From: Rhodopirellula europaea 6C
GTDB taxonomy: Bacteria; Planctomycetota; Planctomycetia; Pirellulales; Pirellulaceae
DNA: 64,000 nucleotides
Reading direction: 5' to 3'
Assembly: GCF_000338295.1 (NCBI RefSeq)
Contig: NZ_ANMO01000011.1
Span: 1 to 64,000, forward strand
The notes beneath the pieces were generated by a model. That model saw nothing but the letters and a program-made list of their open reading frames with translations. It had not been told where the DNA came from and did no database searches. Both the position numbers and the translations under genes were made by a program. Numbering within the stretch: the stretch's first letter is position 1; each line of letters opens with the position of its first letter. This document shows positions 1 through 64,000 of the stretch, one piece after another.

Positions 1-150
1 GCTGCACGGGCGGGTTCTTAAGGCAGTGCAGGCACAGTACTTAAAAACTGCACGATTTCCCTCCACGAAGTGGTGAAAAAATTAGCCGGCGGTAAATGCA
101 GTGCCACCACTGAGAAAACGAACCAAGCGGAGGGATGAGACGTCGGGTTG

Positions 151-182
151 CACGGGTTTTGCTGCAACTAACCCGTGTCTAC
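151..182 (-). repeat. GTAG-headed palindrome (REP-like) downstream of the PEP-CTERM gene
   Basis: Read on the minus strand, GTAG (179-182) leads into an imperfect palindrome with arms CACGGGTT and AACCCGTG (151-158 paired with 170-177) and an 11-nt loop. It lies about 60 nt past the stop of the PEP-CTERM gene, so it could also define that transcript's 3' end. It belongs to the family of GTAG hairpins found throughout the window. The rest of 1-241 shows no gene that I can support. Confidence 0.6.
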
Positions 183-241
183 GAATTTTGATTCTTGTTG
201 AATCGTTCGTTGGCGATGGCGTTCACCGAAAAGTGTGGTGT

Positions 242-790
242 TTACTTCTGTTTGCGAAATGGATTCTTGCGACGCAACCGAGTGATGCTCAGACCGATTG
301 AGCCTAGCGCAAGTACGGCCATGGATGACGGCTCTGGAACTGCGGTTGCGGAAGACCATTGTCCGGGCAAACTACTTGACGCTTCTGTTGACAGTGGTGC
401 GTCATCGATCACAGCCAGGTCGCCGATGCCGGCCGCAACGAAGAATTCCTCAGCATCACTTCCTCCGAACACGTCCTCGGAAAAAACAAGGTTCCAACCT
501 GTCGGAGTGTCTCCTGTCCATGAGAAACCGCTGACATTTGACTCAGTAATAGCAAATCCGGGACCCTCATTTAGGGTGACGGATAGCGTTACTGATTGCG
601 CGATTAAATCGCCTACGTTGTCGAAAATTGCGAATCCCGAAATGCTGTCAAGCGACGTGAACGGTGGGTCCGCAAAAAAATCAAAACTGGTTCCGGTGTA
701 GTTTGTTACAACCGCCGCGTTCGCATTTGCCGTATATGCAAACATGCCCAGCGACACGATTGCGATCGGCTTTAATAAGAATTTCGCCAT
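242..790 (-). CDS. Small secreted PEP-CTERM protein
   Basis: This 182-residue protein has a signal peptide (about residues 1-25, ending ANANA) and a C-terminal sorting signal: VPEPSS, a hydrophobic stretch, then the basic cluster RLRRKNPFRK. In PEP-CTERM proteins this signal is recognised by an exosortase, which cleaves it and releases the protein to the cell surface or matrix. The middle of the protein is acidic and beta-rich, with no domain I recognise. Its ATG lies only 5 nt after the stop of the giant surface-protein gene, so the two are very probably co-transcribed. No exosortase gene is in the window. The sorting signal is clear; the function is unknown. Confidence 0.85.
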   Translation of the reverse strand: MAKFLLKPIAIVSLGMFAYTANANAAVVTNYTGTSFDFFADPPFTSLDSISGFAIFDNVGDLIAQSVTLSVTLNEGPGFAITESNVSGFSWTGDTPTGWNLVFSEDVFGGSDAEEFFVAAGIGDLAVIDDAPLSTEASSSLPGQWSSATAVPEPSSMAVLALGSIGLSITRLRRKNPFRKQK

Positions 791-795
791 TGTCT

Positions 796-3700
796 TTACT
801 CAAATATAAACAATTGTTCGTAGTTGCGTCGAAAGGCTGTGTAGTCGCGACGGTCGACGTCTCCGTCCAAATCCGAGTCAAATGATGAATCGAACAATTC
901 GTCGTCGCTCGGCTGTTCGTACGTCCGTCGAAATGAAACGTAGTCGCGGCGGTCAACGTCTCGATCGCGATCGGAATCCCCGAACAAACGATAGAACGCA
1001 TCCGTCGCGGTATCACCAAATGTCAACGAGTCGCCGACGGCTGCATCACCATTTGAATCAAACCCAAATCCATTGAGGTTCTCGATCTTAGTCCCATCAA
1101 TCGTGAGTTGGTAATTTCCGTCTACTAGCGAACCATATTCGACGAAGGTTCCGCTGAAGGTGAGGTCGGCGATGGTGTGGCCGTTCTGGTCCAGACGGGT
1201 GGTGTAGGCAACGTCCACATTGCCGCCGTCTGGGCCGCGTTTGACAACGGTGAATGCGCCGGGGGCAATCGTTACTTCAGCGTCGAATTGGATGGACAGT
1301 GATTCCACGCGCGATCGCTGGGCGGTGCCGTCACCCACCGTGATGTCTTGTTTGGTGACCTCCACCAAGTTGTTGACCCCGAGCGTCAACGACTTCTCAA
1401 ATACCAATCCCGCCGCATCCGTCACGCGGACTCGTACGGCGTACGTGGATTGCGACTCGTAATCCAACACTTCGTCTTGCCGCAAATAAAGCTGGTCCGC
1501 GCTGATCAGGAAACGAGCATTGTCGGTATCCCCTTCGCCGGACACCAACTCATAGCTGTGTGTGTCGTCGACGTCGGCGTCCACCGCCGACAACGTTGAG
1601 AAAAGCAAATCCGCAGCGGAAGTATCCAGATTCTCGTTGATGGAATCCTCGGAAGGAACGATGTCCGTCGGTGCGTCAGGCGGGTTGCTCCCCAGTCCAG
1701 GCGCCGCAACCACCGAGTCGGTTGCGAATGTTACGACAACCGAGTCTCCCGGAGTGGTTGATTGCCAAAATTCAGGAACAACCTGGCGGATCGTGTAGGC
1801 CCCCGGCGTCAATGGTGTACCGGATGCCAATTCGGTGAAGCGATAGCCGCCTGTTTCATTGAACGGGGTTTGCGGATCATCGTCGGATGTCAGTTGCGAT
1901 GGTTCTCCAACGTCCCACTGACCATTGCCGTTGCTGTCGATGTAGACCGTTCGCCCCGCGAGGCCTTGCTCGCCATAGTCCTCGACTCCGTCACTGTTCA
2001 CATCCCAAAAGAGACGGCCCGTGATCGATGCGGACGGTTGCATCGGTGAGGAGATTAGATGGAAGTTCTGATCCTGGAAGTCCACATCCGGTGATACTTG
2101 CAAATGGATCGAAGCACCGGGCATGTCGATGGCGGCGAGGGCAAACGCCACGTAGCCAATCGGAAGTTCACGCAAATCCATATCCAAATCATTCTGGACG
2201 CGAATTGTGTCACCCCACGCACGATAAAACTCATTGGCTGCAAACGCGACGCCACGCGACGAACCTGACCAAGAATAGGTTTCCACAATCAATCCGGTGA
2301 CGGGATCGATTACCAACGCATCGCCTGAAGTCGTGCGAGTCAGCAGGTGGGATCCATCGGTCCATGGACTGAGGTTGAATCCAAATGCGTATGAAGTGCC
2401 GTTGATGAAATTGATGTCCATCGGTGCCGCAACAAGTCCTTGCCGCGTGTCGATTCGCGTGATGGTTCCGGCATTTGCATCGAGTACAAACACATTGTCG
2501 CCCACCGCCGCCAAACCATGATAGCTTCCGTCGGGAAGGTCGTAGAAGACTTGCGATTGACCCGTTATCGGATCAAGACTCCAGACACCGTTGTCCTCTG
2601 AATAGAAAAGCGAATCGGCGTTTATAGCTAGCCCCGCCGCAGATGGCTGAAGTCCGGGGGTTGGGAACGAGTTCAGAACCTCACCCGTGATGGGGTCGTG
2701 ACGATGGACCGTGCCAATACCATTGTCGAACTCGACTCCGTAAAGCCAAACCTCATCCTGGTTTGCCAAAGCGCGATCGAGATCGTCCACGGCAACCACA
2801 ACGTCGCCGGGCAGGACATCCATAAACACATAGCTGCCGGCCGCATCCGTGAGCGTCCAAGCTTCCTCTGGATCGCGAATTCCGTTGCGGCTCTCGTCCA
2901 AATAAACCACGATGTTTTCGGCTGCCTCACCCGTGTCCAAGACGCCGTTTCCATTCGCATCACGTGAGACGCTTCCACTGATCATCGAAGTCGTTGAGCG
3001 GTGGGCCACGTCGAGCGGTGCGAATGCTCCTGAGCTGACTTCGACGATGCTACCTGAGACGGGCGCAACAGAACTGGTCAGCCCACTCACGAACGGAGTG
3101 ATCCCCTGTCCAACGGAATTGAAGTTCGCGTCAAACGCCTCCAGTCCATTTGTGTTCTGACCATAGATGTAATATTGGCCGTCCAACACGGTCGATGCGT
3201 AGACAAAACCCTGCGTCGTGGGAACGGCCTGGACATCCACCACCCGTCCCGTGACCGGATCGAGACGAAACACGCGTTCGTCGTCGCGAGAGAACAGCAG
3301 CAAAGCCTCGCCATCGACGGTGGTCGTCATCGATTCGGACAGTGCCGGCATCAAGGGGTAACCAGCGAACTCCGGATCCCATAGCGGAGTGATCGGGGTC
3401 GCGCCATGGAAACTATCGGAGAGCGGATCAAAACGCATCAGTCGGTTCGGTCCCGACACGCTTAAATAAACCGCGTCATCCAAGACTGCCATTCCGTACG
3501 CGAATGCAGGAGTTCCGCCAGAGGTGGACGGCAGCGGCGTTTCCGAAATGAGCGATCCGTCCAGACTCAACTGCAGTAACAAATCGCGACCGTTGTCGAT
3601 GACCAAGTACCGATTGCCCCACTTGTTGAGCGAACCGGGAGTGAGGATCGGAACGTCCGTGGAAATATTGCCGACGCTCGTGCCGTTTGGATTCAGCAGG

Positions 3701-6700
3701 AGGAGTTGCAACCGATAGCCCGAAGGAGAATTGCTGTCGCTGATGCGACGCATCCCGACAAGCCCCTCGGTCTTCTCGAAAGCCTCCACTTGCCGCATGC
3801 CCTCTATCGGCAATGTGTCCACGATCACGGGGCCGACTGGAACGTTTGCAAGCGTGTACGAACCGTCGTTGGCCGAGACATCAAATGGCTCGCCTGCATC
3901 AAGAAATCCGTTGGCATTCAAATCCGCAAAAACGGTCGTGCCTACCAGCGGATCCTCGCCAATATCAAACGTTCCTGAGCCATCGGCATCGATGAATTGC
4001 CGTCCGGAAATCGACTGAGTATCTGCGACGATGCCGAAGTCCAAGTCGACCGTTGTCTGATTTTCAAAAATTCGAACTCGATGCGACGTCGACTCAAACT
4101 CAGCCGCCGCAATTCCGTGAGGTACGCCGCTACCAAGTGCTGGCAAGACCCGAATCTTCAACCCCATGTGGTCGCGCACGCCCAGGCTGACCAAATCTTG
4201 ACCACTGTAGATGTTAGGTTCGAAGACTTCCCCGCCGGCGCCACCCGCGGCTGCGTTGAAGAAAACTTGCGACCATTCCGCCACGATCAGCCCCGTTTCA
4301 ACATCGATCACAAGCGCATTGTTGTTTTCCAAGCCAACAATCACATTGACGCCATCAGGTGCTTCGGTCAGCGAATCACGAATCTGAATCGAACCTGGTG
4401 CATCGAAGTTAACATCGCCAAGTTCCCACGACTCCAAGTATTGGCGACGCGTCAGATCAAAGACGGCAATCGTGTCGGTGTTCGGGTCCGCCACGAATGC
4501 CTTCGTCCCAACGATTGCCAAACCACTGCCACTCGGGCCAGCAATGGAATCAACGACCTGTCCCGTTTCCGGCGATAGGATGTCGATTCCGTCACTATCA
4601 GACTGATACAGCCAACGACCGTCGGAAGCGAATCCAATCGCGACGTCCGTCGGATCCGGCGGTGCTGCGAAAGAATTCAAAATCTCGCCGGTTCCAGGAT
4701 CAATTTCCTGGATGATCGAATCCTCGCCGTTGAAGTTTTGATGAACGAACACGCGAGTAACAGAATCCCCCCAAGCGACCACATTCGATTGTGATGGAGA
4801 AACGACTCGAACAATGTATTCACCGGGAGCGATGCCGGAGAACGTGTAGCGTCCTTCCGAGCCTGTGATCTCAGTCGGTTCACCGGTATCCAAAAATCCG
4901 TTGTCATTGAGGTCCACAAAAACGGTATGCCCAGTTGAGCCGCTTTCACTTCCATCAACGGAACCGCTGCCATTGGAATCAAGCACCACTTGGCCTGAGA
5001 TCGACGAAAGCATCCTGGTGAAACCAAAGTCCTGCGTTGTCGCGTTGCTGGTTGTGACGCTCACGATCGCACTGGCAACCCGATGATTTGTGGACGCCAG
5101 CCCATACTGCGTCACAGTGCCAAAACCGCGAATTGATTGGTAGTTCGCATCCACTACCTCGATGCCCCCGGCAACTGCAAGGTACCGTTCGTTATCCAGA
5201 ACGGTCGACGCATTCGGTAAGTTTCCATACACCGAATCGGCTGGGGTTGGCAACGAAGCCACCGCGGTCACCGGATCAATCGTGAAACGATAACCGTCGT
5301 CAGTATCGAGAAACAGTGATTGACCATCGAGCGATATTGAGAAGGAGTTGCGCGCGGTGGGGGCGACCGGATTAAATGTTCCAGGTGGCTCCGTCAATCC
5401 CCAGTCGTAGGTCAGCGGTCGTTCGCGAATAAAGTCGTTGGTCGCTGGATCGTACTCGACGAGATTCAAGTGGCCATGCAGGCCGTCGCGAACGGAGAAA
5501 ATCGTCCCGCCGAACACTGCCGGACCATAATCCGTTACCGGCGAATACTCGGTTTGGCCATTCGTCGGATTGGTGAAGGCTTCGCCCAACGGCCGGCTAT
5601 CAATGAGCTGTCCGTCAAGCGTCAACTCATAAATCATGTCACCAAAGTCATCGGTTAGGATCAAACGATCTCGATAGTAGGCTAAACCGATCGCACCGGT
5701 CGTCAGTGGAATATCGGTGAAAAAACGATCAACGACCGTACCTGTGTCAGGATCAAACTCCCACAACTCCGCGAAATATCCTGTTTGCGAACTCGGACTT
5801 GAATAGAGTTCCGCACCAAACAGACGTCCGGTCGATGTGTATGCGTCGCTGGGCCGGTAGCCGACCGGCGGTTGCGTGCTGACCAAATATGCTCCGGGGT
5901 CCAAACCTTCGAGCGAGTAGGAACCGTCTGCAGCAGAAGTGGTGGCAAACTCATCGGAATCCGGCCAATGATTCCCGTTCGTGTCGATGTAGACCGTCAC
6001 GCCTTCAATGGGTAACTCACTGCCATCGATGATGCCATCGTTGTTCGCATCCTCACCAACATGCCCCAAAATCGATCCCGCGGTTGCAGCATAACCTTGG
6101 TTTACAACGACATCCTCGACGCCGCTGATGAATACACCGTATTGAACAAAATTCGCAGCGCTCAGTCCCTGTGAGTCCGGATTAGGCAGCGTACCGATTT
6201 GGGCGAGCGTTTCGTCGTAGACTCGCAGGGCACCCTGCGATTGCGTTCCTCGTAGATACAACTGATTATTCAATGTTGCCGCTGACCAAACTCCATTGCC
6301 AGTGTCAGAGAAGTTGAAGAACGACTCGATCTGCGCTGTGAACGGGTTGAGCACAAAGACTCGGTCGTCAGCGTTGGCGAAGAACCAGATCGATTGACCA
6401 TCAGGCGATTCGACAATGTTCCCAGACGGCGGCAACGATGGAAGTTGCCCAACGAGATTCGAGGCGATCGTGATCGAACGCTCATTGCTAAGCACTCCGG
6501 ACTCCGGATCAAGCGTCCTTATTTTGAATTCGTTTCCAGTGATCCAGTAAACCGTGCCACCAACAACGGCCGGTCCTTGGCTGTAAGGAATGCCCCAGCT
6601 CAACGGTGGTATTGGAATTTCACGAACCAGACCACCTCGAGCGTTCAACTGAATCAGCACATCTCGAGCGTTGTCAATCGTATAGATGTACTGTCCATCC

Positions 6701-9700
6701 GTTGTCGCACTGCTGGGGTCGATAACCTCAATTGCTGTTGAGATCTCATCCAAAATGGAACCGTTCTGCGGGTCCAAGTAGCGGATTCGAAGTGATTCAC
6801 CAGTCGGACTTGCCGCATCAGAAACATCAGTCGTTGCAACCAGGTAGTCTGCAGCAGACTCGAAAGTGGTGGGGCGGTAACCCGATGGCCAAGACCGTCG
6901 AATCCATTGGTCCCCGATGGAAACATCGGTCAATGTAAAGCTCCCATCCGTCCCACTGACTGTGCTGGGCTCTCCATTGTCGAGTAGTCCGTTGTTGTTC
7001 AGGTCCGCGTAGACAGCGACCCCTTCCAGTGGCAAATCGCCGGCGTCTTGCACCCCGTTTTGGTTGACGTCCTGAAACTGAATCCCAGACACCGTTCGCA
7101 AAAGAGGCAACACGGCGAAGTCGTTCCCAGTGGAAACCGCATCCAGCAGAAGCGTCAATCGGTGCGAGTTGTCTTCGAAGACTCTTGCGGCTAGCGAATC
7201 CGGAGAGATCGCAAGTGTTTCGGTCTGCAGAACACTCCCCGTGGCATCCAACGTGGATAGCTCGCCAGCATCATGACTGATGAAGATTGAGCCACCGGCG
7301 CCGGCGAGTCCCTGGTGACGCAGAGAGTCAGGCGGAGTGGAAAGGACATTCAGAATGGTGGCGGTTTGCGGATGCACTACGAGGATTTCGTCTGCCGCAT
7401 TGCGAACCAATAACTCAGCTCCGTCCGCTGATTCGCCCATCGCGAAGGCAAGATCGAGTTGCAAACCGCTGTAGGATCCTCCGGAGTTCACCGCCGGAAC
7501 GTTAAGTGTTCGGCTTAGCGTACGAGAATCGATGTCATAGACCTTGATCAGATTATCGATGTCATTCAGCAGAAACAGCTCGTTGCCAAGAACCGCTGCA
7601 CCACCAGGAGGGGAATTGCCGGTGGACACCGAGAAATATGAGACCGCAGAGAAATCACTCGGGTCAATCACAACGACCGCAGGAGCTCCCGGCGGGGTAC
7701 GTCCAGCCGCGTACAACCAGGTTCCGTCAAATGCCAGCGCGGTCGAGTCAACAAGACCTTCGAAAGGCCCGGTAACAAACTGCTGGCGAATGATGCTGCC
7801 TGTACTCGGGTCAATCTCAGCAATGAGGCTATCCTGATCCATCGCAAACAGAACTTCTTCACTGATGCTGGGTGACGTGATGTCGGCAGCATAAGGAAGC
7901 GAGACTCGCACGACCGATTCTCCTGGCATCACAGCATCCAGCACATAAGAGCCGTCGATTGGCGTCACGACGCTGGGTTCGTCAGGGTCAAACGCGCCGT
8001 TCTCATTGAGATCAACGTAAACCGTTGCCCCGCCAATCCCCTCTTCGCCCGCGTCTTGAATGCCGTTCTGGTTGCTGTCCTGGAAAACGACGCCTTCGAC
8101 GCGAGTTTGATTCACATGAACGGCGAAGTCGGCCACAATCTGGTCATCGCCCGAATCGATTTGTGCTGTGACGGGAACGGGACTGGTGATGACATAGCCC
8201 GCCTGCGATTCAATGGCGACCTGATAGGTTCCAATCAACAACTGCTCGAAACGATAGGTGCCCGTTTCATCGAAGCCTGTGGCAGGGTCGTCCGTCAGCG
8301 TTGTCGTGGACGGTTCGCCAACTTCTCTGACGCCATTGTCATTTGCATCGAGAAAAACGATCCATCCTGACAATGGTTCTTCACCAAATTCCTGAACGCC
8401 ATTTGCGTTCACATCGTCGTAAACGACACCGGAAATCGTCGACTGATTTGATGTTACACCAACATCAAAAACCTCGACTTGATCGGGCGAGGAATAAGAC
8501 CGCCCCGTTTCAATGGGACTTGTTGCAAACCAGTTTGGATTTTCGTCGTAGCGGAACCAAAAGAAGTCCGATGACAGCGGGTCCCAATCAAACGGAACCG
8601 GCACAATCTCGTAAACGCCGGTTTCGTCTTCCGGCGTCGTCGGATCGTCCGTTTGGGTGATTGCGTTGGTTTCGAACGAATCAAACGAATCGTTTCCATT
8701 GTTGTCGCGATAGATGCGTTGCCCAGCGATACCGGGTTCGCCGTCATCACGCATGCCATTGGAATTCAGGTCTTCGTAGACAAACCCACGAACGGACGCG
8801 CGGTTGCGTGTCGCTGGCACGTCGACATCCAATTCGGTGTCTTCAAACTCCAAGGTCACTGAGATCAGCCGCCCCGGCGAACTCAGATAACTGAACCAAA
8901 AATCTCGCACCGCGAGATCGAACGTGCCTAGGGGAACGTTGGCAAATGAGAAAACGCCGCCCTCGTCGATCTCCGGAGTCGCAGGATCATCATCGGGAGT
9001 CCGAATCTCGGGCTCATTCGCTTCACGAAAGCCGTTCTGGTTGTAATCGAGATAGATCCCTGCGTTCTCAGCACCGGGCTCGCCTGGATCCTTGATGCCG
9101 TTGTCGTTTGCATCATCGAACACGACACCGCGGACCGTACGCCGAGGGTCACGTTCCACCGTTAGGACATCCGAGACCGCGTCACCATTGCCCGCACCAT
9201 TCCCGCCCAGCACAACGCCAAACAGGTCGGCTATCGAATCGTTGTCATTGAGACGCAGTTGCAGCGTTCCATCACCGGATCCTGTTTGGACGACGACGGT
9301 GTAGGAGATTCCATCCCCCTGATCGCTCACGCTGCTGACCTGCGCCCCTGTCACACCGGCTGACTGAACCACGTCGAAATCATCCACGTCGACGCCTGCA
9401 ACACTTTCGCTGAACGTCACAGTGAACGAGAAAGGGTCGGCTCCCGAAATGAAACTTTGGGAAGCAATAATTGATTGGACCACGGGTGGTGCATCGTCAT
9501 CCGCGATCAGCCCCTCGGCCGTCGAGTCCGCGATCGATGCGAATGAACTTGGGTTGCTCAGCGAGACCGTAAAACCTTCATCAGCTTCCACATCCGTGTC
9601 ACCGCTGACATTGATCATGACGACCTTTGCAGATTCACCATCGGAAAATTCGATCGTGCCGTTGGGAAATGTCCCTGTAAAGTCATCCGGGTTGGCTGAC

Positions 9701-12700
9701 AAAGCCCCCGATCCTGTGACTGCGTAATCAACACTCACAATTCCGGTCGTGCTACCAAACCGTGTCACAGTGAAGGTGAAGGCGGTGTTTCCCCCATTTC
9801 CTTCTGGCTTGGATGCGTCGGTGGCGGCGATCGACAATGTCGCCGGTGTGCTGTCGATGATGTCCGCCGTTGCGGTTGCCGTGCCGATCGTCACCGAAGC
9901 AAGACTTGGCGAGGATATCTGCGCGACCAATGTCTCCGTTGATTCGAAGATTCCGTCGTCGACGACATCGATCGTGATCGTTCCAGTAGTTGAACCATCA
10001 GGAACGATGATTTGAGCGTCTGCTGCAATGGCGACGTAGTCAGCGGTCGGTGTGGCGGTGCCCGTGCCGAGATCGTCGAACTCAAACGTGATCGGCGCAC
10101 CTGTGGTGTTGACGGTGTCCAGTGTGACAGTGAAAACGACACTCGCGGGTCCGTCCTCGTCACCGTCTGTTGTTGCGGACAAGGTTGCGTTGGCGTCTTC
10201 GTTGTCAAGAATATTGACCAAGCTACTGGTGGCCGACGAGTCGATTGTCACCCCCGGCGAAATGCTGCTGATACTTGTTAGGGTCAATGAAACGGACTCC
10301 GATACTTCCAACAAGGAATCATCGATCACGGGAATCGTGATGGTAGTGCCAGTGCTGCCGGCGGGAATTGTCGCTGTACCCGAGACCGGCGCGTAATCGC
10401 TTCCTGAGCTGGCTGTCCCTCCAACCGAATACGTCACAACGGTGTCCGCGGTCGCTTCTGCTGACTGCGTCAGGTGGACGATACCGTTCGTGGGCCCCGA
10501 TTCACTGGCACTGGTTGATTCCTCTCCAGTGACGACGAACCGCGTAGCAGCATTCGTGTTGTTGAAACGAATCCCCGGTTGAATGCTGAACGGAAATTGA
10601 TTGGGTGCCAGATCGTTCGAGAGCACAATCATCCCGATTCCGTCCGACGTTTCCGGGCCTACTGAGGGAGCGCCAAAAGCTCCGGTTCCGAAGCTGAGGG
10701 AATACCAGCCCGGATCCAGCGTGGCCGAAAAAGGCGTCATCACATCACCACCAGACAGGTTTCCCGGCACCGAGAACGTGGTTGACGCGACGACATCTGT
10801 CGCCGATAGATCGTTTGAATCCGGATAGTCCGTCTCAGAGGTCAGCGCAGTGATCGCCGCGAACAAAGTGACTGGAGCTGGATCGGTGTTTCGAAAAAAG
10901 CCGCCAACATCGGCAATTGTCGTGGAGGTTCCCACCACCTCAAATCGATGGGATTGCCAAAAATCATCGTTAACAACCGTCGATTGGAACAGGCTTGGGT
11001 TGAATGTTCCATCAGCCGACTCAAAGCTGAATGGCCCACTGCCAACAAACCCAACCGTTGCGGTGTCGTTGTCGACGATGCTGATGCTCGCAGTTTCTGC
11101 CCCCGCTTCAATCGACACGCCCGGCGAACCGTTGGTGATTCCTGTCAGCGTCACGGTGATTGACTCCGTGCCCTCAACTATCAGGTCGTCAATCACCGGG
11201 ATCAAAATAGTAGAACTCGTCGTCCCCGCGGCAATCGTCACCGAACCCACCAACGCCGAATAATCATCACCCGAAGCGGCGGTGCCCCCGACAGAATACG
11301 CCAGCGTTGTGTCGGTGGCGGCGGCGAGCGTTTGCGTCACCGTGAACGAACCATTTGATGTGGCTGTTTCATTGCCATCGGTGAGGCCAGAAAGACTCAC
11401 TGTTGCGACGTCGTTCTCGAGAACATCTAACTGTGTGTCAGATGGAATGGTTTCCGAATAGTTCAGCTGCTCGAGCCGATAGACGCGAAAGTCGCTGTCG
11501 TAAGTGGAGAAATAGGCTCGGTCCTGATCGTCGAAGTCCAAATCAAAAACGCTATACGAATACAGGTGATCGACCAGTCCATTGCTGCGTGCGATTTCCG
11601 AACCGTCGCTGTCCAGTGCAATCAGCTGCAGCAGATCGGTGTCATAGACAGCCGTTAAGATCCGTCCTTGCGAATCCACATCACCTCGTTGGATGAACGC
11701 ATTGGCGTTTTCTCCCGGAAGGTTCGCAAAGCCGTGGATGCCAAAAGATGTATCCACGGATCCATCCGGCAATAGCCGTGTCACTTCCGCGTTTTGATCG
11801 CCCGTAATATCTGACCGACCACCGAAAAGAAGAATACGACCGGATTCATCTACCGCAACGTCTTTGACAAGGACATTGCTGGGCCCAGAGATTGTTACCA
11901 CTCCCGAAGTTCCGAAACTGGGGTCTGCACCACCGCCAGGCATTAATTTCACAACTTGTGATTCCCCATCCGCTACGTTTCCGGCCAGCAGAACGGAGTC
12001 GTCTGGCAACGCGACGATCATGGTCCCTTGTTGCAACGGGGTGACCGCTGAGTCGTCAAAGTTTGGATCGATGGTCCCGTTTGCTAGGATTCGCTTTGCA
12101 TAGGTCGTGACGGCCGAATTCACACGTCGAGTCGAAATCGCAACGACCGAATTGTCTGACAGGGCGACCAAGTCGTTGTGAAGTCCCCACACGGTTGCAT
12201 CGATTTCCAAAACCCCTGACGCACCAAAGCCGGTGTCGATGGAGCCGTCTGCATTGAGTCGCAACAGGTATTGTTTGTTCGGGGGCGAGAGCGCCGTGGG
12301 TCCACGCACGAAGGAAACAACAAGCTTCCCGTTTGGTAGCTGAACGATGTCTCCTGGGGACTCGTCAAGACCGACGAAATACTCGTAGTCGTATCGAACG
12401 ATTCCGTTGTCGCCGAAGGTGGTATCGGGTGTTCCATCCACATTGAAACGCACAATGTTGAACCTATCCCGCTGGCGGTTGTAGCTGGTGACAACTTTGC
12501 CGTCCGCTTGGACCAAATGCTCGCCAAACGTGGGAAGATAAAAGGATTCGTTTTCAACCGCACTGATCGAAGCTGCTCCGGCATCACCATAGGTCGAGTC
12601 GAACTCGATCGGCGGTCCCGTCGATGCGGTCACCAGGATGGTCTCATCGCCTGTCACCAAGTCGTCGTCGTCGACTCCAACGGAGAAGGTCGCTGAAGCG

Positions 12701-14691
12701 GAACCGGATGGAATCAACACCGTCGCGGGAATCACCAAACGTGATGAAGGATCAGATCTCAGCGTCACGATCAGATCCTCTTCGACCGGTCCGATTCGTT
12801 GGACGGTGCCCGTCGCATTGGTTCCACCCTCCGTCACCGTTGCGGCATCGATTGTGACGCTCAGTGCCGTCACGTCATCGTTCCGAATCGTGCCGTCTGC
12901 CGCCCCAATCGAGATCGCTGCGGGCGCGCTTGGATTGCTTAGAGTGACCGTGAAGGTTTCGTCCGTCTCCGCGATCAAATCGCCGCTAACGTCAATGGTG
13001 ACAACTTGCGTTGTTTCGCCGTCAGCAAAGCTGACCGTGCCGGTCGGATAAGTTCCCCCAAAATCATCTGCATCTGCGGCGTCAACGCCTGAACCGCTCA
13101 CTGCGTAATCCACCGTCATCGTTCCAGTGGTATCGTTCGATCGTGTCACGGTGAATGTGAACGGTGACGCCCCGGCATTCCCCTCGCTGTTGTCCGCCTG
13201 GTTCGCAGCGATGCTGAATGCGGCCGACGAAACCGTATAGAGCGGCCCGGTCACTTGCCCACCATCGAGCGAATTGCCCACCGTATCGCTGATCGAATTC
13301 GCGGCTTGAACGTTGAGTCCTAAAGTTCCATTTCCGCCCTCGTGAGTCACCGTCACCACGTAGGACGCCCCTGAGCCGGCAACCTGGCTGACCGCGGCGC
13401 CACTCACCCCCGATGCCGCCACTTCGAAGTCCTCGAGATCAACGTTGACGACGGATTCAGTGAACTCAACATTGAAATCCAACGACCGACTGGATGTAGG
13501 CGACGCCGATGCTCTGGTAATCGATTCCACTTGGGGAGCACGAGTATCAACCACGTACGCATCGAAGGAATTCGCGGGAGTGAATAGTTGATTACCGGCG
13601 AAATCGGTTGCCAACGGTCCCGGCGTGACATCGATTGAGATCGTCCCTTCGCCTACTCCCGGCGTGACAAAGACACGTTTTTGAGTGCCCGATACCGTCT
13701 GGATCGACGCAATCCCTGCGGCGGGAAAGCCGGACTGATCGATACTGACATCTCCCAGTCCGAATGCGGTGACGCTTTCACTCAACGTGATCAGAAAACT
13801 CAGTGAGGAAGCATTCGTTGGAGACGCATTCTCCAACGCAACGGTTTGCACTGTTGGGGCGATACGGTCAATCTGATAAACAGCTCCGATGCCACTGACA
13901 ACGGAAGGACTGTTGCCAACAAGATCACTGAAGTTGCCATCATTGACCAACCTCAATCCAAAATTGCCGGTTCCCGTTCCGGTATTCAGCAATACATCAT
14001 AGGTGTCACCCGATCCAGTGATTTCGGTTACAGAGACGCCGGAGATAGGGTCGGACGAGCTTGAGCTGAAAATCAACGGCTGTAAGTTGTCGGTCGAAAG
14101 ACCGATTACCGGTTCATCAAACTCGATTCGGTAGCGAACCTGCGGAAGATTGGTCGGAGAAGGATCGAGAGCTGAAACAGCAAAACTCGCGGGCGCGGTT
14201 TTGTCGATCGTGTAGCTTTCACCGGAAGTGAATGAACCGTCTTTGTTGCCAGTCGTTCCAGCACCACCCAAAGGTTTATTGGCGTTCGTGGCACTTTTAA
14301 TGGAATCGTCGTCGATCAAGTCGAGGCTCAAGGATCCATCGCCCGATCCAGTTGCCACGTTCACCGTGTAAACTGCTCCCGATCCGGAAACCGGTTCGAC
14401 GCTGGCTAATGTGGGGCCGTTCGCATCAACGATGAAGTCGGAAGCGTCGACACCAGCTACGGCTTCGTCGAATGTCACCGTGAATGCAACGCTATTTGCA
14501 TTGGTCGGATTCGCATCTGCTCGCACGATTGACAAGACTTCTGGCCCTGGCCCTGCAAGCACCCGCCTCTCCTCGAGCATCTCCATCCGAAGCTGCTGTC
14601 GTCGGTAACGCTGTGCACGTTTACGATTGCGGGACTTTCGATCGCTACGCTGTCGTCCCAATTTGTTGGTCAGCCACGATCTCATCAGCAT
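796..14691 (-). CDS. Giant secreted modular surface protein (Ig-like, Calx-beta, SdrD B-like, propeller, dockerin)
   Basis: The protein has about 4,630 residues. I chose the ATG at 14691 because GGAG sits about 5 nt upstream; an in-frame TTG lies further out at 14775. The basic N-terminus ends in MLEERRVLA, a motif typical of very large planctomycete extracellular proteins. In order the modules are: four Ig-like repeats, two Calx-beta domains, a delta-60-like stretch (TTFGDNGIVR, about residues 725-1110), four more Calx-beta domains, a fifth Ig-like repeat, ten SdrD B-like domains (pattern GxVxxDxNxNGxxDxGE), a cadherin-like domain, and two dockerin-like calcium loops near the C-terminus (SDRDRDVDRRDY and SDLDGDVDRRDY). 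Between SdrD units 4 to 10 lie six propeller-like segments of about 250 residues. Such proteins are exported, bind calcium and act in adhesion or matrix building; that role is inferred. There is no internal stop or frameshift, and the small PEP-CTERM gene follows at once. Confidence 0.9.
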   Translation of the reverse strand: MLMRSWLTNKLGRQRSDRKSRNRKRAQRYRRQQLRMEMLEERRVLAGPGPEVLSIVRADANPTNANSVAFTVTFDEAVAGVDASDFIVDANGPTLASVEPVSGSGAVYTVNVATGSGDGSLSLDLIDDDSIKSATNANKPLGGAGTTGNKDGSFTSGESYTIDKTAPASFAVSALDPSPTNLPQVRYRIEFDEPVIGLSTDNLQPLIFSSSSSDPISGVSVTEITGSGDTYDVLLNTGTGTGNFGLRLVNDGNFSDLVGNSPSVVSGIGAVYQIDRIAPTVQTVALENASPTNASSLSFLITLSESVTAFGLGDVSIDQSGFPAAGIASIQTVSGTQKRVFVTPGVGEGTISIDVTPGPLATDFAGNQLFTPANSFDAYVVDTRAPQVESITRASASPTSSRSLDFNVEFTESVVNVDLEDFEVAASGVSGAAVSQVAGSGASYVVTVTHEGGNGTLGLNVQAANSISDTVGNSLDGGQVTGPLYTVSSAAFSIAANQADNSEGNAGASPFTFTVTRSNDTTGTMTVDYAVSGSGVDAADADDFGGTYPTGTVSFADGETTQVVTIDVSGDLIAETDETFTVTLSNPSAPAAISIGAADGTIRNDDVTALSVTIDAATVTEGGTNATGTVQRIGPVEEDLIVTLRSDPSSRLVIPATVLIPSGSASATFSVGVDDDDLVTGDETILVTASTGPPIEFDSTYGDAGAASISAVENESFYLPTFGEHLVQADGKVVTSYNRQRDRFNIVRFNVDGTPDTTFGDNGIVRYDYEYFVGLDESPGDIVQLPNGKLVVSFVRGPTALSPPNKQYLLRLNADGSIDTGFGASGVLEIDATVWGLHNDLVALSDNSVVAISTRRVNSAVTTYAKRILANGTIDPNFDDSAVTPLQQGTMIVALPDDSVLLAGNVADGESQVVKLMPGGGADPSFGTSGVVTISGPSNVLVKDVAVDESGRILLFGGRSDITGDQNAEVTRLLPDGSVDTSFGIHGFANLPGENANAFIQRGDVDSQGRILTAVYDTDLLQLIALDSDGSEIARSNGLVDHLYSYSVFDLDFDDQDRAYFSTYDSDFRVYRLEQLNYSETIPSDTQLDVLENDVATVSLSGLTDGNETATSNGSFTVTQTLAAATDTTLAYSVGGTAASGDDYSALVGSVTIAAGTTSSTILIPVIDDLIVEGTESITVTLTGITNGSPGVSIEAGAETASISIVDNDTATVGFVGSGPFSFESADGTFNPSLFQSTVVNDDFWQSHRFEVVGTSTTIADVGGFFRNTDPAPVTLFAAITALTSETDYPDSNDLSATDVVASTTFSVPGNLSGGDVMTPFSATLDPGWYSLSFGTGAFGAPSVGPETSDGIGMIVLSNDLAPNQFPFSIQPGIRFNNTNAATRFVVTGEESTSASESGPTNGIVHLTQSAEATADTVVTYSVGGTASSGSDYAPVSGTATIPAGSTGTTITIPVIDDSLLEVSESVSLTLTSISSISPGVTIDSSATSSLVNILDNEDANATLSATTDGDEDGPASVVFTVTLDTVNTTGAPITFEFDDLGTGTATPTADYVAIAADAQIIVPDGSTTGTITIDVVDDGIFESTETLVAQISSPSLASVTIGTATATADIIDSTPATLSIAATDASKPEGNGGNTAFTFTVTRFGSTTGIVSVDYAVTGSGALSANPDDFTGTFPNGTIEFSDGESAKVVMINVSGDTDVEADEGFTVSLSNPSSFASIADSTAEGLIADDDAPPVVQSIIASQSFISGADPFSFTVTFSESVAGVDVDDFDVVQSAGVTGAQVSSVSDQGDGISYTVVVQTGSGDGTLQLRLNDNDSIADLFGVVLGGNGAGNGDAVSDVLTVERDPRRTVRGVVFDDANDNGIKDPGEPGAENAGIYLDYNQNGFREANEPEIRTPDDDPATPEIDEGGVFSFANVPLGTFDLAVRDFWFSYLSSPGRLISVTLEFEDTELDVDVPATRNRASVRGFVYEDLNSNGMRDDGEPGIAGQRIYRDNNGNDSFDSFETNAITQTDDPTTPEDETGVYEIVPVPFDWDPLSSDFFWFRYDENPNWFATSPIETGRSYSSPDQVEVFDVGVTSNQSTISGVVYDDVNANGVQEFGEEPLSGWIVFLDANDNGVREVGEPSTTTLTDDPATGFDETGTYRFEQLLIGTYQVAIESQAGYVITSPVPVTAQIDSGDDQIVADFAVHVNQTRVEGVVFQDSNQNGIQDAGEEGIGGATVYVDLNENGAFDPDEPSVVTPIDGSYVLDAVMPGESVVRVSLPYAADITSPSISEEVLFAMDQDSLIAEIDPSTGSIIRQQFVTGPFEGLVDSTALAFDGTWLYAAGRTPPGAPAVVVIDPSDFSAVSYFSVSTGNSPPGGAAVLGNELFLLNDIDNLIKVYDIDSRTLSRTLNVPAVNSGGSYSGLQLDLAFAMGESADGAELLVRNAADEILVVHPQTATILNVLSTPPDSLRHQGLAGAGGSIFISHDAGELSTLDATGSVLQTETLAISPDSLAARVFEDNSHRLTLLLDAVSTGNDFAVLPLLRTVSGIQFQDVNQNGVQDAGDLPLEGVAVYADLNNNGLLDNGEPSTVSGTDGSFTLTDVSIGDQWIRRSWPSGYRPTTFESAADYLVATTDVSDAASPTGESLRIRYLDPQNGSILDEISTAIEVIDPSSATTDGQYIYTIDNARDVLIQLNARGGLVREIPIPPLSWGIPYSQGPAVVGGTVYWITGNEFKIRTLDPESGVLSNERSITIASNLVGQLPSLPPSGNIVESPDGQSIWFFANADDRVFVLNPFTAQIESFFNFSDTGNGVWSAATLNNQLYLRGTQSQGALRVYDETLAQIGTLPNPDSQGLSAANFVQYGVFISGVEDVVVNQGYAATAGSILGHVGEDANNDGIIDGSELPIEGVTVYIDTNGNHWPDSDEFATTSAADGSYSLEGLDPGAYLVSTQPPVGYRPSDAYTSTGRLFGAELYSSPSSQTGYFAELWEFDPDTGTVVDRFFTDIPLTTGAIGLAYYRDRLILTDDFGDMIYELTLDGQLIDSRPLGEAFTNPTNGQTEYSPVTDYGPAVFGGTIFSVRDGLHGHLNLVEYDPATNDFIRERPLTYDWGLTEPPGTFNPVAPTARNSFSISLDGQSLFLDTDDGYRFTIDPVTAVASLPTPADSVYGNLPNASTVLDNERYLAVAGGIEVVDANYQSIRGFGTVTQYGLASTNHRVASAIVSVTTSNATTQDFGFTRMLSSISGQVVLDSNGSGSVDGSESGSTGHTVFVDLNDNGFLDTGEPTEITGSEGRYTFSGIAPGEYIVRVVSPSQSNVVAWGDSVTRVFVHQNFNGEDSIIQEIDPGTGEILNSFAAPPDPTDVAIGFASDGRWLYQSDSDGIDILSPETGQVVDSIAGPSGSGLAIVGTKAFVADPNTDTIAVFDLTRRQYLESWELGDVNFDAPGSIQIRDSLTEAPDGVNVIVGLENNNALVIDVETGLIVAEWSQVFFNAAAGGAGGEVFEPNIYSGQDLVSLGVRDHMGLKIRVLPALGSGVPHGIAAAEFESTSHRVRIFENQTTVDLDFGIVADTQSISGRQFIDADGSGTFDIGEDPLVGTTVFADLNANGFLDAGEPFDVSANDGSYTLANVPVGPVIVDTLPIEGMRQVEAFEKTEGLVGMRRISDSNSPSGYRLQLLLLNPNGTSVGNISTDVPILTPGSLNKWGNRYLVIDNGRDLLLQLSLDGSLISETPLPSTSGGTPAFAYGMAVLDDAVYLSVSGPNRLMRFDPLSDSFHGATPITPLWDPEFAGYPLMPALSESMTTTVDGEALLLFSRDDERVFRLDPVTGRVVDVQAVPTTQGFVYASTVLDGQYYIYGQNTNGLEAFDANFNSVGQGITPFVSGLTSSVAPVSGSIVEVSSGAFAPLDVAHRSTTSMISGSVSRDANGNGVLDTGEAAENIVVYLDESRNGIRDPEEAWTLTDAAGSYVFMDVLPGDVVVAVDDLDRALANQDEVWLYGVEFDNGIGTVHRHDPITGEVLNSFPTPGLQPSAAGLAINADSLFYSEDNGVWSLDPITGQSQVFYDLPDGSYHGLAAVGDNVFVLDANAGTITRIDTRQGLVAAPMDINFINGTSYAFGFNLSPWTDGSHLLTRTTSGDALVIDPVTGLIVETYSWSGSSRGVAFAANEFYRAWGDTIRVQNDLDMDLRELPIGYVAFALAAIDMPGASIHLQVSPDVDFQDQNFHLISSPMQPSASITGRLFWDVNSDGVEDYGEQGLAGRTVYIDSNGNGQWDVGEPSQLTSDDDPQTPFNETGGYRFTELASGTPLTPGAYTIRQVVPEFWQSTTPGDSVVVTFATDSVVAAPGLGSNPPDAPTDIVPSEDSINENLDTSAADLLFSTLSAVDADVDDTHSYELVSGEGDTDNARFLISADQLYLRQDEVLDYESQSTYAVRVRVTDAAGLVFEKSLTLGVNNLVEVTKQDITVGDGTAQRSRVESLSIQFDAEVTIAPGAFTVVKRGPDGGNVDVAYTTRLDQNGHTIADLTFSGTFVEYGSLVDGNYQLTIDGTKIENLNGFGFDSNGDAAVGDSLTFGDTATDAFYRLFGDSDRDRDVDRRDYVSFRRTYEQPSDDELFDSSFDSDLDGDVDRRDYTAFRRNYEQLFIFE

Positions 14692-14969
14692 TGACTCCGA
14701 CGCTTGGATGCACGTTCTGCGTTTGCTCAGGGCTCCAGAATAGCGAAGCAGTTCCACTGATTGGGGCGTGGCCAACCACTAAGCCGATATAATGGGCGGC
14801 AAAGAGGCCTTGCGAGGGGATCCAGCACCCCTCCTCGCGGCTAAGTCGATAGCTGCGTCAGGTGTGGCCGCAGAGACTGATTTTCTAGAACGACGATTCG
14901 ACTCAACAAGCATCTCAGGTGGGATCCATCGACGTCTGTAGACGCACGCTAAATTGGCACAAATCTGGG
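14692..14969. other. Leader/promoter region of the giant gene
   Basis: No gene is supported here. The region contains a hairpin (GAGGGG 14814-14819 paired with CCCCTC 14828-14833, flanked by further GCG/CGC pairing) about 125 nt upstream of the giant gene's start, which could be a 5' leader structure. A TATAAT string at 14788-14793 on the plus strand has no convincing -35 partner. Confidence 0.35.
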
Positions 14970-15182
14970 ATGCGAGCTTGGTTCATTGATTCCCAGTCTT
15001 TCCCCGATATGGTCCCAATCTGCATCCAAGCAACCGAACGAAAACTTGTTGAAATTCAGTTCGTGAGGGATGCCGCTGGCTGCGAGGTTTGCCTAAAAGT
15101 CAGCAGCGCCGCACATCGGTGGAGCAACGATTTCGCAGAAAGGCTACCTGCCCTAATGAGATACCATGAAAGATCGATTTAG
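14970..15182 (+). CDS. Possible small hypothetical protein (70 residues)
   Basis: An open frame begins at ATG 14970 (MRAWFIDSQSFPD) with a GGG just upstream; a GTG start at 14919 is also possible. The product has a plausible amino-acid mix and ends about 70 nt before the HNH-like gene on the same strand, so it might be a short co-transcribed gene. I recognise no family or motif. It could equally be a chance frame in the upstream region of the giant gene. Confidence 0.25.
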   Translation: MRAWFIDSQSFPDMVPICIQATERKLVEIQFVRDAAGCEVCLKVSSAAHRWSNDFAERLPALMRYHERSI

Positions 15183-15251
15183 AGAGGCAAACTTGAATCC
15201 ATCCAGCTCAGCCGGCACCTTACAGCTTGTCATTTGCCGCAGAAGAAAAGC

Positions 15252-15530
15252 ATGAAAGCAGAGAAGCCATGCGTGTTGTGTGAAGTCGATCCTGCCTTCA
15301 ATGAGCATCATTTGATTCCGCGTCATTGCCACCGGAAGACTTGGTGGAAGAAACGTTTTGCAAAAGAAGAGATGCAGCGAACGATTTCAGTTTGCAAGAT
15401 GTGCCATCGATCGATTCACAACTTGATCCCCGACGAAAAGGAGTTGGGCCGCGATTATTTCACGATCGAGAGACTGAAAGCGAACCCAGCGTTCGCCAAC
15501 TACCTGGCCTGGAAGCGCCGCCGCATGTGA
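15252..15530 (+). CDS. Small HNH-like zinc-binding protein
   Basis: The 92-residue product starts at ATG 15252 (MKAEKPCVLCE); a TTG six codons upstream is less likely. It carries CVLC, then EHHLIPRHCHRK, then CKMCHRSIHNLI. This spacing of two CxxC pairs around an HH and H signature is the HNH-like fold found in small restriction-type or repair-type nucleases, and many bacterial proteins share the HHLIPR motif. The function is unproven. No restriction-modification partner is next to it. It converges with the globin gene, separated by a strong hairpin. Confidence 0.75.
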   Translation: MKAEKPCVLCEVDPAFNEHHLIPRHCHRKTWWKKRFAKEEMQRTISVCKMCHRSIHNLIPDEKELGRDYFTIERLKANPAFANYLAWKRRRM

Positions 15531-15648
15531 CGCCAGAGCGTTCCGGCCAAAGACGCCCCACCCTCCAAATCATGTTGCGAGCGGACGCCGCCTGGCGTTT
15601 CCGAGCGTCAACCCAACTGCCACAGCACATTGTCCCATCAACAATACA

Positions 15649-15669
15649 CCGCGTCACCAGGTGACGCGG
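15649..15669. terminator. Palindrome between convergent HNH-like and globin genes
   Basis: CCGCGTCAC (15649-15657) and GTGACGCGG (15661-15669) form a perfect 9-bp stem with a CAG loop, followed on the plus strand by CTTTGT. It sits between two convergent stop codons, as expected for a shared intrinsic-type terminator, although the T-run is short. Confidence 0.6.
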
Positions 15670-15700
15670 CTTTGTCGGATCGCAGCGAAAACCGGACGGC

Positions 15701-16117
15701 TTATGCGGCGGCGGATTTGCCGCTCAGCATCGCGCCGGATAGCGTGGTGTAAGTCAACAGCCAAGCCTCCTTCACATCCTCGGTGAAGTCATCACCGAGG
15801 CCTTGCCCGAGTGTCCAAATCAATGCTTCCCCCACGGTTGCATAGCTGGAATCAGGCACCTCGTATTCGACCGCGTGCTTCCGTCCCAACGCTTGAACGG
15901 TCGGCAAGATCGTTTCGAGTCGATCGAGAGAAGTCACCGCCAGCGTGATCGTGCTCATCAGCTTCTTGCCTTGTTCGCTCATATCGCCCTTGAACAAAGC
16001 CCGCAGGCTCGGATCGAGAGTGAACAACCTTCCGTAGAACAATTCCGCGGCTTGCTCTGAAATTGGTTTGACCTTTTCCCAACTCTCTTTGACGAGAGTG
16101 ACTTGTTCTGGAGTCAT
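15701..16117 (-). CDS. Single-domain globin
   Basis: The 138-residue protein starts at ATG 16117 (MTPEQVTLVKESWEKV); a GTG 33 codons upstream adds sequence unlike a globin. The pattern matches the globin fold: the N-terminal VKESWEKV helix, LFYGRLFTLDPSLRALF through the CD corner, GDMSEQGKKL where a distal Gln is expected, and LGRKHAVEY carrying the likely proximal His (about residue 81). Family members bind O2 or NO in the cytosol, and many act in NO detoxification or redox signalling. There is no reductase domain, so an external electron donor would be needed. It is last in a minus-strand run of redox genes, about 110 nt after the Tll0287-like gene, which suggests a related role. Confidence 0.88.
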   Translation of the reverse strand: MTPEQVTLVKESWEKVKPISEQAAELFYGRLFTLDPSLRALFKGDMSEQGKKLMSTITLAVTSLDRLETILPTVQALGRKHAVEYEVPDSSYATVGEALIWTLGQGLGDDFTEDVKEAWLLTYTTLSGAMLSGKSAAA

Positions 16118-16227
16118 GTCGAGTGTGCTCTTTGAATCAGTGAAGTTAAAATGAATTGGGAACGAGATTCCCACAAATTGGTTCTGGGTCGCGTCTTTCG
16201 GTAGCGGCAGCGTCACCGTGCCGATTG

Positions 16228-16851
16228 CTACTTCATGGGCACTCGAACAATGACGCCACCCATGACGTCGTCTTTTACGAATTCGGGGTAATCATCACCG
16301 CGATTGGGGTGATCGTTGTGGCAGCTCCAACACGCTTCCGCGACAGCTTTGTCGGCATACGCGGCGACGAAATACTTCTCACCACCGAGCTCTTCTTCGC
16401 CGTAAAAGTTTTCGGTCGGGTTCTCAGCGATGAAATCCAAAGCCGTGATTTCGAGATCGCTCTTTGGTTTGTTCTGTTCATTGAGAGGCCATTTGCTCTT
16501 CAACGCGTACGTGAATCCGGCTTCCGGATTGTCGAACACCAACTCGGATCCCATTCGGAACATTTGCGCCGGAAGCGGGATCGTGTGTTCTTCGTCTTCC
16601 CAGTACTCGCTGGGTTCGACCGGGGCCTCTTGCTTTTTCAGTCGCGTGACAACTTTGGATGCGTAGACCGTGCGGTCAGCCATCATCACCGCATGAACCG
16701 CATCGGCAAACTTCTTGTACGGGATGCCGGGTTCAGATGGCTCCGAAGGTGTTGCCGACGCGTTTGCACCACCGCCACATCCGGTGGAGGTTGCAACTAG
16801 CAGACAAAGCAGACTGAAAAGGAACGTGTTGGGTGTGAATCTGGAAAACAT
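16228..16851 (-). CDS. Tll0287-like (DUF3365) c-type haem lipoprotein
   Basis: The 207-residue product starts with a lipoprotein signal peptide, with a lipobox ending in Cys near residue 25 (LVATSTGCGG). The rest resembles the Tll0287/DUF3365 family, a PAS-like periplasmic haem-binding fold. It has one CxxCH site, CWSCHNDHP, at about residue 174, within the family's conserved C-terminal CxxCH region. Members are thought to sense or transfer electrons or small ligands; most are uncharacterised. It lies 112 nt downstream of the multihaem cytochrome and upstream of the globin on the same strand, suggesting a shared redox role on the outer face of the cytoplasmic membrane. Confidence 0.85.
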   Translation of the reverse strand: MFSRFTPNTFLFSLLCLLVATSTGCGGGANASATPSEPSEPGIPYKKFADAVHAVMMADRTVYASKVVTRLKKQEAPVEPSEYWEDEEHTIPLPAQMFRMGSELVFDNPEAGFTYALKSKWPLNEQNKPKSDLEITALDFIAENPTENFYGEEELGGEKYFVAAYADKAVAEACWSCHNDHPNRGDDYPEFVKDDVMGGVIVRVPMK

Positions 16852-16963
16852 GAAAAGGTCCTAGGGTTGGGCGTGCCTTGGAAAAGCCGAACGAAACGGC
16901 TGAATAGAACGTCGCGGGATATCCGGTGACAAAGATCACCAGTTGACGAATCGATTGTTTGAG

Positions 16964-18349
16964 TCACTTCTTCTTCGAACGTGCCTCCTTCTTACGTTGT
17001 CTTTCTTCGAATCTCGCTTTCACGAGGTCAATGCTTTCAACATGCACCGCAGGGGTCTCGGCGAAACAGTTTTCGATCAGTTGCGGGTCGGCCAATGCAT
17101 CGATCGAAAAACCAAGTCCATGACACTGCATGCACACATCACGAATCATTTTTTCATTGGGCCGGAGGTTGTCGTTTTGGTTGTGGTTGGCCCAGACGTT
17201 GCCGTCGTCATCTTCCACTCGTGGCATATGACAGGTCGCACATGAAACGCCACTTCCCGCGGGTGCCGTCCCAGCGATCTCGTTCTGCCAAGCGGCATAG
17301 TGGCTGGTCGTCAGAAACGCCTGGCTGTGATCGTCGGCATGGCATGTCAAACAAGCATCGACGGATGCGTACTCGGTATCGAAGCGGTGCCCGGAATGAC
17401 ACGCGTTGCAATCAAGCTGGCGGTGCGCCGCATCCACGTGCATCGAGATTCGAGCATCGCCCGGTGTCATTGCAGACAAACCCGCCGCCAACCGCATCCC
17501 GTGATGGCCTTGGAAAAACGTTTCCATCTGTCCCGGATGGCAAGTGCCACACATTTGCACGGAGACCTCACGGTTCCACACTGGGTCGCTCTTGGAATCC
17601 GCCTCTGTCTCGTCGCTAGGCGTCTGCAGATGGCAACCGCTGCAGTTCACTCCTGCCGATGCGTGAGCCGTGGACGCCCAATCATTCAAAACATTGACGG
17701 CGTCGAAATCCGTGCCGGACCATTCCTCAGGTGCGTCGGCATCGGTTGCAGACAATGATTTCTCAGAATCAACCAGCATCGGCTCGCGAGCCAGCCCTAC
17801 CATCTCGTCGAGGAAGTCATCTTCATCGGCGTGCTTCAACAGGAAGTTCTCGTAGAGAGCCCGGTTGTCGTGATAGTTGTGACAACCGGCCGTTGCGCAC
17901 GAGTCAAACTTGAACTCGGCATGACTGGGACGTGTCTCGAGAGTCTCCTGATGGCAGTGGTAGCAATAGTCTGATGGCATTGTCAGCCCCATCGGTAGCG
18001 TCTGTTCGTCAACGTGTTCCCGATGGCAAGTGACGCAGTTGGTGGCATCCAAAACCGACAACAACTCGGCATTGGTTGGGTCATTGAACTTGCTTGACGG
18101 ATGCGTGTCCTTCGCAAGTCGCAGTTCTTCCGCGTGACAACTGGTGCAGGCATCTTCCCGCAGTCCGCTGCCCTCGGTGTGACACAGATCGCATCGCATC
18201 TCGATTTGATAGTGTCCGTGCGATGTCTTGCCGGGCAACAACATCGTCTTGGTCGACGCTCCCGGCGCAAATGCAGAGTACGCGATGCCAGCGACCACCA
18301 GCACGTTGACGCCGATCAAACTCAGCCACAATTGTTTCGCCGCTGTCAT
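16964..18349 (-). CDS. Membrane-anchored undecahaem cytochrome c
   Basis: The 461-residue protein begins at ATG 18349 (MTAAKQLWLSLIGVNVLVVAG), one nt after the stop of the FAD oxidoreductase gene, so translation is probably coupled. An N-terminal hydrophobic helix anchors a periplasmic domain with ten CxxCH sites (CDLCH, CTSCH, CVTCH, CYHCH, CSGCH, CGTCH, CNACH, CLTCH, CATCH, CMQCH) plus an unusual CATAGCH (C-x4-CH), giving up to eleven haems. The tail is highly basic (RQRKKEARSKKK). Candidate roles are electron carrier or terminal reductase for nitrite, nitric oxide or another oxidant. The layout resembles multihaem nitrogen- or sulfur-cycle cytochromes, but I cannot place it in a named family. 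Its partner is almost certainly the upstream membrane oxidoreductase. Confidence 0.9.
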   Translation of the reverse strand: MTAAKQLWLSLIGVNVLVVAGIAYSAFAPGASTKTMLLPGKTSHGHYQIEMRCDLCHTEGSGLREDACTSCHAEELRLAKDTHPSSKFNDPTNAELLSVLDATNCVTCHREHVDEQTLPMGLTMPSDYCYHCHQETLETRPSHAEFKFDSCATAGCHNYHDNRALYENFLLKHADEDDFLDEMVGLAREPMLVDSEKSLSATDADAPEEWSGTDFDAVNVLNDWASTAHASAGVNCSGCHLQTPSDETEADSKSDPVWNREVSVQMCGTCHPGQMETFFQGHHGMRLAAGLSAMTPGDARISMHVDAAHRQLDCNACHSGHRFDTEYASVDACLTCHADDHSQAFLTTSHYAAWQNEIAGTAPAGSGVSCATCHMPRVEDDDGNVWANHNQNDNLRPNEKMIRDVCMQCHGLGFSIDALADPQLIENCFAETPAVHVESIDLVKARFEERQRKKEARSKKK

Positions 18350-18350
18350 G

Positions 18351-20360
18351 TCAGTACCAATACACGCTGAAGACGTGACCGGCCAACAAAGCTGGCAGCG
18401 GAACAAATAAAGCGATGTGGATCCAAGTCAACTTGGGTCGCCAAGCTCGCATGAACATCGCGGAGTCGCCCGACAACTTTGATTCAAGCGATGACGCTAT
18501 CCCCGCCAAACCACCAACCAGAGCCAGCAACAGGAACGTCAGGCTGAGAGCAAAATTCAGATTGCTCCCCATGCGAACGCCGGTGTGAACAATCAGTCCA
18601 AACAGCATCGCAGTACCGATTGCTGTGTGAGCCGCTCGCCACCATCCATAGTCGCCAAAGCTGATTCGCTTGACTCGTTTTCGTAGCGAAAAGACGAGCG
18701 CGGCCAACATTAGAAACAACAACGAAAAACCGCTGACTTGTTTGATGAATCCGTCACGCCAAAACAAATCGATTTTCCGCCAGGAATCCTGAACGCTGGT
18801 CGCAAACGGAAGCGGAGGCATCAAAAACAAGGCCAACGCCAAGCATGCAGCGAGAACCGAAGCGACCAGCACAACTTTGCTGCCACGGACGTTGACCTGC
18901 TCAGGTCCTTCGCCAACCAATTCACACAGCAAGTTGGTGCAGGTTCCGCAAGCCGTTCCCGCACCAGTCGCGGCGGATAACTGCGACGCGGTGGAATGTC
19001 CATCAGCGATTGCCAACCCGAGTTGATGACGCGTGATTCCCATGCAAGAACACACCGTCGCATGTCCCGGCCATTGATGGATCTGAAGCCCGGTCCCACC
19101 GGCATAAGGCATCCCCGTCCGCTGGAAACGAACACGTTGGGTTGGCCACAACCGTTTGTGCTGGGCGACGGACATGCGAATCAAATTCACATCGTCCCAC
19201 TCACCGACCGATGCCGCCCCAACGACGCGGCCTTGTTCTAAGATCAACTTTCGATAGCCGTTTTCGCCATCATGGGTGACAACAACCCCTGAAGTCGACT
19301 CACCAATCGCTTTACCAAGTGTGATGACCGGAACGCCAAGCAACTTCAGTTCGACAGATTCTTCACTGTCGACAAATTCAGCTTGTTCGCCGGCCAAACG
19401 TGCGGCCAATACATCGGCCATACGATAACAAGGAGCCACCAAGCCGTGAATGTGTCCATCAACCGCGGCACACTCTCCGATCGCGAAAACGTGTGGGTCG
19501 CTGGTTTCCAATCTCCGGTTCACCGCGATGCCACCTCGCGGACCGAGCTCCAAACCGGCGTCGCGGGCCAACTCGTCGCGAGGTCGGATCCCTGCGGCGA
19601 CCAGAACAATATCCACTTCGGTCGGTTCCGCGTTTTCATACTGCAGCGTTAGGCGGCCGTCTTGCGGCAAGATTGCTTTCGTGCGCCGAGTGACATGAAC
19701 ATTGACGCCCAACGACTCGACCTTCTCCCGCAATACCTTCGCGGCTTGCGCATCCAGCTGCCGTGCCATCAACCCGGGGGCAACTTCCAAGATCGTGGTC
19801 GCCAACCCAAGATCCGTGATCACTTTCGCGGCTTCCAAACCAAGCAATCCACCACCGATGACGGCCGAAGTCTTGGCATCGTGTTCGCGAACGTATCGCT
19901 GGATGGCTTCCAAATCATCGATCGTGCGATAGACAAACACTCCGGGGCTGTCCGAACCCGAAATCGGTGGCACCCAGGGATAGGACCCGGTCGCCAATAC
20001 GAGATGGTCGTACGATTCAACGCCTCCCCGATCATCGTAAATCTGCTGACGATCGAGATCAATTCGCGTGATGCGACGTCCCGTATGCAGTTCGATATCG
20101 TTCGCTTCGTACCAGTCTCTCGGCGAGAGCAACAATTCCGATTCGGCTCGTCCCGACAACAACGACGAAAGGTTCACCCGATCGTACGCCGGACGGGGTT
20201 CTTCGCCGAAAACCGAGATCGCAAACCGCGAACGTTGGCTGCTGCCGATGACTCGTTTGCAAAAACCGTGTGCGGCCATCCCGCCCCCAACAATCACCAA
20301 CCGCTCCGCCGATGTGACATCGACGACGGAAGGAGCGGCGAGTTGAGGGGCACCTTGCAT
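18351..20360 (-). CDS. NirB-like FAD/[2Fe-2S] oxidoreductase fused to a membrane cytochrome b-like domain
   Basis: The 669-residue fusion starts at ATG 20360. Residues 20-420 resemble the NAD(P)H-binding half of assimilatory nitrite reductase and rubredoxin reductases: GGGMAAHG for FAD, LVLATGSYP, a second Rossmann motif IGGGLLGLEAA, and FAIGECAA. Residues about 437-475 form a BFD-like [2Fe-2S] module with CSC and CGTC pairs. The rest has about five transmembrane helices with paired His residues (RAAHTAIG, LIVHTG, TWIHIAL, LAGHVFS), as expected for two b haems. The sirohaem and sulfite/nitrite-reductase half of NirB is absent, so this is not a nitrite reductase. I infer that it passes electrons from NAD(P)H into the membrane and on to the multihaem cytochrome encoded 1 nt downstream. 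Confidence 0.85.
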   Translation of the reverse strand: MQGAPQLAAPSVVDVTSAERLVIVGGGMAAHGFCKRVIGSSQRSRFAISVFGEEPRPAYDRVNLSSLLSGRAESELLLSPRDWYEANDIELHTGRRITRIDLDRQQIYDDRGGVESYDHLVLATGSYPWVPPISGSDSPGVFVYRTIDDLEAIQRYVREHDAKTSAVIGGGLLGLEAAKVITDLGLATTILEVAPGLMARQLDAQAAKVLREKVESLGVNVHVTRRTKAILPQDGRLTLQYENAEPTEVDIVLVAAGIRPRDELARDAGLELGPRGGIAVNRRLETSDPHVFAIGECAAVDGHIHGLVAPCYRMADVLAARLAGEQAEFVDSEESVELKLLGVPVITLGKAIGESTSGVVVTHDGENGYRKLILEQGRVVGAASVGEWDDVNLIRMSVAQHKRLWPTQRVRFQRTGMPYAGGTGLQIHQWPGHATVCSCMGITRHQLGLAIADGHSTASQLSAATGAGTACGTCTNLLCELVGEGPEQVNVRGSKVVLVASVLAACLALALFLMPPLPFATSVQDSWRKIDLFWRDGFIKQVSGFSLLFLMLAALVFSLRKRVKRISFGDYGWWRAAHTAIGTAMLFGLIVHTGVRMGSNLNFALSLTFLLLALVGGLAGIASSLESKLSGDSAMFMRAWRPKLTWIHIALFVPLPALLAGHVFSVYWY

Positions 20361-20752
20361 AGACAGACAAGCGGCGTGCGAACGTGGAACAGGTAGTTCA
20401 CGCAGCAGTCGATCAATCGAGTGCTCGGAACGGGGCTGGTCGTCGAGTCAAAGCACACACCATTCCAATGTCCGCACGAAAGCGTGCCGGAACGCACGGA
20501 TGGCCCCTAGCAAGTCGCTAAGGGTGCGCATCCCTCAAAAGATGCACACTTCGGGCATCTTTTGAAGCGATGGGTAATGGCGCATCTTTCGCGTATGACG
20601 GCGGAGCGGATTCTGCCGTTGAAAAGAAAGGCAGATCAATGCTTAGCAAGCGGGCATCGGTGCCCGTCGTTTAAGCGACGTTCAAAAAGAGCGTTTGATG
20701 GGACGAGCGAAAGGCTCCGTCGCCGGCGATCGTTCTGAGCACGATCACTTGT
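20361..20752. other. Intergenic region with palindromes upstream of the redox cluster
   Basis: No gene is supported in these 392 nt. They hold the 31-bp palindrome at 20535-20565 and several single copies of the half-site GCATC (20528-20532, 20582-20586). Two small hairpins lie nearer the NusG-like gene: CGGGCA-TCGG-TGCCCG near 20651-20666, and CGTCG/CGACG around 20667-20682. The region must contain both the 3' end of the NusG-like gene and the promoter of the redox operon. Confidence 0.5.
20535..20565. promoter_or_regulatory. Perfect 11-bp inverted repeat: terminator or operator
   Basis: TCAAAAGATGC (20535-20545) and GCATCTTTTGA (20555-20565) are perfect inverted repeats with a 9-nt spacer. 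The A-run before and T-run after a GC-containing core fit a bidirectional intrinsic terminator for the NusG-like gene, which ends at 20753. The outer AAGATGC-N9-GCATCTT also matches the geometry of the NO-sensing NsrR operator (23 bp), but the AT-rich core of that operator is missing. I favour the terminator reading. Confidence 0.5.
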
Positions 20753-21307
20753 TCAGGCAATCTTCTCGAGCTGGCAATCCTCGAGTTTCACGCTGACGCC
20801 TTGCTCCATAAATCGAACGAAGACGAGCAAGCGAGTTTCGTTTTCGCGGCGGATGACAGTGCCCTCGTAACCGGCGAAGGTGCCGTTCTTCACTCGAACA
20901 TGCTCACCAGGTTGAAGCTGACTTTCGATCGTCAGCGGCACGCCCATCACGATCAGGCTGCGAATTTGCTGCAGATCCTCGATCAAATCCGGGACTTGAA
21001 CGATTTCCGAAGCCTTCAAAACGGAGCCGGTGCAGATCGCTTCGTAACGAGCTTGATCGTCGCCTCGAATGAAGACGTAGGTTGAAAACAGCGGAACGAA
21101 CGATTCTCGCATCCGCCCACCTGGCGAACGAAAACGCTGTTTGATCATCGGCGCGTAGTGCGGCACACCAGCGTCACGCAGCTTGCGAACCACCGCCTTC
21201 TCTTGCCGAGATTTGGTGTAGAGCAACCACCACGGCGAATCGAGTGATTCTTCCTGGTCGATCAGATCGTCCGGGTAGCAGTCGGGTTCAAAAGGCAGAA
21301 TGGGCAT
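20753..21307 (-). CDS. NusG/RfaH-like transcription antitermination factor
   Basis: The 184-residue protein has an NGN domain (about 24-120; WWLLYTKSRQEKAVVRKL and PLFSTYVFIRGD are typical) and a C-terminal KOW domain (about 130-182; PGEHVRVKNGTFAGYEGTVIRRE). The KOW GxF/GxxG pattern is well kept. NusG paralogues of the RfaH class bind RNA polymerase and suppress pausing or termination in selected long operons. No ribosomal or secE neighbours are present, so this is a specialised paralogue and not the housekeeping nusG. It lies 101 nt downstream of aroB on the same strand. The operon it controls cannot be seen from this sequence. Confidence 0.85.
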   Translation of the reverse strand: MPILPFEPDCYPDDLIDQEESLDSPWWLLYTKSRQEKAVVRKLRDAGVPHYAPMIKQRFRSPGGRMRESFVPLFSTYVFIRGDDQARYEAICTGSVLKASEIVQVPDLIEDLQQIRSLIVMGVPLTIESQLQPGEHVRVKNGTFAGYEGTVIRRENETRLLVFVRFMEQGVSVKLEDCQLEKIA

Positions 21308-21408
21308 CGATGTGACAGCGTCCGTGGAGTCAGAGATGAACCGTTGTGAGTCCGTCGAGGGTAATCATGAAAAAGCAATGCTGCTTGCGAAACCGAGCGA
21401 ACTGCTCG

Positions 21409-22539
21409 CTATCCTTTGGGTTCGTCACGGCAAGCAAGGATCGCGGCAATGACTTTCTCGGAGGGAACATCGCCGACCATGGCAACATGTCCGATTCGGT
21501 CCGGCAACACAAACCTCAACTTCCCGTGTAAAACTTTTTTGTCGCGAGACATGACGGGAAGCATCTTTTCGGGATCCGCATCCTTCCATGCCAGCGGCAA
21601 TTTCGCGGCGGACAACACCGCCGTTTGTTCTTCTAGCAAAGATCGGTCGCACAGTTCCATGTCGATGGCCAAATGAGCGGCCATTTGCATTCCGATCGAA
21701 ACCGCTTCACCATGCAAGCAGACTCCATAGCCCGCGGTCGCCTCGATCGCGTGAGCAAACGTGTGGCCATAATTCAGGATTGCACGCCGTCCCGATGTTT
21801 CACGCTCATCCTCGGCAACCACTCGAGCCTTGGATTCACAGCTTTTTCGAATCGCGTACCGAAGCGTCTCGGCATCCTTCTCAATCAAGCGTGCGGCTTT
21901 GTCCTGCAACCAGCTAAAGAACTCGGCGTCTTCGATCACGCCGTACTTGATCACTTCCGCCATGCCGCTGATGAAATCGCGATCGGGCAACGTCGAAAGA
22001 GACTGCGTGTCGATCCAAACCATCTGAGGCTGCCAGAAACTGCCGACCATGTTCTTGCCGCCAGGCAGATTGATTCCGGTCTTGCCACCGACGCTGCTGT
22101 CGACCATCGAAAGCAACGTCGTGGGAACCTGCACAAACCTCAATCCGCGTGTGAAGGAAGCGGCAGCGAACCCGGCCAAGTCGCCGACGACTCCACCGCC
22201 GACCGCGATGACGACGCTGCGACGATCTGTCCCTGATTCCAACATCGTGTTCCAAATCGAATCGAGCATCGAAACCGACTTGCTCGTTTCACCCGATGGA
22301 ATCGAGACATTGGTGATGCGAATGCCGGCCTGATCGAGTTGTTGCTCCACTCTGCTAGCGATCGTATTTGACACCGCTGCATCGTGTATCAGCACTACAT
22401 GCGTGCAGTCGCCAACGGCCGCTCGAAAGTATTTCGCGAAATGAGGTTGCTCGGCGGATTCGGTCAATCCGGTGGAGATCCAAATGGGATAGCTGCGATC
22501 GCCAAGCGAGACTTCGATCGATTCAATCGGTTCGGTCAT
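21409..22539 (-). CDS. aroB: 3-dehydroquinate synthase
   Basis: This is the second enzyme of the shikimate pathway; it converts DAHP to 3-dehydroquinate using NAD+ and a divalent metal in the cytosol. From ATG 22539 (MTEPIESIEVSLGDRSYPI) the product has 376 residues, close to the usual length; an ATG at 22611 would add a tail that does not look conserved. Family motifs are clear: the NAD-binding AVGGGVVGDLAGFAA, PTTLLSMVDSSVGGKTGIN, AEVIKYGVI, the metal-ligand motif NYGHTFAHAIEA and LHGEAVSIGM. The NusG-like gene follows on the same strand. No other shikimate genes are nearby. Confidence 0.95.
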   Translation of the reverse strand: MTEPIESIEVSLGDRSYPIWISTGLTESAEQPHFAKYFRAAVGDCTHVVLIHDAAVSNTIASRVEQQLDQAGIRITNVSIPSGETSKSVSMLDSIWNTMLESGTDRRSVVIAVGGGVVGDLAGFAAASFTRGLRFVQVPTTLLSMVDSSVGGKTGINLPGGKNMVGSFWQPQMVWIDTQSLSTLPDRDFISGMAEVIKYGVIEDAEFFSWLQDKAARLIEKDAETLRYAIRKSCESKARVVAEDERETSGRRAILNYGHTFAHAIEATAGYGVCLHGEAVSIGMQMAAHLAIDMELCDRSLLEEQTAVLSAAKLPLAWKDADPEKMLPVMSRDKKVLHGKLRFVLPDRIGHVAMVGDVPSEKVIAAILACRDEPKG

Positions 22540-22713
22540 GAGGTCGATGGGTTGGGGCAAAGTTGGTTGCACGGTTAGGATAGTGTAGCCGTTGGCCTGT
22601 TTTTGCGGCATGCCACGGTGGCCCACTTGGCCGCGGTCCAGTGAAAGTCAATCGAGCCCGGCGTTTCGACATTGTCACCGCACTTTTGCCACTTCCAAAT
22701 TTGTGTTTCTTTG

Positions 22714-23364
22714 ATGAACGAAAACGAATCGCCCGCCGTCGACCCTCATGCGGACAAGTACAACGATCCGCGAGTGGTCGTCACGCGATACCAAGTGTTG
22801 GCGTTGGTGGCGATTGTCGTGATCGGTGCGATTGCCGCTGTGGTCAGCATCGCGGCTCGACGGACCAAGCTGGAGAAAACGACCGAGTTTTGGGGCCCAG
22901 ACGTCATCACCGCGATCCAGTTGGGTGATCATGTGGAACTGATCCCTGGCCCTGGTGCCGACTTCGCCCAAGTGGAACTGACCGCCTTCCCCGGGCTGGG
23001 GCACCTTCGCAAAGCGTTGTTGGAACAAAGCCACTACCAATGGGCGACGGTCGAGGCAGATTCGGTCGAAGCCTTGGCGGAAGCTGCTGCTTCAGAAGAT
23101 TATGCCGGCGAGGCAAAGGACCAACCAATGGTCGTCCGCTTGGAGTTTTCTGACCCGCACTATCAACGCGTTCCACCGGCTTTGATCGACGTGGAACTGG
23201 CAAGCGGAACAGTTGGGCCCGCCGATGGATCGCAAAGAGTGAAGGTGACCGATCGGGTCCGCCCGGCACTGAGGCACCAACTGAAGTTGCTAATGAAAGT
23301 CAGCGAGTTGCGTTATGGCCAGCGCACTCACGCGGCAGACGAAGAGGACCAAACCGACGAGTGA
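22714..23364 (+). CDS. Membrane-anchored protein of unknown function
   Basis: From ATG 22714 (MNENESPAVDPHADKYND) the product has 216 residues. There is one transmembrane helix at about residues 30-50 (VLALVAIVVIGAIAAVVSIAA), then a soluble domain with no recognised motif that probably faces the periplasm. The C-terminus is acidic (HAADEEDQTDE). It is transcribed away from aroB, with about 175 nt between the starts for both promoters, and converges on the DUF1294 gene. I do not recognise the family; the length and composition support a real gene. Confidence 0.7.
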   Translation: MNENESPAVDPHADKYNDPRVVVTRYQVLALVAIVVIGAIAAVVSIAARRTKLEKTTEFWGPDVITAIQLGDHVELIPGPGADFAQVELTAFPGLGHLRKALLEQSHYQWATVEADSVEALAEAAASEDYAGEAKDQPMVVRLEFSDPHYQRVPPALIDVELASGTVGPADGSQRVKVTDRVRPALRHQLKLLMKVSELRYGQRTHAADEEDQTDE

Positions 23365-23452
23365 TACGGCGCAAACGGCTTGCTCCACTCGCCAATCTTC
23401 GTGATCAAAACTGTGAGCGTCCGACGCTCGCTTGTCTCAGTGGTCGCCCCTC

Positions 23453-23773
23453 TCAGCGGAACCCCCACCACAGTATCGCGACGACCGAGACGACGTGGAT
23501 GACCGCCGCGACGACGAACGAGATCCGGTAGGAAACCTTGGACGTCTTGTGTCTCAGCTTCTGACCGGCGAGGTAGCCTCCGGGCCAACCGCCCAGCAAG
23601 CTGGCCAGCAACAGCGTCTTCTCCGGGATCCGCTGAGTTTTCCCTCGAGCGGCACGTTTGTCCTTCCAGTACAAAACCGCGGTCAACACACTGGCAAAAA
23701 ACGTCTCAGTGGCGATGATGAGTGCGAGCGTCACGGACCGTTTCTCCGAAGGCGTGTTCCATTCCCGCTGCAT
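23453..23773 (-). CDS. DUF1294 small membrane protein
   Basis: The 106-residue protein starts at ATG 23773. It has about three hydrophobic segments and the family signature: YWKDKRAARGKTQRIPEKTL, then LLGGWPGGYLAGQKLRHKTSK. DUF1294 proteins are small inner-membrane proteins of unknown function, sometimes fused to cold-shock domains; no such domain is present here. Its start codon is only 35 nt from the divergent helicase gene, so the two promoters must overlap. Confidence 0.85.
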   Translation of the reverse strand: MQREWNTPSEKRSVTLALIIATETFFASVLTAVLYWKDKRAARGKTQRIPEKTLLLASLLGGWPGGYLAGQKLRHKTSKVSYRISFVVAAVIHVVSVVAILWWGFR

Positions 23774-23808
23774 CTTGCCGCGGGTTCGTTCTTAAGATTG
23801 TTCTTCGC

Positions 23809-26013
23809 ATGTCATCACGTTCGCGCAAAGCCCGCTCGAAAGCCAAGTCCCAAAGAGAAGGCAAAACCGCGTTCAAAAATTCCGATGCCGGCTCGTTTGG
23901 CGATGGAATTCTCTCTGGTGGCAAGAAAAGCGACGCCAATTCATCCAAGATTGGCTTGGCAAATCTGAACGTTCCGTATCCTGCCGGTTTGCCGACCGAT
24001 CGCCCGCTCGACCAAGAAGACTACTTCGAGCAGCTCGCCATTTGGCTGGATCTGGAAGCTGAAGCCGAACGAGCCCGCCTCGCGAAACTGCGTCAGATTC
24101 GGTCTCAACGTGACGTCGAAAGCACCGGCCAAGCCATCGTGGGACTCGACATGGTCGATTACCACACCGGATTGGCGGGACGTTATCTATTGGACTTGGC
24201 CAAACCGGGCGGCAAAGACCTGCCCATGAACCGGCTGAAAGTCGGCTCGCCAGTCGTGCTGTCGATGGATGACGATCCGTCGGACGAAGGCATCGCGGGT
24301 GTGGTCAGTCGCCGCAAGAACCACTCAATCCAAATCGCGACTGACACCTTTCCGGTCCGCGACCAAGACGACCTGAAGAAGAAGGGCGTGGGCAAACACG
24401 GAAAATCCGGCCAACGCCCCGCCGTCGTTTCGGACCGCTTCCGCTTGGACATGTCACCGGACGAGACGACTCGGCTTCGACAGCTCGCCGCGATGGCCAA
24501 AGCCCAAGAAATTCGCGGCCGCTCAGGCAAGCTTCGTGATGTGTTACTGGGAATCAAAACGCCTCGCGTCGACGGCAACCCAATCGACACACATGAAATT
24601 GATCCCGAGAGTTTCCAGTTCGAACTCAATGACATCGACTTTCGCACCGAGCTCAACCCGCCGCAGCGCGACGCCGTCGCATTCGCGATGATGGCCGATG
24701 ATGTCGCCATCATTCATGGTCCTCCCGGCACCGGCAAAACAACGACCATCGCCGAAATCATCGCTCAGTCCGTTGAACGTGGCGAACGTGTCCTCGCCTG
24801 TGCGGCCAGCAATACCGCCGTCGACAATTTGTTGGAACGCCTCGTTCGTTTGATGCCCAACGTGGTTCGCGTCGGTCACCCGGCTCGAGTCTTCGAATCC
24901 TTGCAAGAACACACGCTCGACGCTCTGGTTGAATCAGACCCGACCAGCACCGTCATCAAAGACCTCCGTCGCGAACTCGATCAAATCCTGCGAGAAGCCA
25001 ACCGGCCAATCCGAGCGGGTGGCGGTCGAGAACGCAAACAACGCTCCGAACTGTTCAACGAAGCCGGACGACTTCGCGGCATGATCCGGTCGCAAGAACG
25101 CGGCATTGTGCGTTCGGTGATCGATCGAGCCGATGTGATCTGCACCACAACCACCATCGACGAAGAACTGCTCAGCGATCAATCGTTTGACTTGGTCGTC
25201 GTCGATGAATCGTGCCAGTGCACCGAACCAGGAATGTGGCAAGCGATCCTGCGAGCCGATCGGTTGATCTTGGCCGGCGATCATTGCCAATTGCCTCCAA
25301 CGGTCCTATCCGATGATGCCGCCAAGATCGGCATGCGAGACTCTCTGATGCAGCGATTAGTGCATCGCTACGGCGAGCGGATCTATCGCCGACTCACCGT
25401 GCAGTACCGCATGAACGAATCGATCATGCGGTTCAGCAGCGACCATTTCTACGACAGCACCTTGATCGCAGACGCTTCCGTCAAACGGCATCGCCTGTGC
25501 GATTTGCCCAACGTCGAGGAAAACGATTTCACGACCGAACCATTGCTGTTGATTGACACCGCGGGTGCGGGCTACGAAGAAGAATTGGAACCGGACGGCC
25601 AAAGCAAACTGAACCACGGGGAAGCGAAGGTCATCCTGCAGCTCGTCAAACAACTCGCCGACATGGGAGTCACCGGAGACCAAATCGCAGTCATCGCACC
25701 TTACGCCGCGCAAGTCCGCAACCTCCGCATGCGGTTGGATCTGGACGGGATCGAAATCGACACTGTCGACGGATTCCAAGGACGCGAAAAAGAGGTGGTG
25801 CTGATCACTATGACTCGCAGCAACCCAGACGGTGAAATTGGGTTCTTATCCGATCAACGCCGCAGCAATGTGGCACTCACGCGAGCCAAACGGAAACTGA
25901 TTGTCGTTGGAGACAGCGCCACGCTCTGCAGCCACGATTTCTACTCGGACCTGTATGGCTACTTCGAAGACGCCGGTGCCTATCACAGCGTCTTCACGCT
26001 GGAAGGACACTGA
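23809..26013 (+). CDS. UPF1/DNA2-like superfamily 1 helicase
   Basis: The product has 734 residues from ATG 23809 (MSSRSRKARSKAKSQ); upstream in-frame starts run into the divergent gene. A basic N-terminal tail precedes an accessory region, then the SF1 helicase motifs: Walker A GPPGTGKTTT (about 304), motif II VVVDESCQ (about 464-470), motif III GDHCQLPPT (490), motif IV QYRMNES (532), motif V VDGFQGREKEVV (about 653) and motif VI NVALTRAKRKL (about 687). This fits the UPF1-like group (IGHMBP2, SETX, DNA2-like), which unwinds DNA or RNA with 5'-3' polarity. Motif II reads DESCQ where many relatives have DEA(S/A)Q. The biological substrate in planctomycetes is unknown. Confidence 0.9.
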   Translation: MSSRSRKARSKAKSQREGKTAFKNSDAGSFGDGILSGGKKSDANSSKIGLANLNVPYPAGLPTDRPLDQEDYFEQLAIWLDLEAEAERARLAKLRQIRSQRDVESTGQAIVGLDMVDYHTGLAGRYLLDLAKPGGKDLPMNRLKVGSPVVLSMDDDPSDEGIAGVVSRRKNHSIQIATDTFPVRDQDDLKKKGVGKHGKSGQRPAVVSDRFRLDMSPDETTRLRQLAAMAKAQEIRGRSGKLRDVLLGIKTPRVDGNPIDTHEIDPESFQFELNDIDFRTELNPPQRDAVAFAMMADDVAIIHGPPGTGKTTTIAEIIAQSVERGERVLACAASNTAVDNLLERLVRLMPNVVRVGHPARVFESLQEHTLDALVESDPTSTVIKDLRRELDQILREANRPIRAGGGRERKQRSELFNEAGRLRGMIRSQERGIVRSVIDRADVICTTTTIDEELLSDQSFDLVVVDESCQCTEPGMWQAILRADRLILAGDHCQLPPTVLSDDAAKIGMRDSLMQRLVHRYGERIYRRLTVQYRMNESIMRFSSDHFYDSTLIADASVKRHRLCDLPNVEENDFTTEPLLLIDTAGAGYEEELEPDGQSKLNHGEAKVILQLVKQLADMGVTGDQIAVIAPYAAQVRNLRMRLDLDGIEIDTVDGFQGREKEVVLITMTRSNPDGEIGFLSDQRRSNVALTRAKRKLIVVGDSATLCSHDFYSDLYGYFEDAGAYHSVFTLEGH

Positions 26014-26025
26014 TCCACGGATCAG
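26010..26025. terminator. Hairpin overlapping two convergent stop codons
   Basis: CTGATCC-AC-GGATCAG is a perfect 7-bp stem whose two arms contain the TGA stops of the plus-strand helicase (26011-26013) and of the minus-strand kinase (26022-26024). It probably serves as a compact shared 3' end. There is no clear U-tract. Confidence 0.45.
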
Positions 26026-29000
26026 TCGTCGGTCTCGGCGTTTGAAGCTTCCAAAACGATGGCGGGTGCATCCACGTGGCCAACGAAGAGCGAGTTCTGA
26101 TCTTTGATAAACCGGAGATTGTTGTAAGTGGGTTTTGCAAGACCAATGCTCCCAAATTGCCGCTCGGTCTTGAGATCCCAAAACCGAATGGTCGAGTCAA
26201 CCATCGACGTAACGATGGTCTGGTCGTCATCTAAGAACAATTGATCGACCACGTTGTGACGGTGCCCCTTCAAAGTCGCGATCGGCTCAAGATCTGGATA
26301 GGATCTGACCCGGATGACTCGGTTGTGATGTGAAGTCAGCAGCTGCCGCCCTTTCGAATCGAAACAAATCCCAGCGTAAGCTTCGGACTCATTCAACCGT
26401 TCCAACAGCGTCAATTCTTGATCCTCGAAACGGTATAGATGGCTTTCCCCCATGACGATCAAGACATCTTCATTCGGAACAAGGCAAAGCACCTTCAAAT
26501 TGTCTTCGTCCGGATCCAACTCATTTACAAAAGAATAGTCATCCTTGCTGTGGACGAGCAGTCGGTCATTAAAAAGTGTAACAAGCCAATCGTTTGTGAA
26601 TTGCAGATCTCGGCAGCCCGTCGATTTTTCACCAGGCACCGGAATGGTGGTCACAATTTCGCCCGTGATTGAATCCGCAATCACAACCTCATCCAAGCGT
26701 CCGATTGCCATTTGCTTACCGTCCGGAGCGAGCGAGATAGCGAGTCCGACTTCGGCAGGATAGTCTCCGATCTTTCGAAATTCGCCGACATCCCTTTGGT
26801 TGCGGTAGTGCCCGACAACACCACCTTGAAATCGGACATACACATCGGAACTTCCATGGTGCAATGCCCTGGTCTCATGCAGTCGATACTTCTCGCTCGC
26901 GACCAGATCGCTGCCCGGCGTTTTCCAGACCAGATCCGAAACATCCCACAACCGCACCGTTCCATCCAAACTCGACGTGACTATCCGCGGAACGCCCCGA
27001 TCGCCAGCGATCATCTTGATGCTTGAGATCCCTTTCTCGCTCGCTTGAATCACATTGGCGTGAATGAGTCTCTTGCCATTGGTTCTCTGGTAGAGATCCC
27101 ACAACAGAACCATTCCTTCATCGACTCCGGCGCAAACATAACGACCGTCATCGGAGATATCGACGCAGCGGATGCGTCCTGGGATGTCTTTGAAAGATGC
27201 AACAAACTTGCGTTCTTTCCCATCGACCACATGAATCATGTCAGAATTGCAGGTGACCAGCCGAAGCTCGCCGCTGTCGGAAAGCGGCTTTGAAAAGGTG
27301 AACGATGTTGGTGCCACAATGGTTGGCAAGACATAGGTCTTCTCTGGATCTTCGTCCCAGACCAACACCCGTGCCTCAGCGTCCTCCGGGTTTTCGAGGA
27401 AGGCAAAGTTCCCGCCGTCCCCAATGAACTCCAAGCACTCGTTTCGCGATTCGCCCTCATAGCGTTCCACCAAGTCACCATTGATGTTGTGAATCTGGAC
27501 GCTGCGATATCGTTCTGCGGAGGCAACCAAATGCCCGTCTGACGAGAAGGCCACCGATTCGATGGTGTTCTGGTGTCCGACCATCGAGACCACTTCATCG
27601 CCTGTCTGAACATCGCCAATAAAGACGAAGTTGTACCCTAGACTACCGTTCAGCCCCGTGACAAAACGCCGGTTGTCTGGGCTGATCGCGACAGCATTGA
27701 GTTGATTGCCGACTTGATGACGATGCAGGACCTTCTCGTTTTCGAGGTCGATCACATGCAATTGACCTTCCTCGCCGACAGAAAGAGCCAGCTTGCCGTC
27801 TCTGGAAACGGCCACTTCATTCGCTTCGCCCTCATGCGTCGTCAACAAAACCGATGGCGCTTCCTTCGTCAGTCGATCAAGCAATTGCCAAGCAAAATAT
27901 GGCTTTACATTCGCGGCTGATTTGTCTTGAGAGGAACCCGCGTTCGGACTGTACTTTTCAAGCAGTTTCCTGGCTTCCGAAAAGTTATGCGAGGCATAAG
28001 CTTGATAGGCCAACGTCATGTCGGCGACATACAGATAGTTCCTCAACTCTTCCTGGCTGGTGGCAAGCTCCAAGTTGGTTCGCGACAATTCATCGTTGGT
28101 TGCTTCCAGATCCGAGTTGATGGTCATCAACCGACCGGAATAGATCGAGATCGTGGCAATGACCGCAACGATCGTGGTCACCATTCCAATCAAAGATACT
28201 AGTGCCACCAACGGATTGCGTTCGCTCCAACGGAACAACCGTTCGCTCCAGCCAGGAAGCTTTGCCGACACCGGTTGGTGGTTGGTAAACCGCCGAAGAT
28301 CGCTGGCAAATTCGAACGCCGTCGCGTATCGACGTTCCGGCGATCGCGCCATCGCCTTTCCAATGATCGCCTGCAGCGGTTTCGGTAAATCGGCTCGGCA
28401 CTTGCCCGCCGGAGTGTGACTTCCCAATGCGACTTGATTAAGAATTTCCTCCCGAGTCCCACTGAATGCCCGTTGCAGCGTCGCCCATTCATAAAGCGTC
28501 ACGCCCAAACTGTAGATATCGGCCTGGGCGGTGACATTGGACGAAACACCCGACGTCTGCTCGGGACTCATGTAGGCCGGCGTGCCAAGGATGTCGCCCG
28601 TGACCGTGAGAGCAGTTTTTTCATCATCCGCAAATGCCAACCCAAAATCCGTCAGCCAAATGTTTTCATCGCTGCTGAACAGTAGGTTGGATGGTTTGAC
28701 ATCTCGGTGAATCACGCCATTGTCATGTGCTTCTTGCAAAGCGTCGGCGATATCCGCGATGGAGTTAGCGATGAATTCGAACGAATCCGAGTTGTAACCT
28801 CCAGCAGTCCTGCCTGCAGCACGATCAGTCGTCCCATTCAACGAGCCAGACGAGAACGAAGCCGTGTCATCCTCGTTCCCACCACTCAATTGAGCGATTC
28901 GATCTGCCAACGTGACACCGTCGATGTACCGCATGACCAAGAATTGCGTGCCGTCTTCGATCCCCGAATCGAGTAGCGGCACAATGTGATCGTGCTCCAA

Positions 29001-29246
29001 GTCTTGAATGACATTTGATTCACGTTCGAAACGTCGACGCAATCGTGGTCGACTGGACGCCTGTTGACGGAGCAACTTCAATGCGACCTGATTCCCAGTT
29101 TCAGCATCCTCCGCCAGATACACCTCGCCCATCCCTCCGGTGCCCAACGTGCTGAGCAGGCGGTACTTGCCAAAGTGCCGCTGACCGTCTTGGTCGTCCG
29201 CTTCCGTGTTGACAGTTTCCGTTGGGTTGTCAGGAGGAAAATTCAC
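26022..29246 (-). CDS. Membrane Ser/Thr protein kinase with WD40 propeller (paralogue 1)
   Basis: The 1,074-residue protein starts at GTG 29246. The cytosolic PknB-type kinase domain (about 25-330) has the Gly-rich loop LGTGGMGEVYLAE, catalytic Lys in VALKLL, HRDVKPSNLLF, TDFGLAF and GTPAYMSPEQ, so it should be active. One transmembrane helix follows NPLVALVSLIG (about 345-370). Next come a helical, Leu-rich stretch (LEATNDELSRTNLELATSQEELRNYLY split over residues about 375-405) and a C-terminal WD40-like region of some 600 residues, with repeats such as NEVAVSRDGKLALSV, NAVAISPDNRR and RLWDVSD. The sensor or scaffold would lie outside the cytoplasm, a common planctomycete design. It is the last of three tandem paralogues and the most divergent. 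Confidence 0.93.
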   Translation of the reverse strand: MNFPPDNPTETVNTEADDQDGQRHFGKYRLLSTLGTGGMGEVYLAEDAETGNQVALKLLRQQASSRPRLRRRFERESNVIQDLEHDHIVPLLDSGIEDGTQFLVMRYIDGVTLADRIAQLSGGNEDDTASFSSGSLNGTTDRAAGRTAGGYNSDSFEFIANSIADIADALQEAHDNGVIHRDVKPSNLLFSSDENIWLTDFGLAFADDEKTALTVTGDILGTPAYMSPEQTSGVSSNVTAQADIYSLGVTLYEWATLQRAFSGTREEILNQVALGSHTPAGKCRADLPKPLQAIIGKAMARSPERRYATAFEFASDLRRFTNHQPVSAKLPGWSERLFRWSERNPLVALVSLIGMVTTIVAVIATISIYSGRLMTINSDLEATNDELSRTNLELATSQEELRNYLYVADMTLAYQAYASHNFSEARKLLEKYSPNAGSSQDKSAANVKPYFAWQLLDRLTKEAPSVLLTTHEGEANEVAVSRDGKLALSVGEEGQLHVIDLENEKVLHRHQVGNQLNAVAISPDNRRFVTGLNGSLGYNFVFIGDVQTGDEVVSMVGHQNTIESVAFSSDGHLVASAERYRSVQIHNINGDLVERYEGESRNECLEFIGDGGNFAFLENPEDAEARVLVWDEDPEKTYVLPTIVAPTSFTFSKPLSDSGELRLVTCNSDMIHVVDGKERKFVASFKDIPGRIRCVDISDDGRYVCAGVDEGMVLLWDLYQRTNGKRLIHANVIQASEKGISSIKMIAGDRGVPRIVTSSLDGTVRLWDVSDLVWKTPGSDLVASEKYRLHETRALHHGSSDVYVRFQGGVVGHYRNQRDVGEFRKIGDYPAEVGLAISLAPDGKQMAIGRLDEVVIADSITGEIVTTIPVPGEKSTGCRDLQFTNDWLVTLFNDRLLVHSKDDYSFVNELDPDEDNLKVLCLVPNEDVLIVMGESHLYRFEDQELTLLERLNESEAYAGICFDSKGRQLLTSHHNRVIRVRSYPDLEPIATLKGHRHNVVDQLFLDDDQTIVTSMVDSTIRFWDLKTERQFGSIGLAKPTYNNLRFIKDQNSLFVGHVDAPAIVLEASNAETDD

Positions 29247-29385
29247 GTCGTGCTGAGCCGTCAGTGCGAAACGAAGTGTTGGCGGATGGAAATGCTTGAT
29301 CCGATCTCAAATCCAACGATGGACAAACGACCGGTTTTGATGTTTGACTGAGATTGATCTCAACTAGCCTTGCGAACCGGTCAGA

Positions 29386-32300
29386 TCAATCCAATCCGAT
29401 GGCTCGTCGTTGTTCGTCCAGTTTATCCCGAGACTGTTTGGTAAGTAACAGTTCCGCGGGTGACTTTGTCGAAGTGACCATCAATAGATCTGTGTCAACA
29501 AACCGGTGCAGATCGCCTTCGAGGTGCTCTCCAGTCGGAAGCGACCCCATCTCACGTTCGCTTGATAGATCCCAGAACCGAATCAATCCGTCTTCACCGG
29601 TTGTGGCAAGCGTCCGACCGCGATCAAGAAAAATGCTGTCGGCGATGGGCTTGGAATGCCCTCGCAACACCGCGATTGTCTCGTTCTCTGGATAACTTCG
29701 TACTTCCACCAATCGATTGTCAAACACCACCGCAATCCGGCTGGCAGCGGCATCAAAGTCGACCCGAACGTATCGCACCGCGGCACTGGTAGAGGCCTCG
29801 AAGATCGCGACGGTCGAGTCCTGATAGATGGAAAGCATGTTGGATGCTTTGATCATCAACGCGTCGCTATTTGGAACATTCAGCAGGAGAGTGTTGTTGT
29901 CACTTGGCAGAGCGTGGGTCTCAACGAGTGAATAGTCCTCCGCGTCATAGACCAGCAACAGCTTGCTCAAAAGAACACACAGTTTTCCGTCGACGAACTT
30001 CACATCGGCAATTTCTTCTGTTTCGTGTGGCGGAGTGATCTGAGCGAGCAATTCAGACGACGCCACATCGCGGACTTCGACTTCTTTGCTGCTCGCAATC
30101 GCGATTTTGGATGCCTGCGAATCGCAACCGAGCTGAAATCCCCATTCTGCTAACTCGCACTTGATCGGTAGCATTCGACGCAGATCGCGTCGGGGATCGT
30201 AGTGCCAAACACTGCCGTCGTCCAACCTCACAAAGACATCGAATGGTCGCTCGGAGTGCGAATACACATTGATAATGTGAGCCGTCACAAATGTGCGTCC
30301 CACAGGGTTGGGACGAACCGGCAATTTGTCGGCCAAATCCCAAAGCCGAACCTGCCCATCCTCTCCGGTTGTCACAATCCGTACTGATTCGTCGTTCGTG
30401 GGGATCACCTGAATGCTGCTGATTTGACCTTCCGCAGCTTGAAAGATCATCGGCGGTTGTAAATCGCCCGACTCAAATCGGTTGGTAAGCGTCCATGCAT
30501 AGATCAGCCCGTCATCGGTTCCGGCATACAAGTCTTCGCCATCAGCGGAAATGGCAACACAACGCACTGGGGAGTTGAACGCAAAGGCTTGAGCAAAATG
30601 CATTGTGTTGGTGGAATCCGCAACCTTGAGATGCTTTCCACCAAAGCTCACGATGCGATACGGACCACCTTCCGGCTGCACAATTGAAAAATGAATTGAT
30701 TCCCCCGCAATCGGGCTGCGGATTTCCTGCTCAGTATCAAGGTCGGTAACGTGCAGCACTCGTTCTTCGCCAACCTCTTTCGCGTAGGCGAGTGAATGAC
30801 CATCACCAGCAAACTGCAGGGATTCATTTCGTGATCCACCATAGATGGTCTTGACCGCCGTTCCATCCCGTCGATGAACCTGAATGTCTCGGTAGCGTCC
30901 CGCCGTCGCGAAAAGTGTTCCGTCGGAGGAGAACGCGGCGGATTCGATGTTGTGCCAGTGTCCAAGCAACTCGAGAGTCTGTTTTCCCGAGGCGATCTCG
31001 TGAATCGAGATCGTGTTGAAGCCGACGTCGCCGTTCAAACCGGTCAAGAAAGACTCGTTGTCTGGACTGATCGCAATCGCATCAAGACGTCCGGAAAGCT
31101 TGTAGCGATGCGTGCACTTTCCCGATTGCAAATCGATCACATGGACCTCACCGTCTTCGCTGACGGAGATTGCGATTCGTGCATCTCGCGAGATGGCGAC
31201 CTCAGTCGCCGGACTGTTGTGCTGGGTCAGCAGGTTGGACGGCGGAGGCGTGATCAAGTAGTCGAGGACTTGAAAGGCAAAACGACTTGATCCGAGCTCG
31301 CCCGCTTTCGGACGATGTTTGTCGAGCAGTTGCTTCGTGGCTTTCAGATTGTGCCCGTTGAATGCCTGGAATGCCAACGACATGTCCGACACATACAACT
31401 GTTCGCTCAATTGAGCTTCACGAGATTCCAGTTCCAGGTTGGTGGCGATCAACTCATCGTTGCTCTCCGCAAGCTTTTCGTTTACTCGCGTGAGTTGCCC
31501 CGAGTGAATCGCCTGCATTCCCAGCACAGTCATGACAAGAGTGATCACACCGATCAATGTCGCGACGGCAACCAACGGGTTGCGCCGGCTCCATCTCAAA
31601 AAACTTTCGGGCCAGCCCGGCATTTTCGCTTGAACCGGCTTGCCATCGGCAAACCTGCGAAGATCCCGAGCAAACTCCGCCGCGGTGGTGTAGCGAGCGT
31701 CGGGTGACCGTGACATCGCTTTGCAAATGATTGCTTCGAGCGGTCGTGGCAGGTCGCCGCGAATCTGTCTCGGAGTCGCGAGGCTTCCGTTGGCAACGTT
31801 GGCCAGAATCTGATCGCGGTTGCCTTGAAAGGGACGTTGCAGCGTTGCCCATTCGTACAACGTTGCTCCCAAGCTGTAGATGTCAGACCGTCGGGTGATA
31901 TCGGTTTGCGAACCGATCGTCTGCTCGGGACTCATGTAAGCCGGCGTGCCAAGGATGTCGCCGGTCAAAGTGAGCGCCGTGTTCTGGTCCTCGATCAATG
32001 CCAATCCAAAATCAGTCAGCCAGATCTTTCCATCGCTGTCGAAAATTAGGTTCGACGGTTTGATGTCTCGGTGAATGACTCGTTCGTCATGAGCCACCTG
32101 CAACGCGTCGGCGACGTCCGCGATCGATTTCGCAACCAGCTCAAACGAATCCGTCTCAATCGCAATTCCATTTTCCTCAGTATTGAGCGTCGTGGCGGCG
32201 GGACCAGCATCAATGGAAAACTCGCCGGAGTCTTGCTCGCCATTGGCTTTCAAGATGCGGTCGGCAAGCGTCGCGCCATCGATATAACGCATCACCAGGT

Positions 32301-32607
32301 ACTGCGTCCCCTGTTCGATACCAGAATCCAACAGTGGGACGATGTGATCGTGCCGAAGTTCTTGAATCAGGTTGGCTTCGCGTTCGAATCGACGCCGCAT
32401 TCGAGACTGCTTTGAAACCTGATGCTGCAACAACTTCAGAGCCACCTCCTGCCCCGTCGTGGTGTCCTCGGCCAAATAGACCTCGCCCATCCCGCCGGTG
32501 CCGAGCGTTCGAATGATTCGGTAGCGACCAAAGTGCTGGGCCGGCGGGTCTGCCTGATCGTCCTCGATACGGGCGGCTTCCGTGGGGGCATCGTTTCGAG
32601 AACTCAC
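29386..32607 (-). CDS. Membrane Ser/Thr protein kinase with WD40 propeller (paralogue 2)
   Basis: The 1,073-residue protein starts at GTG 32607, with the same plan as its neighbours: kinase domain with LGTGGMGEVYLAE, HRDIKPSNLIF, TDFGLALIED and GTPAYMSPEQTIG; a transmembrane helix after RRNPLVAVATLIG; a helical linker (ANEKLAES-type heptads and YVSDMSLAFQAFNGHN); then a WD40-like C-terminal half (EVAISRDARIAISVSEDGEVHVIDL, AIAISPDNESFLTGL). Long stretches match paralogue 3 more closely than paralogue 1, for instance NVANGSLATPR and AMSRSPD, so the two probably come from the more recent duplication. The gaps to the neighbours are 139 and 240 nt, enough for separate promoters. Confidence 0.93.
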   Translation of the reverse strand: MSSRNDAPTEAARIEDDQADPPAQHFGRYRIIRTLGTGGMGEVYLAEDTTTGQEVALKLLQHQVSKQSRMRRRFEREANLIQELRHDHIVPLLDSGIEQGTQYLVMRYIDGATLADRILKANGEQDSGEFSIDAGPAATTLNTEENGIAIETDSFELVAKSIADVADALQVAHDERVIHRDIKPSNLIFDSDGKIWLTDFGLALIEDQNTALTLTGDILGTPAYMSPEQTIGSQTDITRRSDIYSLGATLYEWATLQRPFQGNRDQILANVANGSLATPRQIRGDLPRPLEAIICKAMSRSPDARYTTAAEFARDLRRFADGKPVQAKMPGWPESFLRWSRRNPLVAVATLIGVITLVMTVLGMQAIHSGQLTRVNEKLAESNDELIATNLELESREAQLSEQLYVSDMSLAFQAFNGHNLKATKQLLDKHRPKAGELGSSRFAFQVLDYLITPPPSNLLTQHNSPATEVAISRDARIAISVSEDGEVHVIDLQSGKCTHRYKLSGRLDAIAISPDNESFLTGLNGDVGFNTISIHEIASGKQTLELLGHWHNIESAAFSSDGTLFATAGRYRDIQVHRRDGTAVKTIYGGSRNESLQFAGDGHSLAYAKEVGEERVLHVTDLDTEQEIRSPIAGESIHFSIVQPEGGPYRIVSFGGKHLKVADSTNTMHFAQAFAFNSPVRCVAISADGEDLYAGTDDGLIYAWTLTNRFESGDLQPPMIFQAAEGQISSIQVIPTNDESVRIVTTGEDGQVRLWDLADKLPVRPNPVGRTFVTAHIINVYSHSERPFDVFVRLDDGSVWHYDPRRDLRRMLPIKCELAEWGFQLGCDSQASKIAIASSKEVEVRDVASSELLAQITPPHETEEIADVKFVDGKLCVLLSKLLLVYDAEDYSLVETHALPSDNNTLLLNVPNSDALMIKASNMLSIYQDSTVAIFEASTSAAVRYVRVDFDAAASRIAVVFDNRLVEVRSYPENETIAVLRGHSKPIADSIFLDRGRTLATTGEDGLIRFWDLSSEREMGSLPTGEHLEGDLHRFVDTDLLMVTSTKSPAELLLTKQSRDKLDEQRRAIGLD

Positions 32608-32847
32608 TTCGTGCTGAACTCAATCAATCAAAGGTTTGGGAGTGCTTGATAACCACAGGTTCATCGCACAAACATTGAACACCGGGCGGATCAACACCGC
32701 CGGGACTGTCGCTGCCGATTGCCCAGCTCAACAAACGGCACCTCCGTGCGAGCGAAGGTCGACGCGAAACGTTTGATCGTTCCGGACCTCTAAGATACCT
32801 CAATCGCGAAAGCATTGTCTCACAAGACCAATGTCTTTTTCATCCGC

Positions 32848-35800
32848 TCAATTTTCTTCTGTTTGTTCAGCGGAGGCGAATCCTGTTTGACTCCGTTTGG
32901 TCACCCATAAATCCATTGGAATTGCATCGGAAGTCGAAAGCAGCATGTCAAAGTCGTCAAAATAATGCAGACGATTGTGTAGACTTTTGCCTGCAACCAA
33001 CGATCCCATTTCCCGCTCGCTGGCGATGTCCCAAAAACGAATGAGCCCATCTTCGCAAGTGGTCGCGAGAGATAAGTCGTTGTCCAGAAATTGACAATCG
33101 CTCGGTATTTGAACGTGTCCTCTCAGAACTGCAACCGTTTCGAATTTGGGAATGGAGCATACTTCGATCAATCGATTGGATCGTATGACAGCCATTTGTT
33201 TACCGCGTGAATCGATTGCGACACCACGAAATTGGTCGGCCGCGGATTCTGCCTGTTGATAGATACTCGCGGACATTCCATCCACGACGCAAAGTGCTTT
33301 ATCGGTCACGATCAACAAAGAATCATCCTTTGGCAACCGGTGAATCGCACTGGCGTTGTCTGACGGGAGTTTGATCGTACCTTCCAATGAATAATCGGGA
33401 ACGCTGTAAACAAGCACTTCATCCGTGTAGAGGAGGTAGAGTCGATCTCCCATGTACTGCAAGCTACGGCAGCTTCGTTCTAGATCGAGACTCGGAATTG
33501 TGTTGGTAAGCTTTGTCGTCTGGACGTCATAGATTTTCAGGTCTTTGTCCGAGCATACCGCGATCACTGATGCGTCTTCGGTGACAGCAAGCTCAACCGT
33601 ATCCTTTCCAGGAATTTGGGTGATAACCGCTATTTTGTGCAATCCTTCCTGCGGATTGTAATGAACGATCTCGCCGCTTCTGAGTGCAAAAAACACATCC
33701 GCTGAACCTTGATAGGGTGTCGTAATCGACCTCGTTCGCGTGTTCCGGTATGCGACAGTCTGGTTGCTTGGTCGAATCGGCATTTTTTCTTCGGTTTCCC
33801 AAAGAGTCACTTTGCCATCTTCGGCGGCGGTGATGAAACCTGGCGTTTCCGATTGTCCTGCCACGGTTTCGATATCGTAGATTCGCCCTGTGGCAGCCGG
33901 CACGATCAACGGCCGAAACAATTCGTTGGAAGAACTCCGGTCACTCAGACGCCAAACATACACCGCTCCCTCATCGGTACCGGAGTAGATCAGGCTGCCA
34001 TCGTCACTAATTGAGACGCAACGAAATGAAACGCCAAACGAATCGAATTCGATGAATGGTGACGGCTGCCCAAAATCGGACACCGACAGGGAACCATACC
34101 CCTGCGACACAACTCGGAATGCATCCTTTTTCCCTTGAGGCTTCGAAATTGCGAATTGCGCAACGAGCACGTCGGTAGGAATCACCGTGTGCTTTTTGGT
34201 ATCGAGATCCAGCACCCGCAATTCACGGCCGGATTCTTTTTCGTGCACGTAAACCAATCGGTGGCTGCCTTCGATGAATGCCAAAGATTCATTCCGAGTC
34301 GTCGCGTCCAACGACTTAATCACATTGCCATCTATATCGTGTATCTGGACTTGGCGATATCGATCCGCCGTCGCGATCAATTTGCCGTCGGATGAAAACG
34401 TTCCGGACTCCATCGAATGCCAGTGCCCCAGCAACCCCAACACTTCTTCGCCGTCGTCGATTCGATAGACCTTGATGGGACAAAACCCGATGGACTCGTT
34501 CAGCCCGGTCAGAAAGAACTGATTGTCAGGGCTGATGGCAATGCAATCGAGCCGCCCCGGCAATTGGTACTGGTGCAATCGTTGGTTTGTCTGCAGGTCC
34601 ACCACGTGAACTGAGCCGTCTTCACCAGCAGACACCAGCAACTTCCCATCATTGGAAACAGCGATCCCGGTGGACGGCGAATCATGCTGAGTCAGCAAGG
34701 TCGAAGATGGCGGCGAGGCGAGGTAATTCAAAAGTTCAAATGCGAATCGATTGGTCCCAAACGGAGATGCTTGCGTCCGGTGCTTATCAACCAACTGCTT
34801 GGTTGTGAAAAGGTTCCGGGCCTCAAAAGCTTTGAAAGCGAGCGACATGTCCGAGATAAAAAGCTGGTTGCTCAGCTCCGCCTCACGAGCTTCCAACTGC
34901 AAGTTCGAAGCGATGAGGTCATCGTTGCTCTTCTCGAGTTGTTCATTGATCAGAACCAGCTGACCCGAATAAATCGCTTGCATGCTCAAGACGGCAACGA
35001 TCGTGGTGATCACTCCGATAAACGAAGCCAACGCGACCAACGGATTTCGCTGGCTCCATCGGAACAGTCGTTCGCTCCACCCTGGCATCCTCGCGTGAAC
35101 GGACTTTCCCGCCGCGAAACGTCGCAGATCCTCGGCGAAAGCTGCCGCGGTCGGGTAGCGACCGTCCGGCGAACGTGACATCGCTTTGCAAATGACCGCT
35201 TCCAATGCGACGGGCAAATCGTTGCGCAGACTGCGAGGCGTCGCCAAGCTTCCATTCGCAACGTTGACCAACACCTGTTCCCGGTTGCCACTAAACGGAC
35301 GATGCAACGTTGCCCATTCGTAAAGGGTCGCTCCCAAACTGTAGACATCCGATCGACGCGTCACCTCCGAGTGCGATCCGATCGTCTGCTCGGGGCTCAT
35401 GTAGGCCGGCGTTCCAACCAGATCACCGGTCATCGTCAATGCGGTTTGATCGTCTTCTAAAAACGCCAATCCAAAATCCGTCAACCACAACTTGCCTTTG
35501 CGATCGATGATCAAGTTCGACGGTTTCACGTCGCGATGAATCACCTTGTTCGCATGAGCACTGTGCAACGCCTCAGCAACATCAGCAATCGCGTTTGCAA
35601 TGAACTCGTATGATTTCCCGCTGTCATCGGGCGTTGCCGAGGCATGCGACAGAATGGCCGTGTCGGTCTGAGAATCCACGCCTGAGCGATCCGCATCATC
35701 GATCCCACGCTGCTCGAGAATCAAATCCGCGAGGGTCTGACCATCGACCAACTGCATCGCCAAATAAGGCACACCATTGTCGTCACCGGTTTCCAACAAC

Positions 35801-36066
35801 GGCACGATGTGGTCGTGGTCCAGCGTTTGAATCAGCTTCGCTTCACGTTCGAATCGCCGACGAAACCGCGGATTGTCCGCCACATGATTTCGCAACACCT
35901 TCAAGGCAACGGTTTGATCCGTTTCGGTGTGCCGAGCCAAATAGACTTCGCCCATCCCGCCGGTGCCGAGTGTTCGGACGATTTGATAGTCGCCAATGTG
36001 TTTGGCGACGATTTCAGCGGAGATCGAAGTGCGAACTTCGGTGGGATCTTCGTTGGGGCTTGGCAC
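32848..36066 (-). CDS. Membrane Ser/Thr protein kinase with WD40 propeller (paralogue 3)
   Basis: The 1,072-residue protein starts at GTG 36066. It has a complete kinase core (LGTGGMGEVYLARH, VALKVLR, HRDVKPSNLII, TDFGLAFLED, GTPAYMSPEQTIG), a transmembrane helix after QRNPLVALASFIG, the helical linker ending FISDMSLAFKAFEARN, and a WD40-like region (GIAVSNDGKLLVSAGEDGSV, CIAISPDNQFFLTGL, VYVWRLSD). It is the first of the three tandem genes in the direction of transcription. Nothing suggests decay. The regulated pathway is not indicated by neighbours, which are metabolic genes of unrelated type. Confidence 0.93.
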   Translation of the reverse strand: MPSPNEDPTEVRTSISAEIVAKHIGDYQIVRTLGTGGMGEVYLARHTETDQTVALKVLRNHVADNPRFRRRFEREAKLIQTLDHDHIVPLLETGDDNGVPYLAMQLVDGQTLADLILEQRGIDDADRSGVDSQTDTAILSHASATPDDSGKSYEFIANAIADVAEALHSAHANKVIHRDVKPSNLIIDRKGKLWLTDFGLAFLEDDQTALTMTGDLVGTPAYMSPEQTIGSHSEVTRRSDVYSLGATLYEWATLHRPFSGNREQVLVNVANGSLATPRSLRNDLPVALEAVICKAMSRSPDGRYPTAAAFAEDLRRFAAGKSVHARMPGWSERLFRWSQRNPLVALASFIGVITTIVAVLSMQAIYSGQLVLINEQLEKSNDDLIASNLQLEAREAELSNQLFISDMSLAFKAFEARNLFTTKQLVDKHRTQASPFGTNRFAFELLNYLASPPSSTLLTQHDSPSTGIAVSNDGKLLVSAGEDGSVHVVDLQTNQRLHQYQLPGRLDCIAISPDNQFFLTGLNESIGFCPIKVYRIDDGEEVLGLLGHWHSMESGTFSSDGKLIATADRYRQVQIHDIDGNVIKSLDATTRNESLAFIEGSHRLVYVHEKESGRELRVLDLDTKKHTVIPTDVLVAQFAISKPQGKKDAFRVVSQGYGSLSVSDFGQPSPFIEFDSFGVSFRCVSISDDGSLIYSGTDEGAVYVWRLSDRSSSNELFRPLIVPAATGRIYDIETVAGQSETPGFITAAEDGKVTLWETEEKMPIRPSNQTVAYRNTRTRSITTPYQGSADVFFALRSGEIVHYNPQEGLHKIAVITQIPGKDTVELAVTEDASVIAVCSDKDLKIYDVQTTKLTNTIPSLDLERSCRSLQYMGDRLYLLYTDEVLVYSVPDYSLEGTIKLPSDNASAIHRLPKDDSLLIVTDKALCVVDGMSASIYQQAESAADQFRGVAIDSRGKQMAVIRSNRLIEVCSIPKFETVAVLRGHVQIPSDCQFLDNDLSLATTCEDGLIRFWDIASEREMGSLVAGKSLHNRLHYFDDFDMLLSTSDAIPMDLWVTKRSQTGFASAEQTEEN

Positions 36067-36172
36067 GAATTTTGGGGCCAGTCAAAAACTCGAATGAGAA
36101 GCGAAACCAATCGTATCAAAAGTCGACTTGCATCCTAGTCAGTTCACCTGATTTTCGGTTGAGAAGGCAGCT

Positions 36173-37645
36173 TCACTGATTTTCAGGCAAATTCTGGTAG
36201 CAAACGGGGCGCACAAAACGTTCCAAACTGGCATGACCAACCGATGTGCTGCGACCGTCAAGACTAGCAGGGAACGGACCACCATGCTGCGTCGCCGCTC
36301 CGATCTCCATCCCGGTCGGCCAACCGTTGAGAATGATTCGGCCGGCAAAACGCTCTGACACCTTGAGCCAACCGCGGGCGAAATCATTATCAGACGCTTC
36401 CGTGTGCAACGTCGTGGTCAGAGAACCATGGAATTCACCCGCAACCCGCAAAATTGTCTCCTCGTCGGGGCACCGCACCAAAATCGAAACCGGCCCAAAC
36501 GTTTCGCTGTGCAGCCACCCGCCGCGAATCGCGGTTTCGGCTGTCATTCCAAACCAGTGGGCCCCACGATGCCAGGGGCCGTCCGAATGAGAGCGTTTGG
36601 CAACGAACAACTCATCCACATCCTCGGCCAATTGCAGCTGCTCGATGCCGCGATCAAATGCATCCGCCACCGGACCGCTTAGCATGGGCAAGTTCGGCTG
36701 TTTGGCGAACGACTTGCAAGTCGCTTGAACAAACGACTCGGCATCGGCTTCATGAACAACCACCACTCCAGGCTTGGTGCACATGTGCCCGTTGCCAAAT
36801 CTCAGTGAAGCAGCAAAGCCATCCGCGATCGCTTCAACTCGCGCGGCCATCGCATCTCGGCCAATGAACACCGGATTGGTGCTGCCCAGCTCCGCGAAAA
36901 TTGGGATTGGGTTTTCACGTTCCAAAACTGCTTTGGCGAGAGCTCGCCCGCCTTGTGGACTGCCGGTGAAGCCGACGGCGGAAATGGCAGGATGCGAAAC
37001 CAAACGGATCGACGTATCAGGACTTATCCCGTGAAAAAGATCGAACGTCCCCGCGGGGAAACCCAACCGCTTCACCACCTCTATGACAGCGTCACCAAGC
37101 AACTCGCACGTGCCCGGGTGGCTGGGGTGAGATTTCACAATCACCGGATTGCCAGTCGCGATCGCGGAGACGAAATCGTTCCCGACGACCGAAATCGCCA
37201 GCGGGAAATTGCACGCACCGAAAACGGCGACCGGACCAACAGGGACGAATCGCCGTGACATTCGTGGTTTGGGGAACGGTTTGCGATCCGGATCCGCAGG
37301 CTCGGTTGTCACCCGATCCCAAGGTCGCTCCGCGGCCAACCGAGCGAACAAATTCAATTGCCCGGCCGCTCGATCAAACTCGCCTTCCACACGAGCGTTG
37401 ATGTAGCCGGTTTCGAGTTCGCAACGAGCGACGATTTCCGTTCGGCGTGATTGAATCTCCGACGCCACCGCCGACAGAAATTCCCCCAACCTTTCGGGCG
37501 AAAATTCGCGAAGCTTCAATGCCGCGTCCGCAGCACGCTCGCACGCGCTATCGATCTGGTTGGCAGTCGCTTCCGCAAATTCGCCAGGAAGCAGCTCGCC
37601 GGTTGCGGCACAGGTGGCTTGGAAACAATTCATGATCACATTCAT
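36173..37645 (-). CDS. NADP-type aldehyde dehydrogenase, probably 2,5-dioxovalerate dehydrogenase
   Basis: The 490-residue product is a member of the ALDH superfamily, and its sequence most resembles alpha-ketoglutaric semialdehyde (2,5-dioxovalerate) dehydrogenases, which oxidise the semialdehyde to 2-oxoglutarate at the end of the oxidative pentose/uronate routes. Visible motifs are VFGACNFPLAISVVGNDF, NPVIVKSHPSHPGT, GFTGSPQGGRAL, the catalytic Glu in FAELGSTNPV and the catalytic Cys in GHMCTKPGVVVV. Substrate assignment rests on overall resemblance and is less certain than the family. The gene lies 9 nt after the methyltransferase gene on the same strand, so the two share a transcript. 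No sugar-dehydrogenase or dehydratase genes are adjacent. Confidence 0.85.
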   Translation of the reverse strand: MNVIMNCFQATCAATGELLPGEFAEATANQIDSACERAADAALKLREFSPERLGEFLSAVASEIQSRRTEIVARCELETGYINARVEGEFDRAAGQLNLFARLAAERPWDRVTTEPADPDRKPFPKPRMSRRFVPVGPVAVFGACNFPLAISVVGNDFVSAIATGNPVIVKSHPSHPGTCELLGDAVIEVVKRLGFPAGTFDLFHGISPDTSIRLVSHPAISAVGFTGSPQGGRALAKAVLERENPIPIFAELGSTNPVFIGRDAMAARVEAIADGFAASLRFGNGHMCTKPGVVVVHEADAESFVQATCKSFAKQPNLPMLSGPVADAFDRGIEQLQLAEDVDELFVAKRSHSDGPWHRGAHWFGMTAETAIRGGWLHSETFGPVSILVRCPDEETILRVAGEFHGSLTTTLHTEASDNDFARGWLKVSERFAGRIILNGWPTGMEIGAATQHGGPFPASLDGRSTSVGHASLERFVRPVCYQNLPENQ

Positions 37646-37654
37646 TGAAGAAGA

Positions 37655-38536
37655 CTATCGTTTTCGAAGCACAAACAGAGCGTCGGTCAGGTCGTCATCC
37701 ATCTCTTGCTGCTCTTCGATCTCGTAGTCGAAGTCATGGACGCCGACGATTTCAAACACGTCGCTGACGGACTCCAGCATTTTGAAGGCTTGGGCGGGAG
37801 TGTAAAGCCGCAACGGGAATTCGCTGCGTACACGCTCGACGGTTCCGTTCTTTCGAGTTGCCTTGATGGACACGCGAAGAGTTTCACGCCGCTTTCTTCG
37901 CTGAAAATCAATGACCTTCAATGTGACGCTGATGTTTGTCCCGCCGTGGGAGGCTTTCCAGCGTTCGATGCAGTCCGGGTCGGCGTCCAAAGGAATGCAG
38001 TGAAACCCGAGCACGTAGATTCCACCCTCACGCAACGATTCCGCAACGGATCGCAAATGCGCGGTCGCCGAGGCTTCGTCCATCATGTGTCGGAACGTGT
38101 TGAACGTGCAAAACGCGGCATCCACAGCGGGCGAGCAAACATGCGTGGTCATGTCTCCGTTGATCAGCTCGGCAGACAATTTTCGACGTTGCAATCGACG
38201 CCGTAGATAGGCGAGCATTGCATCGTTGTTATCCAAACCGACGACGTCGTACCCGCGGGCTGCTGAGGCGGCCACCAAACGACCGCTGCCACATCCGGGT
38301 TCATACACTCGCGAAACGGTTCCGGTCGCGTATCGCTGGTACGCCTCGTCAAGGAATGCCATTTCGGTTGCCGTTTCGTCACGAAACACCATGTCGAAGT
38401 ACTGAGGCCGGTCGTACCAATCGATCGTCGCAGTCGAGGCTGGCTTTCGTGCCTTTGACGCTCGACTCTCTTTCGCGGAATTTCTCTTCACGGGGGTTTT
38501 CGTCGGCGAACGAGGGATTTCGGTGCTCTTTGTCAC
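37655..38536 (-). CDS. Class I SAM-dependent methyltransferase
   Basis: The 293-residue protein starts at GTG 38536, as there is no ATG before the conserved region. A basic, low-complexity N-terminal tail (about 35 residues, rich in Lys, Ser and Pro) precedes a Rossmann methyltransferase domain: motif I VYEPGCGSGRLVAASA, an acidic residue after beta 2 in VVGLDNNDAML, ELINGDMTTH and AAFCTFNTFRHMMDE. The substrate is unknown; the form is like small-molecule methyltransferases. The aldehyde dehydrogenase gene follows 9 nt downstream. It is transcribed divergently from the ExeA-like ATPase gene, with a 140-nt shared promoter region. Confidence 0.82.
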   Translation of the reverse strand: MTKSTEIPRSPTKTPVKRNSAKESRASKARKPASTATIDWYDRPQYFDMVFRDETATEMAFLDEAYQRYATGTVSRVYEPGCGSGRLVAASAARGYDVVGLDNNDAMLAYLRRRLQRRKLSAELINGDMTTHVCSPAVDAAFCTFNTFRHMMDEASATAHLRSVAESLREGGIYVLGFHCIPLDADPDCIERWKASHGGTNISVTLKVIDFQRRKRRETLRVSIKATRKNGTVERVRSEFPLRLYTPAQAFKMLESVSDVFEIVGVHDFDYEIEEQQEMDDDLTDALFVLRKR

Positions 38537-38676
38537 GGGGCGAATCGAGGGGGCATGAGGTGAATTCGTCAGAGATGGATGAAATTTGTTTCAGACCCTG
38601 CGGTCTGGGTGACGACTGTAACGATTAGACGGCTTGTCCGCATTCTCCCACTTGTTCCGCCTAGGAAACTTCGACC

Positions 38677-40545
38677 ATGTCTTCGGTTGAACACTCTTTT
38701 CACGTGCCTCCATTCCCACCCTTCCCCAGCGCGGAGCGATACGTTCCAGTTGGCTCGCAGGACGAGGCACTGCAGCGAATCCAACGTGCAATTGAAGCCT
38801 GGGAAGCAATTTCGCTGGTCATCGGCCCGCCCGGTGTCGGCAAATCGATGCTGTGCCAACTGTTGCTCAAGCAATTCAGCGATCGCCGCGAAGTCGTGGT
38901 GTTTGGCGACGCGATGCTGGACAACCCACTGTTGTTCCAACGGCACCTGCTGACTCGCCTCAACCGAGTCCAGGGAATTCACTCGACGCCGTTGGCACCC
39001 AACGAAGACCCTCAGTTTGCTTTGGTCGAGCGACTCGCTCGCAGCACCTCGGAATTCCCCGGTTTGCTCTTGCTGGTCGATGAAGCTCAAGCGTTGACAC
39101 CAGAAGTCCTGGAAACCATCCGCATCATCACCAACACGATGAGCGAAGGCCAACCACGTGTCAGCGCCGTTCTGATGGGCGGCCCCAAATTGGACGAGAC
39201 CCTGGCATTGCCATCGCTCGAAGCTCTCGTGCAACGCGTCGCGACACGATGCTACCTGCACCCACTCAATGGCGACGAAGCACAAACCTATGTGCGCCGC
39301 GTCATCGAAAGCTGCGGATCGAACCCAAGCGAAGCGATTACCAACGAAGCGATTCGTGCAATCCATCAAGCTTGCAGCGGAACGCCTCGCTTGATCAACC
39401 AAATGATGACCGCCGCGATCGATTGTGCCGCGTCACTCAATCAAAGCATCATCGACAACAAAATCGTCGATCGCGCTTGGGCAATGTTGCAACAACTGCC
39501 CAGTCCCGTCATGGACGAACCAGAAATCGCCGTCCCGAGTGCGGAAGCATCCAACGTTGAATTCGGTGCTCTCGACGATTCGAGCTGGAATGACTCCGCT
39601 TCGGAAGACCAACCAGCGACCGCGTCGTTCGAGTTCGAAGAATCCAACGAACATAGCCGACGCTGGAACGACCAGCCGTTGCCGGAAGAGACCGAAACAC
39701 CCGTCGCAGCGGAAGCAACCCAGTGCGACGTCCAAGCTTGCAGCACATCGGAATGCGAAGACCAAGCTTGCCAGAGCACCGGCCAGTGCCAAAGCGAAAA
39801 CCAGGGCCAAAGCGAAACGGCGGAAGCCGAACAAAGCGAACTGGAATTTGCTGCTTCAACCGAGCAAACGATCGATGAGCAACTCGTCTGCGAAGAAGCC
39901 ACCGCTCAGTGCGAAGCTTCCGAAAGCGACATCGAATTTGGTTCGTTGAGCATCGACTGCCAATCCTACGAAGGTGACTACGAAATGGTCTCCGACGTGG
40001 TCGGATCGGCTCTGGCCGCTGACTTGCCCGAAACAACCGAATCAGAAGAATTGGTTGAAACACCGGTCGCAGCAACCCCGACGGCGGACCAATTGTTTGG
40101 CGAGTTTGATGACGAAGAAGAAATCAAACCCACCGCTGATTCGTTGATCGACACAGTCGAAACAGTCGCCGAGCGAGACGAAGTGGCCTCGGATCTGGAG
40201 ACTTCGCTGCATGAGGAAATCCTCAGCATGCGTGGTGCGGCCAACTCGCCACTGGCATTGGTCGGCGATGAAGCCAATGGCTCGGAAGAGATCTGCGAAG
40301 AAGAAGACATGGGTGCCATGCAAAACCAATCCGCCATGGCAGCCTCGGCTCCCGTGTTGTGGATGGAAGAAGATGGCGACGACATCGCCGTCAACCACGA
40401 CGACCGAGACATGCTGGTCATCGAAGACGACGTGCAAGTCGAAACGGCAGCATTGCACAACGAATCCGCGGACTTGTCCGCCGGACGTCCTGTCGCCGTC
40501 GACTTCCAAGCGATGTTGGCCAAGATGCGTTCGCCGCAATCTTGA
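38677..40545 (+). CDS. ExeA/GspA-like AAA ATPase with long acidic tail
   Basis: The 622-residue protein has an N-terminal P-loop ATPase of the ExeA/TniB type: Walker A GPPGVGKS (residues 50-57), Walker B LLLLVDEAQAL (about 130-140), sensor region VSAVLMGGPKL and the C-terminal lid with CSGTPRLINQMM. The last 330 residues are acidic, low in hydrophobic residues and unusual in having many Cys in short CxSxxC-like clusters. Short repeats such as VEFGALDD and IEFGSLSID recur. Canonical ExeA has a membrane helix and peptidoglycan-binding domain after the ATPase; here none is visible, so a soluble regulator or scaffold is more likely. No transposase or general secretion genes are adjacent. Confidence 0.8.
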   Translation: MSSVEHSFHVPPFPPFPSAERYVPVGSQDEALQRIQRAIEAWEAISLVIGPPGVGKSMLCQLLLKQFSDRREVVVFGDAMLDNPLLFQRHLLTRLNRVQGIHSTPLAPNEDPQFALVERLARSTSEFPGLLLLVDEAQALTPEVLETIRIITNTMSEGQPRVSAVLMGGPKLDETLALPSLEALVQRVATRCYLHPLNGDEAQTYVRRVIESCGSNPSEAITNEAIRAIHQACSGTPRLINQMMTAAIDCAASLNQSIIDNKIVDRAWAMLQQLPSPVMDEPEIAVPSAEASNVEFGALDDSSWNDSASEDQPATASFEFEESNEHSRRWNDQPLPEETETPVAAEATQCDVQACSTSECEDQACQSTGQCQSENQGQSETAEAEQSELEFAASTEQTIDEQLVCEEATAQCEASESDIEFGSLSIDCQSYEGDYEMVSDVVGSALAADLPETTESEELVETPVAATPTADQLFGEFDDEEEIKPTADSLIDTVETVAERDEVASDLETSLHEEILSMRGAANSPLALVGDEANGSEEICEEEDMGAMQNQSAMAASAPVLWMEEDGDDIAVNHDDRDMLVIEDDVQVETAALHNESADLSAGRPVAVDFQAMLAKMRSPQS

Positions 40546-40658
40546 TCGTTCGCGAAGGTCGCCAGATTTTCGCACCAGACATTTCAGCGGCTCGGAATTC
40601 CCGAGCCGTTTTGTTCGAGCTTGAATCATTTCTCGGGCTTTGAATCCCAACGTGGTCA

Positions 40659-41099
40659 ATGTTCAAACCGGATCAAACTTTGCGAACTTTGCTCCATCGA
40701 ACCGTTGAACAAGCCGTTCGATACGGCAAGACGTTGGTATTGGTCACGCCGGATGAACTGCGACTGCAGCCGGCCTTCTTCGTGGCGTTGGGGCATGCTT
40801 GGCGAGAAGCCAACGCGTCACACCAACCGGAATCGGGCGAGCAATCCGCGATGCCTCGGCTGCGTGTCGATTGGTGTGCCCCGGCCAAAGGCTTCGGGTG
40901 GAGCACCTTGCAAAACAAGTGGCACGCTCGTCGTTGCGAGCGGACACTTCAGCGAGAACGATTGAGCGATTGTGTCCAGCTTTCGCAGTGCCTGCTGATC
41001 GGCAAAGCGTCTCAGCACCCTTCGACGATCGTGCTGGGCATCACTTCCGAAGCGACTGAGCTTCCCGAATGGACCACCGCGGTCCCGATGCAACGCTAA
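40659..41099 (+). CDS. Hypothetical protein (146 residues)
   Basis: The reading frame starts at ATG 40659 (MFKPDQTLRTLLHRTVEQA) between the ExeA-like ATPase and folK, all on the plus strand, with gaps of 113 and 114 nt. The protein is soluble, with no signal peptide, membrane segment or motif I recognise; it holds three Cys and several Trp residues in a basic central part. Gene-like composition and the collinear position support it being real. Function unknown. Confidence 0.65.
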   Translation: MFKPDQTLRTLLHRTVEQAVRYGKTLVLVTPDELRLQPAFFVALGHAWREANASHQPESGEQSAMPRLRVDWCAPAKGFGWSTLQNKWHARRCERTLQRERLSDCVQLSQCLLIGKASQHPSTIVLGITSEATELPEWTTAVPMQR

Positions 41100-41213
41100 C
41101 ATCACCGTATTGCCGATCCAATGCCGCGTGTCCGCATCGTTGGTGTCGGAGCGGGTTCCAGCTATCATTCGCGAGCATTCTCGTCCCAGCCTCGCAAATT
41201 CTCCGATTCGTTC

Positions 41214-42197
41214 ATGCCCACGCAGTGCCTCATCAGCTTCGGATCGAACCTGGGCGATCGCCGCGTGGTGATCGCGGAAGCGGCACGCCGGGTGGCTGAG
41301 TCGGGCGTCGTCGCCAAGCCTTGTTCCGAGCTATCAGGCGAATCCTCCGAAGAACCTGTTCAGCGTCTTCGAACCAGCCGCCTTTTCGAAACCCCGCCAA
41401 TCGGCGGCCCCGGAGGCCAATCGCCCTTTCTGAACGCCGTCGCCGCGTTTGCGACGGAAGCCTCCGCGGCGGAAGTCTTGGACGTGCTGCAACATCTGGA
41501 GATCGACCTGGGCCGAAAGCGTTTGGTTCGATGGGGCGCCCGTGTGATCGACCTGGACGTTGTCCTACACGGTCGCCTGGCAGGTCCCGCCAGTTCAGCT
41601 GGACGTCGAGGTCTGATCGGCGGCCGCGGCCCAGCCGGATCGGCAAAAGCATTGGTCGTCCCGCATCCTCGATACACCGCCCGACGATTCGTCTTGGAAC
41701 CGGCTTGCGACGTCGCCGCCGACTTCTGCGACCCGCGTTTTGGATGGACGATTCGGGACTTGCGAGATCACATTGCCGCGGATGTGCCGTCCATCGCTTT
41801 GGTGGGCGGCGATTCACAGCTTCGGCAAATCATCTGCCAGCGTTTGGCTTCCGAACACGGCATCACGGTCATCGATCCAGATCGCCCCGATGCCGCAAAG
41901 GGTTTGCAGCAATGGGTCGCGGCCGATCCACCAATCGCATTGCGTGATTCAAAGGAGATCGACCAAGACACTTCGCCGACGTCGCAGTGCCTGCCCAGGT
42001 TGCTCGCTCGAATCCAGCACACAACCGAAAAAGATCGATGGCCGGCACCGCATCAGATTTGGCCGGCCGGATGGAAGTGGCCCGAATACCGATTGGAAGT
42101 CGACGACCTGGATTGGGCCATCGGCGAACTCGCCTCCGCGATTGACTCCATGCGATGCGAGATTCACCCCATCACGGAAGACGGCCACTGGTGGTGA
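41214..42197 (+). CDS. folK: HPPK (folate biosynthesis) with unusual C-terminal extension
   Basis: From ATG 41214 (MPTQCLISFGSNLGDR) the product has 327 residues. The first 190 match 6-hydroxymethyl-7,8-dihydropterin pyrophosphokinase, which transfers pyrophosphate from ATP to hydroxymethyl-dihydropterin: SFGSNLGDR, RLFETPPIGGPGG, PFLNAVAAF, WGARVIDLDVVLHG and VVPHPRYTARRFVLEPACD. HPPK alone is about 160 residues. The additional 130 residues start with IALVGGDSQLRQIICQRL and include HQIWPAGWKWPEYRLEV; the first motif resembles a nucleotide-binding strand-loop-helix but lacks a canonical P-loop Lys. The function of this tail is unknown. No other folate gene is adjacent. Confidence 0.88.
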   Translation: MPTQCLISFGSNLGDRRVVIAEAARRVAESGVVAKPCSELSGESSEEPVQRLRTSRLFETPPIGGPGGQSPFLNAVAAFATEASAAEVLDVLQHLEIDLGRKRLVRWGARVIDLDVVLHGRLAGPASSAGRRGLIGGRGPAGSAKALVVPHPRYTARRFVLEPACDVAADFCDPRFGWTIRDLRDHIAADVPSIALVGGDSQLRQIICQRLASEHGITVIDPDRPDAAKGLQQWVAADPPIALRDSKEIDQDTSPTSQCLPRLLARIQHTTEKDRWPAPHQIWPAGWKWPEYRLEVDDLDWAIGELASAIDSMRCEIHPITEDGHWW

Positions 42198-42204
42198 AGC
42201 CAGA

Positions 42205-42229
42205 GTAGAACAATTGCCCCCAATTGTTC
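42205..42229 (+). repeat. GTAG-headed palindrome, left half of inverted pair
   Basis: GTAG (42205-42208) opens a perfect hairpin: GAACAATTG (42208-42216), loop CCCC, CAATTGTTC (42221-42229). It lies between the convergent folK and 466-residue genes. A related hairpin at 47946 has compensatory changes on both arms (GAACGATTG/CAATCGTTC), which indicates selection for the fold. Confidence 0.75.
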
Positions 42230-42321
42230 CGTCGCACAGCGTTCCATCGTCGAACCGCACCGCACTTCGAGCTTCATCCGCGATCGCATCACGCTACCCG
42301 GCAACTCCAACCAGCCACGCA

Positions 42322-42345
42322 AACAGTTGGGGACAACTGTTCTAT
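42322..42345 (-). repeat. Palindrome, right half of inverted pair (ATAG variant)
   Basis: AACAGTTG-GGGA-CAACTGTT (42322-42341) forms a perfect 8-bp stem. On the minus strand it is headed by ATAG instead of GTAG. A near-identical element with intact GTAG lies at 48065-48088. It faces the element at 42205, about 90 nt away. Confidence 0.7.
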
Positions 42346-42356
42346 GCCGAGCCTGT

Positions 42357-43757
42357 CTACATCGTTCGGTCAAACCAGATTTCAAATTTTTCGGCGCGAC
42401 CGGATCCCCATTTCCGCTCGCTATAGGGGATGCGGCCAACTCCGGGTTCATCGTCTTCACCTTGGTGCATTTTGTCGTCTGTCCAAAGGACCGCGACAGC
42501 CTGATCCCCTTTCTTCGACCCGTCATCCGCTCGGTACCCAAGGCGTTCTCTGGTACTGAGCGTCCAATCGCGGTCGTCTGCCCCCATTGATCGCAACGAG
42601 TCCAACGACCGAGGAAAGCGTTCGTTCTCAACTTGGTATTTCCGCACATAGACAGCCGTCAGCGTCCATTTTCTGGAGTCGTGGAAATTGTCATTCTGCT
42701 GTTTTCCGTATGCGATTGAGACATCCCAGTCCTGTCGCATCCAGCGATTCAGCGTTGCGAAGGGCACGGACACCAAGCTCCTTGACCCATCGGCAATTGC
42801 TCGTTCCGTCTCTTGGTTCCGTTGTGCGCCCTTGCGATCGCGTCGCCCGCCACGATCGAATTCAGCGGCATTGCGTGGTTGCATCCATTCCAGAGCCGCC
42901 ATCGCATGAATGGCCGATGCTCCGAACGGCTGGATCGATCGCAGGTCAGGATCGGTGAAGCGAACCCAGGATCCCTCATCCTGCAGCGGGTCCCAAGCCA
43001 CAAAGCTCGACAACAGAGATTCGTTCCATTGGTCGAGATCGGGGCCCTGGATTTCGCTCGTTAAAGCAACGAGTTCAGTGAGTTGTTCCTCGTTCCAGAA
43101 TGCGTGGGCAACCGATTGGCGAACCAGGCGAAGCCAATGCGTCGACAAATTCCATTGCGACCATACTTGGAACCCGTTCGATTGTCCCAACAGTTCAATG
43201 AACTGTCTCCATTGTCGCAGCAGCGCAATGGCCCGTTCCGTGTGACCGGAATGATACGCCAATCGAAACTCGTCCTTTAAAAGCTCTAGGACTGACCCGG
43301 AGTTGCTGCCAGACATCCACAAGCGACGCGAAGAAAACGATACTTCGACGGGGATGGAAGCCTCGCTTTTTAGCATCTCTTCGAGCTTATCAATGAGTGG
43401 CTGAGCTTCTTCGCTCATCAATGCAGCGAACGGTTCGGCCGGCCACGGTTCATCCGGCGGTACGAGATCCTCCAGTCCTTCCACCGAGTCTCGCGACATT
43501 TCTCGCAACGCAGTCACGGCGTCAAATAGCTCGGTCCATTCCGCTGAACGTTCGTTCGTTCCTGCGGCGGTGTACCGATCGTGAATTTGGGTGGTGGTGA
43601 CGGGGACACCGCTGTCGGCCATTTCGTTGACCACGGAACGGTATTCGCCCTTGACCCAATACTCTCGCCCCACACCCCAAGCGATCGCCAGGACCACTAG
43701 GATCGGTGGGTACCACATCCAGAGGCGATATCGAAAATCAGATGTTCGTTGGCTCAT
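42357..43757 (-). CDS. Single-pass membrane protein of an ABC transporter operon, function unknown
   Basis: The 466-residue protein has one membrane helix near the N-terminus (WYPPILVVLAIAWGVG, residues 15-30) followed by a large soluble domain, probably extracytoplasmic, with no recognised motif and a helical, Trp-rich look. Its ATG overlaps the stop of the permease gene by 4 nt (ATGA at 43754-43757), so translation is coupled and the protein probably works with the transporter. It ends next to a pair of GTAG-type hairpins. I do not know the family. Confidence 0.75.
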   Translation of the reverse strand: MSQRTSDFRYRLWMWYPPILVVLAIAWGVGREYWVKGEYRSVVNEMADSGVPVTTTQIHDRYTAAGTNERSAEWTELFDAVTALREMSRDSVEGLEDLVPPDEPWPAEPFAALMSEEAQPLIDKLEEMLKSEASIPVEVSFSSRRLWMSGSNSGSVLELLKDEFRLAYHSGHTERAIALLRQWRQFIELLGQSNGFQVWSQWNLSTHWLRLVRQSVAHAFWNEEQLTELVALTSEIQGPDLDQWNESLLSSFVAWDPLQDEGSWVRFTDPDLRSIQPFGASAIHAMAALEWMQPRNAAEFDRGGRRDRKGAQRNQETERAIADGSRSLVSVPFATLNRWMRQDWDVSIAYGKQQNDNFHDSRKWTLTAVYVRKYQVENERFPRSLDSLRSMGADDRDWTLSTRERLGYRADDGSKKGDQAVAVLWTDDKMHQGEDDEPGVGRIPYSERKWGSGRAEKFEIWFDRTM

Positions 43758-46255
43758 TGGACTTCCTCCTCAGTGGGGACATTCGATTCGGACTCTGTCT
43801 CGGTCTGTGCTTTGGTTTGCAAACGCTGCCAGATGAGCTGGCCCTCGGTTTCCCAGGGTTCAAACCAACTGACCGCCGGATACCCATAGAACCGACGAGG
43901 ATGCAGAGTGTTTTGCCCAGAGCTCGCATTGTCGCTGTAGGGCCCGGTTTCAAAGTCGCCACCTGGCCGCCCCACCAACTCATGCAGCGCCCGGAACTCA
44001 GGTTCTAGATCACCGCCAGCCTTCTGTTTTTCCTGGATTTGCAAGCACCGATCCACCACTGCGCCGAATCCCTTTTGCATGATGCTCGCTCGCCAATTCA
44101 GCGGAACACGAGCAAACCAATCGTCGTTCGCACTCACGCCATACCACTGGCTGTGTTCCGACAATTCGAGATCCACGTGCCAGCTCACCAGCAACGCCCG
44201 CCGGCGAGCCGATTGTCGGTCGTCAAACGCTGCGACTTGTTCCGCCGCCCGCCGAAAGAACGGCTCCGACTGAAGCGGCTGCATGGCTTTGTCAGATAGA
44301 TTGTTGACAAGCCACTCTTCCACATAGTCAGCCATCTCTTGGTCGAACCAGCGAACGCTCAGTCGCAACCGTCGGGCGGCCGTGGTCAATCGATCAATAA
44401 AAGCGGCCAACTCCTCTTTTGAAGTCTCACTCGGATTCTGCTTCCACCGCAGCTTGGTGAATGAAGCCATCTCCAGGCTGTTTTGAATGATCCAGGTGTC
44501 GGCCCTTAGCGGTGTGTCGTCTTGATTACCGATCACCATCCAGGTGTCCGGCGAGGCATAATTTCGCTGATGAAATCGTTGCACCGCGGTTTCGCCATCC
44601 ACTTCTCCTAGCCTGTTTGAGAAGTCGTCACGAAGATCAAGATCGCCCATCCGCATCGAGGCAAAGTTCATCGAACTCGCTTTGCTGAGCCTTCTTGCTT
44701 CTGGCAACAGTTCCGCGACGCGTTCTTTGGGCATCCGCGGGAACTGTGATTTCGCGATCCAAACGGGAAGGCTTGGCAAGAGTGAAAACAGCAAGCCAGC
44801 GACCACCATCGTCGACCAGTACTTCCAACCGCGTCTTCCATCCATGAAGTCATGCATCGTCCACCACGTCGCAGCGAACGGAAGCACGGCAATGAGCAGC
44901 AACCATCCCAGTCGAACCCCGTTGCCCACGCCCGCGTTGATCAGCATCGCCAATGCGACCAGCGAGAGCACCGGAGCCAAGAAAGCAGACGCGGCAAGCA
45001 TCGGTACCAATTGGCTGGTCCACTGAGACACGCCATACACGACCGCGAACACAGCCAAAATCGTCAGCAGGGAAACCTCCGGCACAGCGGGTCGATCGTA
45101 TGCATCCGGACTGAGTGGTGTTCCCAGGATGGCCTGAACCACAAGGATCAACAAAGAAATCCCGCATAGCAGACTGACGCCAAACCAGTGACGGCCAACC
45201 CACGCTCGATGAGGCGACACGCCGCGATCGGCCAGAAACTTCAATCGCCCGGAGGAACCGTCTCCCGTGAATACCGCAACGCCCAACCAAGACACGGCCA
45301 GCAGCGACAGTCCGATCGAAACTTGGATCGCCACCATCAACCAGCTTGAAATTTGCCCCAGGTGATTGGTCAGCACCAACCAAGCCAAAGCACCGGCAAG
45401 TAGAGGAACGCTCAAGCCAATCGACATCCAACGCGAACTGTGAATGGTCTGCCAAACCAACGAAGTCAACGAATTTCGAAACGGCAACTCGCTTGGTGCC
45501 GAAGTCTCCGGTGGACGCCAGGCATCGGCAGAATGCAACCCGTCACGGCCGAGCAATCGTTCCGGTTCATCGGCCTGCAGCTCTCTCCGGCCAGCTCGAT
45601 ACGCAAACCATCCCGCGATGGGAATCGCCAAAGCCGTCACGATTCCCATCACCCAAGTCTTCTGAGTCACATCCGCGTATTGCGAGCTCCCGATAAAAGG
45701 CATCGCATGCCAAATTTCCACCACGAGAAAGGGCAGCAACGCCAGTGGAATGATCCAGACCAGGGCGGGAAAGGCATTCTTGTTTCGCCATGCGGTGTAA
45801 AACCCACAGAGCAAGACGTAGATGGAATGCAGAAACCAAAAGGCGGGGTGAATCTGCTTCAATTCAGCCAGCGGTCCACCGTTGCCACCATCCAATCCGG
45901 CCAAGATTCCGAGCAGCCAACATCCGAGCCACATCAGCATCAAACCAGCAAACGCGACGACAAATTTTGTCATCACGATCGGACGTATAGGAATCGGAAG
46001 CGACGCCAGCCAGTTCAACGAACGAGTTTCCTTTTCATGGCTGATCAGGATCGCCCCCGCACCGGCCGCGAATAACGCTGGCATGATCAGCGGAACAATG
46101 TCCCCGGTGGCTTGCAGCGTCACATTCAATTGCCGCGAAGTGGCTGCCCACACGATGAACAATAAGGCCGAGACTCCTAACAACATCCCGATCAGCGGGA
46201 TGACCTGCTTGGCCTCTTTCCACAGCAGGCCCTGCCATAGACGAGTTTCGTTCAT
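43754..46255 (-). CDS. ABC-2-type transporter permease with large C-terminal soluble domain
   Basis: The 833-residue protein has about twelve hydrophobic segments in its first 500 residues, beginning after a cytosolic stretch MNETRLWQGLLWKEAKQVIP, a usual opening of ABC-2 permeases. The pattern of HEKETRSLNWLASLPIP is also typical. After WIAKSQFPRM the last 330 residues are soluble. The gene overlaps the ATPase gene by 4 nt upstream (ATGA) and the 466-residue gene by 4 nt downstream. The substrate is unknown; the YtrA-type regulator suggests stress or cell-envelope linked control. Confidence 0.85.
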   Translation of the reverse strand: MNETRLWQGLLWKEAKQVIPLIGMLLGVSALLFIVWAATSRQLNVTLQATGDIVPLIMPALFAAGAGAILISHEKETRSLNWLASLPIPIRPIVMTKFVVAFAGLMLMWLGCWLLGILAGLDGGNGGPLAELKQIHPAFWFLHSIYVLLCGFYTAWRNKNAFPALVWIIPLALLPFLVVEIWHAMPFIGSSQYADVTQKTWVMGIVTALAIPIAGWFAYRAGRRELQADEPERLLGRDGLHSADAWRPPETSAPSELPFRNSLTSLVWQTIHSSRWMSIGLSVPLLAGALAWLVLTNHLGQISSWLMVAIQVSIGLSLLAVSWLGVAVFTGDGSSGRLKFLADRGVSPHRAWVGRHWFGVSLLCGISLLILVVQAILGTPLSPDAYDRPAVPEVSLLTILAVFAVVYGVSQWTSQLVPMLAASAFLAPVLSLVALAMLINAGVGNGVRLGWLLLIAVLPFAATWWTMHDFMDGRRGWKYWSTMVVAGLLFSLLPSLPVWIAKSQFPRMPKERVAELLPEARRLSKASSMNFASMRMGDLDLRDDFSNRLGEVDGETAVQRFHQRNYASPDTWMVIGNQDDTPLRADTWIIQNSLEMASFTKLRWKQNPSETSKEELAAFIDRLTTAARRLRLSVRWFDQEMADYVEEWLVNNLSDKAMQPLQSEPFFRRAAEQVAAFDDRQSARRRALLVSWHVDLELSEHSQWYGVSANDDWFARVPLNWRASIMQKGFGAVVDRCLQIQEKQKAGGDLEPEFRALHELVGRPGGDFETGPYSDNASSGQNTLHPRRFYGYPAVSWFEPWETEGQLIWQRLQTKAQTETESESNVPTEEEVQ

Positions 46256-47259
46256 GACTGTTCTCCCGAGGTGACAACTTCGGATTCACGTCCGCCGTCG
46301 CCGGTGGATGGCTTCGGCGACTCGGACGGTCCGCGAGACATTTCAGGCGGCGGTCCGGGCGGGCCAGCGAAACCTTTTCGCGTGTGGGCGATGAAGATTT
46401 CCTCCAACGTCATCGTTCGATCTCGCACGGCGACCACGCCCGAGGCGGACTCGATGAACGAAATCATCGACGGGTCAAAATTGCGGACCAGAAATCGCCG
46501 CTGTCGACCTTGGTTCTCTTCCAACAATGTTTCGGCTGGTTCGGGCAGCGTGGGGACTTGGACCAGCGGATCGTCCAGTGAGACGGTCAGCTCCGTCATC
46601 GAGCCTTTCAAATCGTTGAGCGGTTCGCAGGCTTGCAGTTTGCCGTTGTGCAAAATTCCGATCGTGTCGGCGACCCTTTCAACTTCGTTGATTTGATGAC
46701 TGGAAAGGAACACGGTTCGCCCAGAGGCGGCCCTGCCAATCATGCTTTCAAGAAACTCGCGACGAACCATTGGGTCCAAGCCGGACGTTGGTTCGTCCAG
46801 GATCAAAAGTTCGGGATCGTGCGCCAGAGCCAATGACAACGCGATCTTGGCACGCTGGCCTTTGCTGAGCACTCGGATCTTACGATCTTCGGGGATCTCA
46901 TACTTCGCGACCGATTCACGGTACGCGTCATAGAAGCCATCGGGATAAAACGAAGCCGTGAACCAGCCGATTTGGCCAACGGTCATCCAGTCGTACAGCG
47001 CGGGATTGTCAGAGACGTAGCCGACCCGCCGACGAACCTCCAAGGGCTGTTTCAGCGGATCGAAATCGCAGACGCAGGCGGATCCAGACGTCGGTTTCTG
47101 GAACCCGGTGAGGATTCGGATCAGGGTTGTTTTGCCGGCTCCGTTTTCACCCAGCAAGGCGAACACGGTCCCGGGCTGGATGGTCAGATCCACGCCCAGC
47201 AAGGCGTCGCAGCCTCGAAAACGCATGGTCAGTTGATCGGTCGAGATGACGGGGTTCAT
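46252..47259 (-). CDS. ABC transporter ATP-binding protein
   Basis: I start it at ATG 47259 (MNPVISTDQLTMRFRG), with AGGA about 8 nt upstream; an ATG at 47337, 7 nt after the GntR stop, is an alternative. The 335-residue product has Walker A GENGAGKTT, the Q-loop region GYVSDNPALYDWM, the signature LSKGQRAKIALSLALAHDP, Walker B LLILDEPTSGLDP and switch His in FLSSHQINEVERV. It is most like the YtrB/CcmA-type exporters paired with ABC-2 permeases. A C-terminal extension of about 90 residues ends in a Pro/Gly-rich segment (GPPGPPPEMSRGPSE) that may be disordered. It couples ATP hydrolysis to the permease encoded downstream. Confidence 0.92.
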   Translation of the reverse strand: MNPVISTDQLTMRFRGCDALLGVDLTIQPGTVFALLGENGAGKTTLIRILTGFQKPTSGSACVCDFDPLKQPLEVRRRVGYVSDNPALYDWMTVGQIGWFTASFYPDGFYDAYRESVAKYEIPEDRKIRVLSKGQRAKIALSLALAHDPELLILDEPTSGLDPMVRREFLESMIGRAASGRTVFLSSHQINEVERVADTIGILHNGKLQACEPLNDLKGSMTELTVSLDDPLVQVPTLPEPAETLLEENQGRQRRFLVRNFDPSMISFIESASGVVAVRDRTMTLEEIFIAHTRKGFAGPPGPPPEMSRGPSESPKPSTGDGGRESEVVTSGEQS

Positions 47260-47344
47260 GATGACGATCCTGCTTCGATGAGATGGGTTCAGTGTGCGTC
47301 GAATCAAACGCGGCCGAGGCATCTTGCTCGCCCGCATGGCAAGC

Positions 47345-47752
47345 TCATTGCAATTCGGCAATCGCTTCGATGGTTCCGTCGAGAGTCCGAAGTTGCTCAT
47401 CGACGAGCTTGCGGACCTCTTTGGCTGACAGCCCCGCTTGCAGAGCTTCGGTCAATACCGCGGATAGGCGTTCCGCAAGGAGCGACTGCCGCTGTTTGCG
47501 ACAACGCTCGACGGCGCCTTTGCAGACCACAACCCCGCGTCCGCGAAGCGTTTCAATCACGCCCTCGGATTGCAGGTCCTGGAACGCCCGAGCCACGGTG
47601 TTTGGGTTGACCGCCAATTGCTGGCTAAGCTGCCGAACGCTGGGAAGAAGCTGCCCCGGACGCAGTGTTTGCTCCGCGACAGCGAATTTCACTTGGCGAA
47701 CGATCTGGGAATAGATCGCCACGCCATTGGAAGGGTCGACTGTAAAAAACAT
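47345..47752 (-). CDS. GntR-family (YtrA-type) transcriptional regulator
   Basis: The 135-residue protein starts at ATG 47752 (MFFTVDPSNGVAIYSQI); an upstream TTG is less likely. The winged-helix part is typical: IYSQIVRQVKFAVAEQTLRPG, LLPSVRQLSQQLAVNPNTVARAFQDL and EGVIETLRGRGVVV. The short C-terminal helical domain places it in the YtrA subfamily, whose genes normally head ABC transporter operons and repress them. Here the ABC ATPase, permease and a third gene follow directly. An inverted repeat lies 32 nt upstream of the start. Confidence 0.9.
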   Translation of the reverse strand: MFFTVDPSNGVAIYSQIVRQVKFAVAEQTLRPGQLLPSVRQLSQQLAVNPNTVARAFQDLQSEGVIETLRGRGVVVCKGAVERCRKQRQSLLAERLSAVLTEALQAGLSAKEVRKLVDEQLRTLDGTIEAIAELQ

Positions 47753-47772
47753 ATTCGCACCGATGCCCAAAC

Positions 47773-47798
47773 CTGGTTAACTGGTGTACTGGTTACAC
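47773..47798 (-). promoter_or_regulatory. Probable GntR/YtrA operator
   Basis: GTGTA (47784-47788) and TACAC (47794-47798) are inverted repeats separated by CTGGT. CTGGTTA occurs twice, at 47773-47779 and 47789-47795, a 16-bp spacing. They sit 20-46 nt before the regulator's ATG, where an autorepressing YtrA-type protein would bind. The assignment is by position and symmetry only. Confidence 0.5.
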
Positions 47799-47872
47799 GG
47801 TACAGCGGTCACAAGAGAGAGTCAAGCGAATTTGCAAAAGAAGTTTTGGTAGGCCGAGATGCGTACGCTGCC

Positions 47873-47893
47873 GTAGGCCAGGTTGTACCTGGC
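47873..47893 (+). repeat. GTAG-headed palindrome (CCAGGT type)
   Basis: GTAG is followed directly by GCCAGGT-TGT-ACCTGGC (47877-47893), a perfect 7-bp stem, then GATCAAGCCGATGC. The hairpin and some 35 nt after it, to about 47928, recur almost identically at 52014, so the repeat unit is longer than the hairpin. Confidence 0.75.
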
Positions 47894-47945
47894 GATCAAG
47901 CCGATGCTTTGGAACAAAGCGAGGCGACCACGAGACGTCACCAGA

Positions 47946-47971
47946 GTAGAACGATTGACCCCCAATCGTTC
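47946..47971 (+). repeat. GTAG-headed palindrome (GAACGATTG type)
   Basis: GTAG (47946-47949) overlaps the stem GAACGATTG (47949-47957), loop ACCCC, CAATCGTTC (47963-47971), a perfect 9-bp stem. Compared with the element at 42205, both arms carry matching changes. Confidence 0.75.
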
Positions 47972-48064
47972 CGTCATGACGCATGACTTCGCGGGACCAC
48001 ATCCAATGTCAAAGATTTACCGCGTTCGCTTTGCGCGGCTCGAAGCTTTCGTCCCTGGCACGCA

Positions 48065-48088
48065 AACAGTTGGGGACAACTGTTCTAC
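48065..48088 (-). repeat. GTAG-headed palindrome (AACAGTTG type)
   Basis: AACAGTTG-GGGA-CAACTGTT (48065-48084) is headed on the minus strand by GTAG (48085-48088). It faces the element at 47946 in the opposite orientation, the same arrangement as the 42205/42322 pair. Confidence 0.75.
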
Positions 48089-48146
48089 TCTGTTGCTTTG
48101 CAGAAAAACGCAGGACGTTGCCCGTGTCTTCGGTCGGGAATTTGTT

Positions 48147-48295
48147 GACGCAGAGACGCCAGGACGCGGAGACGCAGGGGCCTACCGAGAAGTTCGAGTG
48201 GGACCTGCGGGAGTGCGTGGCTTCGAAGGTCGGCAGGAGGATGCCAAAAACCGGGAGAACCTCTCTGCGCCCCCGCGTCTCTCCGCCTCTGTGTC
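48147..48295. repeat. MITE-like element with 35-bp imperfect terminal inverted repeats
   Basis: The left arm (48147-48181), beginning GACGCAGAGACGCC, and the right arm (48261-48295), ending CCTCTGTGTC, are imperfect inverted complements built on the theme GACGCAGAG / GACGCGG. About 80 nt separate them. The whole could fold into a long hairpin and resembles non-autonomous inverted-repeat elements. No coding capacity or clear target-site duplication is visible. Confidence 0.55.
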
Positions 48296-48381
48296 AAAAG
48301 GGGAACGCATCCGCACTGAGCGTTGAATCAGGTGAGTCCGAATTCTGGCGAATCCGGCTACACCGCCCCCGAAACAGCACC

Positions 48382-49035
48382 TTATCCTTGCGTCAAAACC
48401 ATGATGCGAATGGGATGCTCTGGATCATCATCCATCTCCACCGTGTGCTCGGTGTAATCCCATGGCTTGTCCTTCACCCACTGAGAAAACTCGGTCGCGA
48501 TCAATCGTTGAGGGTCACTCAAGATCAATTGCCCATCCTCGGTCAAATGTTCGGCGGCGGACTGCAACAACTCCGGCCACAGCGTTCTCAGGTAGGTGAC
48601 ATCGCTGCCCAGGATGAACGGAAACTTCTTCGGTGCCAGCGAATCCTCTCCCAACCGGAAGACCCGGACGTCAGCGTGCAAACCCAATCGAGACAAACTG
48701 AGTCGCACCAATTGCAACGGGTCCTCGACGCCATCAGTCAGCGTCACACGAGCCCCGCGCAGCAAGGCCGCGATCCCAGCATGCCCGGTCCCGCAGCCAA
48801 CTTCCAACACGTCTTGGTTGTGAATGGGAACTCGATCCAAAAAACGATCGAGCCCCGACGCCGCCCGCCAAGTCGTCGCCCAAAAGGGATCGATCACGCC
48901 CTCTTCACCAGCGTCTTGTCGCTCGCAAGCCTCGATCAACATCGCGTCGGGATCGGAAGCCACCGCCAAAGGTCGTTCCTGGCCGGCGATCAAGGTGTCT
49001 TCCCAGTGCCAAGCGAATGAAAGTGAATCGGCCAT
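48382..49035 (-). CDS. SAM-dependent methyltransferase (METTL21/ETFB-KMT-like)
   Basis: I start at ATG 49035 (MADSLSFAWHWEDTLIAG), because the upstream TTG/GTG-type extension would run into a repeat region. The 217-residue product has a seven-beta-strand methyltransferase fold: PFWATTWRAASGL, motif I VLEVGCGTGHAGIAALLRGARVTLTDG, and the acidic-Tyr motif GSDVTYLRTLWPELL. This resembles the METTL21/ETFB lysine and nicotinamide N-methyltransferase group (motif Dx(T/V)Y in place of NPPY), so a protein side chain is one possible substrate. The true target is unknown. It lies downstream of hemB on the same strand. Confidence 0.8.
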   Translation of the reverse strand: MADSLSFAWHWEDTLIAGQERPLAVASDPDAMLIEACERQDAGEEGVIDPFWATTWRAASGLDRFLDRVPIHNQDVLEVGCGTGHAGIAALLRGARVTLTDGVEDPLQLVRLSLSRLGLHADVRVFRLGEDSLAPKKFPFILGSDVTYLRTLWPELLQSAAEHLTEDGQLILSDPQRLIATEFSQWVKDKPWDYTEHTVEMDDDPEHPIRIMVLTQG

Positions 49036-49087
49036 GCTGAATTGTGTTTGCGAAAGATCGAATAAAGAAAGAAGCGGTTTATCGCCC

Positions 49088-49182
49088 GTACGATGGTCTT
49101 CCAAGACCGTCGCGTTCAACTTGGATGGTCTTGGAAGATCGACTTGCGGAATTTGCAGGACGGTCTTGGAAGACCATCCTAC
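49088..49182. repeat. Cluster of three GGTCTT palindromes (REP-like)
   Basis: GGTCTT-CC-AAGACC (49095-49108) is preceded by GTAC (49088-49091). Its inverted copy GGTCTT-GG-AAGACC (49162-49175) is headed on the minus strand by GTAG (49179-49182). A degenerate third copy lies at 49127-49140. They occupy the gap between hemB and the methyltransferase gene. Confidence 0.7.
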
Positions 49183-49203
49183 GGGGGAAGTTGTTGAGCA
49201 AGA

Positions 49204-50277
<1,074 letters not shown>

Positions 50278-50432
50278 TCACTGGTCCGCTGCGAGATGTT
50301 TCCATTTTGCGTCACAGATCGTGCCAAGCCTACCCGACCGATCTGCTAAACTAATCCCCCGCTCAATCACGTCCGGAAAGGGACGTTTTTCGAATTTCAC
50401 CTAGCTCCACCCACCCCACAGATTCAACGCCG

Positions 50433-51977
<1,545 letters not shown>

Positions 51978-52013
51978 TCACAGTTTGCATCACGCAGAAT
52001 CGACACAGCATCG

Positions 52014-52034
52014 GTAGGCCAGGTTGTACCTGGC
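52014..52034 (+). repeat. GTAG-headed palindrome (CCAGGT type)
   Basis: GTAG (52014-52017), then GCCAGGT-TGT-ACCTGGC and GATCAAGCC, matching the element at 47873 across the hairpin and about 35 nt beyond. It lies just after the ThuA-DUF1080 stop. Confidence 0.75.
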
Positions 52035-52114
52035 GATCAAGCCGATGCTTTGGAACAAAGCGAGGCGACACCCCGTCCCCTCACAAGCCCATCAATCACC
52101 GGCCTTCTATGATC

Positions 52115-52135
52115 GTCAGGTAGGACCTGACCTAC
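52115..52135 (-). repeat. GTAG-headed palindrome (TCAGGT type)
   Basis: On the minus strand GTAG (52132-52135) leads GTCAGGT-CCT-ACCTGAC and GATC. Compared with the element at 52014, the stem carries paired changes (GCCAGGT to GTCAGGT with ACCTGGC to ACCTGAC). The two form an inverted pair between convergent genes, about 80 nt apart. Confidence 0.75.
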
Positions 52136-52139
52136 GCAA

Positions 52140-52613
52140 TCAAGGTCGCGGGCGGCAGGCGAGGTGCAAGAACACGGCGGTGGCGACGATCACGGCATGG
52201 AACGCCGACAGCGACGTCAGGTAAATACGGCCTATCTGGATGGACTGGTTGAGGTAACCGTAGCCCAGCAACGTGAACATCGTGGAGAACAATGCAGTGA
52301 GCACGATGAATGGCACCAAGAGGCGGTAGGCCGTCAGCCATCGGCTCACACGGGAAGGCACCAACCACGCCCCCAACAACGCCAAGGCGATTCCGAAGGT
52401 CACCGGGATCGTGAACTCACGCAGCAAGAAAGTTATGTCGGAAACCCAGAGGGTTCCCGATCGAACATGCCAACTCACGGACAAGTAGACCGGGGTGATG
52501 ATCGACACCCCAACTCCGACCGACAGTGCATGCATGTACGTCAGGGGCGTGCGAACGACATCCACCTGATAGCGATCTTCAATCAGCGACTGATTCTCAT
52601 ATGGATTCGTCAT
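52140..52613 (-). CDS. Hypothetical multi-pass membrane protein
   Basis: From ATG 52613 (MTNPYENQSLIEDRYQ) the 157-residue product has four hydrophobic helices. No motif is recognised. It follows the neighbouring 52638-53120 gene by 24 nt on the same strand, so they probably form a small membrane operon. Its stop lies within 5 nt of a GTAG hairpin, which may end the transcript. Confidence 0.65.
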   Translation of the reverse strand: MTNPYENQSLIEDRYQVDVVRTPLTYMHALSVGVGVSIITPVYLSVSWHVRSGTLWVSDITFLLREFTIPVTFGIALALLGAWLVPSRVSRWLTAYRLLVPFIVLTALFSTMFTLLGYGYLNQSIQIGRIYLTSLSAFHAVIVATAVFLHLACRPRP

Positions 52614-52637
52614 GGCTCCACTGAGCGTTCGCAAACA

Positions 52638-53120
52638 TCACTTTTCCCAACGGTACCCTCGTGAAAGGACCTGCCCGTTCCGCCCGTAGGTCGGCTCATC
52701 CCAAACCTTTCGATAGCCCGAGCGTTCCATGCGATGTGCCACCGACCATTCACGAAACTTCCGAGACGTTTTTCTCAGGGTTTGCACGGACATCAGAACC
52801 AACACACATGCAATCAAACAGCCCGTCGCGAAAACGAACCCGGGCCTGGACTTCACGTCCAATTGCGTTTCAACCTGCTTCGCGGTCACCCCGTAGAGAA
52901 ACAACATCGCTGCGATGGCGAAGTAAACAACCGTCGCGATCACCGGATGAACGACCGCAAAGTCAAACGACGCCACCACGATCGGCAAAGCAATCAGCGT
53001 GGCGAGACTGAAGCGAAACAAGCGATTCTCCGAAAAGAGCCTACCATGATTGCCATGACTCAGGACTGACAATTCAAAACCATCCCGACACCATCCCCCG
53101 AATGACGCCCTTCGCTGCAA
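52638..53120 (-). CDS. Hypothetical membrane protein
   Basis: The 160-residue frame has about three hydrophobic helices (residues 37-57, 58-76, 95-110) and a basic C-terminal tail. The first 30 residues look atypical, so the true start may be a non-ATG codon further in. No family is recognised. It is divergent from the PEP-CTERM metalloprotease gene. Confidence 0.55.
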   Translation of the reverse strand: MQRRASFGGWCRDGFELSVLSHGNHGRLFSENRLFRFSLATLIALPIVVASFDFAVVHPVIATVVYFAIAAMLFLYGVTAKQVETQLDVKSRPGFVFATGCLIACVLVLMSVQTLRKTSRKFREWSVAHRMERSGYRKVWDEPTYGRNGQVLSRGYRWEK

Positions 53121-53253
53121 TATGCACCCGGCTCATTCTTCCCAATTCATTGTTTTCAAAACGTCGTGCGGCTAAGGTTGCTGAGTGCATTTCGAGCAAG
53201 CGGTGCATACAACTCGCACTGCTATTCTAAACATTCAGTCAGTGGCCAGGTGG

Positions 53254-54255
53254 ATGCAGCAGATCTACACCCAGAACAGCTTCTCTCTTCGATGCATTGC
53301 AGGTGCTACTTTCGTATTTTGCCTGGTAATTGGACAATCGTCTTTCGCAGCAATTACCTGGAACCTCACCTACGAAGACATCAGCAATGACTCGGGTGTT
53401 GGCTTTGATGACAGCTCTACCGGTGCCGCCCGTCGTTCAGTTTTTGAATCAGCACTGAGCTACGTATCCGATGTATTGAATGAATCTGGAACGGTCAATC
53501 TGACCATCCGTGAGTCGCTGACATCTGGCACCGGTTCTCTCGCATCGGCAGGCTCCTCATATTTCTTTGGCGGTGGATTTCAGCAGGGGATCGTCCAGCA
53601 GAACATTCTGAATGTCGGGCCCGGAACCTCGATCACAGGATCGCATGGCTCAGCACGTTTTGATTTTGGGTATTCATGGAATGAATCACTGGCGGCGCCC
53701 GATGCTGGCGAATTTGACCTGTTTAGCGTTTCGCTTCATGAAATCAGTCACGCAATCGGTTTTGCAAGCCTGATGAACTCGGACGGAACTAGCCCGATTG
53801 GCGTATCAGATTCAACAAGCAATACCTACTCCACCTACGATCAATTTCTGCGACTTGACGACGGTACTGAACTCTTCAACGCATCCGGTGAATTCATCGG
53901 AACTCCCGCGGACCTCACTTCTAACTCAGTGGTTTTTGATGGCGTGAATGCCTCTGTCGCCAATGCAGCCTCCGTCGTCGACATCTATTCCCCAGCGACA
54001 TTCAATGATGGCTCAAGTATTTCGCACATTTTAGACTCGAACAGCGTGATGCAGTTCAGCATCGCCCCCCAGGTTACGCGACGTACCTACTCAGAAATCG
54101 AGATTGGGATTTTGCAGGACATCGGTTACGCAAACGCGAGCGCGACCGCGGTACCTGAACCTACATCACTTGTTTTGGTCCTCGCCTCACTATTTTGTGT
54201 GCTTGCCTGGCGACGGTCCAACCGCAGCTTTCCTCTGGCCAAAACTGCAGCCTGA
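53254..54255 (+). CDS. PEP-CTERM protein with zinc-metalloprotease motif
   Basis: I start at ATG 53254 (MQQIYTQNSFSLRC), which has AGGTGG immediately upstream and puts a signal peptide at the N-terminus (to about residue 32, SSFA); a GTG at 53185 is an alternative. The 333-residue protein contains the zinc site HEISHAIGF at about residue 162. It ends with VPEPTS, a hydrophobic stretch and RRSNR, a PEP-CTERM sorting signal. The HExxHxxGF motif resembles metzincin-like proteases, but the usual third His three residues after the Gly is Ser here, so another ligand must serve. The protein would be exported and processed by an exosortase. The substrate is unknown. Confidence 0.82.
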   Translation: MQQIYTQNSFSLRCIAGATFVFCLVIGQSSFAAITWNLTYEDISNDSGVGFDDSSTGAARRSVFESALSYVSDVLNESGTVNLTIRESLTSGTGSLASAGSSYFFGGGFQQGIVQQNILNVGPGTSITGSHGSARFDFGYSWNESLAAPDAGEFDLFSVSLHEISHAIGFASLMNSDGTSPIGVSDSTSNTYSTYDQFLRLDDGTELFNASGEFIGTPADLTSNSVVFDGVNASVANAASVVDIYSPATFNDGSSISHILDSNSVMQFSIAPQVTRRTYSEIEIGILQDIGYANASATAVPEPTSLVLVLASLFCVLAWRRSNRSFPLAKTAA

Positions 54256-54281
54256 ACCGTTCATTGCCCGCTATCCGACGC

Positions 54282-54677
54282 TCACCCCGCCTGCTGGCGA
54301 CGCTCCAACTCCTGCAGCACCGCGATTCGTTGGTCGGCTTGTCGAATGAGGTTTTGAACGACCGCGATGCGGGTATCCAGGTCGCCGGTCAATTCGCGTT
54401 GCAAGTCGAACATCGCGACCTGCCAACGCTGGGTCTCTATCGGAGCGTCGCTGAGCGGAAGAGCTGTTTTGACCTCTGAATCCAAACGCCGCTGAGTTTC
54501 GCGGCTTTCGCCCCGTTGCTGAATGGCCTTCTTCTTTCGCGAAATCGTCATTCGCGCCAAAACCCAACCCAACAGCAAAAATCCTGCGACCAACCACAAC
54601 GTCCCTCGGTCAAACGAAATCGCTTCGAGAGCGTCTTCGGCGAGCAAACGCGGCACTGAAAGTGGGTGGCGGATCAT
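54282..54677 (-). CDS. Small single-pass membrane protein
   Basis: From ATG 54677 (MIRHPLSVPRLLAEDA) the 131-residue product has one transmembrane helix (about 26-44, LWLVAGFLLLGWVLA) and a charged, helical C-terminal half that looks like a coiled coil (LQRELTGDLDTRIAVVQNLIRQADQRIAVLQELERR). Function unknown. It converges with the metalloprotease gene, 26 nt away, and is divergent from the phosphopantetheinyl transferase gene. Confidence 0.65.
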   Translation of the reverse strand: MIRHPLSVPRLLAEDALEAISFDRGTLWLVAGFLLLGWVLARMTISRKKKAIQQRGESRETQRRLDSEVKTALPLSDAPIETQRWQVAMFDLQRELTGDLDTRIAVVQNLIRQADQRIAVLQELERRQQAG

Positions 54678-54769
54678 ATTGTTCTCATCGTGTGATCGCC
54701 GCACTTGCGAACAACGATTCTGCAGATCCCCGTCAGCGTGATTGACGGGTGGGCCCAGTTTTGTCGATC

Positions 54770-55591
54770 ATGGCAGCCATGACGAAAACGCCCCCCGTAC
54801 AATCGAACGCCGCCGACTCGCAACAGCCCTCTGCTGCGCCGAATCGCCCGCTGACCAAACAATCTCCGATCCAGCTTTGGTACGCCTCGGCGGCCCACGA
54901 CACACCCGGCAAAATCGAATCATTTTGCATGAGGTGGCTGCCGCAAGAAGAACATCAATCGGCCGCCAAATTCCGAGTCGCCTCGGCACGGCATCAACAC
55001 GTGATCGGCCGGGGCATGGCTCGTTTCTTGATCGCCGACACGAACACCGCCCCGCATCAGATCCAATTCAGAAACTTGGACCACGGCAAACCCATCGTGG
55101 AAACGCCCGAGCAATTGCGTCGGCCGTTCAACATCGCACACACAAAAGGCCTGGTGATCTGCGGAATCGGTGCCGAAGCAGCGGATGAATGGCTGGGCGT
55201 CGATATCGAAGGCCTGGACCGAAAAACCGATCCCGGACTCGCTCAGCGGTATTTCGCTCCGGAAGAAATCGAGCAGCTCGACCGAGTCAAAAACGACGAC
55301 GCAAAACAAGCTTTGTTCCTGAAAATCTGGACGCTGAAAGAAGCGTTCATCAAAGCGATCGGTACCGGCCTGAACACACCGCTGGACCAATTTGCGTTTG
55401 TAAACGCGTCGTCCAACTCCCCACGCTTGGTCCTGAAAGACGAATCACTCGCGCAGGGTCGTCATTGGCAGATCCGCAACGTGATTCCTCGGCAAGGTTA
55501 CATCGCCGCGGTCGCACTCGGCACCAAAACCAGCGATATCGTTCCCAAAATCGAACTCTCCGATTTCCGAAAACGAATGCAAGACTGCTAG
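54770..55591 (+). CDS. 4'-phosphopantetheinyl transferase (Sfp/AcpT type)
   Basis: The 273-residue product activates carrier proteins by moving the phosphopantetheine arm of CoA onto a serine. It has FNIAHTKGLV, the metal-binding GVDIEGLDRK and the C-terminal motif FLKIWTLKEAFIKAIGTGL. Start codons at 54770 and 54779 are both possible; no strong ribosome site decides. Such Sfp-type enzymes usually serve polyketide, non-ribosomal peptide or fatty-acid synthases; none is in the window, so the partner is elsewhere. It converges with the ApbE-NqrM gene, with a hairpin between the stops. Confidence 0.9.
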   Translation: MAAMTKTPPVQSNAADSQQPSAAPNRPLTKQSPIQLWYASAAHDTPGKIESFCMRWLPQEEHQSAAKFRVASARHQHVIGRGMARFLIADTNTAPHQIQFRNLDHGKPIVETPEQLRRPFNIAHTKGLVICGIGAEAADEWLGVDIEGLDRKTDPGLAQRYFAPEEIEQLDRVKNDDAKQALFLKIWTLKEAFIKAIGTGLNTPLDQFAFVNASSNSPRLVLKDESLAQGRHWQIRNVIPRQGYIAAVALGTKTSDIVPKIELSDFRKRMQDC

Positions 55592-55597
55592 CTCCAG

Positions 55598-55633
55598 CTC
55601 GGCGAACAGCCGAGGCATCGGCATCTCGCCTAC
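55598..55633 (-). repeat. GTAG-headed imperfect palindrome between convergent genes
   Basis: Read on the minus strand, GTAG (55630-55633) leads into a nested hairpin: outer arms GGCGA/TCGCC, a symmetrical 3-nt internal loop, inner arms GCCGA/TCGGC. An alternative CTCGGC/GCCGAG stem lies at 55598-55614. The imperfect palindrome with an internal bulge is exactly the described form of REP elements. Confidence 0.7.
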
Positions 55634-55652
55634 GACCTACTTCTAAGCCAGC

Positions 55653-56972
55653 CTACTTCGCAGCCATCTTGTCCCGAAGCTCTTGGCAGGCTTCCGAAGG
55701 GGTGCTGCACATCGTGCAGCGAGAAACGCCGTCTTCGTCAACCTTGGCATTCAAGCCGCCGCAGGATCCGCTGATCGCTTGCCGGCCGAAGATCACCCCG
55801 ACCGCCATCGCCAACAACACGGCGCCAAACGTGATCCCGGTCATCAACAGCACTGGTGCCATTCGCTGAGCGAACGTTTTCGCCTCGGCCTTCTCGGACT
55901 TATTGGCAGCGTCATCCACGACGGACACATCAGCAGGAACATCAACATCGGCGTATTCAGCCAACTCGCCCGTCCCACTGGATACTAAGCGGTCGCTCAA
56001 TCGCTGCACGATCAACACGCTGAGGTCGTTCTCACGAGCCAAACGCATCGCTTCTTCGCGCCCAACAACATTCAGCGCCGTCGCCCAACCATCGGCAAGC
56101 ATACAGCTATCCGTGATCACGCTGACTGACGCCAGTCCATTGGTGACGGGGCGTCCGGTCCGTGGATCAATGGTATGAGAGTAACGCTGCTGATCGACCT
56201 CAAAGAAGTTTCGATAGTCACCGGAGGTTGCCATCGCAGCATCGCGAATCTTGTGAGCGACCATCAATTCTTGCCCACCCGCGTCGGGTCGTTGAATCCC
56301 AACCTTCCATGATTCACCGGACTTGTCGCCGGTCACACGAACCTCGCCGCCAATTTCGACGAACACATTTTCAGCGTCACGACCAGCCAACAAATCGACG
56401 ATCCGATCCACGCCATGGCCTTTGGCAATCGAAGACAGGTCAACTCGCAGATCCGCGATGTCCTTCTTCAGTGCCGGCGGATCCAAACGTGCTTCCAAAT
56501 GCTGATAGCCAACGCTCTTCTGCAACTCGTCCAACTCCGTTTCGCTGGGGACGTCGTTTTTGCGTTCGCCGGCGCCAAAGCTCCATCGATCCACCAGCGG
56601 TCCCACCGTAACGTCAAACGCCCCATCTGTTTTTTCAGACAGTTCCAACGCGGCGGCGACAACACGAGCGGTGTCGGCACTGACCTCGAACCAATCCGTG
56701 GATTCGGATGCATTGAATTGGCTCAACTCAGACGACTTCAAATACGTCGACATTTGATCGTTGACCGAACGCAACTCACGGTCGATCGCCGTTTCGGTCT
56801 CCGACGCCCAATCCGGTTGCTCCGGCGGCGAGTGGACTTTGACCATGTAGGTCGTGCCCATCGTTGCACCGCGAAAGGTCAGTGGATCGGCGGCATGTGC
56901 GGTCGCCGCCAAACAACACGCTGCGAGGAACCAACCTCCAAAGAAAGCGACAACGCTGGAATGAGTTCTCAT
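55653..56972 (-). CDS. apbE-nqrM: Fusion of flavin transferase ApbE and Na+-NQR maturation factor NqrM
   Basis: From ATG 56972 (MRTHSSVVAFFGG) the product has 439 residues. A signal peptide ending ATAHA precedes an ApbE domain (about 28-340; FRGATMGTTYMVKV, FDVTVGPLVDRW, DLSSIAKGHGVD, HTIDPRTGRPV, DGWATALNVVG), which covalently attaches FMN to Thr in NqrB and NqrC. A linker of about 35 residues and one transmembrane helix lead into a C-terminal NqrM/DUF539 module: GRQAISGSCGGL, then CTMCS and ACQELRDKM. NqrM is thought to help insert iron in the Nqr complex and is normally a separate protein of about 70 residues. It lies 340 nt downstream of nqrF on the same strand. The fusion is read from the uninterrupted sequence. 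Confidence 0.93.
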   Translation of the reverse strand: MRTHSSVVAFFGGWFLAACCLAATAHAADPLTFRGATMGTTYMVKVHSPPEQPDWASETETAIDRELRSVNDQMSTYLKSSELSQFNASESTDWFEVSADTARVVAAALELSEKTDGAFDVTVGPLVDRWSFGAGERKNDVPSETELDELQKSVGYQHLEARLDPPALKKDIADLRVDLSSIAKGHGVDRIVDLLAGRDAENVFVEIGGEVRVTGDKSGESWKVGIQRPDAGGQELMVAHKIRDAAMATSGDYRNFFEVDQQRYSHTIDPRTGRPVTNGLASVSVITDSCMLADGWATALNVVGREEAMRLARENDLSVLIVQRLSDRLVSSGTGELAEYADVDVPADVSVVDDAANKSEKAEAKTFAQRMAPVLLMTGITFGAVLLAMAVGVIFGRQAISGSCGGLNAKVDEDGVSRCTMCSTPSEACQELRDKMAAK

Positions 56973-57312
56973 CGAAAGATTCGCATTGGGTTGGAGCTGG
57001 AGTCCTGAGCGAAGAATCCGTTCGGCGATCAGTCCGTGTTGCGTGAGCGGTTTGGCCAACGAGATTGGTGACCATCCCGAATACAATCGTTTGCACTCGC
57101 AATCAGGAAGGCGACCGAAGGGCCTCGGTTGCCGACGTGAAACATGACAACCGAAGGGCCTCGGTTGTCTACATAAACGCGTCGCAACCGAGAGACTCGG
57201 ACGGTGGCTCACTCGTAGGCGACTGAGGCTCTCAGTCGCATCAATCTCGTAGGCAACTGAGGCCCTCAGTTGCCTTCAAACTGGCTGGCAATGTAAGCCA
57301 CTCACTGCCTGA
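56973..57312. repeat. Run of palindromes between nqrF and apbE-nqrM
   Basis: Five hairpins lie in 57110-57274: GGCGACCGA/TCGGTTGCC (57110-57133); GACAACCGA/TCGGTTGTC (57146-57169), headed on the minus strand by GTAG; a short CCGAG/CTCGG (57188-57200); GCGACTGAG-GCT-CTCAGTCGC headed by GTAG (57215-57239); GGCAACTGAG-GCC-CTCAGTTGCC headed by GTAG (57249-57274). No gene is supported. Confidence 0.75.
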
Positions 57313-58572
57313 TCAGCCGCCGAAGTCATCGTAGGCGATGTTTTCAGGTTCCACGCCCAAGTCATCCAGCATACGGAACACGGCTGCGTTCATCATGGGT
57401 GGACCACAGATGTAGTACTCGATGTCTTCCGGTGCGGGGTGTTTGCTGAGGTAGTTGTCCAGCAAGACTTGGTGAATGAATCCAACGTAGCCGTCCCAGT
57501 TGTCTTCCGGTTGTGGCTCGGACAACGCAATGTTGAACTTGAAGTTCGGGAAGTCCTTTTCGATCTCACGGAAATGTTCGATGTAGAACAATTCGCGAAG
57601 ACTACGACCACCGTACCAGTAGCTGACCTTGCGGTCCGTCTTTTGACGTTTGAACAACTCGAAGATGTGACTTCGCAGAGGTGCCATCCCGGCACCACCA
57701 CCGATGTACACCATTTCAGCGTCGCTGTCCTTGATGAAGAATTCACCGTAAGGACCGCTGATCGTGGCTTTGTCACCAGGTTTGAGCGAGAAGATGTAAC
57801 TGCTCATCTTCCCCGGAGGAGTTCCTTCGGGAGCACGTGGCGGTGGCGACGCGACCCGGATGTTGAGCATGATGATGCCCTTCTCACCGGGGTAGTTGGC
57901 CATCGAATACGCACGCACAACGGGCTCTTCCACCTTCGACACGTAACGCCAAATGTTGTACTGGTCCCAATCGGGGTGATACTCTTCGGCGATGTCGAAA
58001 TCTTTGTAGTGAATTTCGTGAGGCGGGCATTCGATTTGAATGTAGCCACCCGCACGGAAATCGACTTCTGCACCTTCAGGCAACTGAAGGACGAATTCTT
58101 TGATGAACGTGGCAACGTTGTCGTTGCTTTTGACCGTGCATTCCCATTTCTGGGTGTCGAACGCTTCCGGTGGAACTTCCACGACCATGTCGGTTTTCAC
58201 CGCGACTTGGCATGACAATCGTTCACCTTCGGCAGCTTCCTTTTTGTTGATGTGACCAGCTTCGGTCGCCAACAAATCTCCACCACCTTCAGCAACCTTG
58301 ACCTTGCACTGGGCACAGGTACCACCGCCGCCGCAAGCACTGCTGACGAAGATGCCCGCATCGGCGAGAGCACCGAGCAGCTTTCCGCCAGCGGGGACGG
58401 AAATCTCTTTTTGGCCGTTGATCATGATTTTGACCGGGCCGGACGCAACCAATTGGCTCTTGGCAGCCAAAATCAGCAACACCAACGCGATCACCACGAC
58501 GGTGAACATGACGACGCCAAGAATGACGACCGTGCTGGCCGAGGCCGCAATCATCAGTGGAAGGGAAAGCAT
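57313..58572 (-). CDS. nqrF: Na+-translocating NADH:quinone reductase subunit F
   Basis: The 419-residue subunit accepts electrons from NADH and passes them to the membrane complex. It has an N-terminal transmembrane helix ([21 protein letters not shown]), a [2Fe-2S] domain with [10 protein letters not shown] and a fourth Cys in RLSCQV, the FAD-binding RAYSMANYP and the NADH-binding [13 protein letters not shown], ending YDDFGG. Length and domain order match the family. It is the last structural gene of the operon, 135 nt after nqrE; the gap carries two hairpins. Confidence 0.97.
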
Positions 58573-58631
58573 TTTAAATCAAAAGTTGAGGGGTGCACGC
58601 GAGGCGATTCAGCCTGACAGTCAAAACTCAC

Positions 58632-58678
58632 GTCAGCCGTGGGGGCTGACAAACTCACTGCTGCCAGCCAAGCGGCTG
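58632..58678. repeat. Inverted pair of hairpins between nqrE and nqrF
   Basis: GTCAGCC-GTGGG-GGCTGAC (58632-58650) and CAGCC-AAGC-GGCTG (58665-58678) are hairpins in opposite orientation sharing the theme CGTCAGCCG. No GTAG is present. They interrupt an otherwise tightly packed operon and could tune nqrF expression or transcript stability. Confidence 0.6.
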
Positions 58679-58707
58679 ACGCACGTTTTTGCGACGGATA
58701 GGATCCG

Positions 58708-59349
58708 TTACAGCTGGATGCCACTGAACGACATGAATGCCAATGACATCAAACCAACCGTGATAAACGTGATTCCCAAACCGCGAAGTGGCGGAGGAAC
58801 GTCGCTGTACTTCAATTTTTCGCGAATACCAGCCAAAGCCATGATCGCCAGAGCCCAACCGACACCGCATCCGAATCCGAAAACGACCGATTCGCCAAAC
58901 GGATACTCACGTTGTTCCATGAACAGCGACGCACCAAGGATGGCACAGTTCACAGTGATCAGGGGAAGGAAGATCCCCAGGGCGTTGTAAAGGCTGGGCA
59001 TGAATCGATCGAGGAACATTTCCAAGATCTGAACCATGGCGGCGATTACACCGATGTAACTGATGAACCCGAGGAAGGTCAGGTCGACCTCCGCGAAGTT
59101 GTAAGTGTCCGTGCTAATCAAGAGATCATTGACCCAGGTCAACGCACCCTTCTTCAGCAGCAGGCTGTAGATCAGTTGGTTGGCGGGCACGGTGATGGTT
59201 TCAATCGCGATGACCGCGATGCCCAAACCGATTGCCGTTTTGACGTTTTTACTGACGGCCAAGAACGTGCACATTCCCAGGAAGAATGCGAGTGCAAGGT
59301 TCTCGACGAAAACCGCCTTCAAAAAGACGCTGAGGTATTGTTCGACCAT
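58708..59349 (-). CDS. nqrE: Na+-NQR subunit E
   Basis: The 213-residue hydrophobic subunit has six transmembrane helices and, together with NqrD, coordinates a membrane [2Fe-2S]/iron centre. The segments [36 protein letters not shown] and [16 protein letters not shown] are typical, with Cys residues in the two half-helices (GMCTF and NCAILG). Its ATG follows the nqrD stop by 3 nt. Confidence 0.97.
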
Positions 59350-59352
59350 GAC

Positions 59353-59979
59353 TTAGGCCTCTTCGATTTGTTCGGGTTTGTTCAAACGAATGACCCAAAT
59401 CATGAACCCGATGATGAAGAACGCACTGGGCGGCAACAGCATCAAGTTGTTCGGGTTGTACCAGCCGTCGTTGCGGTCCAGTTGAAAGAGCTCGAAGCCC
59501 AACAGCGAACCGCTGCCGAACAATTCGCGAAAGAACGCGACAACGATCAGGACCAATCCGTATCCCATTCCGTTTCCGATTCCGTCGAGGAAACTGATCC
59601 ACACGCCGTTCTTCATGGCGAAACCTTCCGCACGTCCCATGACGATGCAGTTGGTAATGATCAGACCAACAAAGACCGAGAGTTGTTTGCTGATGTCGTA
59701 CATGTACGCCTTCAGCACTTGGTCAACGACGATCACCAGCGACGCGATCACGGTCATCTGAACGATGATCCGGATGCTGCCGGGAATGTAGTGACGAATG
59801 GACGAGACCGCGGCATTCGAACATCCCGTCACCGCGATCACCGCGAGCGACATAACGATCGAGACCTGGATACTGGTCGTCACAGCCAGAGCACTACAAA
59901 TGCCTAGGATCTGCAACGCAATTGGGTTGTTGTCGATGACAGGTCCAAACAGGACCTTGCCGACTTTGGGGGCAGCCAT
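59353..59979 (-). CDS. nqrD: Na+-NQR subunit D
   Basis: The 208-residue membrane subunit has six helices. The motifs [15 protein letters not shown] and [20 protein letters not shown] hold the Cys residues that ligate the iron centre shared with NqrE, and FVGLIITNC is highly conserved in the family. It lies 3 nt after nqrC and 3 nt before nqrE, a tight operon. Confidence 0.97.
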
Positions 59980-59982
59980 GGT

Positions 59983-60885
59983 TTACTCTCCCACCGGTTC
60001 TTTGGGACCGACGTTGTCGATGTCGTATTGCTCGACACCGCTTTCGACGGAGGATTCAGGTTGATCGGCTTCCGCGGATGCGTCACCGGTAAGTCGTTTC
60101 TTCACTTTGTCCAGAAACGGACCATATCCATTGGGACCGGCCCAGTAACGAACCAAGTTGGTCACGCCACGACAGGTGATCGTGGCACCGGACAAACCAT
60201 CAACAGCGAACTCGTCGCCATCGGGAGCAGGTCCTTTCGCGACACGAGCGGCTGGGTTGCCGTCGGTGTCGTACAGTTTGTTGCCGACCCACTGGGCCTT
60301 CCACTTCGTGTTGTCCACTTCGCCACCCAGTCCGGGTGTTTCAGCGTGCTCGTAAAATGTTAGACCAGCAATCGTTTCAAGATCGTTCTTCAATGCCATG
60401 TAGCCATACAGCGTTGACCAAAGGCCCTTGCCATAAACTGGCAATACGACCATCTCGATCTTCTCGCTACCTGGTTTCTTCACGTAGTAAACGCGAGCGA
60501 CCTTTTCACGACGAGGCACACCGATGTCGAATTGAGGATCGGTGATCTCGATACTGTCTTCGTCCTTCTTGGCTGCTTCACGAGGCTCATATTTTTCTGG
60601 ATCCAGATCAGCATTCACCTCTCCGGTTTCCAAGTCGACGAGCTCGGGACTGACCCAGGCCCACAACGCTTCGATCTGTTCCTTGTCCAGCTCAGCCGCT
60701 GGCTTCCCAAATTCGCCCAGCGACAAACCAGCAGCATCCAAAATGTTGCGTTGGCGGTCGAGAACTTTGTTTTCTTCTTGCATCGGTCGCAGTGCCACCG
60801 CGGCGGCACTAACGGCGAACGAGCAGACCACGCACAGAATTGTCGCGGTCACGATCGTTTTCATAGTCGAATCAGGCTGTGACAT
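59983..60885 (-). CDS. nqrC: Na+-NQR subunit C (covalent FMN)
   Basis: The 300-residue protein has an N-terminal membrane helix ([21 protein letters not shown]) and a periplasmic FMN-binding domain. FMN is attached by ApbE to the Thr of SGAT in [12 protein letters not shown]. It starts at ATG 60885, overlapping the end of nqrB by 14 nt; a second ATG at 60864 would just avoid the overlap. The C-terminal acidic extension ([15 protein letters not shown]) goes beyond the usual family end. Confidence 0.96.
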
Positions 60886-62131
60886 AACGTGCGGCCCTCC
60901 GGCGGATATTGAGTTGGACGACGCCCCAATCGATCAACGGTGCGAACACGTTGCCGAACAAGATCGCCAGCATGATGCCTTCTGGGAAAGCAGGGTTAAT
61001 GACACGGATAAGGACAGTCATGAAACCGATTAAGATTCCATACACCCATTTGCCCATTTCGGTCATCGAGGCACTGACCGGGTCGGTTGCCATGAACACC
61101 AGACCAAAGGCGAGCCCGCCGATGACCAGATGCCAATAAAACGGCACAGCAAACATCGCATTGGTTTCACTACCGGCAACGTTGAGCAACAGTGCCGTCG
61201 CGGTTACACCCGCAACCACGCCAGCCATGATCTTCCAGGATCCGATGCCGGTGGCGATCAGGATCAAAGCACCAACCAAACATAGCAATGCACTGGTTTC
61301 GCCAACGCAACCTTGAATCGTTCCGATGAAGGCACTCATCCAGGTGATTGGTTCTTCCGCACCCCAGACATACTGAACCGCACCGAGCGATCCGACGGCG
61401 TCTTCGCTGGCGTTGGCCATTTGCCCCAGTGCGGTTGCACCGGAGAAACCATCGACAGCGGTCCAGACTTTGTCACCGCTAATTTGACCAGCGTATGCGA
61501 AGTACAGGAACGCTCGCGATGTCAAAGCGACGTTGAGGAAGTTACGCCCCGTACCACCAAAGACTTCCTTGGCGACGATCACCCCGAACGCGATGCCCAC
61601 GGCGACCTGCCAGAGCGGAATGGAGGCGGGCAAGGTGAGCGGGAAGAGCAATCCGGTGACCAGGAACCCTTCGTTGATCTCGTGCCCTCGCAGGACACTG
61701 AAGACCAATTCGATGTGCCCCCCGACGAACATACAAACGACGTAGATGGGGATAAAAAAGATCGCCCCATACATGAAGTTGTCAACGTGGTTGGCTGGGT
61801 CGTGCCCGAAACCAATGGCGGTATGAACGGTGTGGTGCCAATCGTAATCGACGTCGACGTTGGCTTCGGTCATCTTTTGGATGGCCGAATTGGCTTGGTA
61901 CCCCGTGTTCCACATGCCGAACAACGTGACCGGAATCAACGCGAAGACGACCGTGATCATCATGCGCTTCAGGTCAATGTTGTCGCGCACGTGCGTGCGT
62001 CCGTGAGCCGTCTCGCCTGGCGTGAACAGGAACGTGTCGAGAGCTTCGTACATTGGGTACGCTTTCTCGAGCAGTCCGCCTTTGGCAAAGAACGGGTGGA
62101 CGCTGTCAAATGCGTCACGTAATGCTTTCAT
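60872..62131 (-). CDS. nqrB: Na+-NQR subunit B (covalent FMN, Na+ channel)
   Basis: The 419-residue membrane subunit has about ten helices, carries FMN on the Thr of [13 protein letters not shown] and forms the sodium and quinone path with NqrA. Characteristic segments are [15 protein letters not shown]-like cytosolic entry (residues about 40-55), [22 protein letters not shown] and [12 protein letters not shown]. It starts 5 nt after the nqrA stop. Confidence 0.97.
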
Positions 62132-62136
62132 ATTCC

Positions 62137-63507
62137 TTAACCTTCACGCTCAATGGTTGTCAGGTTTTCTCGGATCAAGGATCCATATTCGTATTTACCG
62201 GGGCACACGAACGTGCACAGGGCTAAGTCTTCTTCTTCCAGCTCCAGCACGCCGAGCTGCTGAGCCGAATCGGTGTCGCGAACAATCAAAGCTCGCAACA
62301 ATTGTGTTGCCAAAATGTCCATGGGCATCACCTTTTCGTAGGTGCCCAGTGGAACCATCGCACGTTCACTGCCGCCGGTCGACGAAGTGAAATCGAACTT
62401 GCGATCCGGTGTCATCGCCGATGCAAAAATGCGGCTGACGGAGAACTTGTCGAAGCCCGGTTTTTGCCAACCCAAGAATTCGCGGTGGTCGCCTTCTTCG
62501 ATGACCGACACTTGATTGTCGTAGCGTCCCAGGAACTGATGTGGGGCCGTCGCGATGTGTCCGTTGAGAACCGAACCGGAGATCACACGCAACTTGACCG
62601 AGGTATCGACTTCGCCGTCAACCAACTCATCAATGCATGCACCGAGACGAGTTTCGATCAGACGAGGCTGGTTGACCTTTGGCCCAGCCAACGAGATCAC
62701 TCGTCGAGTGTCGAGTTGACCGGTCTGCAAGAATGAACCGATGGCGATCACGTCTTGGTAACCGATGTACCAAACTGTTTTGTTGAGACTGACGGGATCC
62801 AAGTGGTGGATGTGCGTTCCAGGCAATCCGGCAGGGTGAGGCCCGGCGAAAGATGCCGACTGAACACCCGCGACGTCGCCGCCAGGAATCGATGCCTTTT
62901 CGGCTTGGCAAAGATGAACGGCACCGTCGGTCAAACGCGTCAACGCTTGAAGACCGATCACAAACTGATCTTTGCGATCCGCCAAAACCACCGCGGGATC
63001 GGCCGCCAAAGGATTGGTATCAATCGCGGTGACAAAGATCGAATGAGGGGCCGATTCAATCGTCGGCACCTTGCCGTACGGTCGAGTCCGAAACGCGGAC
63101 CAAAGCCCAATTTGAACCAATCCGTCGACCAGCTTTTCGCGAGCGATCGATATTGGATCGGATCCAGCGATACCATCGATCGTGGTTGTCTCGGTCGAAT
63201 CATTGTCGACGTCGATCACAATCGCTTCGAACTTGCGTTTGGCACCGCGAACGACATCGGCGACCGTGCCGGATGCGGGAGCCGTGTAGATCACGCCGGG
63301 TGTTTTCTTGTCTTCGAAAACTGGTTGTCCCAAGACGACTCGGTCGCCGGGAGAGACCAACATCGTAGGCTTCATCCCAATGTAGTCGTCGCCCAACAGA
63401 GCCACTTGGCGAATCGCCGGGCCAGCTTCCATGTGCTGTTCGGGGCATCCCGTGATGGGCAGATCGAGACCCTTTTTGATGCGGGTCACGCTTTGAGTCG
63501 TTGCCAT
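62137..63507 (-). CDS. nqrA: Na+-NQR subunit A
   Basis: The 456-residue peripheral subunit starts at ATG 63507 ([20 protein letters not shown]). The motifs [35 protein letters not shown] split over residues 25-50, [10 protein letters not shown] and [11 protein letters not shown]-like [13 protein letters not shown] are typical. It lies on the inner face of the membrane and helps bind the quinone. It is the first gene of the nqr operon; the 255 nt before it should hold the promoter. Confidence 0.97.
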
Positions 63508-63762
63508 GAATGGGCACTTTGTGAAATTTGTAACAAAGTCGGTTCGAGCCAAAGCCCGCAGCGTTTTTCCGAAAGAAAAGACCGGAAAAAATGTCGCGGG
63601 CCAAGCAAGTGGACACTATTGCATAGCGTCAGAAGATTGACAACGGCAGATCATCGACGTTCGCGGACGGAAATCTGCCACCTGGTTCGGCCGCGTCCGC
63701 CCCAGTAATCGGGGCAGACTTTAAGGGCACGGCTGGGCGCAAAATCGGTCGAAAGAAACGAC
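63508..63762. promoter_or_regulatory. Promoter region of the nqr operon
   Basis: No gene is supported. Inverted repeats GGCAGAT (63645-63651) and ATCTGCC (63673-63679) lie about 140 nt before nqrA. A GCCCC/GGGGC hairpin (63699-63715) is nearer the upstream gene and may mark its transcript end. I see no convincing -35/-10 pair. Confidence 0.35.
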
Positions 63763-64000
63763 TCAGTCGAGCTTCACTTCGACAGGTTCGCCACCCACTT
63801 TCGCAGCTTCAGCGACGACCGTCTCAGGTGCGTCCTTCCCAGCTTTCACGACGAACGTTTTTCCCTTCGGAGCCCCTGGCGTGAACTTCGTTCCCGCTAC
63901 ACGGACTGTATAGAGAACCTCATCGGTCGTCGCGTCGACCAATTGGACGACGGGATCTTCCACGTCGAAGGTCATCTCGCCGAGCGTTCCCCACGAAGGT
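63763..64000 (-). CDS. 3' end of a gene running off the window
   Basis: The last 79 codons of a minus-strand gene are present, with no stop up to the right edge. The visible part reads PSWGTLGEMTFDVEDPVVQLVDATTDE in two pieces of normal sequence and ends VGGEPVEVKLD. It resembles the C-terminal beta-strand tail of secreted planctomycete phosphoesterases of the PhoD type, but this is a weak impression. An internal ATG at 63975 exists but is unlikely to be the start. Confidence 0.6.
   Translation of the reverse strand, partial: PSWGTLGEMTFDVEDPVVQLVDATTDEVLYTVRVAGTKFTPGAPKGKTFVVKAGKDAPETVVAEAAKVGGEPVEVKLD

Follow-up and report, generated by a model that had tools for sequence, protein, structure and literature searches.

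The GTAG-headed hairpins of Rhodopirellula europaea 6C described here are very probably REP elements, many of them arranged as BIME/REPIN, and would be moved by RAYT/TnpA-REP proteins encoded elsewhere in the genome. They were studied in a stretch of 64,000 nt from contig NZ_ANMO01000011.1, referred to below as the window. The evidence for this assignment is wholly comparative: copy number, dispersal, RAYT genes in matching clusters, conservation of the residues for catalysis and GTAG contact, stems that differ between species with compensating changes, and presence or absence among sister genomes. The REPs would be non-autonomous, single-stranded mobile DNA recognized by REP-associated Y1 tyrosine transposases, with one RAYT of its own for each main stem type (class A and class B). 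Judging from the biochemistry of other RAYTs in the available part of PMC8266576, the transposase would bind the folded single strand via GTAG and hairpin and cut at a nearby dinucleotide, in the choice of which part of the GTAG may help.

The elements of the window are listed in Table 1. Full members have a perfect stem of 7-9 bp, a loop of 3-6 nt and GTAG adjoining on the 5' side. A sequence-only reading had proposed about fifteen palindromes of this design; GTAG (GTRG) directly 5' of the palindrome, as expected for REPs, was found in full at nine of 14 coordinates (42205, 47873, 47946, 48065, 52014, 52115, 57146, 57215 and 57249), and the hairpin given at 49162 is present with its single imperfect pair. 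The one-base variants of GTAG proposed for 42322 and 49088 were confirmed (ATAG and GTAC). At position 151 a GTAG and a stem do exist, the former one base away and the latter bulged. Position 55630 was rejected as an element, as no hairpin forms there (-2.1 kcal/mol, z -0.17).

Table 1. GTAG-type hairpins of the window
Element	Position	Strand	Remarks
Doubtful member, bulged stem (8 + 3 bp)	151..182	-	GTAG one base off
Class A REP, GTAG-AACAATTG stem-loop	42205..42229	+	first half of inverted pair
Class A REP partner, foot ATAG	42322..42345	-	foot variant
Class B REP, GTAG-GCCAGGT	47873..47893	+	perfect stem
Class A REP, AACGATTG stem	47946..47971	+	perfect stem
Class A REP partner, AACAGTTG stem	48065..48088, GTAG at 48088	-	pair span 143 nt
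Further-type hairpin, GATGGTCTT stem, foot GTAC	49088..49111	+	not class A, B or C
Partner of 49088 hairpin, foot GTAG at 49182	49159..49182	-	one non-Watson-Crick stem position
Class B REP	52014..52034	+	BIME left half
Class B REP, GTCAGGT stem	52115..52135, GTAG at 52135	-	BIME right half
Class C hairpin, ACAACCGA stem	57147..57172, GTAG at 57172	-	perfect stem
Class C hairpin, GCGACTGAG stem	57215..57239	+	perfect stem
Class C hairpin, GCAACTGAG stem	57249..57273	+	perfect stem

GTAG is strongly associated with palindromes in this genome. In 652 kb outside the window, perfect stems (at least 7 bp, loop of 2-6 nt) follow GTAG directly in 28 of 1,986 occurrences, against 1.5 expected (18.6-fold), and GTAG ranks first among tetramers with more than 100 occurrences. 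This sample consists of contigs picked for their matches to Y1 transposases, together with one stretch of the contig to which the window belongs, and leaves out seven stretches that had been picked for holding repeats. Within the window, nine of 197 GTAGs precede a perfect stem, 42-fold over expectation, and GTAG again ranks first (tetramers with more than 20 occurrences). Three repeat patterns gave 29, 104 and 40 copies, and their reversed controls none. The idea that the hairpins are chance palindromes beside a common tetramer finds some footing in the weak sites at 55630 and 151; these enrichments and copy numbers refute it for classes A and B, and its overall probability is negligible. The excess of GTAG palindromes over controls that the sequence-only reading predicted was thus observed.

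Class A (GTAG-AACNNTTG) accounts for 29 dispersed copies and class B (GTAG-GCCAGGT; perfect 7 bp stem, loop of 3-4 nt) for 104. Inverted dimers with GTAG outward, as in BIME/REPIN, comprise 12 B-B and four A-A pairs. Outer spans are 139-142 nt in all four class A pairs and 120-129 nt in ten of the 12 class B pairs; the spacers of about 80-95 nt in both classes agree with the 40-100 nt suggested earlier.

Y1/RAYT genes, the presence of which in this lineage had been made a condition of the RAYT interpretation, are encoded in the R. europaea 6C genome, and the repeats of classes A and B surround two of them. RAYT-A (239 aa, C257:36164-36880) has five class A repeats around it, at 35876, 35991, 36025, 36140 and 37068 of the same contig. 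It matches TnpA-REP 4er8 with an E-value of 5.7e-7 and the NCBIfam model REP_Tyr_transpos with 63.3 bits, under the cut-off of 80. RAYT-B (200 aa, C11:115249-115848) lies 51 kb past the window amid six class B repeats (115062, 115097, 115889, 115997, 116032 and 116140). Its match to 4er8, from E. coli, extends over most of its length (E-value 2e-40), and it scores 171.9 bits with REP_Tyr_transpos (cut-off 80). RAYT-B and a further RAYT on contig C113 were missed by the Pfam search of the genome and picked up by other searches. Alignment A1 shows in both RAYT-A and RAYT-B the HUH motif, the catalytic tyrosine within YxxxNP, and the stretch WQ....(D/E)H..R.

GTAG palindromes also accompany some of the relatives of the two transposases. 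They occur at nine of the first 17 RAYT-A loci listed; the strict form is absent from the other eight, among them a 63% identical relative (L049). For RAYT-B, they occur at nine of the 13 strongest relatives, taken from 30 loci with the weaker L214-L229 excluded, and the strict form is absent from four. Stems at these loci are altered on both sides with pairing compensated.

How many transposases are needed for the several stem types is a separate question. All of them might be moved by a single RAYT whose recognition rule is broad, accepting GTAG with any stem: class B at 47873 shares a gap with class A at 47946/48088, type D2 occurs with class A (three pairs) and with class B (two pairs), class C stems are very variable, and searches turned up no RAYT for either C or D2. 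As types share gaps in R. europaea 6C, neighborhood alone is no proof of cognate pairing. Against a broad rule, class A repeats surround RAYT-A and class B repeats RAYT-B among the repeats listed (for class B, 100 of the 104), and the relatives of each RAYT mostly retain their own stem family; we consider such a rule unlikely. The earlier suggestion that several stem types imply several RAYTs therefore stands for classes A and B. No class C repeat was seen in the surroundings of the Y1 genes found in the genome, and no transposase was found for the 49088/49182 type.

The earlier proposal to compare orthologous gaps in sister strains was also followed, with ten loci scanned for the class B gap and 12 for the class A gap; presence and absence differ among strains for both. 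At 52014-52135, genome G151 contains a complete BIME-RAYT-BIME arrangement, the right junction of which is identical to the 52115..52135 side; in G130 the BIME is represented by one REP. No GTAG hairpin occurs within 1.3 kb in G149, G153 and five more distant genomes. G155 was at first taken as empty, a view rejected when the scan of sister loci revealed four GTAG-GTCCGGT hairpins 279-833 nt past the gene. At 42205-42345, the pair is present in G151, G130 retains one recognizable and one decayed half, nine of the 12 sister genomes have nothing within 700 nt, and G155 has two GTAG hairpins with another stem, TGCAGCCA. Since both gaps of G155 hold GTAG hairpins with other stems, one gap is open to several types. 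Sister gaps that are empty, decayed or occupied by a whole repeat-RAYT-repeat form a natural series for the spread and decay of REPs, based on two RAYT/REP pairs in a single planctomycete genome.

The hairpins could instead be immobile RNA signals, intrinsic terminators or mRNA stabilizers, kept by host selection. They are mostly intergenic, which is also expected of REPs: ten of 82 pattern-found repeats lie inside ORFs of at least 250 aa, compared with 73% of random positions, in a 1.42 Mb set that takes in stretches picked because of their repeats. Folded as DNA, 12 of 13 stretches are more than 2.7 SD better than the shuffle mean, the exception being 55620-55660. This alternative is nevertheless very unlikely, as no T-run directly follows any of the stems inspected (20 of class A, 32 of class B), the repeats cluster around two transposase genes, and their presence varies among sister gaps. 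Rfam (positions 41000-58000, E-value up to 0.1) likewise gave no match on the repeats; its sole match, at 41219-41268, is sub-cut-off and away from them. Mobile REPs thus remain the preferred interpretation.

A second type of element was found elsewhere in the genome and not within the window. Three IS200-like genes carry DH[IV]H, WQ and Y---Q--HH (alignments A1, A4), the signature of TnpA-Y1 subclass 1.2, which is tabulated as lacking REPs in the available part of Quentin et al. 2018 (PMC6006769). This published statement, which is not a strict definition, does not hold here. Genes of this subclass are flanked by a 46 nt element made of a 5-bp mini-hairpin, an 8-nt linker, an NTAG foot (first base free, TAG fixed) and an 8-bp hairpin. 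Full-length matches to model R1 occur at 28 of 32 loci and are absent from L172, L178, L181 and L192 at E-values up to 1e-5; most of the 28 fit by construction, because R1 was built from their rows in alignment A3. L175, L189, L194 and L196, where no strict NTAG hairpin had been seen earlier, have no row in A3. Of 73 distinct elements, 65 have a main hairpin of 20 nt; the 30 rows of the alignment were hand-picked from these 65 and share a single register of the mini-hairpin, which makes its 100% pairing a product of construction as well. Among unselected elements, picked by the main hairpin alone, 321 of 365 cells are paired, a figure that sliding brings down to 199 or fewer.

The two-hairpin element is spread through the Pirellulaceae: 108 of 149 genomes of the family have matches. 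Under stricter filters, matches were found in 82 of 87 genomes with the gene (none in the other five) versus 26 of 62 without a gene match, a comparison that ignores kinship and includes many incomplete genomes; the top counts per genome are at least 41. Outside the family, three plasmid loci were fetched of 37 matching records: the element lies to either side in at least one Bacteroidota plasmid, from Persicobacter, and is absent from the loci of Bernardetia and Leptolyngbya. A scan of viral contigs gave no relative. Subclass 1.2 proteins do not have (E/D)H..R, the residues by which TnpA-REP holds GTAG. We lean slightly towards the inference that they move the 46-nt module, with TAG serving mainly, like its counterpart in IS200 ends, as a base-pairing guide to the cut site; the module would then stand midway between IS200 ends and REPs. 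The covarying element beside these genes looks new; a literature search for subclass 1.2 with REPs gave PMC6006769 alone as relevant. If confirmed, it would provide REP-like partners for transposases recorded as having none, and bear on the origin of REPs from IS200-type ends.

In other genomes, 16 of 80 RAYT loci have the RAYT in frame inside housekeeping genes (valS, carB and metH, for example), with host domains on either side. Insert sizes are 249 and 252 aa, mostly RAYT. An intein reading is disfavored, as the inserts are mostly RAYT and no Pfam intein domain was found in nine large ORFs (E-value up to 1e-3); the idea of a fusion to restriction methylases only was discarded. GTAG/GTGG-type hairpins lie near the insert in ten of 21 ORFs, and none near it in the ValS ORFs. 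In the CarB ORFs, conservation is lower in the RAYT part than in the host enzyme, and the tyrosine motif of L078 has no P. This location looks new: RAYTs inside host genes were not seen among the literature matches listed. The available text of PMC3733652 places REPs, not RAYTs, inside genes, and that of PMC6006769 mentions a few unexpectedly long proteins dropped as fusions or annotation errors. RAYTs in frame inside enzymes such as ValS and CarB would represent a novel mode of transposase persistence.

The REP finding itself is not new. The available part of Di Nocera et al. 2013 (PMC3733652) describes several GTAG families in R. baltica, with "a plethora of tyrosine transposase genes and corresponding flanking repeats", and the repeats of the window belong to this known kind. 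They share with the GTAG REPs and REPtrons of R. baltica and other bacteria, as described there, the GTAG foot, stems of mostly 6-9 bp, short loops, dimers, and tyrosine transposases specific to the repeat; for classes A, B and C this comparison is by description, not by family sequences. RAYT-B has the same WQ-FWEH-R stretch as TnpA-REP of E. coli (4er8), whereas class B stems lack the bulge that the consulted portion of PMC8266576 gives for E. coli REPs. The three IS200-like genes share the signature of subclass 1.2 and, unlike that subclass as tabulated in PMC6006769, are accompanied by flanking two-hairpin NTAG elements.

The window covers positions 1-64000 of a contig of 189,744 bases (C11) in a draft genome of 7.19 Mb and 273 contigs. 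GTAG is the top-ranking tetramer before perfect palindromes, within the window as well as in 652 kb beyond it. Of the 14 sites listed by the sequence-only reading, nine have GTAG directly before a perfect 7-9 bp stem, and two have one-base variants of this foot (the tetranucleotide 5' of the stem), as stated; one stem is imperfect, 151 is doubtful, and there is no hairpin at 55630. GTAG REPs of Planctomycetes, with several families and many tyrosine transposases in R. baltica, are already in print (PMC3733652, consulted in part), and the window's elements are therefore a further case of described REPs. The minus strand of the window also holds a 4659-aa open reading frame (796-14775) and three consecutive frames of 1072-1074 aa each (26022-36066), perhaps paralogues.

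Most of the hairpins fall into stem types A, B and C (see table). The strict patterns of classes A and B match 29 and 104 times genome-wide, respectively, and the reversed patterns not once. RAYT-A, a Y1 transposase, has five repeats of class A no further than some 300 bases away. The RAYT-B gene is on the same contig as the window, 51 kb beyond its end, and is surrounded by six repeats of class B. By sequence comparison RAYT-B is clearly homologous to E. coli TnpA-REP (4er8, E 2e-40). In alignment both proteins carry the HUH motif, YxxxNP and WQ....(D/E)H..R, a stretch that includes GTAG-contacting residues in E. coli (PMC6006769, consulted in part). Class C hairpins share a loop-proximal core round GGCC or GGCT, with very variable lower stems. 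The suggestion that several stem types imply several RAYTs thus stands for classes A and B, each with a RAYT amid matching repeats; for class C no adjoining Y1 gene was seen among those found in the genome. Besides RAYT-A (C257) and RAYT-B, the Y1 genes found comprise a RAYT-like gene on C113 with no clear GTAG repeat in its vicinity and further genes on C269, C30 and C266. Three more, on C181, C192 and C97, belong to subclass 1.2, an IS200-like group. According to the consulted parts of PMC8266576, other RAYTs bind the single-stranded hairpin, differ among groups in GTAG dependence, and cleave at CT (or CA), in one RAYT partly directed by the foot. By analogy, RAYT-A and RAYT-B may bind single-stranded hairpins, use GTAG and cleave at CT or CA.

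Named relatives of the genome's RAYT include Rhodopirellula, Rubripirellula and Pirellula, which makes Pirellulaceae very probable as its family. GTAG palindromes occur at 9 of 17 RAYT-A loci (the first 17 among the matches listed) and at 9 of the 13 strongest RAYT-B relatives. Seven of the nine RAYT-A loci with palindromes have the A-C..TTG stem family of class A, in which stem changes are compensatory (AACAATTG, AACGATTG, AGCAATTG, ATCGATTG). A regular array of double-foot repeats (GTAG ... CTAC) adjoins one class A-type RAYT.

Two gaps were compared in sister genomes, 3' of gene 50433-51977 (class B) and 3' of 41121-42197, with an HPPK domain (class A). At the class B gap, G151 has a BIME (an inverted REP pair), a RAYT and a second BIME, and to the right of these it continues as the window does after its single BIME. 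In G130 only one REP of this BIME is present, and G155 has four hairpins of another stem, GTAG-GTCCGGT, further on. In G149, in G153 and in five less closely related genomes, no GTAG hairpins were found there within 1.3 kb. In the class A gap the pair is present in G151 and partly decayed in G130; G155 has another GTAG family there, and nine sister genomes have no GTAG hairpins within 700 nt. Presence and absence thus differ between genomes at both gaps, as predicted for mobile or losable units, by gain or loss alike. In G153 a long GCTCGT hexamer run follows the HPPK gene as read on one strand (L255), so that it may lie on the gene's other side.

In 16 of 80 RAYT loci from other genomes the RAYT lies in a single open frame between host domains. 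The hosts are ValS (5), CarB (4), MetH (3), and LeuS, GcpE, Sua5 and poly(A) polymerase (1 each); for GcpE a second host stretch was counted, its position not being given by the count. Eight further loci, three with Eco57I-type methylases, are cut by the end of the contig, or have a host domain on just one side, the other side having none or one below threshold. In L078 the match to E. coli CarB is interrupted at residues 487/488 by 249 aa, and in L085 the ValS match at 203/210 by 252 aa. Of 21 frames examined, 10 have hairpins of GTAG or GTGG type close to the insert. In the five ValS and four CarB frames the RAYT part keeps HUH and tyrosine, and synonymous change far exceeds amino-acid change, synonymous sites being mostly near saturation. 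The carriers are mostly metagenome assemblies and may have a second copy of the host gene.

In alignment, the signature of subclass 1.2 is present in all three IS200-like genes; genes of this type occur in 87 of 149 family genomes. Strict NTAG-foot hairpins were found at 25 of 32 subclass 1.2 loci examined, with feet ATAG (35), GTAG (25), TTAG (19) and CTAG (9). A mini-hairpin lying some 8 nt 5' of the foot, of many stem types, pairs in 321 of 365 cells versus at most 199 when slid, and played no part in choosing the elements for this count. A covariance model of this two-hairpin element, built on hand-picked elements, matches 28 of the 32 loci at full length (E <= 1e-5), most of them by construction. 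It has matches in 108 of the 149 genomes, with 33 in the window's genome; the window itself has none, with E values of up to 5 allowed. Genomes that carry the gene have at least one match in 82 of 87 cases and those that lack it in 26 of 62, in counts that ignore relatedness. In a Persicobacter (Bacteroidota) plasmid the subclass 1.2 gene lies between two copies of the element (E 2.7e-9 and 6.9e-7); the Bernardetia and Leptolyngbya loci have none. One element of the window's genome (E 1.2e-10) lies just upstream of the C269 Y1 gene, which is not of subclass 1.2.

Coordinates of the hairpins, transposase genes and related loci
Feature	Location	Remark
Class A sites	window 42205, 42345, 47946, 48088	
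Class B sites	window 47873, 52014, 52135	
Class C sites	window 57147-57273	
RAYT-A	C257:36164-36880	
RAYT-B	C11:115249-115848	
Double-foot array	L054:2364-4192	
Other families in orthologous gaps, G155	L254 and L244	GTAG-TGCAGCCA, two tandem copies; GTAG-GTCCGGT, four copies
In-frame RAYTs	L062, L065, L067, L071, L073-L076, L078-L080, L082, L083, L085, L091, L092	
Two-hairpin NTAG elements flanking subclass 1.2 genes	L171-L200, L002, L003, L264:1359-1404 and 1975-2020	
Two-hairpin element, C269	L026:211-256	
Y1 gene beside it	L026 open frame 360-1079	

No earlier account of the subclass 1.2 element or of in-frame RAYTs was found in the literature searched, mostly without subscription papers. 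Subclass 1.2 is listed as without REP in the consulted part of PMC6006769, whereas here its genes are flanked by the two-hairpin element.
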